From the NCBI RefSeq assembly GCF_004137795.1, contig NZ_NWTM01000001.1, positions 124,001 through 188,000 of the forward strand: a stretch of 64,000 nt of DNA, read 5' to 3'. Under the pieces are notes generated by a model. That model did no database searches and had not been told where the DNA came from. It worked only from the letters and a program-made list of their open reading frames with translations. Shown piece after piece: positions 1-64,000 of this stretch. The first letter of the stretch is position 1, and every line of letters begins with the position of its first letter. Position numbers and translations under genes: made by a program. The stretch comes from Pectobacterium zantedeschiae. GTDB lineage: Bacteria; Pseudomonadota; Gammaproteobacteria; Enterobacterales; Enterobacteriaceae.

Positions 1-483
<483 letters not shown>

Positions 484-492
484 GGTCATTTT

Positions 493-1656
493 ATGAGCCG
501 TATTGATTCTCTACGTCAGTTAACCGAGTCTGTTTTTGTTCGATTATTTGGCTATGCACCGTACGCTGCGATTCAGGCACCCGGCCGGGTCAACCTGATT
601 GGTGAGCATACCGACTATAACGATGGTTTTGTCTTGCCGTGTGCTATCGATTACCAGACAGTCGTCAGTGCGGCGGTGCGCCAGGATGGCATCGTGCGGG
701 TCGTGGCGGTGGACTATGACAACCAGCAGGATGAGTTTGATCTTGCCAAAGAGATCGAGCCTCATTCTGAATACGTCTGGGCGAACTATATCCGTGGAAC
801 GGTGAAGTTTTTACTGGCGCGTGGCCTGTTGCTTAGCGGTATGGATATGGTTGTCTCCGGTAACGTACCTTCTGGTGCGGGGCTGAGTTCATCAGCTTCG
901 CTGGAAGTGGCGATCGGGCAGACGTTCAAAGAACTGAATAATTTGGACATTAGCCAGTTGGATGTGGCGTTAAACGGCCAGCAGGCAGAAAACCATTTTG
1001 TTGGCTGTAGCTGCGGCATTATGGATCAGTTTATTTCCGCTCAGGGACGCGCCGGTCAGGCGATGTTGATCGACTGTCGCTCGCTGGAAGGGCGCTCAGT
1101 GCGTATGCTTGACGGCGTAGACGTCCTCATCGTGAACTCCAATGTGCGCCGTGGGCTGGTGGATAGCGAATACAACACGCGCCGCCAGCAGTGTGAAGCA
1201 GCGGCACGTCACTTTAACGTTAAAGCACTGCGTGATGTATCACTGTCGCAGTTTGAGGCGGGAATTGAGGGGTTGGATCCGATAGCCGTTCGCCGTGCGC
1301 GACATGTTATCACTGAGAATCGCCGCACGCTGGAAGCGGCCGATGCGCTGGCGCGTCAGGATGCTCACCGCTTGTTTACGCTGATGGCGGAATCGCATGT
1401 TTCCATGCGTGATGATTTTGAAATTACCGTGCCGCCGATCGATACGCTGGTGGAGCTGATTCAGGATTATGTCGGTGAACGGGGCGGTGTGCGTATGACC
1501 GGTGGCGGTTTCGGCGGCTGTATTGTTGCGCTTATTCCTTCAGCGTTGACTGATGAAGTCAAACAGGTGATCGAGCGTGAATATCCGGCGCGTACCGGGC
1601 TTCAGCCGTCAATTTATCTGTGTCACGCATCCGACGGTGCCGGTCGCTTGAATTAA
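493..1656 (+). CDS. galK: Galactokinase
   Basis: This 387-residue GHMP-family kinase phosphorylates galactose at C1 with ATP, the first step of the Leloir pathway in the cytoplasm. The galactokinase signature [13 protein letters not shown] is at about residues 31-43. The ATP-binding [11 protein letters not shown] loop is at about 126-136, and the third GHMP motif, GGGFGGC, is near the C-terminus. Length is normal (E. coli GalK has 382 residues). It follows galT by 9 bases, so the two are co-transcribed. A hairpin with a T-run follows. No galM lies downstream; the next gene is mgtE on the other strand. Confidence 0.97.
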
Positions 1657-1680
1657 GTATCGGGCAATAATAGCAAGCGA

Positions 1681-1707
1681 AAAGGGCTTTGATTAAAGCC
1701 CTTTTTA
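1681..1707 (+). terminator. Rho-independent terminator of the gal operon
   Basis: AAAGGGCTTT and AAAGCCCTTTTT form a GC-containing hairpin with a short loop and a following T-run, 25 bases after the galK stop. It also lies just beyond the end of the converging mgtE gene. Confidence 0.85.
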
Positions 1708-1735
1708 CATTGTTTGTGTTTTACATGACCTATGC

Positions 1736-3214
1736 TCAAGGCAACAGGAACACGGTTGCCAACCCAAGGAAGATAAAGAAACCACCGGTATCAGTGATTG
1801 CCGTAATCATCACGCTGGAACCGATGGCTGGGTCGCGACCGAGTTTCATCATCACCAGTGGGATGGCGACTCCCATTAGCGCCGCGAGCAGTAAATTCAG
1901 CAGAATAGCCAGCATCATCACGCCCCCCATTGCGGGGTCGCCATAGAGCAGGAAGGTGACTACGCCCATTATTGTGCCCCATATCACTCCGTTTACCAGC
2001 GCAACGCCTAATTCTTTGAGCAGAAGATACGATTTTTTACCGTGTTCAAGTTGATGCAGAGCCAGGGCGCGTACAATCATCGTGATGGTTTGGTTGCCGG
2101 TATTCCCGCCGATACCCGCGACAATCGGCATGAGCGTCGCCAGTGCCACCAAATGGGATAACGTATTCTCAAACAGGCCGATAACCCGCGAAGCAATGAG
2201 TGCGGTACAAAGGTTTACGGCCAGCCACGCCCAGCGATTGCGGAACGATTTATACACGGGTGCGTAGACATCTTCAGAAGGCGTTAACCCCCCGGATCGC
2301 CGTAGATTACTGTCGCTTTCCCGATTCACCACGTCGACGATATCTTCGATCGTCAGACGCCCCATGAGTTTCCCTTTACTGTCCACGACGGCACTGGAGA
2401 TTAAGTTGTAGCGTTCGAAAGCCCCTGCGGCCTCTTCGACTTTATCTTCAGGCTGAAATCTCAGCGGTTGAGTATCCATAACGTCGGTAACTAAAGCCTG
2501 AGGCGAGTGGAGCAGGATACTGGCCAGCGACAGCTCACCGATCAGCGTATTTTTACGATCGGTCACGAACAGTTTGTCGGTGGATTCGGGGATGGTTTTA
2601 CGGTAGCGCAGATAGCGCTGTACTGCTGCGAGAGTGACATCGGCGCGCACGGTGATGAGTTTGAAATCCATCATGTGGCCGAGGCAATCTTCATCATAAT
2701 TGATGGCAGCACGTAGCTGCGCACGTTGCTTTGGTTCAAGCGAGGTGAGTATTCGCCCGAGCAGATGGCGGGGGACGAGGCGAGAAAGCTGAGCCTGTTC
2801 ATCCACATCCAGTACCCGAACCGCCCTCAGAATTTCTTTATCCTGCATGTCACCGATCAGATCGTCGGAAATGCTGTCGGAGGCCTCAATCAATACACGA
2901 CCACGTTTCGCTATGGGAATGAGTCGCCAGAGCGCTAAACGTTCATCCTGTGGTAAAGATTCCAGCAAGTCGGCCAGGTCAGCGGCATGTAGCCCAATGA
3001 TAAGCTCGCTGATTTCTGCGGTTTGGTCGAGCAGGATGCTTTTGTCACGCAGCCCGATTTTGTTACTTAATACTGCTTTGTCGCTTAACGCAGCGTCATC
3101 GCGTTCTGTTGTACGCGGTTGTCGGTTGATAATGTCTTCAACCAGTTCTTTGTTTTCCAACAGCAGAAGAGAGATACGGCGCCGGAGGTCGGTAAGTTTT
3201 TTTACACTCGACAT
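1736..3214 (-). CDS. mgtE: Magnesium transporter MgtE
   Basis: This 492-residue protein has the MgtE architecture. An N-terminal cytoplasmic helical domain (about residues 1-190) is followed by paired CBS domains (about 190-310), which in the family sense cytosolic Mg2+ and gate the channel. The C-terminal membrane domain (about 320-492) has several hydrophobic helices. The pore-region segment PIVAGIGGNTGNQ is a variant of the family's PIVAGMGGNAGTQ. It is a Mg2+ (and possibly Co2+) channel of the inner membrane. It converges on galK and is divergent from the ohrR-like regulator. No obvious Mg riboswitch was seen in the 200 bases upstream. The family is not part of the E. coli K-12 set. Confidence 0.93.
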   Translation of the reverse strand: MSSVKKLTDLRRRISLLLLENKELVEDIINRQPRTTERDDAALSDKAVLSNKIGLRDKSILLDQTAEISELIIGLHAADLADLLESLPQDERLALWRLIPIAKRGRVLIEASDSISDDLIGDMQDKEILRAVRVLDVDEQAQLSRLVPRHLLGRILTSLEPKQRAQLRAAINYDEDCLGHMMDFKLITVRADVTLAAVQRYLRYRKTIPESTDKLFVTDRKNTLIGELSLASILLHSPQALVTDVMDTQPLRFQPEDKVEEAAGAFERYNLISSAVVDSKGKLMGRLTIEDIVDVVNRESDSNLRRSGGLTPSEDVYAPVYKSFRNRWAWLAVNLCTALIASRVIGLFENTLSHLVALATLMPIVAGIGGNTGNQTITMIVRALALHQLEHGKKSYLLLKELGVALVNGVIWGTIMGVVTFLLYGDPAMGGVMMLAILLNLLLAALMGVAIPLVMMKLGRDPAIGSSVMITAITDTGGFFIFLGLATVFLLP

Positions 3215-3364
3215 AACGTTTTGTGCTCGATCTGTTTTTTATCCGTGTTTGATTAAACGTAGCGCAAAATCAGTAGATTAAGAATAGGATTACCGGCGAA
3301 TTGCAGTCTGAAAAAAATAGCGAGGTTGTTCTGGCGTGCTTTTATGGTGACTTTTATCTAATGT

Positions 3365-3392
3365 AAAACTAAATCGTTTGCTATTTAGTTTT
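3365..3392. promoter_or_regulatory. Perfect 10-bp inverted repeat, candidate OhrR operator
   Basis: AAAACTAAAT (3365-3374) and ATTTAGTTTT (3383-3392) are perfect inverted arms around an 8-base spacer, 40 bases before the MarR/OhrR-type gene. MarR-family repressors bind such AT-rich palindromes at their own promoters, so autoregulation is likely. It lacks GC and a following T-run, which argues against a terminator. Confidence 0.55.
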
Positions 3393-3432
3393 TAGCGATA
3401 TATATTCAGTCTTAGAAACGTAACAGACACCG

Positions 3433-3882
3433 ATGGCAGAGACGATGAACGACAACGCTTACAAACTGGATGGTCAGCTGTGCTTTGCACTGTATTCAGC
3501 CAATCTGGCAATGAATAAGCTGTATCGTCGTTTGCTGTCTGAGTTGAATCTGACTTACCCCCAATATCTGGTGATGCTGATACTGTGGGAACGTGATGGG
3601 TTAACCGTATCTGAACTGGGCGAGCGGTTATATCTGGATTCTGCCACGCTGACACCACTGCTCAAGCGGTTACAAAGCGCAGGGTTAGTGGTGCGGAACC
3701 GGGGAACAGAAGATGAACGTCAAGTGCTGATTGGGTTAACCGAAGCAGGACGCGCCCTTCAGCAACAGGCACGAGCAATCCCTGAAAGCGTGTTTTGTGC
3801 GACGGAATGTCATCTTGAACAGTTGCAGACGATCAAAAAAGATTTAGAGGCTCTGCGTAAAAGTCTTATCGGGCATCTTTGA
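3433..3882 (+). CDS. ohrR: MarR-family organic hydroperoxide regulator (OhrR-like)
   Basis: A 149-residue MarR-type winged-helix repressor. The N-terminal segment [13 protein letters not shown] carries a cysteine at residue 17, in the position of the peroxide-sensing cysteine of OhrR proteins. The DNA-binding wing region (about residues 60-100) contains the DERQV segment typical of MarR proteins. It precedes ohr on the same strand by about 175 bases, the standard regulator/target pairing. Expected behaviour is that oxidation of the cysteine by organic peroxides releases it from DNA. An in-frame ATG four codons in (3445) is an alternative start. Confidence 0.88.
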
Positions 3883-4057
3883 CGATTTTAGCGGTTGCCC
3901 TGTGTACTGATAAGTCTGTTAGATAGTCTCTTACATTTAAGTAATGATTGATTTCAACTAATTAAGTAGTGTGCGATTTAATTATTCGCTATGTAAATGC
4001 AGCCTGAGCAGTATCGCTATTGTTTTAGGCCATCCCCTAACAATCTGGAGTCACATT

Positions 4058-4483
4058 ATGTCTATTGAAAAAGTATTATACGTTGCTCATGCTCAAGCTA
4101 CCGGTGGTCGTGATGGTCGTGCAGTGTCTTCCGATAAAGCGGTTGATATTAAATTGACGACCCCACGTGAACTGGGTGGTGCAGGTGGTGAAGGAACAAA
4201 CCCTGAGCAACTGTTCGCCGCTGGCTACTCTGCCTGTTTCCTGGGGGCGATGAAGTTTGTTGGTGCACGTGAGAAAATCGCCGTACCTGCTGATACCACG
4301 GTAAACGGTAGCGTAGGTATCGGTGCCATCCCAACCGGATTTGGTATCGAAGTCGAATTGAAGATTTCCCTGCCAGGCTTGGATCGCGCAGTGGCTGAAG
4401 ATCTGGTGCAGAAAGCCCATATCGTTTGCCCATACTCCAATGCAACGCGTGGCAATATCGACGTGACCCTGACTATCGTCTAA
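4058..4483 (+). CDS. ohr: Organic hydroperoxide resistance peroxiredoxin Ohr
   Basis: A 141-residue OsmC/Ohr-family protein. The two redox cysteines are visible in [13 protein letters not shown] (peroxidatic) and in the C-terminal [13 protein letters not shown] (resolving). It reduces fatty-acid and other organic hydroperoxides in the cytoplasm, in the family using lipoyl-protein-derived electrons. The ATG at 4058 is chosen because CTGGAG lies 7 bases upstream and the protein then starts MSIEKVLY, the usual Ohr N-terminus. An in-frame extension upstream to 3971 has no family match. The adjacent ohrR-like gene probably represses it. Confidence 0.94.
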
Positions 4484-4518
4484 ATCCGGCGTGAAGCAAG
4501 CGTATTAACGAGCAGTAA

Positions 4519-4556
4519 AACGGTGGTGGCGATGATTCGCACTGCCGTTTTTTTAT
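4519..4556 (+). terminator. Intrinsic terminator after ohr
   Basis: AACGGTGGTGGCGA and TCGCACTGCCGTT pair with one bulge and two wobble pairs, followed by a run of T. It lies 36 bases after the ohr stop. Confidence 0.7.
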
Positions 4557-4672
4557 TTCTACGGCATACCCTGAATGGGTCATCGCAATTGATGTGAATA
4601 ACGGGCACGGAAATACGAAGGTGGCAAACCTGATGAGGAAAAAACGCATATTAAGGGCAGATGGAGTAAGTG

Positions 4673-4888
4673 CTACTCTTTTTGTTTGATGAGTACGGTG
4701 GTAGGAAGCAGTAATTGTTCAGCACGCTGTTGCTGTTTGTCTTGATGGTGACCAAACGCGGTAACGGTGGAGTAAGCAAAGCGGCCTAAAAGAATGATGA
4801 AGCTGATGAGCAAAACGGCACGAGCGATTCGAGAACTACTTCGTCGCGGGCGTATCGATAATCGTCGTTTGTGGGTAAGCGTGGACAT
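4673..4888 (-). CDS. yfgG: Small membrane protein, DUF2633/YfgG-like
   Basis: A 71-residue protein with a basic N-terminus (KRRLSIRPRRSSSR) and one hydrophobic segment at about residues 25-43 (ARAVLLISFIILLGRF), then a polar tail. The pattern RIARAVLLISFIILLGRFAYS resembles E. coli YfgG, which sits near ppk-ppx there too, so synteny supports the call. AGAGGA precedes the ATG by about 10 bases. YfgG has been linked to nickel and cobalt tolerance in E. coli (recalled, not shown here). It is probably a single-pass inner-membrane protein. Confidence 0.75.
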   Translation of the reverse strand: MSTLTHKRRLSIRPRRSSSRIARAVLLISFIILLGRFAYSTVTAFGHHQDKQQQRAEQLLLPTTVLIKQKE

Positions 4889-5081
4889 TACCAGTTAATC
4901 CTCTATGAAAGCGAACATTCGCTGTTGTTTATTTAGGCACAAGCAGTAGGAGAGGTCAATCTGCCGACATGAAAAAGATGATGGCCGATCCCGTTTTCGC
5001 ACGTTCGGTGCAAGGAAAGCCGTGTCAGGAACAAATGTGAAGCGCGGAAACCACAAAGAGGCTGGGATGGCGACAAAAAAC

Positions 5082-5107
5082 CCGCTCAAAACCAAATAAG
5101 CGGGTTG
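5082..5107 (-). terminator. Intrinsic terminator of the YjfB-like gene
   Basis: Read on the minus strand, AACCCGCTT and GAGCGGGTT form a hairpin followed by TTTTTT, 16 bases after the stop of the small gene at 5123-5311. Confidence 0.75.
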
Positions 5108-5122
5108 TGTGGTACAAGAGTA

Positions 5123-5311
5123 TTACGCGGTGGTATTGACGTTACGCCCAATCGCCGGATTTGCTGGCAGAGGTGGTAAGGCCTGTAAAATACCTAAGGC
5201 AAGGGACTCTTGATTATCGAGCGCTTTTTTCATCACAAGCGCGCTGGCCTCACTGCTGGTACGCATGTTGCTGAGGTCGGTCGCGAATGATGCAATCTGT
5301 GATACATCCAT
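5123..5311 (-). CDS. YjfB-family putative motility protein
   Basis: A 62-residue acidic/hydrophobic protein, MDVSQIASFATDLSN..., with the shape of the YjfB family. These small proteins are found beside motility genes in several bacteria and have no established function. The start at 5311 is chosen because AAGGAGAG lies just upstream. The longer frame to 5362 runs back into a repeat element. It is monocistronic, with its own terminator downstream and a repeated element (5352-5431) just upstream, which may carry or disturb its promoter. Confidence 0.65.
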   Translation of the reverse strand: MDVSQIASFATDLSNMRTSSEASALVMKKALDNQESLALGILQALPPLPANPAIGRNVNTTA

Positions 5312-5351
5312 CTTACTCTCCTTAATACTGAGTTGGATTGATATCCGGTAT

Positions 5352-5431
5352 ATACCCGTCATGCTTCAAGTTGCATGTACGTTGTTAAAAACGCTAACGT
5401 TTTGTCCTGAAACTCGAATTATTTAGGGTAT
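5352..5431. repeat. Interspersed repeat, copy A (ATACCC...GGGTAT ends)
   Basis: Begins ATACCCGTCATGCTTCAAGT and ends ACTCGAATTATTTAGGGTAT. The same two ends occur at 9330-9454 and, inverted, at 24023-24216. The terminal hexamers ATACCC/GGGTAT are inverted copies. The whole looks like a small non-autonomous repeat (MITE-like), with the centre varying between copies. It lies between yjfB-like and ppx. Confidence 0.75.
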
Positions 5432-5623
5432 GGAAAGGAAGCGCACCTTTCCACCGAGGTTGCACGATGTTGGCGAAAATTCTCGCCAGCCATCGTTTTG
5501 GTATCGGCCCCATCCCTGTAAACTTTACGCTAACCAGCCCCTCACCGACTGGCACAGTTGCATGATTTTGCGTCACTGTACCGTCTGGCGCAGGCTCGGA
5601 TTACCACGTAATGCTTTTATCAA
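5432..5623. other. Non-coding stretch between repeat copy A and ppx
   Basis: About 190 bases with short overlapping open frames on both strands that match nothing I recognise. It probably holds the 3' end of the ppk-ppx transcript. No clear terminator was seen. Confidence 0.4.
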
Positions 5624-7159
5624 TCAGGCTTTTTCTTCTTCAATCATCAGCTTCCAGCCGGTGACGTCTTGCCAATATTCCTGTTCCCGTTCCAAATCCA
5701 GCTGTACCAGCGTGTTGTTGGTAAAGAAATCGTGTGGGAACGTCAGCGTCCAATAATTGTCATCAGTATGCAACTGCAACGATTCTGGCGTTGTCGTTGC
5801 CTGACGCTGGTTGTTCAACAGCGCGGCAAGGCGCAAGAGTTGCACCATGGGCAAATATTGTTTCTTTTTGAACAGGTTTAGCCGTGGCAACTCTTCCAGT
5901 TTGATCGCTTTACGGTGCAATCGCACGATCATTGACAGCACAAGCTGCTGTTCCTGATTGAAGCCGGGCAGGTTGGTATTTTGCAAGATATAGGCGGAAT
6001 GGCGATGCATACCGCTATGATTAATGCCCAATCCGACCTCATGCAGCATGGAAGCCCAATTTAAGATGGCCTCAAGCTGTGGATGTACCAGACTGGGGTT
6101 TTGCTCTGCCCACTGCGCATAAAGTTGTTGCGTGGTTTCTCGCACGCGTCGCGCTTGCTCACGGTCGATATTGTAATGGGTCGCCAGGCTTTGCGCGGTA
6201 CGGATACGAATATCCTGATGGCGGAAACGGCCTTCCATTTCGTACAGCACGCCTTCACGCAGCGCACCATCGGACAGTCGTAGCTCTTTGATCGCCAGCG
6301 CATCGAAAATACCACACAGAATAGCCAGGCCGGGCACCAGCACCGACTGACGATCCTCGGATAGCCCCGGTAGGCTCAGCGATTTGAAGTGCTTAAACTG
6401 CAATACCTGCGTGCGTAGCATTTCCAGACGCTCGGGGGTAATCAGGCCGTCCTTTTCTCCCATTTCCACCAGAATTTCATGCGTGGCTTTGATCGTTCCT
6501 GATGCACCGAGGGCAAATTTCCAACCATAGATGCGATATTCCCAGGACAGCGTCTCCAGCTTTTGTGCCGCGGCCAGTCGGGCGCGCTTGAAGTTGGCTT
6601 CGCTAATTTCCCCATTTGGGAAAAACTGCTGGGCGAAACTGACGCACCCCATACGACGGCTTTCTACCAGCATCGGCTCGAAATCTTCACCGATAACCAG
6701 TTCCGTTGAACCACCGCCGATATCGATGACCAACTTACGGCCCTTTTCTGGCTGCGTGTGCTCCACACCCATAAAAATCAGACGGGCTTCTTCATGGCCG
6801 GAAATGATCTCTATCGGATAGGGAATAATATCCGCTGCGCGGCGCAAAAATTCCTGCGCGTTGACGGCCTGACGCAGCGCGTGTGTTCCGACGATGGAGA
6901 CGTTCATTGCCGGAAAACCTTGCAGACGTTCAGCAAACAGCGCCAGACAGCTCAGGCCGCGTTGAATGGCTTCTTCGCTGAGCATATTTTTGTTGTCCAG
7001 CCCGTCAGCCAGATGTACCCGCTGTTTTAAACGCCCCAATACCTGAAGCGCACCGTTGACCACGCGTGCGATCACCATGTGAAAACTATTGGAACCCAGG
7101 TCGATAGCCGCGAATTCTTGCGGTTTCATCTCGATTTTTTCATTGTTCGTTAACGGCAT
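5624..7159 (-). CDS. ppx: Exopolyphosphatase
   Basis: A 511-residue protein of the Ppx/GppA family (ASKHA fold) that removes terminal phosphate from long-chain polyphosphate. The phosphate-binding loops [13 protein letters not shown] (about residues 19-31) and [12 protein letters not shown] (about 146-157) are intact. An HD-like C-terminal region with [13 protein letters not shown] lies at about 365-380. The ppk stop and the ppx start share one base (TAATG), so translation is coupled. Resemblance to E. coli Ppx is high over the whole length. Confidence 0.96.
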
Positions 7160-9231
7160 TATTCAGGCTTATCTCCAGGTTGCTCCAACGCCTTGATGTA
7201 GTCGTAAATGGCATTTTGCGCGCGTACTTTACGCTTGTTACCGCGTGATACATAGCGGTTGCTCGACTCTTTATCAATGACGCGGGCTTTCACCGTATCG
7301 CTGAACAGAATATCGAGCGTTTCCAGTACGCGGTTTTTCAAAATGGGATCAAGAATTTCCACTGCGACTTCAATACGATAATCAATGTTACGTGTCATCC
7401 AGTCGGCGGAAGAGAGGTAGACTTTCTTATCCCCGCCGTTGTTGAAGACATACACCCGATCGTGTTCCAGATAGCGGTCAAGAATACTGATGACCTGAAT
7501 ATTTTCACTGATCCCAGGCAGATTGGGGATCAGTGAGCACATACCGCGTACCAGCAGATTAATTTTCACGCCCGCAGAGGAAGCCTTATAGAGCCTTTCC
7601 GCCAGCCCTTTATCCACCAGATTATTTACCTTAAGCGTAATGCCTGCATCACGATCCGCCAGCGCGTTTTCGATCTCGGTATCGATCAGTTGGTAAAGTT
7701 TGTCGCGTGAGTTTTGCGGTGACACCAGCAGGTGCTCAAAACTGACTGGGCGGTAGGGGTTTTCAATGAAGTTGAAGACGCGACGGACTTCGTTGGTAAT
7801 GCGTTCGTCGGCGGTCAGCAGAGAGTAATCGGTATACAAGCGGGCGGTTTTCTCGTTGAAGTTACCCGTACCGATGTGCGCGTAGCGCACGATATTTTCC
7901 CCTTCGCGACGGGAAATCAGGAACAGCTTGGCGTGAATCTTCAGTCCGGGTACCGAGAAAATGACGTGTACGCCAGCTTCGGTTAGACGCTTGGCCCAGT
8001 GAATATTCGCTTCTTCGTCAAAGCGCGCCTGTAACTCCACAACGACCGTGACTTTCTTGCCGTTGTGCGCCGCATGGATCATCGAGTTAATAATGCGTGA
8101 GTCTTTGGCTACGCGGTAAATATTGATTTTTATGGATAATACATTGGGGTCGAACGAGGCTTGTCGCAGCAGTTCCAATACGTGTTCGAAGGTGTGATAC
8201 GGGTAATAGAGCAGAACATCGCGCTCACGGATTGCATCAAACCCATTGCGAAAATGATTGAATCCGGTGTGCCGCAGGCGGGGCAACGGTTTGTTGACCA
8301 GATTGGCACGCCCGACGTTCGGGAAAGAAATAAAGTCTTTGAAGTTATGATAACGCCCACCGGGGATAACGGAGTCAAAAGAAGAGATCCCCAGTTTTTC
8401 TTGTAGCATCGCAACCATCGCATCCGGCATATCGCGCTGATATACAAATCTCACCGGTTCGGCAGTTAAGCGCTGTTTCAGGCTGGAAGACATGAGTTCC
8501 AGCAAGCTGGATTCCATTTCCGTCACCAGATCGTATTCCGCATCGCGCGTCATCTTCATGGAATACGCGTTCAGCGCATCATAATCAAAGAAACCCTTGA
8601 AGATATCATCCAGACAGTAACGCAGAATGTTATCGATGAGGATCATGGTTTTACGACGGCGTGGCGCTTCCGCAGGCAGGTTGACGAAACGCGGTATTTT
8701 ATCCGAAGGGATTTCCAGCAGAGCGTAGCTGATCTCATCGCCACGAATAATTTCGACGGCAAGATAGGTGTAGTTATCCTTTAGGAACTCCACCAGATTG
8801 GTTTCGTTAAAAATGAGTATCGGTGTGATGTGCGGGCGAAGATACTGCCGGAAATAGTCCCTCAGCCACTCTTGCTGATTAGGCGAAACCTGACGCTCAT
8901 TGACCAAAAAAATCTGGTTACGCGCCATCTCTAGCAGCAATTCGTTGTAAAGACTGTCAAAAATTTGATCGGTTTTGAGTACGCGCGCCTGAATCTTGCC
9001 TAACAGGTGCCGCAGATTGCCGTCCAGACCTTGTTCTTCGTTAATCAGAATACGTCTTTTCAAATCGGCAAAACGGACTTTATAAAATTCATCAAGGTTG
9101 CTGGAGTAAATGCCAAGAAAGCGCATGCGTTCGATTAACGGATTGCTTTTATCTGCTGCTTCCTGAAGTACTCGTTCATTAAAGGATAACCAACTTAATT
9201 CTTTCTCTATGTAGAGTTTGTCCTGACCCAT
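7159..9231 (-). CDS. ppk: Polyphosphate kinase
   Basis: A 690-residue PPK1 that builds polyphosphate from ATP and is membrane-associated in E. coli. The autophosphorylated histidine lies in [13 protein letters not shown], and the second conserved histidine in [11 protein letters not shown], head and two C-terminal phospholipase-D-like domains are all present. The start at 9231 is chosen because GGAG lies 8 bases upstream and the protein begins [14 protein letters not shown] like E. coli Ppk. An ATG 39 bases upstream would add 13 unrelated residues. It forms an operon with ppx. Confidence 0.96.
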
Positions 9232-9329
9232 TGTCACTCCGCTCAACTCATGTACTGAAGGTTCATCCAATATTCATACCCTTCCGCTGTGGAGATAGGG
9301 TACAACAACATTATGGCGTGTTGATGACG

Positions 9330-9454
9330 ATACCCGTCATATTTCGAGTAGTCAGTGCGTTGGCGACCCTCACTTACCCCAGTCACTTACTCGAGTAAGC
9401 TCTTGGGGACTCCCTCGGTTGCCGCCTTCATACAACTCGAACTATTTAGGGTAT
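9330..9454. repeat. Interspersed repeat, copy B
   Basis: Starts ATACCCGTCATATTTCGAGT and ends CAACTCGAACTATTTAGGGTAT, with a middle portion CACTTACCCCAGTCACTTAC that recurs (as its complement) in copy C at about 24150-24180. It lies in the ppk/pstC intergenic region, so it sits in or near both promoters. Confidence 0.8.
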
Positions 9455-9571
9455 AAAATCTAATTCATAGACAGACTTACCATTGTCATATTATGGGCGT
9501 AAAGGCAACATATGCTACCCGTAATACGTTAGCAACACGACTTTGGCGGCTTCACTTTAACGGCGAGAACA

Positions 9572-11740
9572 ATGGTAAAAACAGTCAATACATTACAGTA
9601 TCGAGATCGTCGACGAGCGTGGGTCGATCGATTGACTCACCGCATTGTTGCGGGCAGCGGGCTGCTGGTACTGGCTATGCTGTTGTTAATTTTCTTCTAT
9701 CTGCTGTATGTCGTGACGCCACTGTTCCTTTCTCCCACCGTTAACGGGCAAAAAACGGTTCAACGCCACAGTGCAGAGCCGTCGCTGGCGCTGGGGCTTA
9801 GCGACAATGGGCAAATAGGGTTTCGCATCGACGCTCAGGGCTATGGGGAGTTTATTCCGTTTGCGGAAAATCAGCCCATGTCGCGTATTCAATTGGTTCC
9901 TGCACTGAGCTTACTGGCGCAAAGTCAGGGAGAGCGACAGGTTTATGCCTTGAGCCAACCTGACGGTCGTCTGCTTTTCGTTCAACCTGTACTGTCGCGT
10001 ACCGAAAATCGCCCCCCTCTCTGGGATTATCCGCTAGGTGAACAGGCCTATTCGCTTGGGTTGCCCGCGCAGCCGCTGCGTCATCTGGCGGTCGCCGTCG
10101 TGGGTGAAAAACGTGTTGTTGTCGCTGCGATCGGGCAGGAAAATACCCTGATTGTTGCCGACATTGATGAGAATGACGTACGACAACGGGCAGCCGTTAC
10201 GCTTCCGGTGGGGGAGATTAACCAATTGCTGCTGACGCCAGACGGGCAGCAAGTGTATTTGCTTAGCGGCAAGACATTAACGCTGTGGCAAGTAGGCGCT
10301 GATACGCTGACGCTGCGGGAAGACCGACCATTGCAATTAGCAGAACCCCTGCATCTGGCGCTGTTGTCGGGTGGACGATCGTTGCTGGTACAGACCGCTG
10401 ATGGGCGTATTAGCCAATGGTTTGAGGTTCCGAGCGAAAAAGGCGCCAGGCTGACGGAAACGCGTCAGTTTCCACACGTCGCAGGAGAATCGGTGTTGCT
10501 GGCAACGGAGGCGCAGCGGCGGGTGTTTGCTACGTTGAATGCACAGGGTGAACTGTCGTTGTTTGCCAGCAAGCAGTCCCATGCGCTTCTGATGCAGACC
10601 TTGCCCGCTCATGCGCTGGGGCTGGCGTTTTCGCCGCATGGTTCTGCCATGTTGGTTGAAACAGCGCAGGGCTGGCATCGTTATCAGGTGGATAACCCCT
10701 ATCCCGATATTGGCTGGCGTGGGCTGTGGCAAAAACTGTGGTATGAGAACTACCCAGAGCCTGCCTATATTTGGCAATCCACGTCTGCAGATGACAGCTA
10801 TCAAGCCAAATTCAGCATGATGCCGCTGATGTTGGGCACGATGAAAGCGGCGATTTACGCCATGCTATTTGCCACGCCGCTGGCGCTGTCCGCCGCGATT
10901 TATACCGCCTGCTTTATGTCACCTACGCTGCGACGCTGGATTAAACCTACGCTGGAAATCATGGGGGCGCTGCCGACGGTAGTCGTAGGCCTGATTGCGG
11001 CCATTTGGCTGGCACCGCATTTTGCGACATATCTATCCGCTATTTTGGTCATGCCAATTTTATGGATGCTGTCTGTGATCGGCTGCGGCTGGCTGATTGA
11101 ATGCCTGCCGACGCGCTGGCGCGTCCGTTTCCCTGCCGGGTGGGATGCGCTATTTCTCATTCCTGCCATTTTGCTGACATTCGTGGCTGGCTGTTGGATT
11201 GCGCCGTTTATCGAAATTGCGGTATTGGGTCAGCCGCTGTATCAGTGGTTGGGTGATGATTTCGTGCAACGTAATACGCTGGTGGCGGGGGTTGCCCTTG
11301 GCTTCGCGCTGATCCCGCTGATTTTCTCGCTAGCGGAGGATGCTCTGTTCAGTGTGCCTGCTCGCTTAAGTCAGGGATCGTTGGCACTGGGGGCGACGGC
11401 ATGGCAAACCCTGTGGCGCGTTGTTCTGCCGTCTGCCAGCGCAGGGATTTTCGCCGCGCTGATGCTGAGTTTTGGCCGCGCCGTGGGAGAAACCATGATC
11501 GTGCTTATGGCGACGGGCAATACGCCGATTATGGATGAAGGCCTGCTTCAGGGATTACGCTCGCTGGCGGCGAATATCGCCATTGAAATGCCGGAAGCCG
11601 TAACGAACAGCGGCCACTACCGTGTACTGTTTTTAACGGCACTCACGCTGTTTGTTTTCACGTTTATTGTGAATACGCTAGCTGAAACTATCCGGCAGCG
11701 CTTGCGCCAGCGTTACCGTGATGAAGGAGAAAACGCGTGA
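9572..11740 (+). CDS. pstC: Phosphate-type ABC transporter permease PstC-like with large periplasmic beta-propeller-like domain
   Basis: A 722-residue protein. A first membrane helix (about residues 27-50) is followed by some 350 residues rich in short beta-type repeats with TPDGQ, SPHGS and TADGR turns, suggesting a propeller exposed outside the membrane. The PstC-like membrane domain (about 415-710) follows and includes the EAA-type loop ALGATAWQTLWRVVLPSASAG. Ordinary PstC is about 320 residues, so the extra domain is the oddity. The stop overlaps the pstA start (GTGA). No pstS or phoU accompanies it. Phosphate is the likely but unproven substrate; the neighbourhood of ppk-ppx fits. Confidence 0.85.
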   Translation: MVKTVNTLQYRDRRRAWVDRLTHRIVAGSGLLVLAMLLLIFFYLLYVVTPLFLSPTVNGQKTVQRHSAEPSLALGLSDNGQIGFRIDAQGYGEFIPFAENQPMSRIQLVPALSLLAQSQGERQVYALSQPDGRLLFVQPVLSRTENRPPLWDYPLGEQAYSLGLPAQPLRHLAVAVVGEKRVVVAAIGQENTLIVADIDENDVRQRAAVTLPVGEINQLLLTPDGQQVYLLSGKTLTLWQVGADTLTLREDRPLQLAEPLHLALLSGGRSLLVQTADGRISQWFEVPSEKGARLTETRQFPHVAGESVLLATEAQRRVFATLNAQGELSLFASKQSHALLMQTLPAHALGLAFSPHGSAMLVETAQGWHRYQVDNPYPDIGWRGLWQKLWYENYPEPAYIWQSTSADDSYQAKFSMMPLMLGTMKAAIYAMLFATPLALSAAIYTACFMSPTLRRWIKPTLEIMGALPTVVVGLIAAIWLAPHFATYLSAILVMPILWMLSVIGCGWLIECLPTRWRVRFPAGWDALFLIPAILLTFVAGCWIAPFIEIAVLGQPLYQWLGDDFVQRNTLVAGVALGFALIPLIFSLAEDALFSVPARLSQGSLALGATAWQTLWRVVLPSASAGIFAALMLSFGRAVGETMIVLMATGNTPIMDEGLLQGLRSLAANIAIEMPEAVTNSGHYRVLFLTALTLFVFTFIVNTLAETIRQRLRQRYRDEGENA

Positions 11741-13383
11741 AGCGCTGGTTCCGTTCGGGAAGGCCCTGGGTATGGCTGACGGCATCGTCTATTTCTATTA
11801 GTCTGCTGGCGATGTTGGCAATTATCGTGCTGCTGGCCGGGCAGGGTATGCGTTATCTGTGGCCGCAGCCCGTCTGGCTACTGACGTTGCAGCCTGAACA
11901 GGGTGTGCAGCGTGCGCTAATCGGGGAAATTTATGCAGAGCAGACGCTTTCGCCTCAGCAGTTGGAACAGGCCAGTTTACCTTCTCCATCTGGAGGGGCT
12001 GAAACACGCTATTTGATTAAGATTGGTCAGCGTGAAATCTATGGGCAGAGCTTTCGCACGCTGCTGTCGCGTGACATTTCCCGTTTTGATAAGCCCGCCG
12101 ATATTCTGGTGTTGAAGCGGACGAATAATGGTACGGCCTATGGCTATCTGGCTGGCATGCTGGAAGGCGAACAGCCGCTGGTGGCGACGGATCTCCCCGC
12201 AACCTTACAGCATCGCATCGAGCAGGTGCAGGGGCTGCTGGCGAGGACGCAGGCTATCCGCATGGGAGAGATGGCGAAGATCAACCAGCAGTTCGAGGCA
12301 CTGCGACTGGAAGAGAAAAAGCGGCAGCAGGCCAAGACGTTGGATAATCAGGCGCTTGCACGACTTCAGGCTGAACGTATTGAGTTGCAACGTCGTTTCG
12401 ATGAATTGTCTCGCCAGCTAACTGCACTCAATCTGGACATTAATCGCGATACCGTACAGCTACGGGATGCGAACGGCAGTGTCCATCTCATCCCGCTTCG
12501 GGACATTGAACAGGCCTGGTATCCGAATGCGATGAACCTGTGGGAAAAAGTCAGCCACTGGGGCGAGCAGGCGAAATACATGCTGGTGCACTATTCGCCG
12601 GACAGCAACAGTGCTGGTCATCTTTTTCCCGCCATTTTTGGCACGGTACTGATGGTGGTGCTGATGTCCATCGTAGTGATGCCGCTAGGAGTAATCGCTG
12701 CGGTTTATCTACATGAATATGCGGGGAAAAACAGTTTAACGCGCTGGGTACGGATTGCTGTAGTCAATCTGGCGGGGGTGCCATCAATTGTTTACGGCGT
12801 GTTTGGGTTAGGTTTTTTTGTTTATCTCATCGGTGGCACGCTGGATCAACTGTTCTATTCTGAAGCGTTACCGAACCCGACGTTTGGCACACCGGGGTTG
12901 CTGTGGGCATCGCTGACGCTGGCATTACTGACGCTGCCGGTGGTGATTGTGGCGACGGAGGAAGGACTGTCACGTATTCCGATGTCTGTTCGCCACGGTT
13001 CACTGGCGCTGGGAGCCACCAAAGCCGAAACGCTGTGGCACGTCGTGTTGCCGATGGCGGTTCCCGCGATGATGACCGGTTTAATCCTTGCCGTGGCGCG
13101 TGCCGCTGGGGAAACCGCACCGTTGATGTTGGTCGGCGTGGTGAAGTCGGTGCCGGTCTTACCGGTTGATGACATTTTCCCTTATCTGCATCTTGAACGA
13201 AAATTTATGCATCTGGGGTTCCAAATCTACGATCTGGCATTCCAAAGCCCGGATGTTGAAGCGGCAAGGCCGCTGGTCTACATCACCGCGCTGCTGTTGG
13301 TGTTGATTGTTGTCGGATTGAATCTTGCGGCGATTGGGATTCGCCATGTTCTGCGTGAGAAATACCGTTCGTTATCACTCTGA
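11737..13383 (+). CDS. pstA: Phosphate-type ABC transporter permease PstA-like with periplasmic coiled coil
   Basis: A 548-residue permease that starts with GTG overlapping the pstC stop. A first helix (about residues 14-38) is followed by a long hydrophilic insert. At about residues 165-245 this insert contains a strongly charged heptad-rich stretch (EALRLEEKKRQQAKTL onward), predicted coiled coil. The transport domain (about 300-545) has the EAA loop ALGATKAETLWHVVLPMAVPA. Standard PstA is about 300 residues. The coiled coil may dock with the propeller of the partner PstC; that is inference. Confidence 0.85.
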   Translation: MKRWFRSGRPWVWLTASSISISLLAMLAIIVLLAGQGMRYLWPQPVWLLTLQPEQGVQRALIGEIYAEQTLSPQQLEQASLPSPSGGAETRYLIKIGQREIYGQSFRTLLSRDISRFDKPADILVLKRTNNGTAYGYLAGMLEGEQPLVATDLPATLQHRIEQVQGLLARTQAIRMGEMAKINQQFEALRLEEKKRQQAKTLDNQALARLQAERIELQRRFDELSRQLTALNLDINRDTVQLRDANGSVHLIPLRDIEQAWYPNAMNLWEKVSHWGEQAKYMLVHYSPDSNSAGHLFPAIFGTVLMVVLMSIVVMPLGVIAAVYLHEYAGKNSLTRWVRIAVVNLAGVPSIVYGVFGLGFFVYLIGGTLDQLFYSEALPNPTFGTPGLLWASLTLALLTLPVVIVATEEGLSRIPMSVRHGSLALGATKAETLWHVVLPMAVPAMMTGLILAVARAAGETAPLMLVGVVKSVPVLPVDDIFPYLHLERKFMHLGFQIYDLAFQSPDVEAARPLVYITALLLVLIVVGLNLAAIGIRHVLREKYRSLSL

Positions 13384-13398
13384 AAGTAGGATGAAGTT

Positions 13399-14214
13399 AT
13401 GGGATTTAGGACACAAAAGGAGATGGCACCGCTGCCTGATGTTCATCAACTGAGTGATGAGCAGACGACGTTAACCGTGGAACATCTGAATCTTTACTAT
13501 GGCAATAAACAGGCCTTGAACGATATTTCGATTCGCATTCCGAGGAATCAGGTCACGGCGCTAATCGGTCCGTCAGGCTGTGGCAAATCTACGCTGTTAC
13601 GCTGCTTTAATCGCATGAACGATCTGGTGGATGACTGTCGTACCGAAGGTGATATCAGGCTGAACGGTATGCCAATTAACGATCCGCAGTTGGATGTTGC
13701 TGTGTTACGCCGTCGGGTTGGTATGGTTTTTCAACGCCCGAATCCGTTTCCCAAGTCGATCTATGAAAACGTGATCTATGGCCTGAGATTGCAGGGGCTA
13801 CGCGATCGTCGCTTACTGGATGATGCCGTTGAGCGTGCGCTACGAGCGGCGGCGCTGTGGCATGAGGTAAAGGACAGGCTGAGCGATAATGCGCTCACGC
13901 TATCTAGCGGGCAGCAGCAGCGTTTGGTGATTGCCCGAGCGATCGCCATTGAGCCAGAAGTGTTGCTGTTGGATGAGCCGACCTCTGCACTCGATCCGAT
14001 TTCGACGCTGATTGTTGAGGAATTGATGGGAACGCTAAAGCAGCATTTTACGCTGGTGCTGGTGACGCACAACATGCAGCAGGCAGCTCGTGTGTCTGAT
14101 TACACTGCATTCATCAATCAGGGTAAATTGATTGAGTACAACCGCACGGACGATCTGTTTACCTCCCCAACTCAGCGCCGTACAGAAGACTATATCACCG
14201 GACGTTTTGGGTGA
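13399..14214 (+). CDS. pstB: Phosphate ABC transporter ATP-binding protein PstB-like
   Basis: A 271-residue ABC ATPase of the PstB type. Walker A is GPSGCGKST (about residues 53-61), the Q-loop [11 protein letters not shown] is typical of PstB, and Walker B is [13 protein letters not shown]. The signature reads LSSGQQQRL, with Ser in place of the first Gly of LSGGQ. The C-terminus [12 protein letters not shown] matches PstB proteins. It lies 15 bases after pstA, so the three genes form one operon that powers the enlarged permeases. Confidence 0.92.
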
Positions 14215-14343
14215 ATTTTCATCAACCCATCGCATCAAATGACCCAGAAAAATTATGGATACCGTTCATCAATTATCCGTGCCATTTGAAAAATTGATGA
14301 TAAAATGCGCGCAAATTTTTGACTCTGGCAAGTGGCGGGTAAG

Positions 14344-14781
14344 ATGAAATTCAGTACCATGAACGAAGGCGAAATTATTACCGAGCTATGTCGGAGAATA
14401 AAAGACGCCAGAATCCAGCAGCGTTTATCGCAGGTCGATCTTGCCGAACGGGCGGGGCTGGGGATTGCGACGATCAAGCGTGCTGAAATGGGCGAATCCA
14501 TTACGCTCAGTAGCCTGCTTTCTATTCTGCGTGGGTTGAATCGTCTTCATCAGATTGAAGGCGTACTCTTCGATGCCGAAGTAGAGTCCTTTCATGCGCA
14601 GATCAGCGGCGAGAAAAAACAGACACCGCTGCGTATCAGAAAGAAAGCCGCAACGTTTCCTGCTAAAGCGCTCACCAAGCATGAAAACATCAAGAAGCCA
14701 GCTAACAGCACCGTTGATTGGTACATCGCCGCGGCTGAGAACAATATTGTCTGGTCGCTGCCTGAAAGCGATAAAAAATAA
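14344..14781 (+). CDS. XRE-family helix-turn-helix regulator
   Basis: A 145-residue protein with an N-terminal Cro/C1-type HTH (about residues 10-65: LCRRIKDARIQQRLSQVDLAERAGLG...TIKRAEMG). A lysine-rich linker and a short C-terminal tail ending in DWYIAAAENNIVWSLPE follow. Such lone regulators have no assigned target. GTG at 14332 and ATG at 14359 are alternative starts; 14344 is the first ATG. It stands alone between pstB and the converging sdaB. Confidence 0.8.
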   Translation: MKFSTMNEGEIITELCRRIKDARIQQRLSQVDLAERAGLGIATIKRAEMGESITLSSLLSILRGLNRLHQIEGVLFDAEVESFHAQISGEKKQTPLRIRKKAATFPAKALTKHENIKKPANSTVDWYIAAAENNIVWSLPESDKK

Positions 14782-14782
14782 A

Positions 14783-14812
14783 GGGTTAATGCTACATCAC
14801 TCGCATTAACCC
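14783..14812 (-). terminator. Intrinsic terminator of sdaCB (possibly bidirectional)
   Basis: GGGTTAATGC and GCATTAACCC are perfect 10-bp arms with a 10-base loop. On the minus strand the hairpin is followed by TTTATTTTTT, 53 bases after the sdaB stop. It may also stop the XRE transcript. Confidence 0.85.
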
Positions 14813-14865
14813 CCCCGACTGCCGCGTTAATCTGCCAGGCATTTAACGCGACAAGGCCAGTTTGA

Positions 14866-16233
14866 TCATTCGCACAGCACGACTTTAATCGCCAACCCGC
14901 CGCGAGAGGTTTCACGGTACTTGGCGTTCATGTCTTTGCCTGTTTCATACATGGTTTCAATGACCTTATCCAGTGATACGCGTGGTTCACTGGTACGGCG
15001 CATTGCCATTCTTGCGGCGTTGATCGCCTTCACAGAGGCGATGGCATTGCGTTCAATACACGGCACCTGAACCTGACCCGCTACCGGATCGCACGTCAGC
15101 CCCAAATTATGCTCCATACCAATTTCTGCGGCGATGCACACTTGTTCCGGGTTAGCACCAAGTAGCTCAGCCAGACCGGCTGCGGCCATCGAACAGGCAA
15201 CGCCGACTTCTCCCTGACAGCCAACTTCAGCCCCGGAAATAGACGCATTCATTTTGTAGAGCATACCGATAGCACCGGATGCCAGGAAATAACGCAGATA
15301 AGATTCCGGGGTGACTGGTTGAACGTAGCGATCGTAATAGGCCAACACGGCGGGAATAATGCCGCACGCGCCGTTAGTCGGTGCGGTGACAACACGTCCG
15401 CCTGCCGCATTCTCTTCTGATACAGCCATTGCGAACATGTTAACCCAGTCCATGGCATCCATCGGGTCGTTAGAGAAACGATCGTTGATGAACAGCAGGC
15501 GATGTAGTGCCGATGCACGGCGAGGAACGCGCAGTGGGCCGGGCAACACACCTTCGGTATTCATACCGCGATGCATACAGTCCTGCATGGTTTTCCACAC
15601 GTCGGCAAAATAGTGTTCAAGCGCTTCCCGCCCATGCATCGCGATCTCGTTTTTCAGGACGATGGCGGATAAAGATAGGCAGTGATCGTGACAATGTTGC
15701 AGCAGCTTTTGGGCAGAGAAGAACGGGTAGGGCGCGCTTTCTTCTGCCAGATTGGGTTTGCCGAAGTTTTCCTGATCGACGACGAATCCGCCCCCGATAG
15801 AGTAATACGTTTTGCTATAGACCAACTCTTGTCCGTTATAGGCGCGGATAGTCATGCCGTTTTCATGCAGAGGCAGGTTCTCCGGCTGGAAACGCAGGGA
15901 GGACTCCAGCGGGAAGCTGACCTCATATTGGCCGTTAAGTATCGGTAGCCGTTGGGTATCTTTCACCTGTTGAATAAAGGCTGGGATGCTATCGATGTTC
16001 ACGCTATCTGGCAGGTTACCCGCGAGCCCCATAATGATAGCGATATCGGTATGGTGTCCTTTTCCCGTCAGGGAAAGCGAGCCGTAAATATCAACGACAA
16101 TGCGTGTCACCGATGAGATAAGGGCGCGATTCACCAGATCGTCGGTGAACATTTTGCCCGCTTTCATCGGGCCGACAGTATGAGAACTGGACGGGCCGAT
16201 GCCGATTTTGAAGATATCAAATACGCTGACCAT
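14866..16233 (-). CDS. sdaB: L-serine ammonia-lyase (serine deaminase)
   Basis: A 455-residue iron-sulfur-type serine dehydratase that turns L-serine into pyruvate and ammonia. The N-terminal beta domain begins VFDIFKIGIGPSSSHTVGPMKAG. The catalytic alpha domain has TNGACGIIPA and LTCDPVAGQVQVPCIERN, which carry the cysteines of the 4Fe-4S cluster. The length equals that of E. coli SdaB, and its place after the serine transporter sdaC supports SdaB rather than SdaA. A hairpin with a T-run in the 67-base gap to sdaC may lower its expression relative to sdaC. Confidence 0.93.
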   Translation of the reverse strand: MVSVFDIFKIGIGPSSSHTVGPMKAGKMFTDDLVNRALISSVTRIVVDIYGSLSLTGKGHHTDIAIIMGLAGNLPDSVNIDSIPAFIQQVKDTQRLPILNGQYEVSFPLESSLRFQPENLPLHENGMTIRAYNGQELVYSKTYYSIGGGFVVDQENFGKPNLAEESAPYPFFSAQKLLQHCHDHCLSLSAIVLKNEIAMHGREALEHYFADVWKTMQDCMHRGMNTEGVLPGPLRVPRRASALHRLLFINDRFSNDPMDAMDWVNMFAMAVSEENAAGGRVVTAPTNGACGIIPAVLAYYDRYVQPVTPESYLRYFLASGAIGMLYKMNASISGAEVGCQGEVGVACSMAAAGLAELLGANPEQVCIAAEIGMEHNLGLTCDPVAGQVQVPCIERNAIASVKAINAARMAMRRTSEPRVSLDKVIETMYETGKDMNAKYRETSRGGLAIKVVLCE

Positions 16234-16246
16234 AGCGATTTCCTTG

Positions 16247-16283
16247 AAAAAAAACGCCGGTCGTTAAACAACGTGCCGGCGTT
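16247..16283 (-). terminator. Intra-operon attenuator between sdaC and sdaB
   Basis: On the minus strand AACGCCGG and CCGGCGTT pair, with a further CGTT/AACG inner stem, and are followed by eight T. The sdaB ribosome site AAGGAAA comes straight after. It has the form of an intrinsic terminator inside the operon, so only part of the sdaC transcripts would reach sdaB. Confidence 0.75.
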
Positions 16284-16300
16284 AAATTAGAGTGTGGTGC

Positions 16301-17590
16301 TTACAGCAGATCGCGCAGGCTGTAAACAATGGCGGAAATAGCGATCAGTCCCATCAGGGTAACAAAGACGTTGCTGATGTGGCCGCTGTATTTTTTCATC
16401 GCTGGGACTTTCTGGATAGCGTACATCGGCATCAGGAACAGCAGGCATGCGATAATCGGGCCGCCTAATGTTTCGATCATGCCCAGAATGCTAGGGTTCA
16501 GTGTCGCAACGATCCAGGTGGTGATCAGCATGAACAGCGCAGTGATGCGGTTCAGTTTAGCGTTGGAGATTGTTTTGCCTCTGCTGCGCAGAGATTTTAC
16601 GATCATGCCGTTAAAGCCTTCACCCGCACCGAGATAGTGACCCAGAAAGGATTTAGAGATCGCGATGGTAGCAATGACCGGAGCCAGATAGCCGATTACC
16701 GGGTTGTTAAAGTGATTCGCCAGATAGGACAGAATGGAAATGTTCTGTGATTTCGCTTCCATCAACTCAACCGGAGAAAGGCTCAGTACGCAGCTGAAGA
16801 CGAAGAACATGACGGTCATTACCATCATGATATGGCTGTAAGACAGAATGCGTGAGCATTTTTTCTCTGCGTCATCACCGTATTCTTTGCGTTTGGCAAC
16901 AGCAAAAGAGGAGATGATCGGCGAGTGGTTGAAGGAGAAAACCATCACCGGAATAGCCAGCCATAATGTCGCCAACAGACCGTTGCCCGTTACGCTGGAA
17001 CTCAGAGAAATGTTTTCAAAAACAGAGGTATTCCAGTTAGGAATTAAATAAAGCGCCAGCAACATCAGTACGGCAACAAAAGGGTAAACCAGAACACTCA
17101 TTGCCTTAACGATCATAGCTTCACCGAAACGAACAATAAACATCAATCCGAGGATCAATATTAATGACAGCACGGCACGCGGTGGAGAAGGTAAATGCAA
17201 TTGGTGAGTAATAAAGCTATCTACCGTATTGGTGATAGCGACGCTATAAACTAATAGGATCGGATAAATAGCGAAAAAATAAAGCAATGTGATTAATTTA
17301 CCTGCGCCAACGCCGAAATGTTCCTCAACGACTTCGGTAATATCTTCACCACCTTTCTTGCCGGATAATACAAAACGGCATAGTGCACGGTGAGAATAAT
17401 ACGTCATTGGAAAAGCAATCAGTGCCATGATAATTAACGGGATTAAACCACCAATACCGGCGTTGATAGGTAAAAATAACACGCCAGCGCCGATGGCCGT
17501 GCCATAGAGGCCCAGCATCCAGACGGTATCGCTTTTACGCCATCCTGAAGCCTGTTCTAACACGTGGCTGCTATCTTGAATTGTGCTCAT
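16301..17590 (-). CDS. sdaC: Serine/H+ symporter SdaC
   Basis: A 429-residue inner-membrane transporter of the hydroxy/aromatic amino acid permease family, the same length as E. coli SdaC, with about 11 hydrophobic helices. The first helix includes [16 protein letters not shown], the unwound substrate-site helix of this fold. GGAG precedes the ATG. It feeds serine to SdaB encoded just downstream. The upstream 500 bases are AT-rich and hold a minimal relic of the interspersed repeat. Confidence 0.94.
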
Positions 17591-17619
17591 TTACTGGTTT
17601 CTCCTCGGTGAACACATTA

Positions 17620-17640
17620 ATACCCGTCATGCTGGGGTAT
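17620..17640. repeat. Minimal relic of the interspersed repeat, copy D
   Basis: ATACCCGTCATGCTGGGGTAT joins the left end of copies A and B (ATACCCGTCAT) almost directly to the right end (GGGTAT). It looks like a copy that lost its whole centre, lying in the sdaC leader about 30 bases before the start codon. Confidence 0.6.
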
Positions 17641-18068
17641 AAAAATTACAGTACCGGCAACTTGCCGTTACAGAGTTTGAAAAATGAACAAGACATATTG
17701 CTAATTATGTCAACAGGTCAATACTGTTTTGTGGCGGCATTCTATATCGTGGTGGTCAGCGAATAATATTGAGGCGATCACAGAAATGAATTGACGGGAA
17801 ATATTTTAATAAATTTCAGTGCAAATTAAAATATCAATATTGATACTTTATTTTAAATATTTTTAACGGCTCGTTATTGATACTTTATTTTATTTTCGAG
17901 TGATAAAAAGTGAACAATAAATAAAATAAACGGTAGCTGAAATAATAAACGCAATTTTTCTGATGTCACGCGTAATGATGGTTTTTCTCTTTTAGGGGAC
18001 GTATTGGTGGTGTTGTTCCTACTGCTGCACCCAAGCACGTTGTGATCCGATGCGTCGTGATCTAACGA

Positions 18069-18094
18069 ACCCGGCAGAGCACAACCTGCCGGGT
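18069..18094 (-). terminator. Possible terminator hairpin after purK
   Basis: ACCCGGCA (18069-18076) and TGCCGGGT (18087-18094) form an 8-bp GC-rich stem 15 bases after the purK stop. The T-run behind it is poor (TCGTTAG), so it may be a weak or Rho-assisted terminator. Confidence 0.45.
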
Positions 18095-18109
18095 AACAGC
18101 AGTGACCTG

Positions 18110-19180
18110 TCAGGCCGTGAGTTTTTCTTCCGCCCACGCTAAACCGCTGTGGTATTCCTCTGGTAATAGAGGTGCCAGCGATTGCAGCGTATGTTGCAAC
18201 TGTGCGGTGTCCGACGACGGCAGATTAAGGTGTCCAACTTTGCGGCCAGGACGAACTTCTTTCTCGTACCAGTGCAGATGCACCAGCGGCAGCGCCAGCC
18301 AGTCGATGTTCACATCGGTTCCGATCAAGTTAACCATCACCGACGGTGTCTCGACGACGGGTACGGGCAGTGGCAGATCCAGAATAGCCCGCAGGTGAAG
18401 TTCAAACTGGCTGATCGACGCGCCATTTTGCGTCCAGTGCCCGCTATTGTGTACACGTGGAGCCAGCTCGTTAATAAGCAGATGGTCACCGACAATAAAG
18501 CATTCCATCGCCATCACGCCAACATAGCCCAGCGCATTCATAATTGCGGACAGCATATGCTCTGCCTGCTTTTGCAACTGTGGATCAGGCTGAGGAAAAG
18601 CTACGCTGGTACGCAAAATGCCATCTTGATGCAGATTGTGGGTTAGCGGGTAGAACACACATTTACCGTGCGTATTGCGAGCGCCAACCAGAGAAACTTC
18701 GCCAGAAAAATTAATCCCTTGCTCAACGATACATTCGCCGTAGCAGTCAGTAGGCAACGTCTGCTGCTCGCCGTCACGTAAGCGCCACTGCCCACGGCCG
18801 TCATAACCGCCGACGCGGCGTTTAACGATAGCGAGTTCGCCTAATGAGGAGAAGACGTGTGGCCATTCATCGGCGCTGGCCAGTAATTGCCAGGGGGCGG
18901 TTGCCAGATTCAGTGAGTCCAGCAGCTGCTTTTGCGTCAGGCGATCGGCCAGACGTGGGAAAATATCCCGGTTCGCAAATGCCGTGTGTTCAGCCAGCTC
19001 GCGGGTGAGTGCGGTTTCTGGCCAACGTTCGATCTCGGCGGTAATCACACTGTTATGAAACGGAACCGACTCCGGTTCGGCATCCAGCCCAACGGGATAA
19101 ACCGCAATCCCTAACGGTTCGCCTGCCTGACGGAGCATTCTGCCTAACTGACCATTGCCTAATACGCAGACCGGTTTCAT
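18110..19180 (-). CDS. purK: 5-(carboxyamino)imidazole ribonucleotide synthase
   Basis: A 356-residue ATP-grasp enzyme of purine synthesis that carboxylates AIR to N5-CAIR using ATP and bicarbonate. The N-terminal [19 protein letters not shown] and the ATP-grasp/PurK segment [11 protein letters not shown] are clear. The start overlaps the purE stop by 4 bases, so the two are translated together and act in sequence. Confidence 0.95.
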
Positions 19181-19686
19181 GCCTCCTCCCGTGGATCGGG
19201 GTGAGACAGCACATCATCAGTTTGCGCCTGACGCCAGTCGGCCAGTCGAGCAGAGATGCCATTATCATGCAGGGCGAGAATTTGTGCGGCCAGCAGCGCC
19301 GCATTTGCTGCGCCTGCTTTGCCGATTGCCAACGTGCCGACTGGGATACCGCGAGGCATTTGAACGATAGAATACAGGCTGTCTACACCGCTCAGCGTCG
19401 AGCTTTGTACCGGTACACCGAGCACAGGAACCAGCGTTTTTGCTGCCAGCATACCCGGCAGGTGTGCTGCGCCGCCTGCGCCAGCGATAATCACATCAAA
19501 ACCATTTTGCGCCGCTTGCTCAGCGAAGCTGAACAGCTTATCTGGCGTTCGGTGTGCGGAAACAACTTCGGTATGAAAAGGAATGTTCAGCGTGGTGAGG
19601 ATTTCCGCAGCAAACTGCATAGTGGCCCAGTCACTCTTTGAACCCATGACGATGGCAATTTTAGCCGGGGCAACGTTGGATGACAT
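19177..19686 (-). CDS. purE: N5-carboxyaminoimidazole ribonucleotide mutase
   Basis: A 169-residue class I PurE that converts N5-CAIR to CAIR. The GSKSDW loop (about residues 15-20), the SAHRTP motif with the catalytic histidine (about 43-48), and [11 protein letters not shown] (about 69-79) are present. It is the first gene of purEK, preceded by a PurR box. Confidence 0.96.
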
Positions 19687-19789
19687 GCCTATGACACTCC
19701 TGTAATTGTACGTGTTCGTGACGATTTTGCGTCGGCCAGACGAGGGGGGCTGGCGTTGAGGGCGTAGAGCATATCACGCCATTATGGCG

Positions 19790-19805
19790 AGGAAAACGGT
19801 TGCGT
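19790..19805 (-). promoter_or_regulatory. PurR operator before purEK
   Basis: On the minus strand the 16-mer ACGCAACCGTTTTCCT fits the pur box consensus ANGCAANCGNTTNCNT at every fixed position, 104 bases before the purE start. It implies repression by PurR with hypoxanthine or guanine. Confidence 0.9.
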
Positions 19806-19863
19806 ATGCGGAAATACTGGGGACATTAGATGAGGGATTGTTAAGTCAATGGCAGGAAACGCA

Positions 19864-20586
19864 TTAAAAGGGGAAGGAAATCAGTTCGATATTTTGTGGT
19901 GTGACCTTAATCATCGACCCTTCTTCGTGCCAGGCTCCGAGAACAGCACGACGGCCATGAGAGTCGCCGAGATCAACTTGGTGGATAGCCGGGCGGTGTG
20001 TGTGGCCGTGGATCATCGCCTTTACCTGATAATGCCGTAAGCGCTCAACCACCTGCTCAGGATTCACATCCATAATCAGCTGTGATTTTTGCTGATTGGC
20101 CCTCTGGCTGCTGGCACGCATCTTAGCGGCAATCTTCAGGCGCAGCGGTAAAGGTAATAGCAGGAAGAGCCGTTGAGTTAATGGGTTGTGCACGCGACGG
20201 CGAAATTTCTGATAGGCGAGATCGTCAGTACACAAGGTGTCGCCATGCAGAATGAGGATTTTTTGACCGTAGAGGTCAACGACACTTTCCGTTGGTAGCA
20301 GCGTCATACCGCTTTGTCTGGCGAAACGCTTACCGATCAGGAAATCACGGTTTCCGTGCACGAAATAGCAGGGAATACCGCGCTGATGTAATGCATACAG
20401 TTCAGCGCCGATGGTCGCATGCAGCGGTTGCGGGTCGTCATCACCAATCCAGGCATCGAATAGATCACCAAGAATGTAAAGCGCATCGGCATGAATTGCC
20501 TCATGGCGTAAAAAACGCAGAAAACCGGCGGTAATCGCCGGTTCATGAAGACTTAAATGCAGATCGGCAATAAACAGCGTTGCCAT
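19864..20586 (-). CDS. lpxH: UDP-2,3-diacylglucosamine diphosphatase
   Basis: A 240-residue Mn-dependent metallophosphoesterase of lipid A synthesis that cleaves UDP-2,3-diacylglucosamine to lipid X and UMP at the inner membrane. The metal motifs are in order: ADLHLS (residue 7 on), [23 protein letters not shown], and HGHTHRP near residue 195. It follows ppiB by 10 bases on the same strand and is probably co-transcribed, as in E. coli. Confidence 0.95.
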
Positions 20587-20596
20587 GCAGGTCGGA

Positions 20597-21091
20597 TTAT
20601 TCGCTGACTGTTACGTGGGTGATCACCACGTCTTCTTTCGGTACGTCCTGGTGCATGCCGCTGCGGCCAGTGGCTACGCCTTTGATTTTATCAACGACGT
20701 CCATGCCTTCGGTTACTTCAGCGAATACGCAGTAGCCCCAACCGTCGGCACGCTCTGAACGGAAGTTCAGGAAATCGTTATCAACGAGGTTGATAAAGAA
20801 CTGGGCAGTAGCAGAATGCGGATCGTTGGTACGAGCCATCGCCAGTGTGCCACGAGTGTTTTTCAGGCCGTTGTTGGCTTCATTTTTGATTGTCGCATTG
20901 GTGTCTTTTTGATCCATGCCTGGTGCGAAGCCACCGCCCTGAATCATAAAACCATTAATCACGCGGTGAAAAATCGTGTTGTCATAAAAACCGCTGCGGC
21001 AGTAGTTCAGGAAGTTTTCTACAGTAACCGGCGCCTTGTCTGCAAACGTGTTAATAACGATATCGCCGTGGTTGGTATGAAGCGTAATCAT
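20597..21091 (-). CDS. ppiB: Cytoplasmic peptidyl-prolyl cis-trans isomerase B (cyclophilin)
   Basis: A 164-residue cyclophilin without a signal peptide, so cytoplasmic. The catalytic [13 protein letters not shown] (arginine in FHRVI, about residues 41-53) and SATAQFFIN (about 97-105) are intact. It is first in an operon with lpxH and divergent from the DoxX-like gene. Confidence 0.95.
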
Positions 21092-21511
21092 AATAATGAA
21101 CCCTAGATAGCCTTAGTGATAAGAGTGCAGTTCACAAAATACGGTGAACAACAAGAGCGCTGTTATAGCATAACTGGCCGATTGAGTCAGTATTTCGGTC
21201 TTGCCGTGCGTTTGTTGGCTACTGGAATGATGGATACGTCGTATAAAAAGGTTTACTACTCTGATTTAGGTAATCGTGGGAAGAGAGTGCTGCGGTCAAA
21301 TATGTATTGATAAGACCTTGATCACGCAATGTGGACTTTTAAAAACAAATAAATTGATTAATTATTTAAATTATAGTTAATTAATTTGAATAAGATTTTT
21401 GTTGCCCCAGATCAATGTTTTGCGTAATCAGCGTGTTCTTTTTTTTTCGCTCAGATTAATCTGAGAGTAATTCTTATTCTTCTTAAATAACTCTAAAGAG
21501 ATAGGTGATCT
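21092..21511. other. Intergenic region between ppiB and the DoxX-like gene
   Basis: An AT-rich divergent promoter region, especially AT-dense at 21340-21400. The short open frame at 21116-21310 has no recognisable features. No operator could be assigned. Confidence 0.4.
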
Positions 21512-21943
21512 ATGCTGGGTATTCTGGATGGTGTTAATCGTCTGTTAGACAAACCGGACTTTGGCAAGCTGTTTCTGCGTGTGTCTTTCAGTGTTTTGAT
21601 GCTGTTTCATGGCTGGCACAAGGTGCATGGCGGAATTGGCGCGATTGAAGGCATGCTGACCTCGGCAGGACTTCCTGCTTTTATTGGTTACGGTGTTTAT
21701 GTCGGAGAGGTTATCACTCCGATTCTGATGATTCTCGGGATTTTTACACGTCCTTCCGCGCTGATTTTCTCCTTCACTATGGTTGTCGCGACGTTACTGG
21801 TTCACCCAGGAGGATTCATCACGTTGGAAAAAACGGGTGCCTGGGGCGTTGAAGGCACGGCGGTGTTCTTCTTTGCGGGTATCGCCATCGCGTTACTCGG
21901 TAGCGGAAAATATTCAGTGATGTCGAATCCACGCTGGCGCTGA
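21512..21943 (+). CDS. DoxX-family inner-membrane protein
   Basis: A 143-residue protein with four predicted helices (about residues 20-38, 55-78, 83-102, 115-135). It carries the DoxX family pattern GWHKVHGG near the N-terminus and a VGEVITPILMILGIFTRPSA helix. DoxX proteins are small quinone-linked or redox-related membrane proteins with largely unknown roles. It has its own terminator downstream, and AGAGATAGG precedes the ATG. It is not clearly linked to its neighbours. Confidence 0.82.
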   Translation: MLGILDGVNRLLDKPDFGKLFLRVSFSVLMLFHGWHKVHGGIGAIEGMLTSAGLPAFIGYGVYVGEVITPILMILGIFTRPSALIFSFTMVVATLLVHPGGFITLEKTGAWGVEGTAVFFFAGIAIALLGSGKYSVMSNPRWR

Positions 21944-21989
21944 TTGTTTTTGTCAGCAGATTGTTTTTTCATCACTCACGCTGATTGAG

Positions 21990-22028
21990 TGAAATGGCCC
22001 GGAAAATCCGGGCCATTTCATTTTTATC
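21990..22028 (+). terminator. Intrinsic terminator of the DoxX-like gene
   Basis: GAAATGGCCCGGA and TCCGGGCCATTTC form a 13-bp stem with a short loop, followed by ATTTTTAT. Confidence 0.9.
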
Positions 22029-22158
22029 CTTTCTCGCTTATTCCCTCTTCTTAACCTTGCAATACAATAGGGTTCAGGTTTCAATACGCCGTTAGGGTAT
22101 AAACCCTGAATGTATTGATGTTACTGACGCTAACTGCGACAGTAAGTGACCTATCGTG

Positions 22159-22274
22159 TGAACACGCTGTTTCTTTGAACACTCTGTCTTTGAACACATT
22201 CTGTTTTTGAACACACGGTGCTTTTTGAACACTGTGCTTTTGTGAAAACCATTTTTTTGTGAAAACCATTTTTT
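22159..22274. repeat. Degenerate ~17-bp tandem repeat in the cysS leader
   Basis: TGAACAC recurs at 22159, 22176, 22191, 22208 and 22226, each followed by a CTGT/GTG and T-rich stretch. Then TGTGAAAACCATTTTTT occurs twice exactly in tandem (22241-22257 and 22258-22274). Seven units with 15-18 base spacing end 22 bases before the cysS start codon. Confidence 0.85.
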
Positions 22275-22296
22275 ATAAAAACACTGGAACGCCCTG

Positions 22297-23682
22297 ATGC
22301 TAAAGATTTTTAATACGCTGAGTCGCCAAAAAGAGGAATTTAAACCCATCCACGCCGGTCAGGTGGGAATGTATGTGTGTGGCATCACCGTTTATGACCT
22401 GTGTCATATCGGTCACGGACGTACTTTCGTGGCGTTTGATGTGGTGGCGCGGTATTTGCGGTATCTGGGATATTCACTGAAATATGTGCGCAATGTCACC
22501 GATATTGACGACAAAATTATTAAACGTGCGAACGAAAATGGGGAAACCAGTGACCAACTGACAACCCGTATGATTGCAGAGATGCATGCTGATTTTGATG
22601 CCTTGAATATTCTGCGCCCGGATGCCGAACCGCGTGCGACGCACCATATTGCTGACATCATCGAAATGGTGGAAGCGCTGATTGCCCGTCGCCACGCTTA
22701 TGTGGCGAGCAATGGCGATGTGATGTTCTCCGTAGATACCGCACCCGGCTATGGTGTGCTGTCTCGTCAGGATCTGGATCAGCTGCAAGCCGGTGCGCGC
22801 GTTGAAATTACAGAAGTGAAGCGTAACCCGATGGACTTCGTGCTGTGGAAAATGTCTAAACCGGGTGAGCCACACTGGTCTTCTCCGTGGGGTGAAGGGC
22901 GCCCCGGTTGGCATATCGAATGTTCTGCTATGAACTGCAAACAGCTGGGCGAACACTTTGATATTCACGGTGGCGGTTCAGATTTGATGTTCCCGCACCA
23001 CGAAAATGAGATCGCGCAGTCCAGCTGTGCGCACGATGGCCCGTATGTGAATTACTGGATGCATTCCGGCATGGTGATGGTTGACCGCGAAAAGATGTCA
23101 AAATCGCTCAACAATTTTTTCACCGTGCGTGACGTGCTGGCGTATTACGACCCTGAAACTGTGCGCTATTTCCTGATGTCTGGCCACTACCGTAGCCAGT
23201 TGAACTACAGTGAAGATAATCTGAAACAGGCGCGTGCAGCGTTAGAACGTCTGTATACCGCACTGCGCGGAACGGATCTCAACGTTGAGGCGCACGGCGG
23301 TGGTGAGTTTGAAGCCCGTTTCCGTGAAGCGATGGATGACGATTTCAACACGCCGGAAGCCTATTCTGTGCTGTTTGATATGGCGCGTGAGGTCAATCGC
23401 CTGAAGGCGGAAGATGGGCAGGCGGCGAATCAGCTAGCATCAGCACTGCGTAAATTGTCCGGCGTGCTCGGCCTGCTGGAACAGGATCCTGAGCAGTTCC
23501 TGCAAAATGGTGCACAGGTGGATAACGACGAAGTGAAAGAAATCGAAGCGTTAATCCAGCAACGTAAAGATGCGCGAGCCTCGAAAGACTGGGCGTTGGC
23601 GGATCAGGCTCGCGATCGGCTGAATGAAATGGGGATCGTGCTGGAAGATGGCCCACAGGGAACGATCTGGCGTCGTAAGTAG
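22297..23682 (+). CDS. cysS: Cysteinyl-tRNA synthetase
   Basis: A 461-residue class I synthetase that charges tRNA-Cys. The [16 protein letters not shown] segment (about residues 28-43) includes the zinc-binding cysteine and the HIGH motif. [10 protein letters not shown] is at about 266-275. Zinc ligands further on are in IECSAMNCK and the HHENEIAQS region. Length matches E. coli CysS. It is divergent from ppiB, with a strange repeat-filled leader and a strong terminator behind. Confidence 0.97.
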
Positions 23683-23721
23683 TTAAGACTCGTTTCTTTC
23701 AGTAAACAGATTTTCAGCTAA

Positions 23722-23757
23722 TAAAAAGCCCGCAAGAATCATTGCGGGCTTTTTTTC
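23722..23757 (+). terminator. Intrinsic terminator between cysS and ybcJ
   Basis: AAAAAGCCCGCAA and TTGCGGGCTTTTTTT form a hairpin with a T-run on the plus strand and an A/T tract on the other. It probably serves both converging genes. Confidence 0.9.
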
Positions 23758-23779
23758 GGCATTATCGATGCTGTAAGGA

Positions 23780-23992
23780 TTACTCGGCGATTTTTACCGT
23801 CTCGCCGTTGAACTGAACGGTTTGCCCCGCGACGATCTTGCAGCGCTTGCGCGTTTCCGTCTGGCCGTCAACGGTTACGTCGCCTGCGGCGATAGCCAGT
23901 TTAGCCGTCGCGCCGCTTTCACTCCAGCCCAGCAATTTCAAGAGATCGCACAGTTCAACGTGCGGATGTTTTTCAAGATTAAAAGTTGCCAT
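23780..23992 (-). CDS. ybcJ: S4-domain RNA-binding protein YbcJ
   Basis: A 70-residue protein that is essentially one S4 domain (LCDLLKLLGWSESGATAKLAIAAGDVTVDG), the fold used by ribosomal protein S4 and pseudouridine synthases to bind structured RNA. The start at 23992 is supported by AGGAATTT just upstream and by the typical N-terminus MATFNLEKHP. The longer frame to 24253 only reads through repeat copy C. The position between cysS and folD is conserved with E. coli. Confidence 0.9.
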   Translation of the reverse strand: MATFNLEKHPHVELCDLLKLLGWSESGATAKLAIAAGDVTVDGQTETRKRCKIVAGQTVQFNGETVKIAE

Positions 23993-24022
23993 AAATTCCT
24001 GCTTATCGGTGTTTGACCTAAT

Positions 24023-24216
24023 ATATCCTGAATAATTCGAGTTGCGTGACAAAACGTTAACGTTTTGAACAACGCTCTGCGTTGACCCTTTAGGGCAAGG
24101 CCCATTTATGGCCTTGTAACGCGACAACCGCACGAGTCCCCAGAAGCTTACATAAGTAAGTGACTGGGGTGAGTAAGGGCAGTCAACGTACAAGCAACTT
24201 GAAGTATGACGTGTAT
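24023..24216. repeat. Interspersed repeat, copy C (inverted, long form)
   Basis: Starts ATATCCTGAATAATTCGAGT and ends CAACTTGAAGTATGACGTGTAT, the reverse of copies A and B. The interior shares AAAACGTTAACGTTTT with copy A and the AAGTAAGTGACTGGGGTGAG segment with copy B. So it is the longest version in this window. It separates ybcJ from folD. Confidence 0.8.
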
Positions 24217-24222
24217 CGCCAA

Positions 24223-25086
24223 TTATTCGGCGTGGTCGTGGTACTCTTCGCACGCCTGCAGCGTGTTTTGAATCAGTGTGGCAACGGTCATTGGGCCGAC
24301 GCCGCCCGGCACAGGGCTGATGTAAGACGCTCTTTCCTGCGCGGTTTCAAATTCCACATCACCGACAACTTTGCCGCTTTCCAGACGGTTGATCCCCACG
24401 TCCAGCACGATTGCACCCGGTTTAATCCATTCGCCAGGAATAAAGCCCGGCTTACCTACCGCGACAACCAGCAGGTCAGCGTTTTCAACATGGTGACGCA
24501 GATTTTTGGTGAAGCGGTGCGTGACGGTGGTGGTACAGCCAGCCAGCAGCAGTTCCAGACTCATCGGGCGGCCAACAATATTGGATGCGCCGACAACAAC
24601 GGCATTCAGTCCGAAGGTGCCGATATTATAACGTTCCAACAGCGTGATGATGCCACGTGGTGTACAAGCGCGCAGCAGTGGAGCACGTTGGCACAGGCGA
24701 CCCACGTTATAAGGGTGGAAGCCATCAACATCTTTATCTGGGGCGATACGTTCGATCACTTTGGTGTTATCAATGCCTTCCGGCAGCGGAAGTTGAACCA
24801 GAATACCGTCAATCGTCTGGTCGGCGTTGAGTTGGTCGATAAGCGCCAATAGCTCTGATTCCGTCGTCGTGATGGGTAAATCATAAGAACGGGAGATAAA
24901 GCCAACTTCTTCACATACCTTGCGCTTGCTGGCGACATAAATCTGTGACGCTGGATTCTCGCCGACCAGCACAACAGCCAGACCTGGCGCGCGTTTTCCT
25001 TCAGCTAAACGCTGCGTGACTCGTGCGACAACTTCGTCTTTGACCTGCTGCGCAATCGTTTTACCATCAATAATCTTTGCTGCCAT
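24223..25086 (-). CDS. folD: Bifunctional methylenetetrahydrofolate dehydrogenase / cyclohydrolase
   Basis: A 287-residue FolD of one-carbon metabolism that interconverts methylene-, methenyl- and formyl-tetrahydrofolate with NADP. The catalytic lysine is in [14 protein letters not shown] (about residues 50-63). QLPLPEG and the C-terminal [10 protein letters not shown] signature are present. Length matches E. coli FolD. Confidence 0.96.
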
Positions 25087-25193
25087 CTGAGATGAGACCC
25101 ATCAATTTGAAATAGGGGGGAGATGGCCGCTATTTTGTCAGAAGCTGCGCGTGCTGTCAGGCATTGCATCAACATTAATTCCAATTGATCTCG

Positions 25194-26741
25194 CTATTCG
25201 CTGACCTCGAACCGATTTTTACCACTATTTTTGGCGCGATATAGCGCGGCATCGGCAATATCAATAATGGATGCTGCTGTGGGTAGTGGGGTATCGACGC
25301 AGAACACATAGACACCGGCGCTGATGGTGACGATTTTCTCTGGAAACAGCGTCATTTCATGCGCGATCTTTTCCTCACGAACTGAATCCAGCGCCCGCTG
25401 AGCGAGCGTGGAGGCACCTTGCTTATCGGTATCCGTGATGATGATGGCGAACTCCTCACCGCCGTAGCGGGCGACCAAGTCTTCTTTACGCTTCGGCATT
25501 CTGCTCAGGATGTTACCAATTTTTCTCAGGCATTCATCGCCAGCGACATGTCCATAATGATCGTTATATTTTTTGAAGGCATCGACGTCGATCATGATCA
25601 GAGCTATACACTGTCGCGTTTCTGCAACCCGTAATAGGGTTTGTTGCAGGAAAATATCAAACTGGCGGCGGTTAGCTAAGCCTGTCAGGCCATCAAACAG
25701 CGCCAGCGTTTGCAAAGTGTGGTTAACCGACGTGAGTTCGTCACGCACGATGGTTAAATCGACCTGATTTTTTAAATTCATACGGATCTGCCTCAGCACG
25801 ATGAGGCCAAGCAGGATAATTGTGAACAGCAGAATTAAGGTAATGACACCGTAAACCAGGCTGTCAGATTTCCATTTACCGAGAACCAATCCAAGATCAA
25901 AACCCGCGGCGATGACGATGGGGTAACGCTTTAATTTTGTGTAGCCGTAGATGCGTTCGATGTGATCGAGCGTAGAGACAAACGTTGCCGTTCCGCTTTC
26001 CGACTGTTTCAGGTGTTCCGAAAAGAGTGGGCCGCTTGACACATTTCGGTTGATATAAGAGTCGTCGTAAGGGCGGCCGTACAGAATCCGTCCGTCGGAA
26101 AGCAGAATGGCGAGCACGTCCATATTTCCCATGGAGTAGTAGCCATAATACTGTTTGAAATAGTTCAACGAGAGCGTGGCAAGCAGCACGCCATGAAAGC
26201 TGCCGTCTGGTTTATTGATACGCATAGAAACGGGAATGATCAGATCGCCAGTAGAACGGCTCTGAATCACGCTGCCGATATGCATGGTCTGGCTGACGTT
26301 GTTCTGGTGGTACTTGAAGTACTCTCTGTCGGCGTTATTCGCATTTGCCGGTTTTGCTATCCCTGAGTTTACCAGCCATTCGCCTTTATCGTCATAAATG
26401 AAGATGCCATGTAACTGTGGCAGCGTTGCTTTACGGCTCCTTAAAATATCACCCAATCGATTTAACTGTGCGGGCGACTGACCATCTTGCTCGATACGTT
26501 CTTGTAAATCTTGCAACAATATATCAACTTGTAAAAAAGTATCTTCGGCATGACGCGCCAGCGATAGCGACAGATTTTTGGCGTTTCGCTCTGTGGAATC
26601 GATAAGCTGTTGGTGAGAATTGAATACTGCCCATCCATTCAGTGCGACTACCGTGGTGATGATAAATAGCATAAAAATAATCATCAATTTTTGGAGTGGC
26701 ATTGTGTATTGGCTGGCTTTTTCGCGCGTGCAGGCCTTCAT
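25194..26741 (-). CDS. Membrane-bound diguanylate cyclase with extracytoplasmic Cache-type sensor
   Basis: A 515-residue protein. One N-terminal helix (about residues 17-40), a long periplasmic domain of dCache/PDC type (about 45-285), a second helix (about 290-315), and a C-terminal GGDEF domain (about 350-515). The active loop is RYGGEEF, so cyclase activity is expected. RKED, five residues before GGEEF, fits the RxxD inhibitory site, so feedback by cyclic di-GMP is likely. ATG 26753 is an alternative start. It is monocistronic; the ligand is unknown. Confidence 0.88.
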   Translation of the reverse strand: MKACTREKASQYTMPLQKLMIIFMLFIITTVVALNGWAVFNSHQQLIDSTERNAKNLSLSLARHAEDTFLQVDILLQDLQERIEQDGQSPAQLNRLGDILRSRKATLPQLHGIFIYDDKGEWLVNSGIAKPANANNADREYFKYHQNNVSQTMHIGSVIQSRSTGDLIIPVSMRINKPDGSFHGVLLATLSLNYFKQYYGYYSMGNMDVLAILLSDGRILYGRPYDDSYINRNVSSGPLFSEHLKQSESGTATFVSTLDHIERIYGYTKLKRYPIVIAAGFDLGLVLGKWKSDSLVYGVITLILLFTIILLGLIVLRQIRMNLKNQVDLTIVRDELTSVNHTLQTLALFDGLTGLANRRQFDIFLQQTLLRVAETRQCIALIMIDVDAFKKYNDHYGHVAGDECLRKIGNILSRMPKRKEDLVARYGGEEFAIIITDTDKQGASTLAQRALDSVREEKIAHEMTLFPEKIVTISAGVYVFCVDTPLPTAASIIDIADAALYRAKNSGKNRFEVSE

Positions 26742-26753
26742 TATCCTTCTCAT

Positions 26754-27280
26754 CCTTAGCCAAAGAAATGACTGATGATAAGTGTAGACGTTCCTGAAAT
26801 TTGCGCCGCTATTGATGAGAACGGCTTATGTTTTTTCTGTATCTTACTTTTCGTTCTGCTGCTGAATAGTCATTTTTGTTATGAAAGACGATGTGAAAAG
26901 CAGGATCGGTTTTATCTAACGGTAAAAGTAAATGACAACGCGTTATTCCGTGCACAGCCTTATGCTTATACGTAACCTGTTTTCACGCTAATTATTTGAA
27001 AGCGTGACAGGGTGTAAAATTTTTTTTATTTATCATTAAATACGCTATGTTTAATTGGCGTTTAATCGAGTTTGCTAATGATAATGCTACTGTGTTTCTA
27101 ACGTTTCGACTGACGAGTAAGATGATGAGTAAGAGGTGCCTTCATGAATGGTGAAATCATTAATCGAAGGGAAGGGGTTGGAAATAAATTGAAATGTAAC
27201 ACCGCTATTCAGATGGAAAAATAAAAATGATACTGCGAAAGAATAGGGTTTTTAGCCAATTATGAAATAAAGAGCCTTTC
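26754..27280. promoter_or_regulatory. Divergent intergenic region with ugd promoter
   Basis: 527 bases without a credible gene. The useful content is the PmrA/PhoP-type box at 27049-27066 and a likely extended -10 TGCTAATGA at 27073-27081. That lies about 10 bases beyond the box, as PhoP-type promoters require. The remainder is AT-rich. Confidence 0.6.
27049..27066 (+). promoter_or_regulatory. Overlapping PmrA box and PhoP box before ugd
   Basis: TTTAAT-TGGCG-TTTAAT (27050-27066) fits the PmrA pattern YTTAAK-N5-YTTAAK in both halves. One base earlier, TGTTTA-ATTGG-CGTTTA (27049-27065) fits the PhoP pattern KGTTTA-N5-KGTTTA with one mismatch. The same bases could serve either regulator of polymyxin resistance. 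About 215 bases lie between the box and the ugd ATG. Confidence 0.7.
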
Positions 27281-28447
27281 ATGAAAATAGCGATTAGCGG
27301 AACGGGATATGTTGGTTTATCTAATGGATTATTATTAGCACAACAGCATCAGGTTGTGGCGTTGGATATTGTGGCTGAAAAAGTGGCGCTGTTAAATCAA
27401 AGAAAGTCGCCGATTAATGACGCTGAAATTGAACGTTTTTTACAACATGAAACGCTGAGTTTCTCGGCTACACTGGATAAGCATGAGGCGTATACCGATG
27501 CGCAGTTTGTGATTATTGCTACGCCGACGGATTACGATCCACAAACCAACTATTTCAATACCTCATCGGTAGAAGCGGTCATTCGTGACGTACTGGCGAT
27601 TAATCCGCAGGCCATTATGGTGATTAAATCGACGGTGCCTGTTGGCTTCACCGAGAAAATCAGTCAGCAGTTGGATACGGATAACGTCATTTTTTCGCCT
27701 GAGTTTTTACGTGAAGGAAAGGCGCTGCACGACAATCTTTATCCGTCGCGGATTGTAGTAGGTGAACGGTCAGAAAGGGCTCGGTTATTCGCTAACTTAT
27801 TGATAGATTGTGCATTAAAAAAAGATATCCGCGTACTGTTTACCGAGTCGACAGAGGCAGAAGCGATAAAGTTGTTTGCTAATACCTTTCTGGCGATGCG
27901 GGTGGCCTACTTTAATGAGTTGGACAGCTATGCTGAATCGTTGGGATTAAACACCCGGCAGATTATTGAAGGCGTGTGTCTTGATCCTCGCATCGGTAAT
28001 TACTACAACAACCCTTCTTTCGGCTACGGCGGCTACTGCTTACCGAAAGATACCCGACAGCTTCTGGCCAACTATCGTACTGTACCGAATAACCTGATTA
28101 AGGCTATTGTGGATGCGAACCATACGCGGAAAGACTTCATTGCCGACACGATTATCCGTCGCCATCCTAAAACCGTTGGTGTCCATCGCCTTATCATGAA
28201 AGCGGGATCAGATAATTTTCGCTTTTCCTCCATTCAGGGCATTATGAAAAGGATAAAAGCGAAAGGAATCAATGTAGTGATTTATGAGCCGGGTATTGAT
28301 GATGATGATTTTTTAGATTTTCCGATCGTTCATCAACTCGATAGTTTCAAACAGCAATGTGACATTATTATTACCAATCGTTATGCCGATGAATTAAAAG
28401 ATGTGATAGGGAAAGTCTATACGCGAGACTTATTTGGTGAAGATTGA
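27281..28447 (+). CDS. ugd: UDP-glucose 6-dehydrogenase
   Basis: A 388-residue NAD-dependent enzyme that oxidises UDP-glucose to UDP-glucuronate, the precursor for UDP-L-Ara4N. The Rossmann loop is [10 protein letters not shown] (residues 7-16). The catalytic cysteine is in [16 protein letters not shown] (near residue 255). Resemblance to E. coli Ugd is close over the full length. It stands directly before arnB, so precursor supply and L-Ara4N synthesis are neighbours and both have PmrA-type boxes. Confidence 0.96.
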
Positions 28448-28670
28448 TTTTTGACGTAAATCAAAAAATCGACATTTTAATTCAGTATTAGACTATTCGT
28501 GAAAAGTTCAATTTTTCTTTTTGGTTAACTATATTTTTTACCGTTTTATCATTTCGTGCAGCTTATCGATGATTTTATGATTATCGTAATAAATTAAGGT
28601 TGGCTTAAGGCTTCATTATTTAGACTGCTGAATGATGATTTGTCGCCATTATTTATTTTGGGAATACGTT
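28448..28670. promoter_or_regulatory. arn operon promoter region
   Basis: 223 AT-rich bases between ugd and arnB, with the PmrA-type box at 28593-28609. No GC-rich terminator follows ugd, so read-through from ugd into arn is possible. Confidence 0.6.
28593..28609 (+). promoter_or_regulatory. PmrA box before arnB
   Basis: ATTAAG-GTTGG-CTTAAG has two half-sites separated by exactly 5 bases; only the first base departs from YTTAAK-N5-YTTAAK. It lies 61 bases before the arnB ATG, placing the operon under PmrA/BasR. Confidence 0.75.
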
Positions 28671-29819
28671 ATGACGGATTTTTTGCCTTTTTCCCGCCCG
28701 ACCATGGGCGACGAGGAAATTGCTGCCGTGGCGGAAGTATTACGTTCTGGTTGGATAACCACGGGGCCGAAATGTCAGCAGTTAGAGCAGGCTTTTTGCC
28801 AGCAGGTCGGCGCGCGACAGGCGATAGCCGTTAGCTCTGCGACGGGGGGGATGCACGTTACGCTGATGGCGCTCGGCATTGGCCCTGGTGATGAGGTCAT
28901 TACGCCGTCTCAGACCTGGGTTTCAACCGTCAATATCATCACGCTGTTGGGGGCTGAGCCGATAATGGTGGACGTGGATCGGCATACGTTGATGGTGCAA
29001 CCGCAAGATATTGAGGCCGCCATTACGCCGAAGACCAAAGCGATTATTCCCGTGCATTACGCCGGTGCACCTGTCGACTTGGATGCACTTCGCGCACTCA
29101 GCGAACGCTATGGTATCCCGTTGATTGAGGATGCGGCACACGCCGTCGGTACGCAATATCGTGGTGAGTGGATCGGCGCGTGTGGAACCGCCATTTTCTC
29201 ATTTCACGCGATTAAAAATATCACCTGTGCGGAAGGCGGCATGGTGGTGACGGATGATGAAGCGCTTGCCGAGCGTATACGCAGCCTAAAATTTCACGGG
29301 CTGGGTGTGGATGCGTTCGACAGGCAGTTACAGGGACGCAAGCCGCAGGCCGAAGTGGTGACGCCGGGGTTTAAATACAATCTGGCGGATATCAATGCCG
29401 CTATTGCGCTGGTCCAACTGGATAAACTCCCGGCGATCAACGCCCGCCGTCAGCAGCTTGCTGCACGTTATCTCACACTGTTGCGTTCGTTGCCGCTTCA
29501 GCCGCTGGCCGTTCCTGCCTATCCTCATCTGCACGCCTGGCACCTGTTTATGGTGCGCGTAGACGAAGCGCAGTGCGGTATTTCACGCGATGATCTGATG
29601 GCGGCGCTACAAACGCACGGCATTGGCACCGGGCTGCATTTCAGAGCGGTGCATACGCAGAAATATTATCGTGAGCGTTATCCTCAGTTGCACCTGCCGG
29701 AAACGGAGTGGAATTCGGCGTCACTCATGACGCTGCCGCTGTTCCCCGATATGCAAGACAGCGATGTCGATCGCGTTGTCGCGGCGTTAACCTCGATTCT
29801 GGAGTCTGTTCGTGATTGA
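28671..29819 (+). CDS. arnB: UDP-4-amino-4-deoxy-L-arabinose-oxoglutarate aminotransferase
   Basis: A 382-residue PLP enzyme of the DegT/DnrJ/EryC1 family that makes UDP-L-Ara4N from the 4-keto sugar produced by ArnA. The PLP lysine lies in [14 protein letters not shown] (about residue 183). The start [16 protein letters not shown] at 28671 matches known ArnB proteins; an in-frame ATG at 28632 would add unrelated residues. The end overlaps arnC by 8 bases. Confidence 0.95.
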
Positions 29820-30795
29820 TGACATTAAAAATGTTTCCGTTGTGATTCCCGTTTATAACGAAGAAGAGAGCCTGCCGGTGCTGATTGAACGCACGCTGGC
29901 GGCCTGTCGGAAGATCGGTAAACCCTGGGAAATTATTCTGGTTGATGACGGCAGCAGCGATCGCTCTGCGGAATTGCTGACCGAGGCGGCAAGCGACCCG
30001 GACAAGCACATTATTGCCGTGCTGTTGAACCGCAACTATGGCCAGCACTCGGCAATTATGGCTGGATTCCAGCAGGCAGTGGGCGACGTGGTGATCACGC
30101 TGGATGCGGATTTGCAGAACCCGCCGGAGGAAATCCCTCGTCTGGTTGAATACGCATCGCAAGGGTATGACGTGGTTGGCACCGTGCGGGCCAATCGACA
30201 GGATTCGCTGTTTCGCAAACTGGCCTCGAAGACCATCAATATGATGATTCGGCGTTCAACCGGGAAATCGATGGCGGATTACGGCTGCATGTTGCGCGCC
30301 TACCGTCGCCATATTGTCAGCGCGATGCTGCGCTGCCACGAACGCAGCACCTTTATTCCTATCCTTGCCAACACATTCGCACGAAAAACTATCGAGATTG
30401 ACGTATTACACGCCGAACGGGAGTTTGGCACGTCCAAATACAGCTTTCTGAAGCTGATTAACCTGATGTACGACCTACTGACCTGCCTGACGACAACGCC
30501 GCTGCGCATACTCAGCCTGATTGGCAGCGTCGTCGCGTTATCGGGTTTCCTGCTGGCGCTGTTGTTGATCGGTCTGCGCCTGTTCTTCGGGGCGGAATGG
30601 GCGGCAGAGGGGGTGTTCACGCTGTTTGCCGTGCTGTTCATGTTTATCGGTGCGCAGTTCGTCGGAATGGGGCTATTGGGGGAATACATTGGCCGTATCT
30701 ATACCGATGTGCGGGCCCGGCCACGCTATTTTGTGCAAAAAACAGTGAGTGCGGCAACGCCACTGACTACCAGCTTACGGGATGAAGAAGAATGA
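29812..30795 (+). CDS. arnC: Undecaprenyl-phosphate 4-deoxy-4-formamido-L-arabinose transferase
   Basis: A 327-residue family-2 glycosyltransferase that moves L-Ara4-formyl-N from UDP to undecaprenyl phosphate. The nucleotide-binding [13 protein letters not shown] is at about residues 10-22, and the catalytic DDGSSDRS and [11 protein letters not shown] motifs follow. Two membrane helices lie near the C-terminus (about 235-255 and 268-292). It overlaps arnB by 8 and arnA by 4 bases. It starts with GTG. Confidence 0.95.
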
Positions 30796-32810
30796 AAGCG
30801 ATCGTATTTGCCTACCATGATATTGGCTGCGTTGGCCTTGAGGCGTTAAAGCTCGCTGGCTATGAGATTCAGGCGGTGTTCACGCACAGTGATGCACCGG
30901 GCGAGAACCACTTCTATGCGTCGGTGGCGAAAGCAGCAGCCGAGATGGATGTGCCGGTGTTTGCGCCGGAAGACATTAACCACCCGCTCTGGGTAAGCCG
31001 AATTCGGGAACTGGCACCCGATGTTATTTTTTCCTTCTATTACCGCACGTTATTAAGCGATGACATTCTTCAACTACCGTCGTTTGGTGCATTCAATCTG
31101 CACGGTTCACTGCTGCCGCGCTACCGTGGGCGGGCACCGGTCAACTGGGTGTTGGTGAACGGCGAAACGCAAACAGGCGTTACGCTGCACAAGATGGTTT
31201 CCCGTGCTGATGCGGGTGATATCGTCGCGCAGTCGGTGGTGGAAATTGATGATGAAGATACCGCGCTGACGCTGCATGGAAAATGTCGTACCGCCGCTGC
31301 CGCTTTGCTGGCGCAGCAGTTACCGCTGATTCGCTCGCGTGAGATTGTTCTGAAGCCACAGGATGACCGTCAGGCTAGCTATTTCGGTCGCCGCACGGCG
31401 GCAGATGGTCTGATCGACTGGCAAAAAAGCGCCAGTGAGATCAACAACCTGATTCGCGCTGTGACGGAACCGTACCCAGGGGCATTTACGTTTCTCGGCG
31501 AGCGTAAAGTCGTTATCTGGCGCGCTCGCGTGCTGAAAAACGATAGTGTGAAGATCAATGGTGTGAAGCCTGAGCCGGGCTCGATTATTTCGACAGCGCC
31601 GCTGGTAGTGTCCTGTGGTGAAGACGCGCTTGAGATCGTCAGCGGACAGAGTGAAGCCGGGCTGTATATGTCGGGCAGCCGACTGGCGGCGGAAATGGGC
31701 ATGGTGCCACAGGCGCGGCTGGGTAACCTCGCCAGCCGTGTTCAACGACGCCGCACGCGAGTGCTGATCCTCGGCGTGAACGGTTTTATCGGTAACCACC
31801 TGACTGAACGCCTGCTGCGCGACGATCGCTATGAAATTTACGGGTTGGATATCAGTTCGGATGCTATCGCTCGTTTTCTTGACGATCCGCGTTTCCATTT
31901 TGTAGAGGGCGATATCAGCATCCATAACGAATGGATCGAATACCACATCAAGAAATGCGATGTCATTCTGCCGCTGGTGGCGATTGCAACACCTATCGAA
32001 TACACCCGTAACCCGCTGCGCGTGTTTGAGCTGGATTTCGAAGAGAACCTGAAGATTGTGCGCGACTGCGTACGTTACAACAAACGCATCGTTTTCCCGT
32101 CCACCTCAGAAGTGTACGGCATGTGTGATGACAAAGAGTTTGATGAAGACACCTCACGCTTGATTGTTGGACCGATCAACAAGCAGCGCTGGATCTACTC
32201 CGTATCCAAGCAGCTACTGGATCGGGTGATTTGGGCGTACGGGGCGAAAAATGGCCTGAAATTCACGCTGTTCCGTCCGTTTAACTGGATGGGGCCGCGT
32301 CTGGACACGTTGGATGCCGCCCGAATCGGCAGCTCTCGTGCCATTACTCAACTGATACTCAATCTGGTGGAAGGGTCGCCGATCAAGCTGGTGGACGGCG
32401 GGGCGCAGAAGCGCTGCTTTACCGACATTCACGACGGTATTGAAGCGCTGTTCCGCATTATTGAAAACCGCAACGGCCAGTGTGATGGGCAGATCGTCAA
32501 CATTGGCAACCCGCATAATGAAGCCAGTATCCGCGAACTGGGTGAAATGCTGCTCACCAGCTTTAATGCTCATCCGCTGCGTGACCAATTCCCGCCGTTC
32601 GCCGGATTTATTGACGTGGAAAGCAGCAGCTATTACGGCAAAGGCTATCAGGATGTGGCGCACCGCACCCCGAGCATTCGTAACGCCAAACGCCTGCTGG
32701 AATGGGAACCGACGGTGAAGATGGAGCAAACTGTTGCGGAAACGCTGGACTATTTTCTGCGTACCGTTGACGTCCCGCACCGTGCTGATGCCACGGATGC
32801 GCAGGGATGA
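30792..32810 (+). CDS. arnA: Bifunctional UDP-L-Ara4N formyltransferase / UDP-glucuronate decarboxylase
   Basis: A 672-residue fusion. The N-terminal formyltransferase half (about residues 1-305) has [18 protein letters not shown] with the catalytic histidine. The C-terminal NAD-dependent dehydrogenase half (about 318-660) has [10 protein letters not shown] and the [10 protein letters not shown] catalytic Tyr/Lys pair. It oxidatively decarboxylates UDP-GlcA and formylates UDP-L-Ara4N. The last 12 residues exceed the E. coli length of 660 and are hydrophilic. It overlaps arnC and arnD. Confidence 0.96.
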
Positions 32811-33700
32811 CGCGTGTTGGCCTGCGAATTGATGTCGATACCTGGCGTGGTACGCGTGACGGCGTGCCCGCGCTGCTGAAGGTGCTGGCTGAGTTTGATA
32901 TTCAGGCGAGTTTCTTTTTTAGCGTCGGGCCGGACAACATGGGGCGTCACCTGTGGCGCCTGCTACGTCCACGCTTCTTATGGAAGATGCTGCGCTCCAA
33001 CGCGGCCTCGCTCTACGGCTGGGACATCTTGCTGGCTGGCACGGCGTGGCCGGGGCGTCCTATCGGCGCCCGGTTTGGTTCGTTAATCCGCCAGACCCAC
33101 GATGCTGGGCATGAAGTGGGGTTACATGCCTGGGATCATCACGGCTGGCAGGCGAATGTCGCCCGTTGGTCGGATGCGCAGCTGGCAGCGCAGTTCCGTG
33201 AAGGTATGGATGCGCTAACGCAGATTCTGCCATCGCCTGTGCGCTGTTCTGCGGTGGCGGGTTGGCGAGCCGATCCGCGCGTTGTCGAGATGAAGCAGCG
33301 CTGGAATCTGGACTATAACAGCGACTGTCGTGGCACCCAGCCTTTTCGGCCTCGCCTGAAAAGCGGTGAACTCGGTACTACGCAAATTCCCGTCACGCTG
33401 CCGACCTATGATGAGGTTATTGGTGAGCGGGTGAGCGAAGGCGAATTCAACGACTTTATTCTCGATGCAATTCAGCAAGATCGTGGCGTGCCGGTGTATA
33501 CCATTCACGCAGAGGTTGAAGGTGGTGCGAAATTGGCGCTGTTCCGTCAGCTACTGCTTCGCGCCCGTCAGCAGCACATCGAGTTTTGTCCACTTTCCTC
33601 GTTACTGCCTGACGATCCGGCTGCGCTGCCCGTCGGGCGGATTGAGCGCGCGCCGTTTCCCGGACGGGAAGGGTGGCTTGGCGTACAAACGGAAGAATAA
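32807..33700 (+). CDS. arnD: 4-deoxy-4-formamido-L-arabinose-phosphoundecaprenol deformylase
   Basis: A 297-residue NodB-type deacetylase that removes the formyl group from the lipid-linked sugar, making the pathway irreversible. The metal aspartates are in [10 protein letters not shown] (about residues 5-14), and the histidine motif is HAWDHHGW (about 106-113). It overlaps the arnA stop by 4 bases. Confidence 0.94.
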
Positions 33701-33717
33701 ATAAAGCAGGAGACAGC

Positions 33718-35388
33718 ATGGAAAAAGGCATGTTCAAGCTGAAAAGTACCGTGATAATGGTGTTGTTTGCTTTGCTCTATCTGCTGCCGCTTAACGGCCG
33801 CTGGTTGTGGTCGCCAGATGAAACACGCTATGCCGAAATCAGCCGTGAGATGCTCCAGCGTGGCGATTGGATTGTGCCGCATTTACTGGGTATTCGCTAT
33901 TTTGAGAAACCCGTCGCGGGCTACTGGCTGAACAACATGAGCCAGTGGTTACTGGGTCATACCAATTTTGCCGTGCGCTTTGCCTCGGCATTTTCTACCG
34001 CGCTGAGTGCGCTGCTGGTATTTTGGCTAGCGATGCTGCTGTGGAAAAACCAGCGCACTGCGCTGCTGGCAGCGACGATCTATCTTACGTCACTGCTTGT
34101 GTATGGCATCGGTACTTACAGCGTGCTCGATCCGATGGTGACGCTCTGGATGACGGCGGCGCTGTTCAGCCATGCGCTGATTCTGCGCGCAAAACTGACA
34201 CGTGAACGGCTGTTGGCCTGGGGATTGATGGGGCTAGCCTGCGGTATGGGATTCATGACCAAAGGCTTTCTGGCGCTGGCGTTGCCGGTGATTAGCGTGC
34301 TGCCTGTAGCGCTGGCGCAAAAACGTATCAAGGAACTGCTACTGTTCGGCCCGTTGGCAATAGTCGTCGCGATATTGCTGAGTGCGCCATGGGCGCTGGC
34401 GGTGCACGAACGCGAGGCCGACTACTGGCATTACTTTTTTTGGATTGAACATATCCAGCGTTTTGCTGAAGACGATGCGCAACATAGGGCACCGTTCTGG
34501 TATTACCTGCCAGTTCTGATTATCGGGACATTCCCCTGGCTGGCGTTGCTACCGGGTGCGTTACGCAGTGGTTGGACCGAACGAAAAGTGAACCCAGAGC
34601 GGTTTTTCTTGCTGTGTTGGATGGTAATGCCGCTGCTGTTTTTCAGTATCGCCAAGGGCAAGTTGTTGACCTACATTCTGCCGTGCTTCGCACCGCTTGC
34701 GTTGCTGATGGCGGCGTGGATTTCCGGGCTGGCACCTGCGGTACGTGAACGCCTATTGCGCATCAATAGCTGGCTCAATATTGCTTTTGGCAGCGTGCTG
34801 GCACTTGCAGTTACCACACTCGGCCTTGGCATCGTTATGCCGCATTTCTATCAACCGGGAGAAGAGCTGACCATTGTATCGGGGGGCCTCTGTTTTATCG
34901 GCTGGATCGCCTTTGCCGCTGTCAGCTTGAGAAAATCGCGGACGTGGGGCTATCTGGTGGCGGGTTGTCCGCTCTTTCTGGCGCTACTTGTTGGAGGGAG
35001 TATTCCAGCAAGCGTGGTTGATTCCAAGAACCCTCAAACCTTTATTCGTAGCCAGCAGCCGTTGTTGGAAGACAGCCGCTATGTGCTTAGCGACGAGGTT
35101 GGGCTGGCTGCCGGACTGGCGTGGGAACTGAAACGCAGTGATATCACCTTATTCAAAGCGCGTGGGGAGCTGAACTATGGGTTGAACTATGCGGATGCTG
35201 CTGACCGCTTTGTGGACGAGAGCACTTTCCCAGACTGGCTTGCCGATAAACGGCGTAGCGGAAATGTCGCGCTGGTGCTGAAGATCGACAGAGACAGTGA
35301 GGACGAGTATCGCAATCTGCCTGTTCCCAATCAGTTGAAAAAATCGCACCGTTACGTGTTGCTGTTTTATAAACAGGTCGCGCCATGA
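33718..35388 (+). CDS. arnT: Undecaprenyl phosphate-alpha-L-Ara4N transferase (lipid A aminoarabinose transferase)
   Basis: A 556-residue GT83 membrane enzyme that attaches L-Ara4N to lipid A phosphates on the periplasmic face, lowering negative charge and giving polymyxin resistance. The first periplasmic loop holds SPDETRYAEISREM, with the conserved acidic residues. About 12 hydrophobic helices precede a soluble C-terminal domain. AGGAGA before the ATG at 33718 decides the start. Confidence 0.95.
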   Translation: MEKGMFKLKSTVIMVLFALLYLLPLNGRWLWSPDETRYAEISREMLQRGDWIVPHLLGIRYFEKPVAGYWLNNMSQWLLGHTNFAVRFASAFSTALSALLVFWLAMLLWKNQRTALLAATIYLTSLLVYGIGTYSVLDPMVTLWMTAALFSHALILRAKLTRERLLAWGLMGLACGMGFMTKGFLALALPVISVLPVALAQKRIKELLLFGPLAIVVAILLSAPWALAVHEREADYWHYFFWIEHIQRFAEDDAQHRAPFWYYLPVLIIGTFPWLALLPGALRSGWTERKVNPERFFLLCWMVMPLLFFSIAKGKLLTYILPCFAPLALLMAAWISGLAPAVRERLLRINSWLNIAFGSVLALAVTTLGLGIVMPHFYQPGEELTIVSGGLCFIGWIAFAAVSLRKSRTWGYLVAGCPLFLALLVGGSIPASVVDSKNPQTFIRSQQPLLEDSRYVLSDEVGLAAGLAWELKRSDITLFKARGELNYGLNYADAADRFVDESTFPDWLADKRRSGNVALVLKIDRDSEDEYRNLPVPNQLKKSHRYVLLFYKQVAP

Positions 35389-35726
35389 GTTATTTATTGG
35401 TTGCTATCGTCTGCCTACTGACCAGTTTAGGGCAATTGTGCCAGAAACAGGCGGCGGAATGCTGGCGGTGTTTGCCCGAGGATCAACGTCGACAGGTGAC
35501 GCTCGGGTGGCTGATGTTGGCGATGTTGTTGCTCGGCGTTGGGCTGCTGCTGTGGCTTTTGGTGTTACAGCATCTCCCGCTCGGCGTGGCGTACCCGTTG
35601 CTGAGCATCAATTTTGTTCTGGTTACGCTGCTGGCGCACTATGGGTTTGGCGAGCGCGTGGATAGGCATCACTGGTGGGGCATCGTGCTGATTGTCACCG
35701 GTATCTATTTGATGCAGGGGGGATGA
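35385..35726 (+). CDS. arnE: L-Ara4N-phosphoundecaprenol flippase subunit ArnE
   Basis: A 113-residue four-helix protein of the small multidrug resistance fold. With ArnF it is thought to move lipid-linked L-Ara4N to the periplasmic leaflet. It overlaps the arnT stop by 4 bases (ATGA) and the arnF start by 4. [16 protein letters not shown] in the third helix is typical of the family. Confidence 0.9.
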
Positions 35727-36118
35727 TGGCGAAAAGAGGTTATGTCTGGGCGCTTGCCAGTATCGTGCTAGCCAGCGCCGCACAGGTATTAATGAAAAGT
35801 GGGATGCTGGCGCTGCCGAGCATTTCCATGACGCATTGGCCATCGCTCAGCATGTTGATGGCAGGCTGGCCCATTGTCGCGGTGCTCGTTGGGATTATCT
35901 GTTACGGTCTATCGATGGTGTGCTGGTTCATGGTGCTACGCTATCTGCCGCTAAGCCGAGCCTATCCGCTGATTAGTCTGAGCTATGCGGTGGTCTATCT
36001 TGCTGCGGTTTTTCTACCGTGGCTGAACGAACCGATGAGCCTGCGTAAAAACCTCGGCGTTTTGATTATTCTTATCGGGGTCTGGCTGGTGAGTCGCAAC
36101 GCACAGGCAACGAAGTAA
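35723..36118 (+). CDS. arnF: L-Ara4N-phosphoundecaprenol flippase subunit ArnF
   Basis: A 131-residue partner of ArnE with four helices and the matching segment [19 protein letters not shown]. Start choice is between two adjacent ATG codons (35723 and 35726); the first gives an ATGA overlap with arnE. It ends the arn operon. Confidence 0.88.
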
Positions 36119-36129
36119 ACTGCCTGTGC
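36101..36129 (+). terminator. Hairpin at the end of the arn operon
   Basis: GCACAGGCA and TGCCTGTGC are perfect 9-bp arms spanning the arnF stop codon. No T-run follows, so it is at best a weak or Rho-assisted terminator between the converging arn and fbp operons. Confidence 0.4.
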
Positions 36130-36150
36130 TTGCTGTGTCTGCGAGAGAAA

Positions 36151-37191
36151 TTATTGACTGAAAACGTGTGCGACCCCGTTCACACTTAGGCTAACCTGTT
36201 GGCCGACGCTGAAAGCGGCGTGACTGACGGTTTTCAGTTCAATGACATCGGCTTCCGCGTTGTTGATGCATAGCGTCAGTGTTGAGACGAAGCCGGAAAA
36301 CTCAACGTTGCGGATGGTTGCGCGAGTGTGTGCCGTGCTCGTTATCTTGATATCCTGAATCGTTATCTGCTCCGGCCTGAGCATGATTCTTGCCCGACCG
36401 CTTGCCGTTGAGCGATCCACTGCGATGCGCCCAAGCAGGCAGTCAGCTTGACCGCCGTCAATCTGCGCATTGAGAACCAGCGTTTCACCGAGGAAGGTGG
36501 CGATGTCTTCACTCTTGGGCTGATGGTAGAGCGCCCACGGAGAACCCGATTGCGACAGTTGACCATCACGCATGACGACCACGCGATCGGCAAAAGACAG
36601 CGCTTCCCCCTGATCGTGTGTCACTAGAATCGAAGCTACGTTAGCCTGTTGCAATACGTCCATTACCGCTTTACGGGTGGCGGCACGCAGGCCAGTGTCC
36701 AGAGCAGAAAACGGTTCATCCAGCAGCATCAACTCAGGGCGTTGTGCCAGGGCGCGAGCCAGTGCGACACGCTGCTGCTGACCGCCAGAAATTTCATGCG
36801 GCGAGTGCTTCTGTAAATGCGCGGGAAGGGAAACCAGCGCCATCAGCTCATCCACGCGTTTTTGTTTCTCCGTCTTCGAGCCTTTTAGCCCAAAAGCGAT
36901 GTTGTCCGCGATGCAGAGATGCGGAAACAGCGCGCCATCCTGTGGGACATAGCCGATTCCTCGCTGATGGGCGGGTACGGAGAGCCCGTTATCGCAGAGC
37001 GTTTGGCCATTTAGCGTAATGACGCCTGTATCCGGTTTTTCGAACCCGGCAATCAGGCGCAGTAGGGTGGTTTTTCCTGAACCGGATGGGCCGACAATCG
37101 CCGTGCGACGGCTGTTTTCTAACGTTAAACGAATGTCAGACAGCACGGTGCGCCCGTTAAAGCTTTTACTGACGCGATGGAGTTCCAACAT
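36151..37191 (-). CDS. fbpC: Iron(III) ABC transporter ATP-binding protein
   Basis: A 346-residue ABC ATPase. Walker A is GPSGSGKTT (about residues 35-43), the signature is ISGGQQQRVALARAL, and Walker B is LMLLDEPFSALD. A C-terminal regulatory OB-like domain (about 240-346) is typical of FbpC/AfuC proteins. The ATG at 37191 is two bases after the permease stop and gives the usual MLELHRVSKSF start. It energises uptake by FbpB. Confidence 0.9.
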   Translation of the reverse strand: MLELHRVSKSFNGRTVLSDIRLTLENSRRTAIVGPSGSGKTTLLRLIAGFEKPDTGVITLNGQTLCDNGLSVPAHQRGIGYVPQDGALFPHLCIADNIAFGLKGSKTEKQKRVDELMALVSLPAHLQKHSPHEISGGQQQRVALARALAQRPELMLLDEPFSALDTGLRAATRKAVMDVLQQANVASILVTHDQGEALSFADRVVVMRDGQLSQSGSPWALYHQPKSEDIATFLGETLVLNAQIDGGQADCLLGRIAVDRSTASGRARIMLRPEQITIQDIKITSTAHTRATIRNVEFSGFVSTLTLCINNAEADVIELKTVSHAAFSVGQQVSLSVNGVAHVFSQ

Positions 37192-37193
37192 GA

Positions 37194-38771
37194 TTACAGC
37201 CCCGCCATTTTTTGTGATTGCGTGTAGAGAAACCAGGTCCACGGCAGCGACAGTAAGACCAGAATAAGCGCGTAGGGTGCTGCTGCGGGATAGTCGATCT
37301 CACTGGTGAGCGCCCAAAATCCGGTCGCCAGCGTGCGGGTACCGTTGGGAGCCAGCAGCAGCGTAGCGGTTAGCTCATTGATGATCGCCAGAAAAACGAG
37401 TGTTGCCCCCGTGGCGACGCCGGGTGCCGCCAGCCTGATGGTCACGGTCATTAACGTCTGCAAAGGGGAACGTCCCAGGCTGGCAGCCACCTGTTCTAGT
37501 TCTACGGGGGCCTGTGCGATCCCCGCACGTAGATTAACCAACGCCCGTGGCATGAACATCAACAGATAAGCCAGCAGCACGGTGAATTCAGTCTGATAGA
37601 GGGGTCTGATAACGTGAATCGTGGTGGTCACCAGCGCCAGCGCGACGACGATACCCGGCAGGGAACTGGTGATGTAATTGCACCCTTCCAGAAACCGATA
37701 CAGGCGATTGGGGTGGCGGATGGTCAGCCAGGCCATCGGGATCGCTGCCAGCGTCGTCAGTGCGGCACCGCTCAGTGCCAGCATCATCGTTTGCCTAAAG
37801 GCATCAAGTAGTTCGCGGCGTTGCCACACGTCCCAGCCGCCAAAACCTAGCCAGCGAAACAGTGTAATAAACGGTACGCCGAGCGTCAGCAGCACCAGCG
37901 TTGTCAGTAACAGCAGTGCCAGCACGAGAGAAAATGGTGATAAGCGTATCGGTGTGACAACCTGCGGTGCGCCGGAACCGACATGCGCGTAGCGCGTGAC
38001 GCCACGTACACGTGCATCGGCACACAGCAAAAACAGACACAGCAGCGCCAGCACACCAGCCAACATGTTGGCCGCTGGGCCATTAAATGTTGACTGAAAC
38101 TGATCGAAAATTGCGGTGGTAAAGGTATCGAAGCGGATCATAGCGAATAGGCCATACTCCGCCAGCAAATGCAGGGCAATCAGTAGCAACCCGCCGCCGA
38201 TGGCCAGCTTTAGTTGCGGCAGCACCACACGGAAAAATACGGTAATGGGCGGCACGCCCAGCGTGGCTGCGACATCTTCCAGTGCAGGATTAAGGCGCCG
38301 TAGCGCCGCGGCACACGGTAAATAAAGAAACGGTAAATAGGCGACGACGGATAAAAATACGCCAGCGGGTAAGCCATGCAGGCTAGGGACGGTACTGATC
38401 CAGGCGTAGCTTTGTACAAATGCAGGGATTGCCAGCGGCGCGGTGAGCAACAGTGACCACAGGCGTCGAGCTGGCAGGGTGGTTCGTTCCGTCAGCCAGG
38501 CCAACAGTACACCCAGAACCGTACAAATCGGCAGCGTCAGGGCAACCAGCAGTACCGTATTTGTCAGGAGCTCGCCTACGCGCGGGCGGAATAACAGGGC
38601 ACGAGCGGTTTCCCAGCCGGTATCAATACTTACGCCAATCACAAAGCCCAGCGGGACAAAGCCCAGCAGGGACAACACCAGCGCAACGATCGCAAGCAAC
38701 GCGACAGGCTTGCGTAATGGCGTAGAGGAGGCGGTGGAGGTTGTGGTTTCGCTGTAGCTAACGTTTGTCAT
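37194..38771 (-). CDS. fbpB: Iron(III) ABC transporter permease (double domain)
   Basis: A 525-residue inner-membrane protein with about 12 helices, made of two fused permease halves as in SfuB/FbpB. EAA-type loops are at about residues 168-190 ([20 protein letters not shown]) and 432-455 ([19 protein letters not shown]). It carries iron delivered by the binding protein across the inner membrane. Confidence 0.92.
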
Positions 38772-38846
38772 GCTGCCTGTTGCTGCCCCGTCAGAACGAT
38801 ATTCTTAGACGATGAAGCCGCGTGGAGCGGCCATTCTTATGATAAT

Positions 38847-38873
38847 TCGTCAGGGCGAAAATGCCCTGACGAA
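38847..38873 (-). other. Stem-loop between fbpA and fbpB
   Basis: TTCGTCAGGGC and GCCCTGACGAA pair (38846-38873) around a 6-base loop, with no T-run on the minus strand. It may stabilise the fbpA transcript and lower downstream expression, as seen in many binding-protein operons. Confidence 0.6.
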
Positions 38874-38914
38874 AACGGTGTTATTACAATCTACGTGTCA
38901 CGATCTATCCGTTG

Positions 38915-38942
38915 CAATCTATTCGCTACAATCTATTCGCTA
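38915..38942. repeat. 14-bp tandem duplication overlapping the fbpA stop codon
   Basis: CAATCTATTCGCTA occurs twice back to back; the second copy carries the TAG stop (on the minus strand) of fbpA. It is a simple slippage-type duplication, and the reading frame is not altered. Confidence 0.8.
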
Positions 38943-39956
38943 CAGCAGGCCTGCCTGCGTCATCAGATCCACGACTTTCTTACTGTTGAGCTTGGCGGCA
39001 TCAACTTTCGGTGCGTCCAGATCTTTCAGCGGAACCAGTTTGTCGTTTGAGAGCGCATTGACGCCAACCGCATATTCAAACGCATCATTGGTGCGCAAGA
39101 TTTCCTGACCGGATTTGCCCGTGATCCATTTGATAAAGGCCTGAGCATCTTTCGCATGTTTGCTGGATGCCAGCACGCCGCCGCCGGAAATGCTGACGAA
39201 TGCGCCTGGATCTTTATGTTTGAAGTAGTACAGCTTGGTGTTGTTGCTGTTTTCACCGGTTTTAGCCTGATCGACAAAACGGTAATAGTGATAGATCACG
39301 CCGCTATCAATCTGACCTGCGTTCACCGCTTTCATTACCGTGCTGTTACCTTTGTAGGCGGTGAAGTTCTCTTTCATGCCTTTCAGCCATTCTTGCGTGG
39401 CTTTCTCACCTTTTTGCTCTAAATAGGCGCTGACGATGGCCTGAAAATCCGCACCTGATGGCGACGCGGCCCAGCGGCCTTTCCATTCTGGTTTCGCCAG
39501 GTCGGATAGGGATTTCGGCAACTGCGCGTCGGTAAATTTGGTCGGGTTATAGACAAATACGGTGGAACGTGCGGCAATGCCTACCCAGCGTCCGTGGGAC
39601 GGACGATAGTCAGGCGCGACCTGAGCGAGGGTAGCTTTATCCAGCGGAGCAAAAAGATCGGCGTTATCGACCAGCACCATCGACGGTGAGTTTTCGGTCA
39701 GGAACACATCGGCAGGGGAAGATTTGCCTTCCTGCACGAGCTGGTTGCCCAATTCGGTATCGCTGCCGTTACGCAACGTTACCTTAATGCCGGTTTCTTT
39801 GGTAAAACCGTCAACCCAGGATTTCACAAGGTTTTCATGTTGGGCATTGTAAATCACAATCCCTTCATCGTTTTCTGCTGCATTTGCCGATGCGCTGAGA
39901 GTCAGGCCGGAAGCTAATAAAACGGCAGAACTCAGTAATCCAAAACCAAGCTTCAT
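38940..39956 (-). CDS. fbpA: Iron(III)-binding periplasmic protein
   Basis: A 338-residue class IV periplasmic binding protein (FbpA/SfuA/YfuA type). The signal peptide covers about residues 1-26 (LLASGLTLSASANAAEN, cleavage after AxA). The mature protein starts with EGIVIYNAQHE, where the tyrosine and histidine are typical iron ligands. VIYHYYRF near residue 223 holds the paired tyrosines that bind iron. The ATG at 39956 is preferred, since AAGGGT lies upstream; the longer frame would need TTG. A Fur-like box is upstream. Confidence 0.93.
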   Translation of the reverse strand: MKLGFGLLSSAVLLASGLTLSASANAAENDEGIVIYNAQHENLVKSWVDGFTKETGIKVTLRNGSDTELGNQLVQEGKSSPADVFLTENSPSMVLVDNADLFAPLDKATLAQVAPDYRPSHGRWVGIAARSTVFVYNPTKFTDAQLPKSLSDLAKPEWKGRWAASPSGADFQAIVSAYLEQKGEKATQEWLKGMKENFTAYKGNSTVMKAVNAGQIDSGVIYHYYRFVDQAKTGENSNNTKLYYFKHKDPGAFVSISGGGVLASSKHAKDAQAFIKWITGKSGQEILRTNDAFEYAVGVNALSNDKLVPLKDLDAPKVDAAKLNSKKVVDLMTQAGLL

Positions 39957-40451
39957 ATTATTTACCCTTATCAATACCTGTCGTGTTTGTGTATTGCTGA
40001 CCTACATGGGTTCCCCCGTGTCGCTCACGATAGCCAGGCTATTTAGCGACACAGGCCGAGATGCAGTGGCAGTCGAAAAAGAATTCTACATATCGATAAT
40101 AATAATGATAGTTATTATTATTTCGCTTTCTTAAGGTTAAATTAAGGTTCTGGTGAGTGTAACGTTTTGGTCATGACTTTATTTCAGCACATGTCACGGT
40201 GTGAAAGGGGATAAATTCGCCGGTTGAAAAACAGGCTGTTGTGCCTGTGAAATTTATTTCATCGGAAATGAGATATAACGTCATGATTTACAGAAACAAA
40301 TCTCGGTTCATCATCTATATTTAATGTGCAGGCTGTGAGTAGCGATACAACAAATGCACCGTATTTCTCGGTGTCACGTTCGCTTGTCTGCGATTTGAGG
40401 TTAATTGGCGGCAAAGGGTGACACAGCAACTGATATTCGGGGGATGGAAAA
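39957..40451. other. Intergenic region between fbpA and the PTS IIA gene
   Basis: A divergent promoter region of almost 500 bases. Apart from the Fur-like box, nothing further was recognised. No open frame with gene-like composition was found. Confidence 0.5.
40101..40119. promoter_or_regulatory. Fur box before fbpABC
   Basis: AATAATGATAGTTATTATT agrees with the 19-base Fur consensus GATAATGATAATCATTATC at 15 positions by direct count. It lies 145 bases before fbpA, so iron repression by Fur is expected. Confidence 0.7.
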
Positions 40452-40775
40452 ATGGATGTAGAAACGCGGATGATTGAGCTTATCGTTAAATCTGGCGAAA
40501 CACGTTCCTGCGCAATGGAAGCACTGAGATCCGCTCGCCGGGGCGAATGGGATCACGTCGATGAACTATTAAAAATGGCTGCGGTGGCGCTGAGTCGGGC
40601 GCAATTGATCCAGACCGGATTTATTGGCTATCAGAGTAAAGAAAAAACCAATCTCGAGCTTATCGTGGTGCACGCACAGGATCACCTGATGAATGCGATG
40701 CTGTGCCGTGAACTTGCTGAAGAGATTATTGAACTCAGGAAAGAGGTATCTGGCGTTAATATGCACATGCGCTAA
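40452..40775 (+). CDS. PTS lactose/cellobiose-type EIIA component (orphan)
   Basis: A 107-residue all-helical EIIA of the Lac/Chb family. The phosphorylated histidine and metal aspartate are in VVHAQDHLMNA (about residues 74-84). GGGGGATGG precedes the ATG. No EIIB, EIIC or glycosidase gene is adjacent, so it must work with components encoded elsewhere or have a regulatory job. Confidence 0.9.
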   Translation: MDVETRMIELIVKSGETRSCAMEALRSARRGEWDHVDELLKMAAVALSRAQLIQTGFIGYQSKEKTNLELIVVHAQDHLMNAMLCRELAEEIIELRKEVSGVNMHMR

Positions 40776-40886
40776 CCGTATTGCTGAGCAAATGAAAAGC
40801 CATTCAGCCTGACGCTGAGTGGCTTTGCTGTTTTGGGGCAGAACAATATCATTCATGAGTTTGTATAATTGGTAAAAAATTGATGA

Positions 40887-41801
<915 letters not shown>

Positions 41802-41855
41802 CGGCTGAGATGTTGTACTTTTAGTCAGGCGGCATAGATTATTTCGCCTGTTTTT

Positions 41856-42848
<993 letters not shown>

Positions 42849-43041
42849 TTACTTATCGTGTGATTTGTCATGGGTAAAGCGTAACGCAGAGATAACCTGT
42901 TGATTAAGGGCCGCTGGCAGGATGCCGTTATCGATCTCATTCATGAATCGCGGCGTGTGATGTGGTAAATTTGGGAAAGAAAAAGTACGTTTGGTGGGGA
43001 ACGTTGCGGAACGGCTCATGTTGAATACTCAAGGGAATAAA

Positions 43042-43428
43042 ATGTGTTCTGATAATAATAAAGCGTCTTTAGACGTTTTTTCTGGTGAATTTAGCGTGAG
43101 CGACGATGCCTGGACGCTTGATGCCGTTCGGTGGTTTTTTGTTGAGAAGAAAAAGATTATTGCCAATCTGAAAGGGAAAATGGGTAGCGGCCCATTTAAT
43201 GCAGAGATCGAGCTATTATGGCGGGAAGAACTCGGTGACTATTTCGGCAGAGGTTCGATTACCTATGACAATTATCGTTCAGAATACAACACCAATAGTT
43301 TCGCAATAAAAATCATGGCATCAGATATTTACGTAGAAGACGATATCTGCGTTATTGACGATGCAGAGTGGTTGGAAAATGGTTATCCGTATTCTTTCTA
43401 TGGCGATTTGGAACGGATAGGTGATTGA
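43042..43428 (+). CDS. Hypothetical acidic protein
   Basis: A 128-residue protein, strongly acidic at the C-terminus (EDDICVIDDAEWLENGYPY), with no signal peptide or helix long enough to cross a membrane. I do not recognise a family. The start is uncertain: 43042 has AAGGGAAT just upstream, while ATG 43018 and GTG 42991 are further in-frame options. A strong terminator follows immediately. The shape is reminiscent of small immunity-type proteins, but nothing supports that directly. Confidence 0.6.
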   Translation: MCSDNNKASLDVFSGEFSVSDDAWTLDAVRWFFVEKKKIIANLKGKMGSGPFNAEIELLWREELGDYFGRGSITYDNYRSEYNTNSFAIKIMASDIYVEDDICVIDDAEWLENGYPYSFYGDLERIGD

Positions 43429-43432
43429 TGTA

Positions 43433-43468
43433 AATAACGGCCATGTAATGATGGCCGTTATTTTTTTT
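43433..43468 (+). terminator. Intrinsic terminator of the acidic-protein gene
   Basis: AATAACGGCCAT and ATGGCCGTTATT are perfect 12-bp arms with a 6-base loop, followed by a T-run, 5 bases after the stop. Confidence 0.92.
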
Positions 43469-43554
43469 CACTTTACTAATTAGATTTCGTTAATTGTAGG
43501 ATCTATAGAAGAATAGGGAATATTCACGAAACCTGAGATGAATACTTAGTTACG

Positions 43555-43755
43555 TTAATGTCTTGACTGCGCACACTGGTTTTCTAGCTTCATCATTTCC
43601 GCTGGCGGCAAGGGTGCTGTCATCATAGAACGATATTTCATACACTCTGGCGTTTCATCAGTAGGGGATTTTTCTGTACCAGATGAACAGGCAATAACAA
43701 ATAGGGTTATCGAGGCGATCAATATCTGATGGATAGTAGCCTGATAGTATTTCAT
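43555..43755 (-). CDS. Small lipoprotein of unknown function
   Basis: A 66-residue protein. The hydrophobic N-terminus ends in the lipobox LFVIAC|SSG at about residues 18-23, so the mature part is a lipid-anchored peptide of some 44 residues with two further cysteines (ECMKYR and NQCAQ). AGGAGA precedes the ATG at 43755. No family is recognised. It is monocistronic. Confidence 0.65.
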   Translation of the reverse strand: MKYYQATIHQILIASITLFVIACSSGTEKSPTDETPECMKYRSMMTAPLPPAEMMKLENQCAQSRH

Positions 43756-43783
43756 GCATTCTCCTCTTAGCTTTTTGTATACA

Positions 43784-44074
43784 TTACCCTGCATCGCTAT
43801 TTAATTCCATGGGGTATGGAAATGGTAGATGCAAATAGCACAGCTCACGACCTAATAGCTTGTCGTTTGTGCATCCTGTCATCCTGCACTTTCCTGAATC
43901 GAATCCACCGTGCGCAACAAGAGTCTCATAAACATGTGGTGGCATACCGAGTGCGTAAAACGGCGAGTTTATTAAATTAACCTTAAGATAGCGTTTTGTT
44001 AGATTAACCAAAAAGAGGGGCAAGGATTGCTTTATACCGTACTTATTGATCACCTCAGGGTTCCCTGAATCCAA
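43784..44074 (-). pseudogene. Possible gene remnant with CxxxxC...C pattern
   Basis: An open frame of 96 codons with no ATG near its start. The residues GGFDSGKCRMTGCTNDKLLG, then CYLHLPF, suggest a small zinc-binding segment. The frame can be extended about ten codons upstream to a stop, and DSGNPEV and FDSGKC look like related phrases. I do not recognise it; it may be a fragment of a larger gene or spurious. Confidence 0.3.
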
Positions 44075-44363
44075 TCTTCCTGCATTACCAGAAAGTAGTT
44101 ACTCACGAGTCTACTGACACCGAACCTTTACTCCGTCATATTCAGGCTGCGTAAGCGAGAAGATATGATGAAAAACCGTGTCTTTACGTGGTCTACAGCC
44201 AGATTATTGTGACGGACATACGCACTGTACATACCGTTACACAGCAACACTCATCATCGAAGATAACCCTGGTATATAATCCAAAAAACACAGGGATCGA
44301 TTTACCGTGAAGATAAAAATTCACAAATTTCAAACAATAAATATCATGTAGTCTTACTTTATA
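44075..44363. promoter_or_regulatory. Upstream region of the dlt operon
   Basis: About 290 bases without a gene. TATAAT at 44275-44280 is a good -10 candidate 84 bases before dltD, with only a poor -35. No ribosome site of good strength precedes dltD (CTTACTTTATA). Confidence 0.45.
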
Positions 44364-45500
44364 ATGAAAATCAAAAATACTCTCTGCCTACATATCCTGA
44401 TGGCTATCCTCGCTATCTTATTTCTTAGCGTTCCTCCGCTGGTGACGAGCGTTGATCCGGCGCTAACATTCCGGCCATTGATTAACACAATGGAAGGAAC
44501 GGCAAAAGAACAAAAGGAAAAAATAGCCACTATTTCTCATGCTTTACAGGGAAATGCGATTTTCTTTCTCGGGGCATCCGAGGTTTCGACATCTGAAGAC
44601 GAACAATACGCAGTATATAATTACTTTAATAACCAGTTACATCGTCCAGTAGTGGCCTATGGCGATAGTTATGTCGATAGCGTCACGCATTTTTTACTGC
44701 TTTCGCGTTTTAAGAATGATCTTAGCGCTAACAGTAAAATTGTTTTGCTGCTGGCACCCGATAGCTTTTATTCGGATGGTACTCCCCCGGCAATTTTTGC
44801 TAACAATTTTCCAGCGTCTATTTTTAATCCGCTGATGAAGGATGAGCAGACGCGCTCTTTTCTGGTCAATTATTTACAACATATCGATAAAGAAGATATA
44901 AGCCATTTAACTTTCGGCCAAATGAAAGTCTACGGCTGGGATCCACAAATTATCTGGCAGGAAGTGAGTTATCAATTTGCTAATTTCTGTGAGCTGATAA
45001 AAAACTACTGGCTGGCTCTGCTACGTATTGTCCCGCAGCCTACGCAACCGTGGCCTCACCCGTCAACGACTAACGTTACGCCTGACTGGGATCGCGAACT
45101 GGCTCAGGCGCATGAGCTGAATAAATCTCGTCAGCAAAGTGCTGCCACTCTGTGGATGGATAAGACTGTTTTTGCCGACGATAAAACACCAGAAGAGTGG
45201 GACGATGCGCCGATTGTTCCTGCGCAAATGGAAGCATTACGGGCGACGATTAAGCTTCTGAAAGCACGTAACGCCCAGTTTGTCGTCATTGTCGATCCGA
45301 TTAATCCGTGGGCGATTAATAACTCCCAGAAATTTCAGCCAATTGATAGTCAGATCAGGTCGATGCTGGAGGAAAACAAGGTTCCTTATTTTGATATGTA
45401 TGCGCAGCCTTATCAGAACGGCTGGAATTGGGATCGTCTGCACCCAACCGAGCCAGCCTGGGTCGTGATGGATAAATTTATTGCTGAGAGTTTTAAATGA
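44364..45500 (+). CDS. dltD: DltD-like D-alanyl transfer protein
   Basis: A 378-residue protein with one N-terminal membrane helix (about residues 8-28) and an SGNH-type esterase/transferase domain facing the periplasm. The GASEVSTS segment (about residues 70-77) carries the nucleophilic serine region of DltD. The C-terminal WDRLHPTEPAW (about 358-368) carries the catalytic Asp/His pair (DxxH). In Gram-positive bacteria DltD finishes D-Ala transfer to teichoic acid. This Gram-negative host has none, so another acceptor is implied. It overlaps dltX (ATGA). Confidence 0.85.
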   Translation: MKIKNTLCLHILMAILAILFLSVPPLVTSVDPALTFRPLINTMEGTAKEQKEKIATISHALQGNAIFFLGASEVSTSEDEQYAVYNYFNNQLHRPVVAYGDSYVDSVTHFLLLSRFKNDLSANSKIVLLLAPDSFYSDGTPPAIFANNFPASIFNPLMKDEQTRSFLVNYLQHIDKEDISHLTFGQMKVYGWDPQIIWQEVSYQFANFCELIKNYWLALLRIVPQPTQPWPHPSTTNVTPDWDRELAQAHELNKSRQQSAATLWMDKTVFADDKTPEEWDDAPIVPAQMEALRATIKLLKARNAQFVVIVDPINPWAINNSQKFQPIDSQIRSMLEENKVPYFDMYAQPYQNGWNWDRLHPTEPAWVVMDKFIAESFK

Positions 45501-45619
45501 TGAAAACCGCCATTCGCCTTTTTTTCCTTTATCTCTTTCTGGCGGTAACCATCGTCGCATGGACCTCTGTTGATGAAAGCATGAGTTTAAAAGTGCATTT
45601 TGAATATCAAAAATTCTGA
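45497..45619 (+). CDS. dltX: DltX-like microprotein
   Basis: A 40-residue protein, MMKTAIRLFF... with one hydrophobic helix (about residues 6-23) and the extreme C-terminal sequence HFEYQKF. This fits the FxYxxF C-terminal motif of DltX, whose tyrosine is thought to accept D-alanine before transfer by DltD. It overlaps the dltD stop by 4 bases and ends 7 bases before dltB, so it is clearly in the operon. It is too short for common gene callers. Confidence 0.75.
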   Translation: MMKTAIRLFFLYLFLAVTIVAWTSVDESMSLKVHFEYQKF

Positions 45620-45626
45620 GGGATGA

Positions 45627-46748
45627 ATGATGTACAGCTCTGGAATGTTTTTTTTCCTTCTGTTTTCATCAGCAGTAGTGTTTGCGCTGATTAATCGCGT
45701 ATTCAGTTATCGACTGACGTATTTATCCGCCTTTTCCGTATTGGCGGTGTTGGGCTGGGGATATATTTTCCAGGGGGATTACGTTGTTCCTGTCGCGGTT
45801 TTCCTGAGTTTTTATATTCTCGTCACCTTAAAAGAGAAAGGTTGGTTAAAAACCTGGCAGGCAGTCAGCCTGACATTGCTTCCGCTGTTTTTGGTGAAGT
45901 TACACCTCAACAACCACTGGGGCATGATTGGCCTGTCTTTTATGACCTTCCGCGCGATTGACGTTCTGCTTTATCGCAGCAAAAAAGATGGTCAGAATTT
46001 CCTGCATTACTTCTGCTACCTCTTTATGCCGTTCATTATCCTGGCTGGTCCGATGTATCGCTGGCGGACATGGCTTAATGACATTAATAAACCGGTCTTC
46101 ACAATGACCCGCGAGCAGTTTTTAGTGGCCATTGAGCAAATTTTTACCGGTATTATTCAGAAGTTCTTGTTCGCCATGCTGATCAATAATCTGGTTATTG
46201 AGTCGTGGAGCCACCGTCCGTTTACGCTAAGCGTTGGTGTGGTGATGTCGTTGGCCTACAGCGCCTATCTTTACTTTGATTTTGCTGGTTACAGCAATAT
46301 GGCTATTGGAGCAGGGCGCTTATTCGGCCTGAATATCCCGGCGAACTTCAATATGCCCATTCTGGCTAAAAACCCGCAGGATTTCTGGCGTCGTTTCCAC
46401 ATCAGCCTGTCTGAATGGCTGAGAGACGTGGTCTTTATGCCGATTTATATGAATTTGATGAAGCTCGACTTTTTCCGACAGAACAAAACGCTGGCGCAGA
46501 ATATTGGCATCTTCTGCACTCTGTTTTGTATGGGGGCATGGAACGGGCTAGAACGACACTATGTCATTAGCGGCGCGCTGTTTGGCGCTATTTCGGTTGC
46601 TCACAACATGTTGCAGTGGTCTGCCAAACGCAGTCCGGCTTTGAACAATTGTCTACATCATCCGGTTATTGTGTTCATCGGTCGAATTTTGACGCTGGCA
46701 AGCGCCGCGGCCTCCCTCTACATCTTTAGCGGAATGTCTCCTCTATGA
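45627..46748 (+). CDS. dltB: DltB-like MBOAT-family membrane acyltransferase
   Basis: A 373-residue polytopic protein of the MBOAT family that would pass D-alanine from DltC across the membrane. The family motif FWRRFHISLSEWLRDVVFMP (about residues 251-270) is clear. At the second conserved site the usual W-H-G reads MGAWNGLERHY (about residues 302-312), so the histidine normally regarded as catalytic is asparagine, with a histidine four residues on. It overlaps dltA by 4 bases (ATGA). Confidence 0.85.
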   Translation: MMYSSGMFFFLLFSSAVVFALINRVFSYRLTYLSAFSVLAVLGWGYIFQGDYVVPVAVFLSFYILVTLKEKGWLKTWQAVSLTLLPLFLVKLHLNNHWGMIGLSFMTFRAIDVLLYRSKKDGQNFLHYFCYLFMPFIILAGPMYRWRTWLNDINKPVFTMTREQFLVAIEQIFTGIIQKFLFAMLINNLVIESWSHRPFTLSVGVVMSLAYSAYLYFDFAGYSNMAIGAGRLFGLNIPANFNMPILAKNPQDFWRRFHISLSEWLRDVVFMPIYMNLMKLDFFRQNKTLAQNIGIFCTLFCMGAWNGLERHYVISGALFGAISVAHNMLQWSAKRSPALNNCLHHPVIVFIGRILTLASAAASLYIFSGMSPL

Positions 46749-48178
46749 ACCTTCACTCAGAGCTTCAGGAACTGCAAGATTTCCTTCGTGCGGCATTACT
46801 TGACCCTTCTAACCCAAATCAGTTGGCGATTAGCGGCAGCGATGAGGCAATGACGTGGCAACAGCTATCCGTCGCCGTTACTGACTGGTCACATCGCTAT
46901 CAGCAATGCCAGCAGCCTGCCGGTCGGCCGGTTGTGTTATATGGCCATCAGCAGGCGGAGTTCGCCGTGGCGATCTATAGCTGCCTGCTGCATAACATTC
47001 CGTATATCCCAGTGGACTGCATCTATCCACAGGAGCGGCTCAGGGAAATTTGCCACCTGGCGAACGCCCCTTACTACTATGATGTCGCGACCCGGCAGTT
47101 CATTGCTACCGGTGAGGCTGGTCAGGCATTGGTCGAGCAGAATCTCGCCTATATCATGTTCACCTCCGGCAGCACGGGAAAACCTAAAGGTGTGCAGATC
47201 GGGCGTGAAAGCCTGTGGCATTTCATGAAATGGGTGCGTGAGGATTTCTCTCTGCCAGACGCGCCGGTGCTCATGAACCATGCGGTGTTCAGCTTCGATC
47301 TCTCCCTGATCCCGCTGCTGGCGAATCTGGCAACGGGGGGACACATCGTTCTGAATGCGAAAGAGGATATTGCGGCAGAAAATTGGCTCGAACGCCTAAA
47401 AGACAACGAGGTTTCCGTCTGGGTTTCAACACCATCTTTCGCTTACCAGAGACTGCTCTCCACTCAGTTCAACAGTGAATATTTACCTGAGCTCAACGTC
47501 TTCGTGTTCATTGGTGAAGTGCTAAACAAAGCGCTGGTCAAACAGTTACGCCGCCGCTTCCCACACGCCAAAATTCTCAACTCCTATGGCCCAACGGAAG
47601 CGACCATCGCTACCACCGTCATCGAAATCACGGATGACATCCTGCACAGCGAAAACGATCTGCTGCCAGTCGGTGCGATGATGCCGGATTCCAGGATGGA
47701 AATTACCGCCGAGGGTGAGCTGATTATTTGGGGCAAAAACGTGATGCGTGGATACCTCGGTTTAGCACAGGAGAACGCTGAGAAATTGCTGCATCGGGAA
47801 AGTGAAGCATTCCGAGGCTACAGAACTGGCGACCTGGGCTACGAGGACGGGCTCCTTTACTGCCAGGGTAGAAATGACAGCCAAATCAAACTCAATGGCT
47901 ACCGTATTGAAATCAACGAGATTGAAAACCGCCTGCTGGCGATATCCGACATCAGTGAGGCGGTTGTTCTGCCGCTGATGAAATCGGGCGGTGGTGTTCT
48001 GCGTATCGCGGCATTCTGTGTGACGAACTTAGCGCCAGAAGCGATTAAAACGTCTCTCTCTAAAGTGATCCCACCTTACATGGTGCCTTCCCAAATCATT
48101 ATCAAAGATGCGTTGCCGCTGAATCCCAACGGCAAGATTGACCGTAAACTGCTGGACACCCATGCCCGCACGATTTAA
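46745..48178 (+). CDS. dltA: D-alanine:carrier-protein ligase, DltA-like
   Basis: A 477-residue adenylation enzyme. Core motifs are in order: YIMFTSGSTGKPKG (about residues 136-149), YGPTEATI (about 281-288), YRTGDLGY and GRNDSQIKLNGYRIE (about 359-395), and the C-terminal lysine motif LPLNPNGKIDRK. It adenylates D-alanine and loads it on the 4'-phosphopantetheine arm of DltC encoded 17 bases downstream. D-Ala specificity is inferred from the operon. Confidence 0.88.
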   Translation: MNLHSELQELQDFLRAALLDPSNPNQLAISGSDEAMTWQQLSVAVTDWSHRYQQCQQPAGRPVVLYGHQQAEFAVAIYSCLLHNIPYIPVDCIYPQERLREICHLANAPYYYDVATRQFIATGEAGQALVEQNLAYIMFTSGSTGKPKGVQIGRESLWHFMKWVREDFSLPDAPVLMNHAVFSFDLSLIPLLANLATGGHIVLNAKEDIAAENWLERLKDNEVSVWVSTPSFAYQRLLSTQFNSEYLPELNVFVFIGEVLNKALVKQLRRRFPHAKILNSYGPTEATIATTVIEITDDILHSENDLLPVGAMMPDSRMEITAEGELIIWGKNVMRGYLGLAQENAEKLLHRESEAFRGYRTGDLGYEDGLLYCQGRNDSQIKLNGYRIEINEIENRLLAISDISEAVVLPLMKSGGGVLRIAAFCVTNLAPEAIKTSLSKVIPPYMVPSQIIIKDALPLNPNGKIDRKLLDTHARTI

Positions 48179-48195
48179 TTATCTCAGGAAAAATT

Positions 48196-48417
48196 ATGGA
48201 ACAAGAAATACTCGCGCTGTTTGAAAAGATCTTATCCCGTAAAGTGGGCTTTAACGATGAGCTGATTGAGTCCGATATTCTCGACTCTATTCTGGCAGTC
48301 GATCTGGTACTGGAAGTGCAGGACGTTTATGGCTGTGTGATTCCGCCAACCGAAGTGGCTACCGTTTTGAAGACTCCAGCGGATCTGGCTCGTTATATTG
48401 AAGAGAACCGCGGCTAA
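48196..48417 (+). CDS. dltC: D-alanyl carrier protein, DltC-like
   Basis: A 73-residue acyl-carrier-type protein. The phosphopantetheine serine is in DILDSILAVDLV (residue 32 by count). It needs an ACP synthase encoded elsewhere. CAGGAAA precedes the ATG. It is the last gene of the operon, with a strong terminator after it. Confidence 0.9.
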   Translation: MEQEILALFEKILSRKVGFNDELIESDILDSILAVDLVLEVQDVYGCVIPPTEVATVLKTPADLARYIEENRG

Positions 48418-48447
48418 GTCTGAAACGGTGACGATTTTGCACGATTT

Positions 48448-48482
48448 AAAGCCCCCAGATAGGTTTATCTGGGGGCTTTTTT
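48448..48482. terminator. Bidirectional intrinsic terminator between dltC and mesD
   Basis: AAAGCCCCCAGAT and ATCTGGGGGCTTT are perfect 13-bp arms with a 6-base loop. A T-run follows on the plus strand and TTTAAA on the other. Confidence 0.92.
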
Positions 48483-48529
48483 ATAGGGTTTGGAAGCTAG
48501 AGTCTTATACTAGACCCGTGTTCCTGGCG

Positions 48530-49561
48530 TTATTTAGCCAAGAGTTCTCTTCGAACGATTTCTGCGCCTGCACTTAACGCATTGAGTTTGCCTGTAGCTA
48601 CCCGACGAGATAAAGGAGCCATACCACAGTTGGTAGAAGGGTAGAGCTTGTCGGCATCAACAAACTGAAGTGCTTTGCGTAGCGTACTGGCGACTTCCTC
48701 TGGTGTCTCAATGGCATTGGTTGCCACGTCAATGGCTCCGACCATCACTTTTTTACCGCGAATCAGTTCAAGCAGGTCCATTGGAACATGCGAGTTATGG
48801 CACTCCAGCGAGATGATATCGATGTTAGATGTTTGCAGTTTAGGAAACGCTTCTTCATATTGCCGCCACTCTGACCCCAGCGTCTTTTTCCAATCTGTAT
48901 TGGCTTTGATGCCATATCCGTAGCAGATATGTACTGCCGTTTCACATTTCAGTCCTTCAATCGCTCTTTCTAACGCGGCGATACCCCAATCATTCACCTC
49001 ATCAAAAAAGACATTAAAAGCCGGTTCATCAAACTGAATAATATCCACACCAGCAGCTTCTAATTCTCTGGCTTCTTGATTGAGAATTTTTGCGAACTCC
49101 CAGGCTAGCTTTTCGCGGCTTTTATAGTGGTTATCATAGAGCGTATCGATCATCGTCATTGGCCCAGGCAGAGCCCATTTAATCGGTTTCTTCGTGAGTT
49201 GACGTAAGAATTTGGCATCTTCGACAAAAACGGGTTTTTGACGCGCCACCGCACCGACAACGGTCGGTACGCTCGCGTCATAGCGATTACGAATTTTAAC
49301 GACTTCACGTTTCTCAAAATCTACGCCGCTAAGGTGTTCAATAAACGTCGTGACGAAGTGTTGGCGCGTTTGCTCGCCATCGCTGACGATATCAATATCG
49401 GCACGCAGTTGATCAAACAGCGATAAACTCAGAGCATCTTTTTTCCCCTCAATTAACTCTTCGTTTTGTAATTTCCAAGGGGACCACAGTTTCTCAGGCT
49501 CTGCGAGCCAGGATGGTTTGGGCAAACTGCCAGCAGTTGAAGTGGGTAGCAATGTTTTCAT
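48530..49561 (-). CDS. mesD: Folate-independent core methionine synthase MesD
   Basis: A 343-residue protein equal to the C-terminal catalytic barrel of MetE without the N-terminal half. Zinc ligands are visible as His and Cys in AVHICYGY (about residue 216), Glu in ISLECHNS, and Cys in STNCGMAP near residue 313. The family uses an unknown methyl donor rather than methyl-tetrahydrofolate polyglutamate. It follows the MesX gene, its required partner in that family. It makes methionine from homocysteine in the cytoplasm. Confidence 0.85.
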   Translation of the reverse strand: MKTLLPTSTAGSLPKPSWLAEPEKLWSPWKLQNEELIEGKKDALSLSLFDQLRADIDIVSDGEQTRQHFVTTFIEHLSGVDFEKREVVKIRNRYDASVPTVVGAVARQKPVFVEDAKFLRQLTKKPIKWALPGPMTMIDTLYDNHYKSREKLAWEFAKILNQEARELEAAGVDIIQFDEPAFNVFFDEVNDWGIAALERAIEGLKCETAVHICYGYGIKANTDWKKTLGSEWRQYEEAFPKLQTSNIDIISLECHNSHVPMDLLELIRGKKVMVGAIDVATNAIETPEEVASTLRKALQFVDADKLYPSTNCGMAPLSRRVATGKLNALSAGAEIVRRELLAK

Positions 49562-49588
49562 AACAGGTGACCTTATATTTTTGGTGAA

Positions 49589-50566
49589 TCAACGCGCGTA
49601 GTGAGCAGACCATTGTTCAAGAATATTCTTGTAGGGTTTGATGAAGTGCTCTTCAGTAAACTTTCCTTGCTCAATAGCCAACTGACTGCGTTCTACCCGA
49701 TCATAAACAATTTTTGTTAATGAATGATCTTGATGGTTCAGGTTGGGTTGATAGCATTGTCCTGCTGCCGAGTTAGCATTGTAAATCTCAGGTCGGTAAA
49801 TCTTTTGGAAAGTCTCCATCGTGCTGATAGTACTGATAAGCTCAAGATTCGTGTAATCGCTCAGTAAATCACCAGAAAAATAAAAAGCCAAAGGTGCAAC
49901 ACTATTTGCAGGCATAAAGTAGCGTGCCTGTAATCCCATTTTTGCGAAATAATGGTCTGTCAAAGAGGATTCATTTTGCTGGTATTCGATGCCCAATACA
50001 GGGTGCTGATTTCCAGTCCGATGATAGGTGTTTTTGCTGGAAACGCTTAGGCATATAACAGGTTGTTTATTAAAATTATTTTTGTAATCGTTTGAATTGG
50101 TGAAACATTTGAATAGTTTTCCATGTAAATCGCCAAAGTTATCTGGCGTGTTAAATCCAGTGTGACTCTTATTATGCTCTGGCAGTAGTACGCTGAAATC
50201 ATAGTCTCGCACGTAAGAGGAAAAATTATTCCCTACGATGCCTTCAATGCGTTGATTGGTTTTTTTATCAACAATATTCGTTTTCAATATTTCAATGACT
50301 GGGAAGGTGTCGCCATTGCCTTCAATATCAATCTCTACGGAAATGATTTCAAGTTCGACAGAATAACGGTCTGCGTTGGGGTTATCCCAATAGGCCAATG
50401 TATTGAAGCGGTTATCAATCATTACTAACGTGTTGCGTAAGTTCTCCTGGCGACTCTTCCCTCTGGCCAGGTTAGCAAAGTTGGTCGTGATACGTGTATT
50501 TTCTGAGGGGTTATAATTCTCATCGAAACAACTGCTCTTAATCGTAAATGTAAAATCTTTGTTCAT
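49589..50566 (-). CDS. mesX: MesX, DUF1852 partner of MesD
   Basis: A 325-residue DUF1852 protein, recognised from the FTIKSSCFDENYNPSENTRI start, the TNFANLARG segment and YRPEIYNANSA near residue 260. Known members occur beside the core MetE protein MesD and are needed for its oxygen-dependent methionine synthesis; the chemistry is not settled. It lies 27 bases before mesD on the same strand, forming an operon. No signal peptide. Confidence 0.85.
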   Translation of the reverse strand: MNKDFTFTIKSSCFDENYNPSENTRITTNFANLARGKSRQENLRNTLVMIDNRFNTLAYWDNPNADRYSVELEIISVEIDIEGNGDTFPVIEILKTNIVDKKTNQRIEGIVGNNFSSYVRDYDFSVLLPEHNKSHTGFNTPDNFGDLHGKLFKCFTNSNDYKNNFNKQPVICLSVSSKNTYHRTGNQHPVLGIEYQQNESSLTDHYFAKMGLQARYFMPANSVAPLAFYFSGDLLSDYTNLELISTISTMETFQKIYRPEIYNANSAAGQCYQPNLNHQDHSLTKIVYDRVERSQLAIEQGKFTEEHFIKPYKNILEQWSAHYAR

Positions 50567-50755
50567 CGTGTTCTTGCATCCTAAAATTTGATATGAAAAC
50601 TAAATCAATATGTTGACTTTTAATGGTTTATTTGTTTCTCGTTCAGCAGTCTTCATGTTGTCAATACGTTAATATTGCATATTTTATGCCAGAGTCATTG
50701 GATGAGTTAAAGAGAGTTAATTTCATCAAACATGAATTATATTCATGATCAGGCG

Positions 50756-51040
50756 CGCGGTCAGGAAACCTGGGAACCGCGCATGACCTGCTAGCATGGC
50801 ATCGTACGAGCCGATGGGTGTTCCTTGTCTTGCCAGTTCCGCACGAATTTTCCTCGTATGTACAGCAGCATCAACACCATAAGTTTGCACGTCCAGACGA
50901 GTAAAAAACCCTCAAGCACGTGAGATTCTTTTCTGGGTTCACCGATTTCTCAGCGCCATAGATCAGTCCCATTAGCGTTATAGAACTGATAGCAAACCCG
51001 TAATGACTGCAGAAAGTATCGCTGACTTCAAGTATTTACT
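50756..51040 (-). pseudogene. Degraded vapC-like PIN toxin remnant (left copy)
   Basis: The nucleotide text aligns along its length to the vapC copy at about 62650-62935, sharing for example GATGGGTGTTCCTTGT, GCCATAGATCAGT and ACTGATAGCAAAC. Frameshifts and point changes break the frame; ITLM..LIYGAEKSVNPEKN can still be read on the minus strand. Both ends of the gene are missing. It marks the left edge of the AT-rich island. Confidence 0.8.
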
Positions 51041-51154
51041 CTCGTGAAAGTTGCATTTAGCTGGAATTAAAGTGGGCGGCAGACCAAGATACTTGGCGGA
51101 TAATGATTGTTAACACACTAACATTATAAAAGGGATGCTGTAAGCACACCCATT

Positions 51155-51457
51155 TTAGTTCCACACACTTTTTGAGATTTCCGGGTTTTCAGCCATCAGC
51201 CGATATTCTTCCGGCGTCAGGTTATTCAGGGATTCATGAGGACGCTCGCTGTTATATTCATGCAGCCAGCGTTCCGTAATTTCAGTCAGTGCCTGAATGA
51301 CCGGCTCATCACGCTGGGTGTCAGACTGATAAAAATACACCGTCCTGCTCAGCGATAACGTCCTGCATGCCTGGCGGATGCTCATCGCAAACTGTGCAGT
51401 CAGATAACTGACGAGCTCACGCTTTATCGCTGGTTTTAAAGCTTTTTTCAATAACAT
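51155..51457 (-). pseudogene. IS3-family orfB, internally deleted
   Basis: The first 58 or so codons (RELVSYLTAQFAMS, ACRTLSLSR, DEPVIQALTE) are the N-terminus of an OrfB transposase. They join directly to the C-terminus (ITERWLHEYNSERPHESLN, TPEEYRLMAENPEISKS). The DDE core between them is missing. The frame remains open over the join. Confidence 0.85.
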
Positions 51458-51475
51458 CTTTGAGTGCCCGGCACT

Positions 51476-51701
51476 CCAGACTCAGATCGGCAAACATCTG
51501 TTTCAGCAGACGGTTTTCATCCTCCAGCTCTTTCATCTTTTTGATATCAGAGGCTTCCATTCCGCTAAACCTCGCTTTTCAGTTGTAGTACGACGTCTCG
51601 GATATTCCGGCTTCGCGGCAAACGTCTTTGACAGTACGTCCGGCTTCAACGGACTTCAACACGGCGATGATCTGGTGCTTGGTAAATCGGGCTTTACACA
51701 T
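51476..51701 (-). pseudogene. IS3-family orfA with in-frame stop
   Basis: From the ATG at 51701 the frame reads MCKARFTKHQIIAVLKSVEAG and GRTVKDVCREAGISETSYYN, an HTH typical of IS3 OrfA. It hits TGA at 51579-51581. After the stop the same frame continues KARFSGMEASDIKKMKELED and ends near DVIEK at the A-rich frameshift site. Confidence 0.8.
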
Positions 51702-51781
51702 AGCGATCTCCTCAACGGGACATAATCAGTATGTCGGAAGATCTCTAAAAGTGAATGGTTCTGTTTACCGGGATGCTTACA

Positions 51782-52089
51782 AAAACATGTGTCTATAATC
51801 AACTGAATAATAATGCATAAATATTGAAATAGTTATCACACTAAGAAATAAAAGTATTTGGTAACATATTGCAATGTATAGGCTCTATTTATAAAAGCTT
51901 AGAGGTTATCAATCTAAGTAATATTATATATCTTACTGATTTATAGTTGTTTCATTTTAAGAATTATTTTTATACAAATTCTCACCTTTTAAGATTTTAT
52001 GTAAATCCACAATCGGAGTATGGTTATATAACTGCATGAGTTTGCAGTTAAAACACATATTCAAACAATCCGTAACAAGGAGTGAGTGC
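51782..52089 (+). promoter_or_regulatory. AT-rich leader of the peptide cluster
   Basis: About 310 bases of very AT-rich sequence between the IS remnant and the precursor gene. AACTGCA (52030-52036) and TGCAGTT (52043-52049) form a perfect 7-bp inverted repeat 40 bases before the start codon, a candidate operator or leader hairpin. Promoter hexamers cannot be chosen with confidence in such AT-rich DNA. Confidence 0.5.
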
Positions 52090-52317
52090 ATGAAAAACAT
52101 GAATATTGCATCAGGTATGATTGGTGCTGGGATAATTGGTGGATTGGGATTGGCTGCTTTTAGTGCTTCAGCTAGTGTAGATACAACGTCAAGCAAAACA
52201 GCAACTCAGGTTGCTCCTGTACAAACTGAACAAACACAAGATAAAACTGCATCAAATAGCAAAAAAGTAGAGATCAAAGAAGCGACTCTGGCTTGTATGG
52301 CATGTTCAAACATTTAA
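52090..52317 (+). CDS. Putative modified-peptide precursor (leader plus C-terminal ACMACSNI)
   Basis: A 75-residue peptide. Residues 6-27 are a glycine-rich hydrophobic stretch ending FSASAS, which could be a signal peptide with AxA cleavage. Residues 28-63 are a Thr/Ser/Gln/Lys-rich linker. The C-terminus is EATLACMACSNI, with two cysteines three apart, the likely core. AAGGAG before the ATG at 52090 decides the start. A terminator-like hairpin follows, then ten enzyme genes. Precursor identity is inferred from position and shape; no known family is recognised. Confidence 0.65.
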   Translation: MKNMNIASGMIGAGIIGGLGLAAFSASASVDTTSSKTATQVAPVQTEQTQDKTASNSKKVEIKEATLACMACSNI

Positions 52318-52328
52318 TGGAATAAACC

Positions 52329-52354
52329 AAGGGGGGAGGGAACTCCCCCTTTTT
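52329..52354 (+). terminator. Attenuator hairpin after the precursor gene
   Basis: AAGGGGG and CCCCCTT pair around a 9-base loop and run into TTT. It lies 12 bases after the precursor stop and 15 before the next start. Such a leaky terminator would give more precursor than enzyme message, as in many modified-peptide operons. Confidence 0.7.
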
Positions 52355-52369
52355 AAACAAGGATATGTC

Positions 52370-53188
52370 ATGCAAGGATATTTAAATAAAAGAATTCTTC
52401 TCGAAAATTTAGAGAAATATTTAAAAAAAAGAAGCGTATTATTAGCTGAAGTTGTTGAAAAAATTAAAGCTAATGTAAAGTGTAATGTTGCATATCTAGG
52501 TGGTTCTATAGTTTATGGAATAAATAATATTTACTCAGATATAGATATATTGGCTGTTGTAGATGATAGCTATAGCCACTTACCTGCTCAGTTGACACAA
52601 TTTGAGATAAAAGGAGTAAGAGTCGATTGTAGAACCATATCTACGAGTAAACTAAAATCTGTAATAGACAACATACAAAAAAAAGCAGATATAATTGCAG
52701 ATAATAAAAACCCTTTCAGAATCGGTTTGAGAAATGATGAGCATGAAGCTTTGGATAGGATATCAAACGGTATATGCTTACATGGGAACGAGTTCAAGTA
52801 TAAGAATTATGATGATTCCCTACCATTAATATTAACCTTCGATAGAATAAATGACTTTTTCGGCATATATCAAGATGCTGTAGGAGCACTACTATCAGGA
52901 CATCGATACTATGCATATACACGCATAAATGAATGTGCAGCAAAATTGGTTGACATATTCTTATCAAGTAAAAATTATATAAATCCTTCTGTTAAGTCTA
53001 GGGTATTGGTGCTCGAAAGGTTTTATCCAGATGACTCTATCACATTATGGTACAAATCAATTCTAGAAAACATAAGCATATTAAAAACTTCAGATGATGA
53101 GATGCGTAATCACTTAAGAAAAATGAATTCAATGATTATTGATTTGCAACTAGAAAAATTAAAAATGATAGAGGGATATCATGGATAG
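52370..53188 (+). CDS. Nucleotidyltransferase-fold protein
   Basis: A 272-residue protein with the minimal nucleotidyltransferase signature GGSIVYG...YSDIDILAVVDD (about residues 44-67), where the two aspartates bind metal. A third acidic residue in RVDCR (near 85) completes the site, and a helical C-terminal half follows. It should transfer a nucleotide to a small molecule or to the peptide. It overlaps the next gene by 8 bases. AT-rich codon use, unlike the flanking chromosome. Confidence 0.8.
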   Translation: MQGYLNKRILLENLEKYLKKRSVLLAEVVEKIKANVKCNVAYLGGSIVYGINNIYSDIDILAVVDDSYSHLPAQLTQFEIKGVRVDCRTISTSKLKSVIDNIQKKADIIADNKNPFRIGLRNDEHEALDRISNGICLHGNEFKYKNYDDSLPLILTFDRINDFFGIYQDAVGALLSGHRYYAYTRINECAAKLVDIFLSSKNYINPSVKSRVLVLERFYPDDSITLWYKSILENISILKTSDDEMRNHLRKMNSMIIDLQLEKLKMIEGYHG

Positions 53189-53462
53189 TCAATACTATAG
53201 CATGGAGGTGGATGTAAGAGTTGTAATAATAAACACCACTGAAGTTATTATTCAAAAAATGAACTCTATGTCAATGGATTCAAAATGCGTCATATTGAAG
53301 AGCGAACGATGCATTGAATTAATTAAGTACCTAATGAGCTCACATTCTTACTCAGAAATAAAACAGTATTTTAACACAGATATTCCAAATTTAAATGATA
53401 TTATGATGACGCTTCTAAAATACAACATCCTTACTATAGGGCAAAGAAATGTTGTTCTTTAG
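53181..53462 (+). CDS. Small PqqD/RRE-like protein
   Basis: A 93-residue protein. A beta-rich N-terminal half is followed by a helical ERCIELIKYLMSSHSYSEIK and LNDIMMTLLKYNILT, the pattern of a winged-helix PqqD-type peptide-recognition element. These bind leader peptides and pass them to radical SAM and other enzymes. The call rests on predicted pattern, size and company, as no strict motif exists. It overlaps both neighbours. Confidence 0.55.
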   Translation: MDSQYYSMEVDVRVVIINTTEVIIQKMNSMSMDSKCVILKSERCIELIKYLMSSHSYSEIKQYFNTDIPNLNDIMMTLLKYNILTIGQRNVVL

Positions 53463-54051
53463 TGAACTTTTAATTTTTTGGGGTTTATTTTTTTTTACCC
53501 CCAAGGATTATGCTAATACTTTTCCATGTTCGCCAATCCCTTTCATACAAAATGGGATACCAGGGGATTGGCTATATTTCGAAAATCATGCAAATAGTCA
53601 ATACGAAAGAGTTGGTTATGATTTCGATGATACTATTTTAATCTCAAGAGATGGCAGCGTAATAGATATTAAGCCAGTATTTAATTTAACTATTGTGAAG
53701 CGATTAATTTTAGATATTAAACTTAAAAGGAAGATTTATTTAATTTCAAATAGGAATGAAGATCAAAGAAGTGAAATTACAAGATTAATGAGGAGTATTT
53801 TTTCTCCGCAAGATTTAATTGGTATCAATATAATACTTCTTGGCGGCACGAATGAACTGAAAGCTAAATACATAGAAAGCAATAGAATAGATGTTTACTA
53901 TGGTGACTCAGATTCAGATATGGTATACGCAATAATGGGTGGAGCCAAACCTGTCAGGGTATTAAGAAACACTATATCTAAAGATAAACACGGCGCAAAC
54001 ATTGGCATTTTTAAAGAATTTATTATGGGGTGCTCGCAGAGAGCAAGTTGA
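53449..54051 (+). CDS. AphA-like (class B) HAD acid phosphatase, probably exported
   Basis: A 200-residue HAD-fold phosphatase. The catalytic aspartates are in GYDFDDTILIS (about residues 57-67), motif II is YLISNRNE, and the C-terminal motif is VYYGDSDSDM (about 148-157). KPVRVLRN and GIFKEFIMG match class B acid phosphatases such as E. coli AphA. A hydrophobic N-terminus (about residues 2-18) suggests export or membrane anchoring. It overlaps the RRE-like gene by 14 bases. It may remove a phosphate from the product outside the cytoplasm. Confidence 0.75.
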   Translation: MLFFSELLIFWGLFFFTPKDYANTFPCSPIPFIQNGIPGDWLYFENHANSQYERVGYDFDDTILISRDGSVIDIKPVFNLTIVKRLILDIKLKRKIYLISNRNEDQRSEITRLMRSIFSPQDLIGINIILLGGTNELKAKYIESNRIDVYYGDSDSDMVYAIMGGAKPVRVLRNTISKDKHGANIGIFKEFIMGCSQRAS

Positions 54052-54057
54052 GGATTT

Positions 54058-55362
54058 ATGGCAGAGAATAGAATAGGAAGTCATATTGTTGCAGTTATTG
54101 GGTTGGGCTATATAGGCTTACCTGTAGCTTGTGAGTTTTCTAAATACTTCAATGTTATAGCCTATGATTGCAACCGAACCAGAGTTGAACAGCTGAGTAA
54201 CAATATAGACTCAACTGGGACAAATTCATACGGATGTAGGAATGAGAAAAACATAAAATGGACTAACGATGAGTATGATATTGAATCGGCTGATTTTTTT
54301 ATAGTTTGCGTTCCTACACCTGTCGATATAAACAACAAACCAGACATAACATGTCTGATAAAAGCAACAAAAACTGTTGGTCATTATTTAAGAAAAAATA
54401 GCATAGTTGTATATGAGTCTACTGTATCGCCGGGAACAACTGAAGAAGTATGTCAACCACTTCTTGAAGAATACGCACAACTGAAATCTGGAAAGGATTT
54501 TTTTATTGGATTTAGTCCTGAAAGATTGTGCCCAGGGGATGAGCTTCACTCCTTAGTAAATACAGATAAAATTGTATCATGTGCTCATGAAAACGGATTG
54601 CAGAAAATTTTTATGGTATATAACCATGTGTATAAGAAAGGAATACACAAAACCTCAAGTATTAGAAGTGCAGAGGCTGCTAAAATATTAGAAAACATAC
54701 AACGAGATGTTAATATTGCACTAATCAATGAAGTCCATGAGGTTTTTCAAAAAGATAACATAGATACTTATGAAGTTATACGTCTGGCTTCAACAAAATG
54801 GAATTTTGGGAAATACTTCCCCGGTCTTGTTGGAGGACATTGCATAAGTGTTGACCCATACTATTTTATTGATTATGCAAATAAATCTGGGCATCCAGTT
54901 CCACTAGTAAGTGTATCGAGAAGGATTAATGAGAACAAAAAAGACATTATCATTGAGAAAGTCAATTTATTCATAAAAAATAATAAAATTATGAACCCAA
55001 AGATTGCCATCTTTGGAGTTACGTATAAAGAAAACTGTACAGATACGAGAAATTCGAAATCTTTATTGATTTATCAATCTCTTGTTAATAGTGGATATGA
55101 GGTTCATTTAAATGATATTAAGTTACTGAATAAGTCGAAATTCACTACTAATTACGATATAAATCTCACGCCGGTCGAAAACATATCTGGCTGTGATATT
55201 CTTATCATTTGCGTTGCTCATGATGAGTATAAAAGAATGATTCTTTCAGACTATAAAAAAATAATTAACAATGAGTCTTTGATTATAGATATGAAAAATG
55301 TAATCAATGAATCACTAAACTTACAACTCTCTGAGCATAAGATCAAGTTAATTAAAGGATAA
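54058..55362 (+). CDS. Nucleotide-sugar dehydrogenase (UDP-HexNAc 6-dehydrogenase type)
   Basis: A 434-residue NAD-dependent dehydrogenase of the UDP-glucose/UDP-ManNAc family. The Rossmann loop is GLGYIGLPVACEF (about residues 16-28). The catalytic cysteine is in LVGGHCISVDPYYF (about 260-273), and the GVTYKENCTDTRNS segment is near 321. It is closer to the TviB/WecC type than to the Ugd encoded at 27.3 kb. In this operon it would oxidise a nucleotide-linked sugar or a similar alcohol to an acid. Confidence 0.85.
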   Translation: MAENRIGSHIVAVIGLGYIGLPVACEFSKYFNVIAYDCNRTRVEQLSNNIDSTGTNSYGCRNEKNIKWTNDEYDIESADFFIVCVPTPVDINNKPDITCLIKATKTVGHYLRKNSIVVYESTVSPGTTEEVCQPLLEEYAQLKSGKDFFIGFSPERLCPGDELHSLVNTDKIVSCAHENGLQKIFMVYNHVYKKGIHKTSSIRSAEAAKILENIQRDVNIALINEVHEVFQKDNIDTYEVIRLASTKWNFGKYFPGLVGGHCISVDPYYFIDYANKSGHPVPLVSVSRRINENKKDIIIEKVNLFIKNNKIMNPKIAIFGVTYKENCTDTRNSKSLLIYQSLVNSGYEVHLNDIKLLNKSKFTTNYDINLTPVENISGCDILIICVAHDEYKRMILSDYKKIINNESLIIDMKNVINESLNLQLSEHKIKLIKG

Positions 55363-55365
55363 CAA

Positions 55366-56622
55366 ATGATAAGCTTAAAGGATTTAATTAGAAATGATCT
55401 TCCAGGTAATTTTAATGAGGCATATAATCTCTATAAAAGAAAGGAACTGGTGCTTTGTAACCTAAACGGAATTATAGTACCACCTTATGAAGTTCTTATA
55501 CATCCATCGAGTTACTGTAACTTAACTTGCCAGTGGTGTATTGGAGAGCATATACATGTCGAGAGCAGCGATGATATGGAACCTCATTTTATACCAAAAA
55601 AAAATGAGCATATATTGCCGAATATTCTTCATGATGAAAGTGCATTGCTTGCAGTTGTAGAAAATATACTTTCGTATAAAAAGACAGTTAAAACTGTCAT
55701 TGACGGCATACAAATCGACAAAGTCTTTAGTGTAGAGAATTTTAGTTTTTCAGGTATTACAGGGGAACCTTTGATAGCTAAAAAATCACTTATCTCAGCT
55801 ATCAGAAAAATAACATCAGAAGGTAAACGAACTGGTATGTTTACTAACGGATTAAAAATATCATCAGATTGCTGTGATGTATTATCAAGATTATCTTATA
55901 TAAATATAAGTGTTGATGCAGGAAGTAATTCAACTTATAATAAACTAAAGTGTTCAGGTAGGAAATCTCAAAACTCAGATCTCGATAAAGTTTTTTCAAA
56001 TATTTATCTTTTAAATCAATTCAAAACGCTTAATGCTACCAGTCTTGATATTAATTGCTCCTGTATATTATACCCAGAAAATTATCGTGAAATCTATACG
56101 CTCGCCTCAAAATTAAAAGAGTTAGGAGTCTCTAACTTAAGGTTAAAAAAAGATATTTATGGTGAGAAGGTTTTAAATGAAATCGAGAGAAAAGAATGTC
56201 TTGAATTAATCGAGAGAATCAAATGTGATCTTGAGGATACATCATTTAAACTAATTATTGTACACGATTTGAATAATAAAAAAGAGCAATTACAGGATTT
56301 TAGCTCCTGTCTGATTTCTAAAATGATGGCAGCGGTAGGTTCTGATGGTATGTTATATCCGTGTAATTATCACCCGAGACCAAATGGATACACATTAGGA
56401 AATCTCGTGGAGAACTCACTTGAGGATATTTGGGAATCACAATTCCGAGCAAATATCGATAAACAGCTTCCCTGTATATGCCCGTCAGTATGCGATCCAT
56501 TCAAAACCAGGTCGAACAGACTATTTGATAGATTAGAAAATGAATACAAGACTAATGGCCCAAAATTAATTCATGAATTTCTTCATGAATCCGAGACTAT
56601 TTTTGGAGGTAAGTTAAAATGA
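55366..56622 (+). CDS. Radical SAM/SPASM enzyme
   Basis: A 418-residue radical SAM protein. The 4Fe-4S motif CNLTCQWC is at about residues 51-58. A SPASM-like C-terminal region has cysteines in SSCLIS, YPCNYHPR, LPCICPSVCDP (about 311-385). These auxiliary clusters are typical of peptide-modifying maturases. With a precursor peptide and an RRE-like gene upstream it is the best candidate for the committed peptide modification. It overlaps the Nudix gene by 4 bases. Confidence 0.88.
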   Translation: MISLKDLIRNDLPGNFNEAYNLYKRKELVLCNLNGIIVPPYEVLIHPSSYCNLTCQWCIGEHIHVESSDDMEPHFIPKKNEHILPNILHDESALLAVVENILSYKKTVKTVIDGIQIDKVFSVENFSFSGITGEPLIAKKSLISAIRKITSEGKRTGMFTNGLKISSDCCDVLSRLSYINISVDAGSNSTYNKLKCSGRKSQNSDLDKVFSNIYLLNQFKTLNATSLDINCSCILYPENYREIYTLASKLKELGVSNLRLKKDIYGEKVLNEIERKECLELIERIKCDLEDTSFKLIIVHDLNNKKEQLQDFSSCLISKMMAAVGSDGMLYPCNYHPRPNGYTLGNLVENSLEDIWESQFRANIDKQLPCICPSVCDPFKTRSNRLFDRLENEYKTNGPKLIHEFLHESETIFGGKLK

Positions 56623-57080
56623 GGCAACCAGCACAGGTACTAGTAGTTCCATTTAAAGTTACTAATGGTGAGTTATTATTAGCAATTTTAAAGCGTCACG
56701 ATATGGACATGTGGCAATGGGTTGCAGGTGGAGTTGAAGAAAATGAATCTATACAACAAGCAGCTTTAAGAGAATCCCAAGAAGAGCTTGGGATTCTCTG
56801 TAGTGATTTAAAAATCATTACATTAGAGTCAAAATGCTCTATTCCTAAGATATATTTCGATGGAAATGAAAACTGGCCTAAAGATATATTTACTGTCACT
56901 GAGCATTCTTTTGCTATTGAGATACCTGAAAATCAGAAACTCTCTTTAAGTTTAGAGCATTCTAGTCATCAGATTATTAAATACTCTGAACTGTGTAATT
57001 TCCACACATGGGACAGTAATCGTACAGCTGCATGGGAACTTCACCAGAGATTATTAACTACTGGAGTTATTACACGATGA
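56619..57080 (+). CDS. Nudix hydrolase
   Basis: A 153-residue Nudix protein. The box GGVEENESIQQAALRESQEELGI (about residues 36-58, GX5EX7RExxEExG) is intact. The overall shape recalls dihydroneopterin-triphosphate pyrophosphatase NudB. It should cleave a nucleoside diphosphate-linked compound, perhaps releasing a phosphorylated moiety from the product of the nucleotidyltransferase or the nucleotide-sugar branch. Overlaps on both sides (ATGA). Confidence 0.85.
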   Translation: MRQPAQVLVVPFKVTNGELLLAILKRHDMDMWQWVAGGVEENESIQQAALRESQEELGILCSDLKIITLESKCSIPKIYFDGNENWPKDIFTVTEHSFAIEIPENQKLSLSLEHSSHQIIKYSELCNFHTWDSNRTAAWELHQRLLTTGVITR

Positions 57081-58255
57081 GAAGCTACCCATCCTTACCC
57101 GTAAAAGCTTTTTTTGATGGTTTTGAATGGAAAAGTGGTGGGTGGCTTTTTAAACAAACAGATAAGAGTGGGAATTTTGTTATTGAGTTTAATAAAACCG
57201 CTGAAAAAAGTAAATTTTTGGCAATTTCAAGTTTTATAAACACACATGCTCATATTTCACATATCCCAAGATATAGCAATCAATGTGGTTCAGATGTTTT
57301 GGAAGGCAAACCTAACATAGGGGGGGGATCTTTTACTGATAATGTTTTCAATTCTTCAAATGATTGTACTATCAATGGTGTTAACATTGTTTGCTCTAGT
57401 ATTAGGCCTGAAAATGTAAACGATCTCCTTAGTGTATATAATGATTTACCCATTAAGGTCGTACCATTTATAAGTGTTAAACATTATCATGACAAAAATT
57501 TAATTATATTAGAACTAAATAAGATTGTTAAGTTTTTTGATACGTATAATGTACCAATCAGACCTGCCATCATAATTCATTCGTTATACAACATAACAGA
57601 AGATGACCTGAGTTTTTATTGTGAATACTCCTTGAAAAATCGGATTGTTATTAGTATTCATCTGTTTGAGTGGGAGGGGGAGTTATTGTTTTATCAAAAA
57701 CCATATGCAGATTTTAACGACAGTATTTATTTAAGAATGAAACGTAATTGGCAGTCTATAAATCTGGATAATTGCTTGATTAAAATTATCAATAACAAGT
57801 TACTAATGAAAATTCTTGTTCATTGCAGTTACATTCCCAAAGAGTTGTTAAGCATAAATAGTAATAATAGTACATTAATTACTCTTTGCCCCTCCTCATG
57901 TATAAGGCTGAACAATCCAGTTTTACTACCTATGGACTTCAATAATATTGCTATAGCTACCGATGGGTATTACACAAATATGGGTTATAATCTAATCAAT
58001 GAATTGAAAGTTTATAATGTTACATCGCGAGTTCGTAATAAGTATTATGAAGCTAATTCTCTTTTATCTAGCATTACAGGTAATCCACAAAAATTCATAA
58101 TTAATTCTGGTTTAATAACAGACAGAAAACTAATTCATAACTTCAGTAATTTGAATTTTTTTAAAAAAACATCTGGTTATATACCTGATGATTTTATTGG
58201 CTCTGATTTTATTAACTATAATGATAGCTATCAAAGGTTTTTCTATTATGAATGA
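57077..58255 (+). CDS. Amidohydrolase-superfamily protein (TRZ/ATZ-like)
   Basis: A 392-residue metal-dependent hydrolase. The first metal motif is INTHAHIS (about residues 54-61), then ISIHLFEWEG, LVHCSYI and IATDGYYTNMG. This order (HxH, H, H, D) fits the deaminase/chlorohydrolase branch of the amidohydrolase superfamily. Deamination or hydrolysis of a heterocycle or amide is the likely reaction. The ATG at 57077 overlaps the Nudix stop. The closest substrate class cannot be told from sequence alone. Confidence 0.75.
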   Translation: MRSYPSLPVKAFFDGFEWKSGGWLFKQTDKSGNFVIEFNKTAEKSKFLAISSFINTHAHISHIPRYSNQCGSDVLEGKPNIGGGSFTDNVFNSSNDCTINGVNIVCSSIRPENVNDLLSVYNDLPIKVVPFISVKHYHDKNLIILELNKIVKFFDTYNVPIRPAIIIHSLYNITEDDLSFYCEYSLKNRIVISIHLFEWEGELLFYQKPYADFNDSIYLRMKRNWQSINLDNCLIKIINNKLLMKILVHCSYIPKELLSINSNNSTLITLCPSSCIRLNNPVLLPMDFNNIAIATDGYYTNMGYNLINELKVYNVTSRVRNKYYEANSLLSSITGNPQKFIINSGLITDRKLIHNFSNLNFFKKTSGYIPDDFIGSDFINYNDSYQRFFYYE

Positions 58256-59399
58256 ATTTATGTATTTTGGTGAGCCAAATATCGGCTGTAACATTGACGA
58301 CGAATTTGTTGATAGATACGTTCACCAACTATCAAGCATTATGAAGAGTAAAAGTTTTTCTGCAAATTCATTGGTTGAAAAATTTGAGAAGAAATTTTCT
58401 TTTACTTTTAATGAAGAAAATTTTTCACTCATAACAAATGCAACCACCGCGTTAGAGTTAGCATTGTATGTTGTAAAACTTGAATCAGGTTTTGCACATG
58501 TTGTGACTCAAGCCATTGGTTTTTTCGGCGTACACTCGATGGTATTAAGTCGTGGCTATTCTTTGACATTATGTGATGTGCAAAAAACTTCTTTTGACTT
58601 CGATTATTCTGAACTAGAAGAAAAACTACTTAATGGCGCAAATGTGATTCTAGTCACTCATATGAACGGGATACCTGTAAATATGAAGTCAGTGACAGAT
58701 ATTGCAAAAAAGGTTTTCCACATAACGAAAAGGAAAATATGGATAATAGATGATCTTTCAAGGAGTTTAGGTGCTAAAATTGATTCTTGTAATATTTCTA
58801 AATTTAGTGATTTTTCCGTATTTTCATTCCAATCCAAAAAACATATGACGCTATTAGGGGAGGGCGGAGGGGTTGTTTGCAAAGATTCAGCACATGTGGA
58901 TTTTATCAAGGCGGCTCGTGGTTTTGGGAATAAAAAAACATATGGGTTCAATCATAAAATATCATTTTCACAAGTATTATTCGGATTGAATGCTTTAGAT
59001 ATAGTTCAAGAGCAAATTGATAAAAGAATTTCAATGGGATTATCAAGAGACAAAGCTATCGCAAAAATTGGATTTTTTGATTTCCTATATCCCGATACCA
59101 TTGATTTTAAATGCACTTACTATCTTTACACTTTGAAAATTAATGAAAAGTATCCTGCTGAAGTACGTGATCACATTATTAATATTCTAAAATCAAAAGG
59201 CATAGGATGTTCAATTGCAAACTTTCCTGTGTATAAAACATCAGGTTTCCTAAATTCTCACTTAAATTTTCCCATTTGTAAAAATGCTGATAACTTAGGG
59301 CAAAGAATTTTTTCCGTATCTATGCATCCTTCTTTCAGCGACAAAGATGAGGAGTATATAATTAATTCTTTGTGTGAGATTGCAAATGCATATAAATAA
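58248..59399 (+). CDS. DegT/DnrJ/EryC1-family aminotransferase
   Basis: A 383-residue PLP protein of the sugar-aminotransferase family. TNATTALELAL (about residues 64-74) binds the cofactor phosphate. IIDDLSRSLGA holds the pyridine-binding aspartate, and FSFQSKKHMTLLGEGGGVV the likely PLP lysine. Such enzymes aminate keto sugars or related keto compounds. It begins inside the amidohydrolase gene (8-base overlap) and overlaps the kinase by 14 bases. Confidence 0.85.
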   Translation: MNEFMYFGEPNIGCNIDDEFVDRYVHQLSSIMKSKSFSANSLVEKFEKKFSFTFNEENFSLITNATTALELALYVVKLESGFAHVVTQAIGFFGVHSMVLSRGYSLTLCDVQKTSFDFDYSELEEKLLNGANVILVTHMNGIPVNMKSVTDIAKKVFHITKRKIWIIDDLSRSLGAKIDSCNISKFSDFSVFSFQSKKHMTLLGEGGGVVCKDSAHVDFIKAARGFGNKKTYGFNHKISFSQVLFGLNALDIVQEQIDKRISMGLSRDKAIAKIGFFDFLYPDTIDFKCTYYLYTLKINEKYPAEVRDHIINILKSKGIGCSIANFPVYKTSGFLNSHLNFPICKNADNLGQRIFSVSMHPSFSDKDEEYIINSLCEIANAYK

Positions 59400-60315
59400 T
59401 ATATTAGGTGAGGTTGAAAAATTATTCGTAGGCTTTCCGAATTATCGTCTATTCAAAAAAATGAATGATGACATTTTAGTCATGACCGGCCTTTTAGATA
59501 ATCAACAAGTTTGTTTAAAAAAATGTGTAATTAAAAATCCAAGTTTATTCAATAGTTTCTTTGAAAGAATTATCAATAATAACACCTCATTAGTTTATCA
59601 ACTGTTACCTTCCATTAGTGGTGGTTTTATATATCATAATAATGATTACTGTCTTTATGCCTACAAAAAAGTATCAGGTGACACATTCACGTTCACTCGA
59701 GAGAAGGCAATAAATTTAGGTCAATCCCTTTCACGCTTGCATAACCTATTGAACGTTGTTGATGTAAAGACAAATCCTACTGTTTTAGAGAATATGATTG
59801 AACAATTCCTATCACGCAACCTCACTTCATTAAGTAACGGCATTCTTAGGAGCCAATATGTTTTTGATTATTTAAGAAATAATCCTGACATATATCAAAA
59901 ACGACAATCTCTTGTCCACGGGGATATGTGGGCTCAAAATATTATTACAAACCATCATGGAATTACATTCATTGATTTCGACTGCATAAGGATTTTCTAT
60001 AACGATTATGAATTGATGAGGTGTTTTTTTATCTCTCTTATTGACTATATAATCAAAGAAACAGTACCTATTCAAAGTTATATATTTGAATTTAAGGGGT
60101 ATTTTAAGTCGTATAGGGAAAATTTTGATATTGATTTATTATCAGCTTTCGAATTTTACCTCTTCATTTTCTGTTTAGAATGTGAAGTTGAGGATATGGC
60201 ACTCCATAATGCAAGGATGCAAGTTTTTCTCCGCAAAAGGAATGTGCTCCAATTTGTCTTGCTAAAGAATCTAAAAGTTATTTTTTCTGAATTTAATAAT
60301 TTAATGGTGGAATAA
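59386..60315 (+). CDS. APH/choline-kinase-like phosphotransferase
   Basis: A 309-residue kinase-fold protein. The catalytic loop LVHGDMWAQNII (about residues 180-191) and the metal motif FIDFDCIR (about 199-206) are those of aminoglycoside phosphotransferase-type small-molecule kinases. The ATG at 59386 gives a 14-base overlap with the aminotransferase. It would phosphorylate a hydroxyl of an intermediate. It could also provide self-protection, as phosphotransferases often do. Confidence 0.8.
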   Translation: MHINNILGEVEKLFVGFPNYRLFKKMNDDILVMTGLLDNQQVCLKKCVIKNPSLFNSFFERIINNNTSLVYQLLPSISGGFIYHNNDYCLYAYKKVSGDTFTFTREKAINLGQSLSRLHNLLNVVDVKTNPTVLENMIEQFLSRNLTSLSNGILRSQYVFDYLRNNPDIYQKRQSLVHGDMWAQNIITNHHGITFIDFDCIRIFYNDYELMRCFFISLIDYIIKETVPIQSYIFEFKGYFKSYRENFDIDLLSAFEFYLFIFCLECEVEDMALHNARMQVFLRKRNVLQFVLLKNLKVIFSEFNNLMVE

Positions 60316-60318
60316 ATC

Positions 60319-61215
60319 ATGTCGCAAAACAAGTTTTTTATCAAGTTAGATTTGCATTGTGATGTCAAAATTATTTGCATTGAAAGCAATGATGATGAAT
60401 TTTTGTTTTTTTTAAAGTCGTTATTCTATACTCATTTATGTAATGTAGAAGATGAAATTAATATAGACGTTACAGTTTCTGCTGAGTTTGGATTACCATT
60501 AATACATTTTACAGAGTTAAGTAGAACCTTTAATTCGGTACGCTGTGGTTTATTAGTAAATTCTTCATGTGATTCAACTCAGTTTCAACTGTTTGGGTTG
60601 TTTAAATCGAAGGGCTTATATAAGGCTGCATTTAGAGAGATACGTGACCATCTTGATACATTCATTATAAATAATAACGTCATGACCTTACATGCTTCCT
60701 GTGTTAGTGATAGTCGTGGTGCGATATGTGTTATTGGTGATAAGTTTGCAGGTAAAACAACTCTCATGCTTAAGTTGCTCTCGCTTAATTATAATTTTAT
60801 ATCAAATGATAAACCATATATATATAAGTCAGAAGGTAAATTTTATGTCTTTTCTTTACCTGTAAGTGCTGGTATTCGCTACGGAAGTTTAGATATTTCC
60901 CCTTGTTTAAAAGATAGTATACAAAATCTTTCTTCCTCTGATGAAGTTGAATTTTCCACACAAGGTAGAGTTCATTTGTCACCAAAAGTAATCTGCGATA
61001 TTTTTAACACAAGTTACTGCAATCACTCTGCTATCAGAAAGTTTATTTATCTAGAAACGAATTATAAAAATGATAAATCTATTCTTTTTTCTAGTGAAAA
61101 ACTCGATGAAAACATTCTAAGTTGTAAAGACCTAACTCTGCGTGATTCTTTTCTTGATGCAGAGATCAAGATCTGCTCATCATATGAAGAAGCTCTATCC
61201 GAAGCAATTTGTTAA
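60319..61215 (+). CDS. HPr-kinase-like (HprK/PEPCK fold) protein
   Basis: A 298-residue protein. TLHASCVSD, then the P-loop GDKFAGKTTLMLKLL (about residues 138-152), then ISNDKPYIY, follow the HPr-kinase-like fold seen in peptide-tailoring kinases of lasso and related clusters. It could phosphorylate a residue of the peptide. It is the last gene of the operon, 3 bases after the kinase. Confidence 0.75.
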   Translation: MSQNKFFIKLDLHCDVKIICIESNDDEFLFFLKSLFYTHLCNVEDEINIDVTVSAEFGLPLIHFTELSRTFNSVRCGLLVNSSCDSTQFQLFGLFKSKGLYKAAFREIRDHLDTFIINNNVMTLHASCVSDSRGAICVIGDKFAGKTTLMLKLLSLNYNFISNDKPYIYKSEGKFYVFSLPVSAGIRYGSLDISPCLKDSIQNLSSSDEVEFSTQGRVHLSPKVICDIFNTSYCNHSAIRKFIYLETNYKNDKSILFSSEKLDENILSCKDLTLRDSFLDAEIKICSSYEEALSEAIC

Positions 61216-61353
61216 ATTTGGTAATCTATAGTAATTACTTTCAAAAAAGACTAAATAACTTCGCAAAATAGTAGATTACTCGAAAGGAGCTCAGTCCGAG
61301 TTGTGCGATCTGATCAATCGTCAAATATCCAAAATCACCAACCGGACTAAGCG
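61216..61353. other. Junction between peptide cluster and IS remnants
   Basis: 138 bases with no clear terminator. CGGACTAAGCG and CTCAGTCCGAG here look like the outer end of the IS630-type fragment that follows. Confidence 0.4.
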
Positions 61354-61556
61354 ATGCCACTCATAGCAGCAATTCCTAATGAAGAACGACAGTTGATACG
61401 TAAAGCAGCCCAACAAATCCACGATAAAAATCATGCCAGATGCCTCATTGCCATACTGATGTTGCATAGGGGAATGACAGTCACGGAGGTCGCCAGAATA
61501 CTCTGTGCCGCTCGTTCATCTGTCGGAAGATGGGTGAATTGGTTTACTTTACATAA
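61354..61556 (+). pseudogene. IS630-family transposase, N-terminal fragment
   Basis: Codons 1-68 of the 142-codon open frame (PNEERQLIRKAAQQIHDKNH, MLMLHRGMTVTEVARIL..., ARSSVGRWVNWF) are the HTH N-terminus of an IS630-type transposase. The frame then switches into IS3 sequence, so the catalytic domain is lost. Confidence 0.8.
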
Positions 61557-61688
61557 TGAGCCCGTGATTATGGCACTGACCGTGGCGGCTGAACGCTATC
61601 CGCGATATGGATTTAAAAAGCTTTTTCAGGTACTTCGCAGACAGGGCAATATCTGGAACCATAAAAGAGCTCACCGGATTTACTGCGC
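61557..61688 (+). pseudogene. IS3-family orfB internal fragment fused to the IS630 fragment
   Basis: NEPVIMALTVAAERYPRYGF, KKLFQVLRRQG and WNHKRAHRIYC are the OrfB region that follows EPVIxALT, and much of it is missing from the deleted IS3 copy at 51.2 kb. It is in frame with the IS630 part and ends where integrase sequence (other strand) begins. Confidence 0.8.
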
Positions 61689-62232
61689 CAGTGACAATCG
61701 CGTAACGGAACACCTGATTACAGGCTTGGCGAATCTTACGCAACTTGTCGAGTACGCCACGTTTTTCCAGCTTGCGCAGTGAGGTTAGCATCTCCAGCGG
61801 CTTGATCTCAGCAACAGGCCGTTTGCCGATATCAGGAAAAATATCGTTCTCAAAGGCTTCCATCAGGTCTTCAGCGTAGCCCTTCGACCAGTTAGGGCGT
61901 TTGTATTCATGCCATTCCAATGCGATAGCTTTGAAGGTGTTATCAACGAGCGTTTGGCGCAGTTGTTTGTCCACCTTCTTCTGTTCGCTGGGGTCAGTCC
62001 CGGTAGCAATCTGGCGTTTGGCTTCATCACGGCGTTGCCGGGCTTCAGATAGGGTAATTTCAGGATATACCCCAAGCGCCAGTGTTTTCTGTTTGCCGTC
62101 GAAGCGGTATTGCAGACGCCAGTATTTTGAGCCATTAGGATGGACTATCAGATGCATCCCTTCACCATCGGTAAGTTTATAAGCCTTGTCTTCTGGTTTG
62201 GCACTTCTGACTTTTACGTCGGTGAGTGGCAT
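61689..62232 (-). pseudogene. P4-type tyrosine integrase, N-terminal part only
   Basis: It starts MPLTDVKVRSAKPEDKAYKL with the DUF4102 arm-binding domain (about residues 1-90) and part of the core-binding domain (about 95-180, WSKGYAEDLMEAFENDIFPD). It stops at YAIVTGAVNP, where the IS3 fragment begins. The catalytic domain with the R-H-R-Y residues is gone. It is a trace of an integrative element. Confidence 0.88.
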
Positions 62233-62268
62233 AGCAGATCTCCATATTGAGGTGTCGGCATACGCTGG

Positions 62269-62321
62269 TTGTTGGTATAAGAATTCATTGAACGGGCTTG
62301 TACCATCACTTATACCAACAA
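62269..62321. repeat. Perfect 13-bp inverted repeat before the integrase
   Basis: TTGTTGGTATAAG (62269-62281) and CTTATACCAACAA (62309-62321) are exact inverted copies with a 27-base spacer, 37 bases before the integrase start. This is a likely arm-site, excisionase or integrase-operator sequence of the lost element. Confidence 0.7.
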
Positions 62322-62578
62322 ATCCTACTTGATGTACGTAGATGCCGGTAGAGTCTGGTTGACTGAAAACAGCGGATTTATAGCTAATTCACTGAAATTT
62401 AGGCCCCTACAGGATTCGAGTTGGCCACGTATCTATATTGAAATAAAAGGATTTTCACCAGTTCGAAAAACGTAGTGGCCCCCAAATGGGCCCCCAAACC
62501 TTTCTGGCTGGATTTTTTGCGGGTTATCCGCAGTAGGTGGTGGATTATATCCTGTTTTGGGGGAGGGAAGAATACAGC
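62322..62578. other. Remnant attachment-region sequence
   Basis: No gene seen. GTGGCCCCCAAATGGGCCCCCAAACC at about 62475-62500 contains an imperfect repeat of GGCCCCCAAA, of the kind found by integrase genes. No tRNA could be built from the flanking sequence. Confidence 0.35.
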
Positions 62579-62977
62579 TTATCGACTGACCCAGTTTTCC
62601 ACACGTAGCCCAGGCACACGCTCAAATTCACGCACATTGTTCGTTACCAGTATCAAACCTGCGGACCGAGCATGACCCGCTAGCATGGCATCATACGGGC
62701 CGATGGGTGTTCCTTGTTTTGCCAGCTCTGCACGAATTTGGCCGGTATGTACGGCAGCGTCAAAACCATAGTGCTGAACTTCCAGACGCGCAGAAAATCC
62801 GTCAATCACGGCCAGATTCTTTTCTGGGTTTACCGATTTCTCCGCACCATAGATCAGTTCCATCAGCGTGATAGCACTGATAGCAAACTGCCCGTAATAA
62901 CGGTGGAAAGCGTCCCTGACTTCCTGTTTGAGGACTAAATGTGGTGAATAGTGACAAATGAAGGAGTATATTATCAA
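62579..62977 (-). pseudogene. vapC PIN-domain toxin, 5' truncated (right copy)
   Basis: An open frame of 132 codons. From QEVRDAFHRYYG on it follows VapC toxins (ITLMELIYGAEKS, then GPYDAMLAGHARS and LVTNNVREFERVPGL, with three of the acidic PIN residues). The first 20 codons are unrelated, so the N-terminal LDTN aspartate is missing, and no vapB antitoxin lies upstream. It is probably inactive. It is homologous to the left remnant at 50.8 kb. Confidence 0.8.
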
Positions 62978-63025
62978 TATTAAAATAAGTGATTGATATA
63001 TAAAAATAACTTCTTGAATGGTATC

Positions 63026-64000
63026 ATGATGAACCTAAAGCACTTTATCACGGAATATGATGAATCACTAAGTAGTGAATTGAGTATTGACCCGCTTGGA
63101 CAACTGATTGTTTGGTCTTCATTTGGGCAGCAGATTTTTTGCAACCGTATTAGTTCTGTAGCCAATGATGTTCGCCACTACACACTCAACCTGTTACATC
63201 ACTATGTTATTCGAAGTGTTCTCAACGGTGCAGAAGTCCAACTTGGAGCGGCATTGCTGAAAAAGTATGATGGTAAAAATGACGTAAAATTGAAACATGC
63301 CTGTTTAATTTTCTTGGAAAATATCTACACATTATCGATGTGTAACAGTCAAAATAAATCAGGAGTGGTCACTACGGGCGTGTTAGGTATTGTTAAAGCC
63401 CGAGACAAGTTCGCTAAATCAGATAATAACCCCAGGCTTGTTTTCGGCCATGATGCAGATTCCCAACTCCTGACCCAGCAGTTATTCCTCGGTACCAATG
63501 GTCGTTATAAAACACCGATGATGAACATGCATTTCTTCGATAATAAATATAACTATCATCTACCTGATGGGGGCTCTGCGTGGGCGCTAGCGGGGCATTT
63601 TATTCTGGATACGCCACATTTGAAAAAGCTCTTTCATATGTTGTGCACCTATTTACGTACTCAGTTAAGTGCACGGCGTCAGCATGAATTAACGATCCGC
63701 TTTTTCGATATTGATAGAAAACTCACGCAAGCTTATGTGCAGTCATTCCGTTCCGTAGCATTCGTCGGGCGCTATGCTAAGGATTTCTGGCTCAAAATGA
63801 CCCACATACAAGAAGGCGCTTCCGGCGTACTGTACGATGTGCTTGAACAAGAATCATCAACGCAAAAAATGACGGTGGAAGATATTTATCAACAGGCGCT
63901 AAATCGTTGCCACGATGTAGGTGACCGAGCGCTGTTGCAACACATTGTTCATGTTGAACCTTTGTTGGCGGGTATTGTGTTGCTCTTTTCCGGTCTGTTA
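63026..64000 (+). CDS. Large unrecognised protein, 5' part (runs off the window)
   Basis: The frame from the ATG at 63026 (a second ATG follows directly) stays open for 325 codons to the window end. It begins MMNLKHFITEYDESLSSELS, then DPLGQLIVWSSFGQQIFCNR and GVLGIVKARDKF. No signal peptide, membrane helix or nucleotide-binding loop is seen so far. I do not recognise a family. Its position behind integrase and toxin remnants suggests accessory, perhaps defence-related, DNA; this is only inference. Confidence 0.75.
   Translation, partial: MMNLKHFITEYDESLSSELSIDPLGQLIVWSSFGQQIFCNRISSVANDVRHYTLNLLHHYVIRSVLNGAEVQLGAALLKKYDGKNDVKLKHACLIFLENIYTLSMCNSQNKSGVVTTGVLGIVKARDKFAKSDNNPRLVFGHDADSQLLTQQLFLGTNGRYKTPMMNMHFFDNKYNYHLPDGGSAWALAGHFILDTPHLKKLFHMLCTYLRTQLSARRQHELTIRFFDIDRKLTQAYVQSFRSVAFVGRYAKDFWLKMTHIQEGASGVLYDVLEQESSTQKMTVEDIYQQALNRCHDVGDRALLQHIVHVEPLLAGIVLLFSGLL

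Follow-up and report, generated by a model that had tools for sequence, protein, structure and literature searches.

Organization of the operon and the proteins that it encodes

Eleven intact open reading frames, designated A to K, were found on the forward strand at 52090–61215 of the window, by which we mean the whole 64-kb stretch of Pectobacterium zantedeschiae DNA that was analyzed. The GC content of positions 52036–61215 was 0.320 (32%), compared with 0.502 (50%) for window positions 1–50766. Genes B to K were joined by overlaps of 4–14 bases or gaps of 3–6 bases; these figures depend on the ATG starts of H, I and J, which we picked at 57077, 58248 and 59386, respectively. The row of AT-rich, same-strand genes described in the first-pass annotation, with its overlaps and gaps, was thus present as claimed. 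Catalytic or ligand motifs were preserved in nine enzymes (B and D to K), and a closely linked series of nine such enzyme frames is not a chance arrangement.

The first gene, A (52090–52317, +), encodes a candidate precursor peptide of 75 amino acids, with Cys69 and Cys72 near its end and the C-terminal sequence ACMACSNI that had been pointed out in the first-pass annotation. Its likeliest start is the ATG at 52090, seven bases 3' of AAGGAG, which gives this first frame of the operon a strong Shine-Dalgarno sequence; an alternative, longer frame listed for A begins at 52036. By eye and by hydropathy the N-terminus was Sec-like, with a hydrophobic run at about residues 6–24 followed by ASA at 26–28. 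The 52 bases between A and B contain a hairpin followed by a T run (52330–52351, +). The segment 52315–52365 folded at −18.9 kcal/mol (z = −2.04), a value equaled or bettered in 6 of 200 shuffles, and this terminator-like element is possibly an attenuator that yields surplus precursor. No relative of A was detected in the genome contigs or viral contigs, nor any match in the other fetched loci (up to L066). Among 25 genomes of the genus, its own included, there was a single weak match (30% identity, E = 0.007), which fell inside an 804-codon frame. At this locus a peptide gene does head a biosynthetic operon, and the sequence makes it plausible that A is the precursor of the operon product and that the label RiPP applies.

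Besides the SPASM match of F (see below), five of the enzyme assignments made at first pass exceeded their family cut-offs. B (52370–53188, +) scored 25.0 bits with the nucleotidyltransferase profile NTP_transf_2 (cut-off 21) and carries a GGS...SDID motif. E (54058–55362, +) scored 350 bits as an NDP-sugar dehydrogenase (cut-off 189.8) with GLGYIG and GGHC motifs; it is TviB-like, the nearest equivalog model being the TviB-type UDP-GlcNAc 6-dehydrogenase (308 bits, below the cut-off of 592). G (56619–57080, +) has a complete Nudix box and a NUDIX score of 46 bits (cut-off 21.1), and its nearest PDB entry was 3son (E = 5.5e-29), which we take to be a Listeria protein. I (58248–59399, +) is a Lys-bearing DegT-type PLP aminotransferase (154 bits, cut-off 19.8), for which the nearest equivalog model was the PseC-type aminotransferase (130 bits, below the cut-off of 423.5). 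J (59386–60315, +) is an APH-like small-molecule kinase with HGDMWAQN and DFD motifs (24.4 bits, cut-off 23.2).

Three further names were retained on motifs, at scores below the curated cut-offs. D (53449–54051, +) is a HAD phosphatase related to AphA (41.8 bits, curated cut-off 195.8) with DFDD and GDSDSD motifs. Its alignment with AphA phosphatases covers the second half of the protein and the DxDDT motif; it starts with a hydrophobic stretch and may be periplasmic. H (57077–58255, +), called an amidohydrolase at first pass, is deaminase-like, with HAH, HLFE, VHC and TDG motifs; it scored 46.5 bits with the aminofutalosine-deaminase model (cut-off 320) and also aligned to 7lkj. K (60319–61215, +) is a P-loop kinase, distantly HprK-like, that keeps the HAS, GDKFAGKT and SND motifs, but the family name itself is weak (24 of 200 bits for HprK-related kinase B, TIGR04355); its fold model (pLDDT 36.5) was set aside.

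C (53181–53462, +) encodes a 93-residue protein that had been proposed to be PqqD/RRE-like and recommended for structure prediction. No profile recognized it: up to E = 10, Pfam, NCBIfam and PDB sequences gave no PqqD/RRE match, just weak unrelated ones. A single-sequence fold model was of modest confidence (pLDDT 66.7) and resembled RRE and winged-helix domains, with RRE-bearing proteins tied with ordinary winged helices as its best matches when a second-look aligner was run against 84 chains. C is therefore a possible RRE/winged-helix protein.

Radical SAM enzyme F and its relatives

The radical SAM/SPASM assignment of F (55366–56622, +) was upheld. F scored 35.8 bits with the SPASM profile (cut-off 21.5) and 28.6 bits with Radical_SAM, just below 29.5; it carries CNLTCQWC and GEP, a SPASM/twitch-type C-terminus, and later Cys residues at 315, 333, 370, 372 and 376. 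In NCBIfam it fell far below every cut-off, including those for PapB (33.1 of 340) and DynA (25.9 of 450), and its best score among the best 25 of 29 families was with W_rSAM_matur (64.2 of 380). In a tree of 44 radical SAM rows F sat on a branch of 3.06, and nothing was therefore drawn from the tree. A defense system of the viperin (pVip) type was rejected at 41.7 bits for F against an NCBIfam cut-off of 180; in PADLOC, F partially matched pVip (43.3 bits) and G partially matched PDC-S07 (24.2 bits), with no match for the other eight proteins.

F was searched in five overlapping draws of 98, 369, 394, 392 and 234 genomes, each containing its own genome, at E limits of 1e-10, 1e-12, 1e-12, 1e-10 and 1e-12, respectively. 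No ortholog was found in these draws, in which the best non-self match scored 67.7 bits and distant matches occurred in 0, 3 (at four places), 1, 0 and 14 other genomes. There was no match in 24 congeners at E = 1e-10 and none in viral contigs with F as a single query; an alignment profile, A1, made from F and five relatives (four of them from sugar clusters), found 19 distant relatives in the viral contigs. Plasmids yielded no close relative and two partial matches (23–25% identity). The last pattern scan of genome contigs, with two unhelpful patterns, recovered two distant relatives, and orthologs may remain. Pattern scans detect only sequences that share short stretches exactly, and all genome draws sampled a single phylum; the failure to find orthologs must be read with this limited sensitivity in mind.

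The best detectable relatives that we read were about 23–31% identical to F over about 240 residues. Sugar-nucleotide or surface-sugar genes were present in nine of the ten neighborhoods read (L004, L010, L035, L036, L063, L064, L066, L074, L075 and L076), the exception being L004, a 3.7-kb stretch. A Pfam check of L063 and L066 confirmed eight of nine neighbors, the ninth having no match; L010 was judged from its annotation and the remainder by eye from sequence. The count leaves out the 19 viral relatives, Streptomyces locus L009 and 11 of the 14 genomes of the 234-genome draw, and takes L006, L036 and L065, apparently one stretch, as one. Radical SAM enzymes of surface-sugar clusters, such as L063 and L066, are the best detectable relatives of F, which differs from them in a long insert between CxxxCxxC and GEP.

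Two observations on other radical SAM enzymes were made along the way. A recurrent SPASM enzyme occurred in diverse bacteria (L063, L064, L066, L036, L035 and L076) beside some or all of an epimerase, a transketolase-like protein, a PfkB-cytidylyltransferase and an NTP-transferase (by Pfam in L063 and L066, by eye in the others), which suggests a common radical step in the making of a surface sugar. Separately, a congener (G018, locus L061, 352–1863, −) has a 504-codon radical SAM-like frame with an above-cut-off PqqD match near its start (26.7 bits), possibly a separate peptide maturase in the genus.

The island and the search for a second operon

The genome comprises 5.06 Mb in 13 contigs. 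Positions 48000–50700, to the left of the operon, were kept at least in part in all 25 genomes of the genus, its own included. In six of seven congeneric stretches the main left-flank match ended at 50753–50766, and in the seventh at 51138; positions 51140–61686 were unmatched in all seven (rows of at least 100 bases, E = 1e-10), one of which spans just 3,870 bases before its contig ends. The left flank contains a fragment of an IS-type transposase with an integrase core (rve_3; 51155–51457, −); on the right are a helix-turn-helix piece and a tyrosine integrase represented by its N-terminal portion (61549–62232, −). DNA related to the right flank was present in congeners L054 and L057, and in L057 a single contiguous match covered the integrase and vapC (61894–62927), which hints at the boundary of an integrative element. 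A direct repeat of a PIN-domain (vapC-like) sequence, 82% identical, lies on both sides of the island (50766–51029 and 62655–62923). The operon is foreign DNA, horizontally acquired, on an island missing from the seven congeneric stretches. A tRNA-borne island was rejected, since tRNA is absent from the window.

Two other features of the left side were recorded. An Rfam isrN match (133 bits, 51295–51437, +) overlaps the opposite-strand transposase fragment, so this family may partly be insertion-sequence DNA. To the eye, 44364–48417 resembles a dlt-type operon (DltD-like, MBOAT, AMP-binding and carrier proteins), with an AMP-binding match by profile at 46745–48178; such operons are unusual in Gram-negative bacteria.

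The genome, plasmid and viral collections searched yielded no second operon of this kind and no homologous operon, whether or not a peptide gene was part of it. K was found in 398 genomes of the phylum only in its own and not in viral contigs, and plasmids gave four partial Streptomyces matches. H, B and J had no plasmid matches; G matched five plasmid records (four Vibrio and one Streptomyces), and neither of the two neighborhoods inspected resembled the operon. Megablast detected no operon DNA in E. coli genomes, and in the loci of the radical SAM relatives compared (up to L066) the operon proteins other than F had no match beyond the DegT protein of L035. The check proposed at first pass, co-occurrence of the precursor C-terminus with the radical SAM and HprK-like genes in other genomes, yielded candidate A at this locus and no second operon in the genomes searched. 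As for the two outcomes named in advance as refuting the first-pass reading, the searches gave no homologous operon at all, peptide-bearing or peptide-less, and no capsule-marking gene was recognized among the ten downstream proteins. It stated that it knew of no described pathway with this set, and nothing in the literature searched, which lay mostly outside subscription journals, names the set.

A proposed pathway and its alternatives

We tentatively read the locus, at somewhat less than an even chance, as an acquired operon for a peptide-linked or peptide-templated metabolite of amino-sugar or nucleoside-like type. From the genes, motifs, family scores and island described above, we infer the following reactions and a link between peptide and sugar. 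E would act on a UDP-sugar, oxidizing it at C6 to give the acid, F would perform BtrN/BlsE/DesII-like radical chemistry to give a ketone or a decarboxylated product, and I would transaminate it, the three together yielding an amino-uronic or amino-pentose group. H may deaminate a base or related group and G may cleave a pyrophosphate, adjusting a nucleotide-like part. K would phosphorylate A close to the C-terminus, at Ser73 or one of the paired Cys residues, after which B would place a nucleotidyl or sugar group on the new phosphate; PsmK/PsmN are reported to act in this way on pseudomycoidin. C might serve as a leader-binding helper, J might phosphorylate the product as protection, and D might take the phosphate off after Sec export.

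Parts of this scheme have parallels. In butirosin biosynthesis, the BtrN/BtrS pair parallels the sugar chemistry; in the blasticidin pathway an aminotransferase step follows BlsE; and streptomycin offers a parallel for phosphate masking. The likeness to the blasticidin S and butirosin systems lies in the order of a sugar or uronic substrate, a radical SAM step and DegT-type transamination, but the enzyme kinds alone agree, and F is not an ortholog of BlsE or BtrN. BlsE is reported to carry out the radical decarboxylation of a glucuronyl nucleoside, a precedent for the step proposed here (PMC3715490). Like systems of the pseudomycoidin/paeninodin type (PsmK, PsmN, B1), the operon combines a peptide gene, a kinase and a nucleotidyltransferase, and a small RRE protein is possibly shared; it differs in its extra sugar/nucleotide enzymes, a Sec-like precursor N-terminus and a kinase distantly HprK-like, and its ten downstream proteins include neither the lasso cyclase (C) nor the B2 protease. 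With the MNIO-modified, Sec-exported bufferins and oxazolins it shares a Cys peptide with a Sec-like N-terminus and a suspected RRE-type partner, but no MNIO (DUF692) or DUF2063 match was found among the ten downstream proteins.

A small-molecule pathway to an amino-sugar, aminocyclitol or nucleoside antibiotic is also possible, if rather doubtful. A, an exported Cys peptide, would then be unrelated to the product, the ANT-like B and the APH-like J would give self-protection, D would be an activating phosphatase, and K, a P-loop kinase, would likewise be unrelated. Six proteins (D, E, G, H, I and J) fit sugar or nucleotide chemistry, as does F through its kin in sugar clusters (9 of 10 neighborhoods). 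I matched 472 plasmid records, and among the 15 listed the top scores (172 and 147 bits) came from actinobacterial clusters in which no peptide is annotated. Plasmid clusters L012 (Streptosporangium) and L014 (Streptomyces) encode DegT, radical SAM, nucleoside phosphorylase and phosphotransferase or Nudix proteins and look like a nucleoside-type pathway, but at E = 1e-4 they have I alone in common with the operon. This explanation also gives K and C no obvious role, and A heads the operon with its own Shine-Dalgarno sequence and attenuator-like hairpin.

The peptide-linked reading has a bolder form, which we consider unlikely: a new ribosomal class in which a Sec-exported Cys peptide, phosphorylated and nucleotidylated at its C-terminus, is itself the carrier for an amino-sugar/nucleoside warhead. 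The dehydrogenase, radical SAM enzyme, aminotransferase, deaminase and Nudix protein would build the warhead on the peptide, and a periplasmic phosphatase would release or activate it.

Decoration of a cell-surface glycan or lipopolysaccharide, with the operon altering a sugar of an existing polymer, is distinctly improbable. The TviB-like and PseC-like scores of E and I, both below the equivalog cut-offs, and the distant kin of F, mostly in polysaccharide regions, are in line with it. The peptide gene, Nudix protein, deaminase and two kinases would be left unexplained, and no glycosyltransferase, flippase, polymerase or transporter was recognized among the ten downstream proteins; a simple capsule or O-antigen locus was rejected on this ground.

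In another scenario, which we regard as very unlikely, the product is a RiPP of the conventional type: F would be its peptide maturase (forming, e.g., a Cys-based cross-link within ACMACSNI), and the sugar enzymes would just tailor it. A has a Cys pair at its end, and the PDB matches of A1 included SkfB (the best, 54.2 bits) and 5v1q (41 bits), which we take to be SuiB. In that search SkfB, cytosylglucuronate decarboxylase, DesII and BtrN lay within four bits, so that peptide and sugar chemistry were not separated. F alone found 5v1q weakly (E = 0.0056, residues 8–126), together with a spurious splicing factor, and its sugar-linked kin and missed NCBIfam cut-offs argue against a maturase. A lasso peptide was rejected, an asparagine-synthetase-like cyclase and B2 protease being absent among the ten downstream proteins.

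The first-pass annotation had called the combination of radical SAM/SPASM, RRE and precursor established RiPP logic. The short gene with its Shine-Dalgarno sequence, Sec-like N-terminus and C-terminal ACMACSNI, the hairpin, and the pairing of kinase with nucleotidyltransferase as in pseudomycoidin speak for a peptide, but the phrase was overstated: F falls below the NCBIfam cut-offs, its kin are mostly in sugar clusters and the RRE assignment depends on a single-sequence model. The product inferred at first pass is partly supported, since a peptide gene stands first in the operon, but six genes besides F belong to sugar or nucleotide chemistry, and judged from the sequence, sugar chemistry appears at least as well supported as the RiPP label.

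Even if A were a bystander, F would be a radical SAM enzyme without a close relative in the genomes searched. The operon is compact, intact and transferable, which makes the peptide–sugar question directly testable. Should the peptide and the sugar enzymes prove to be parts of one pathway, the operon would perform nucleotide-sugar chemistry on a gene-encoded peptide, chemistry that to our knowledge is known just in fragments, as phosphorylated or hexosylated lasso peptides.
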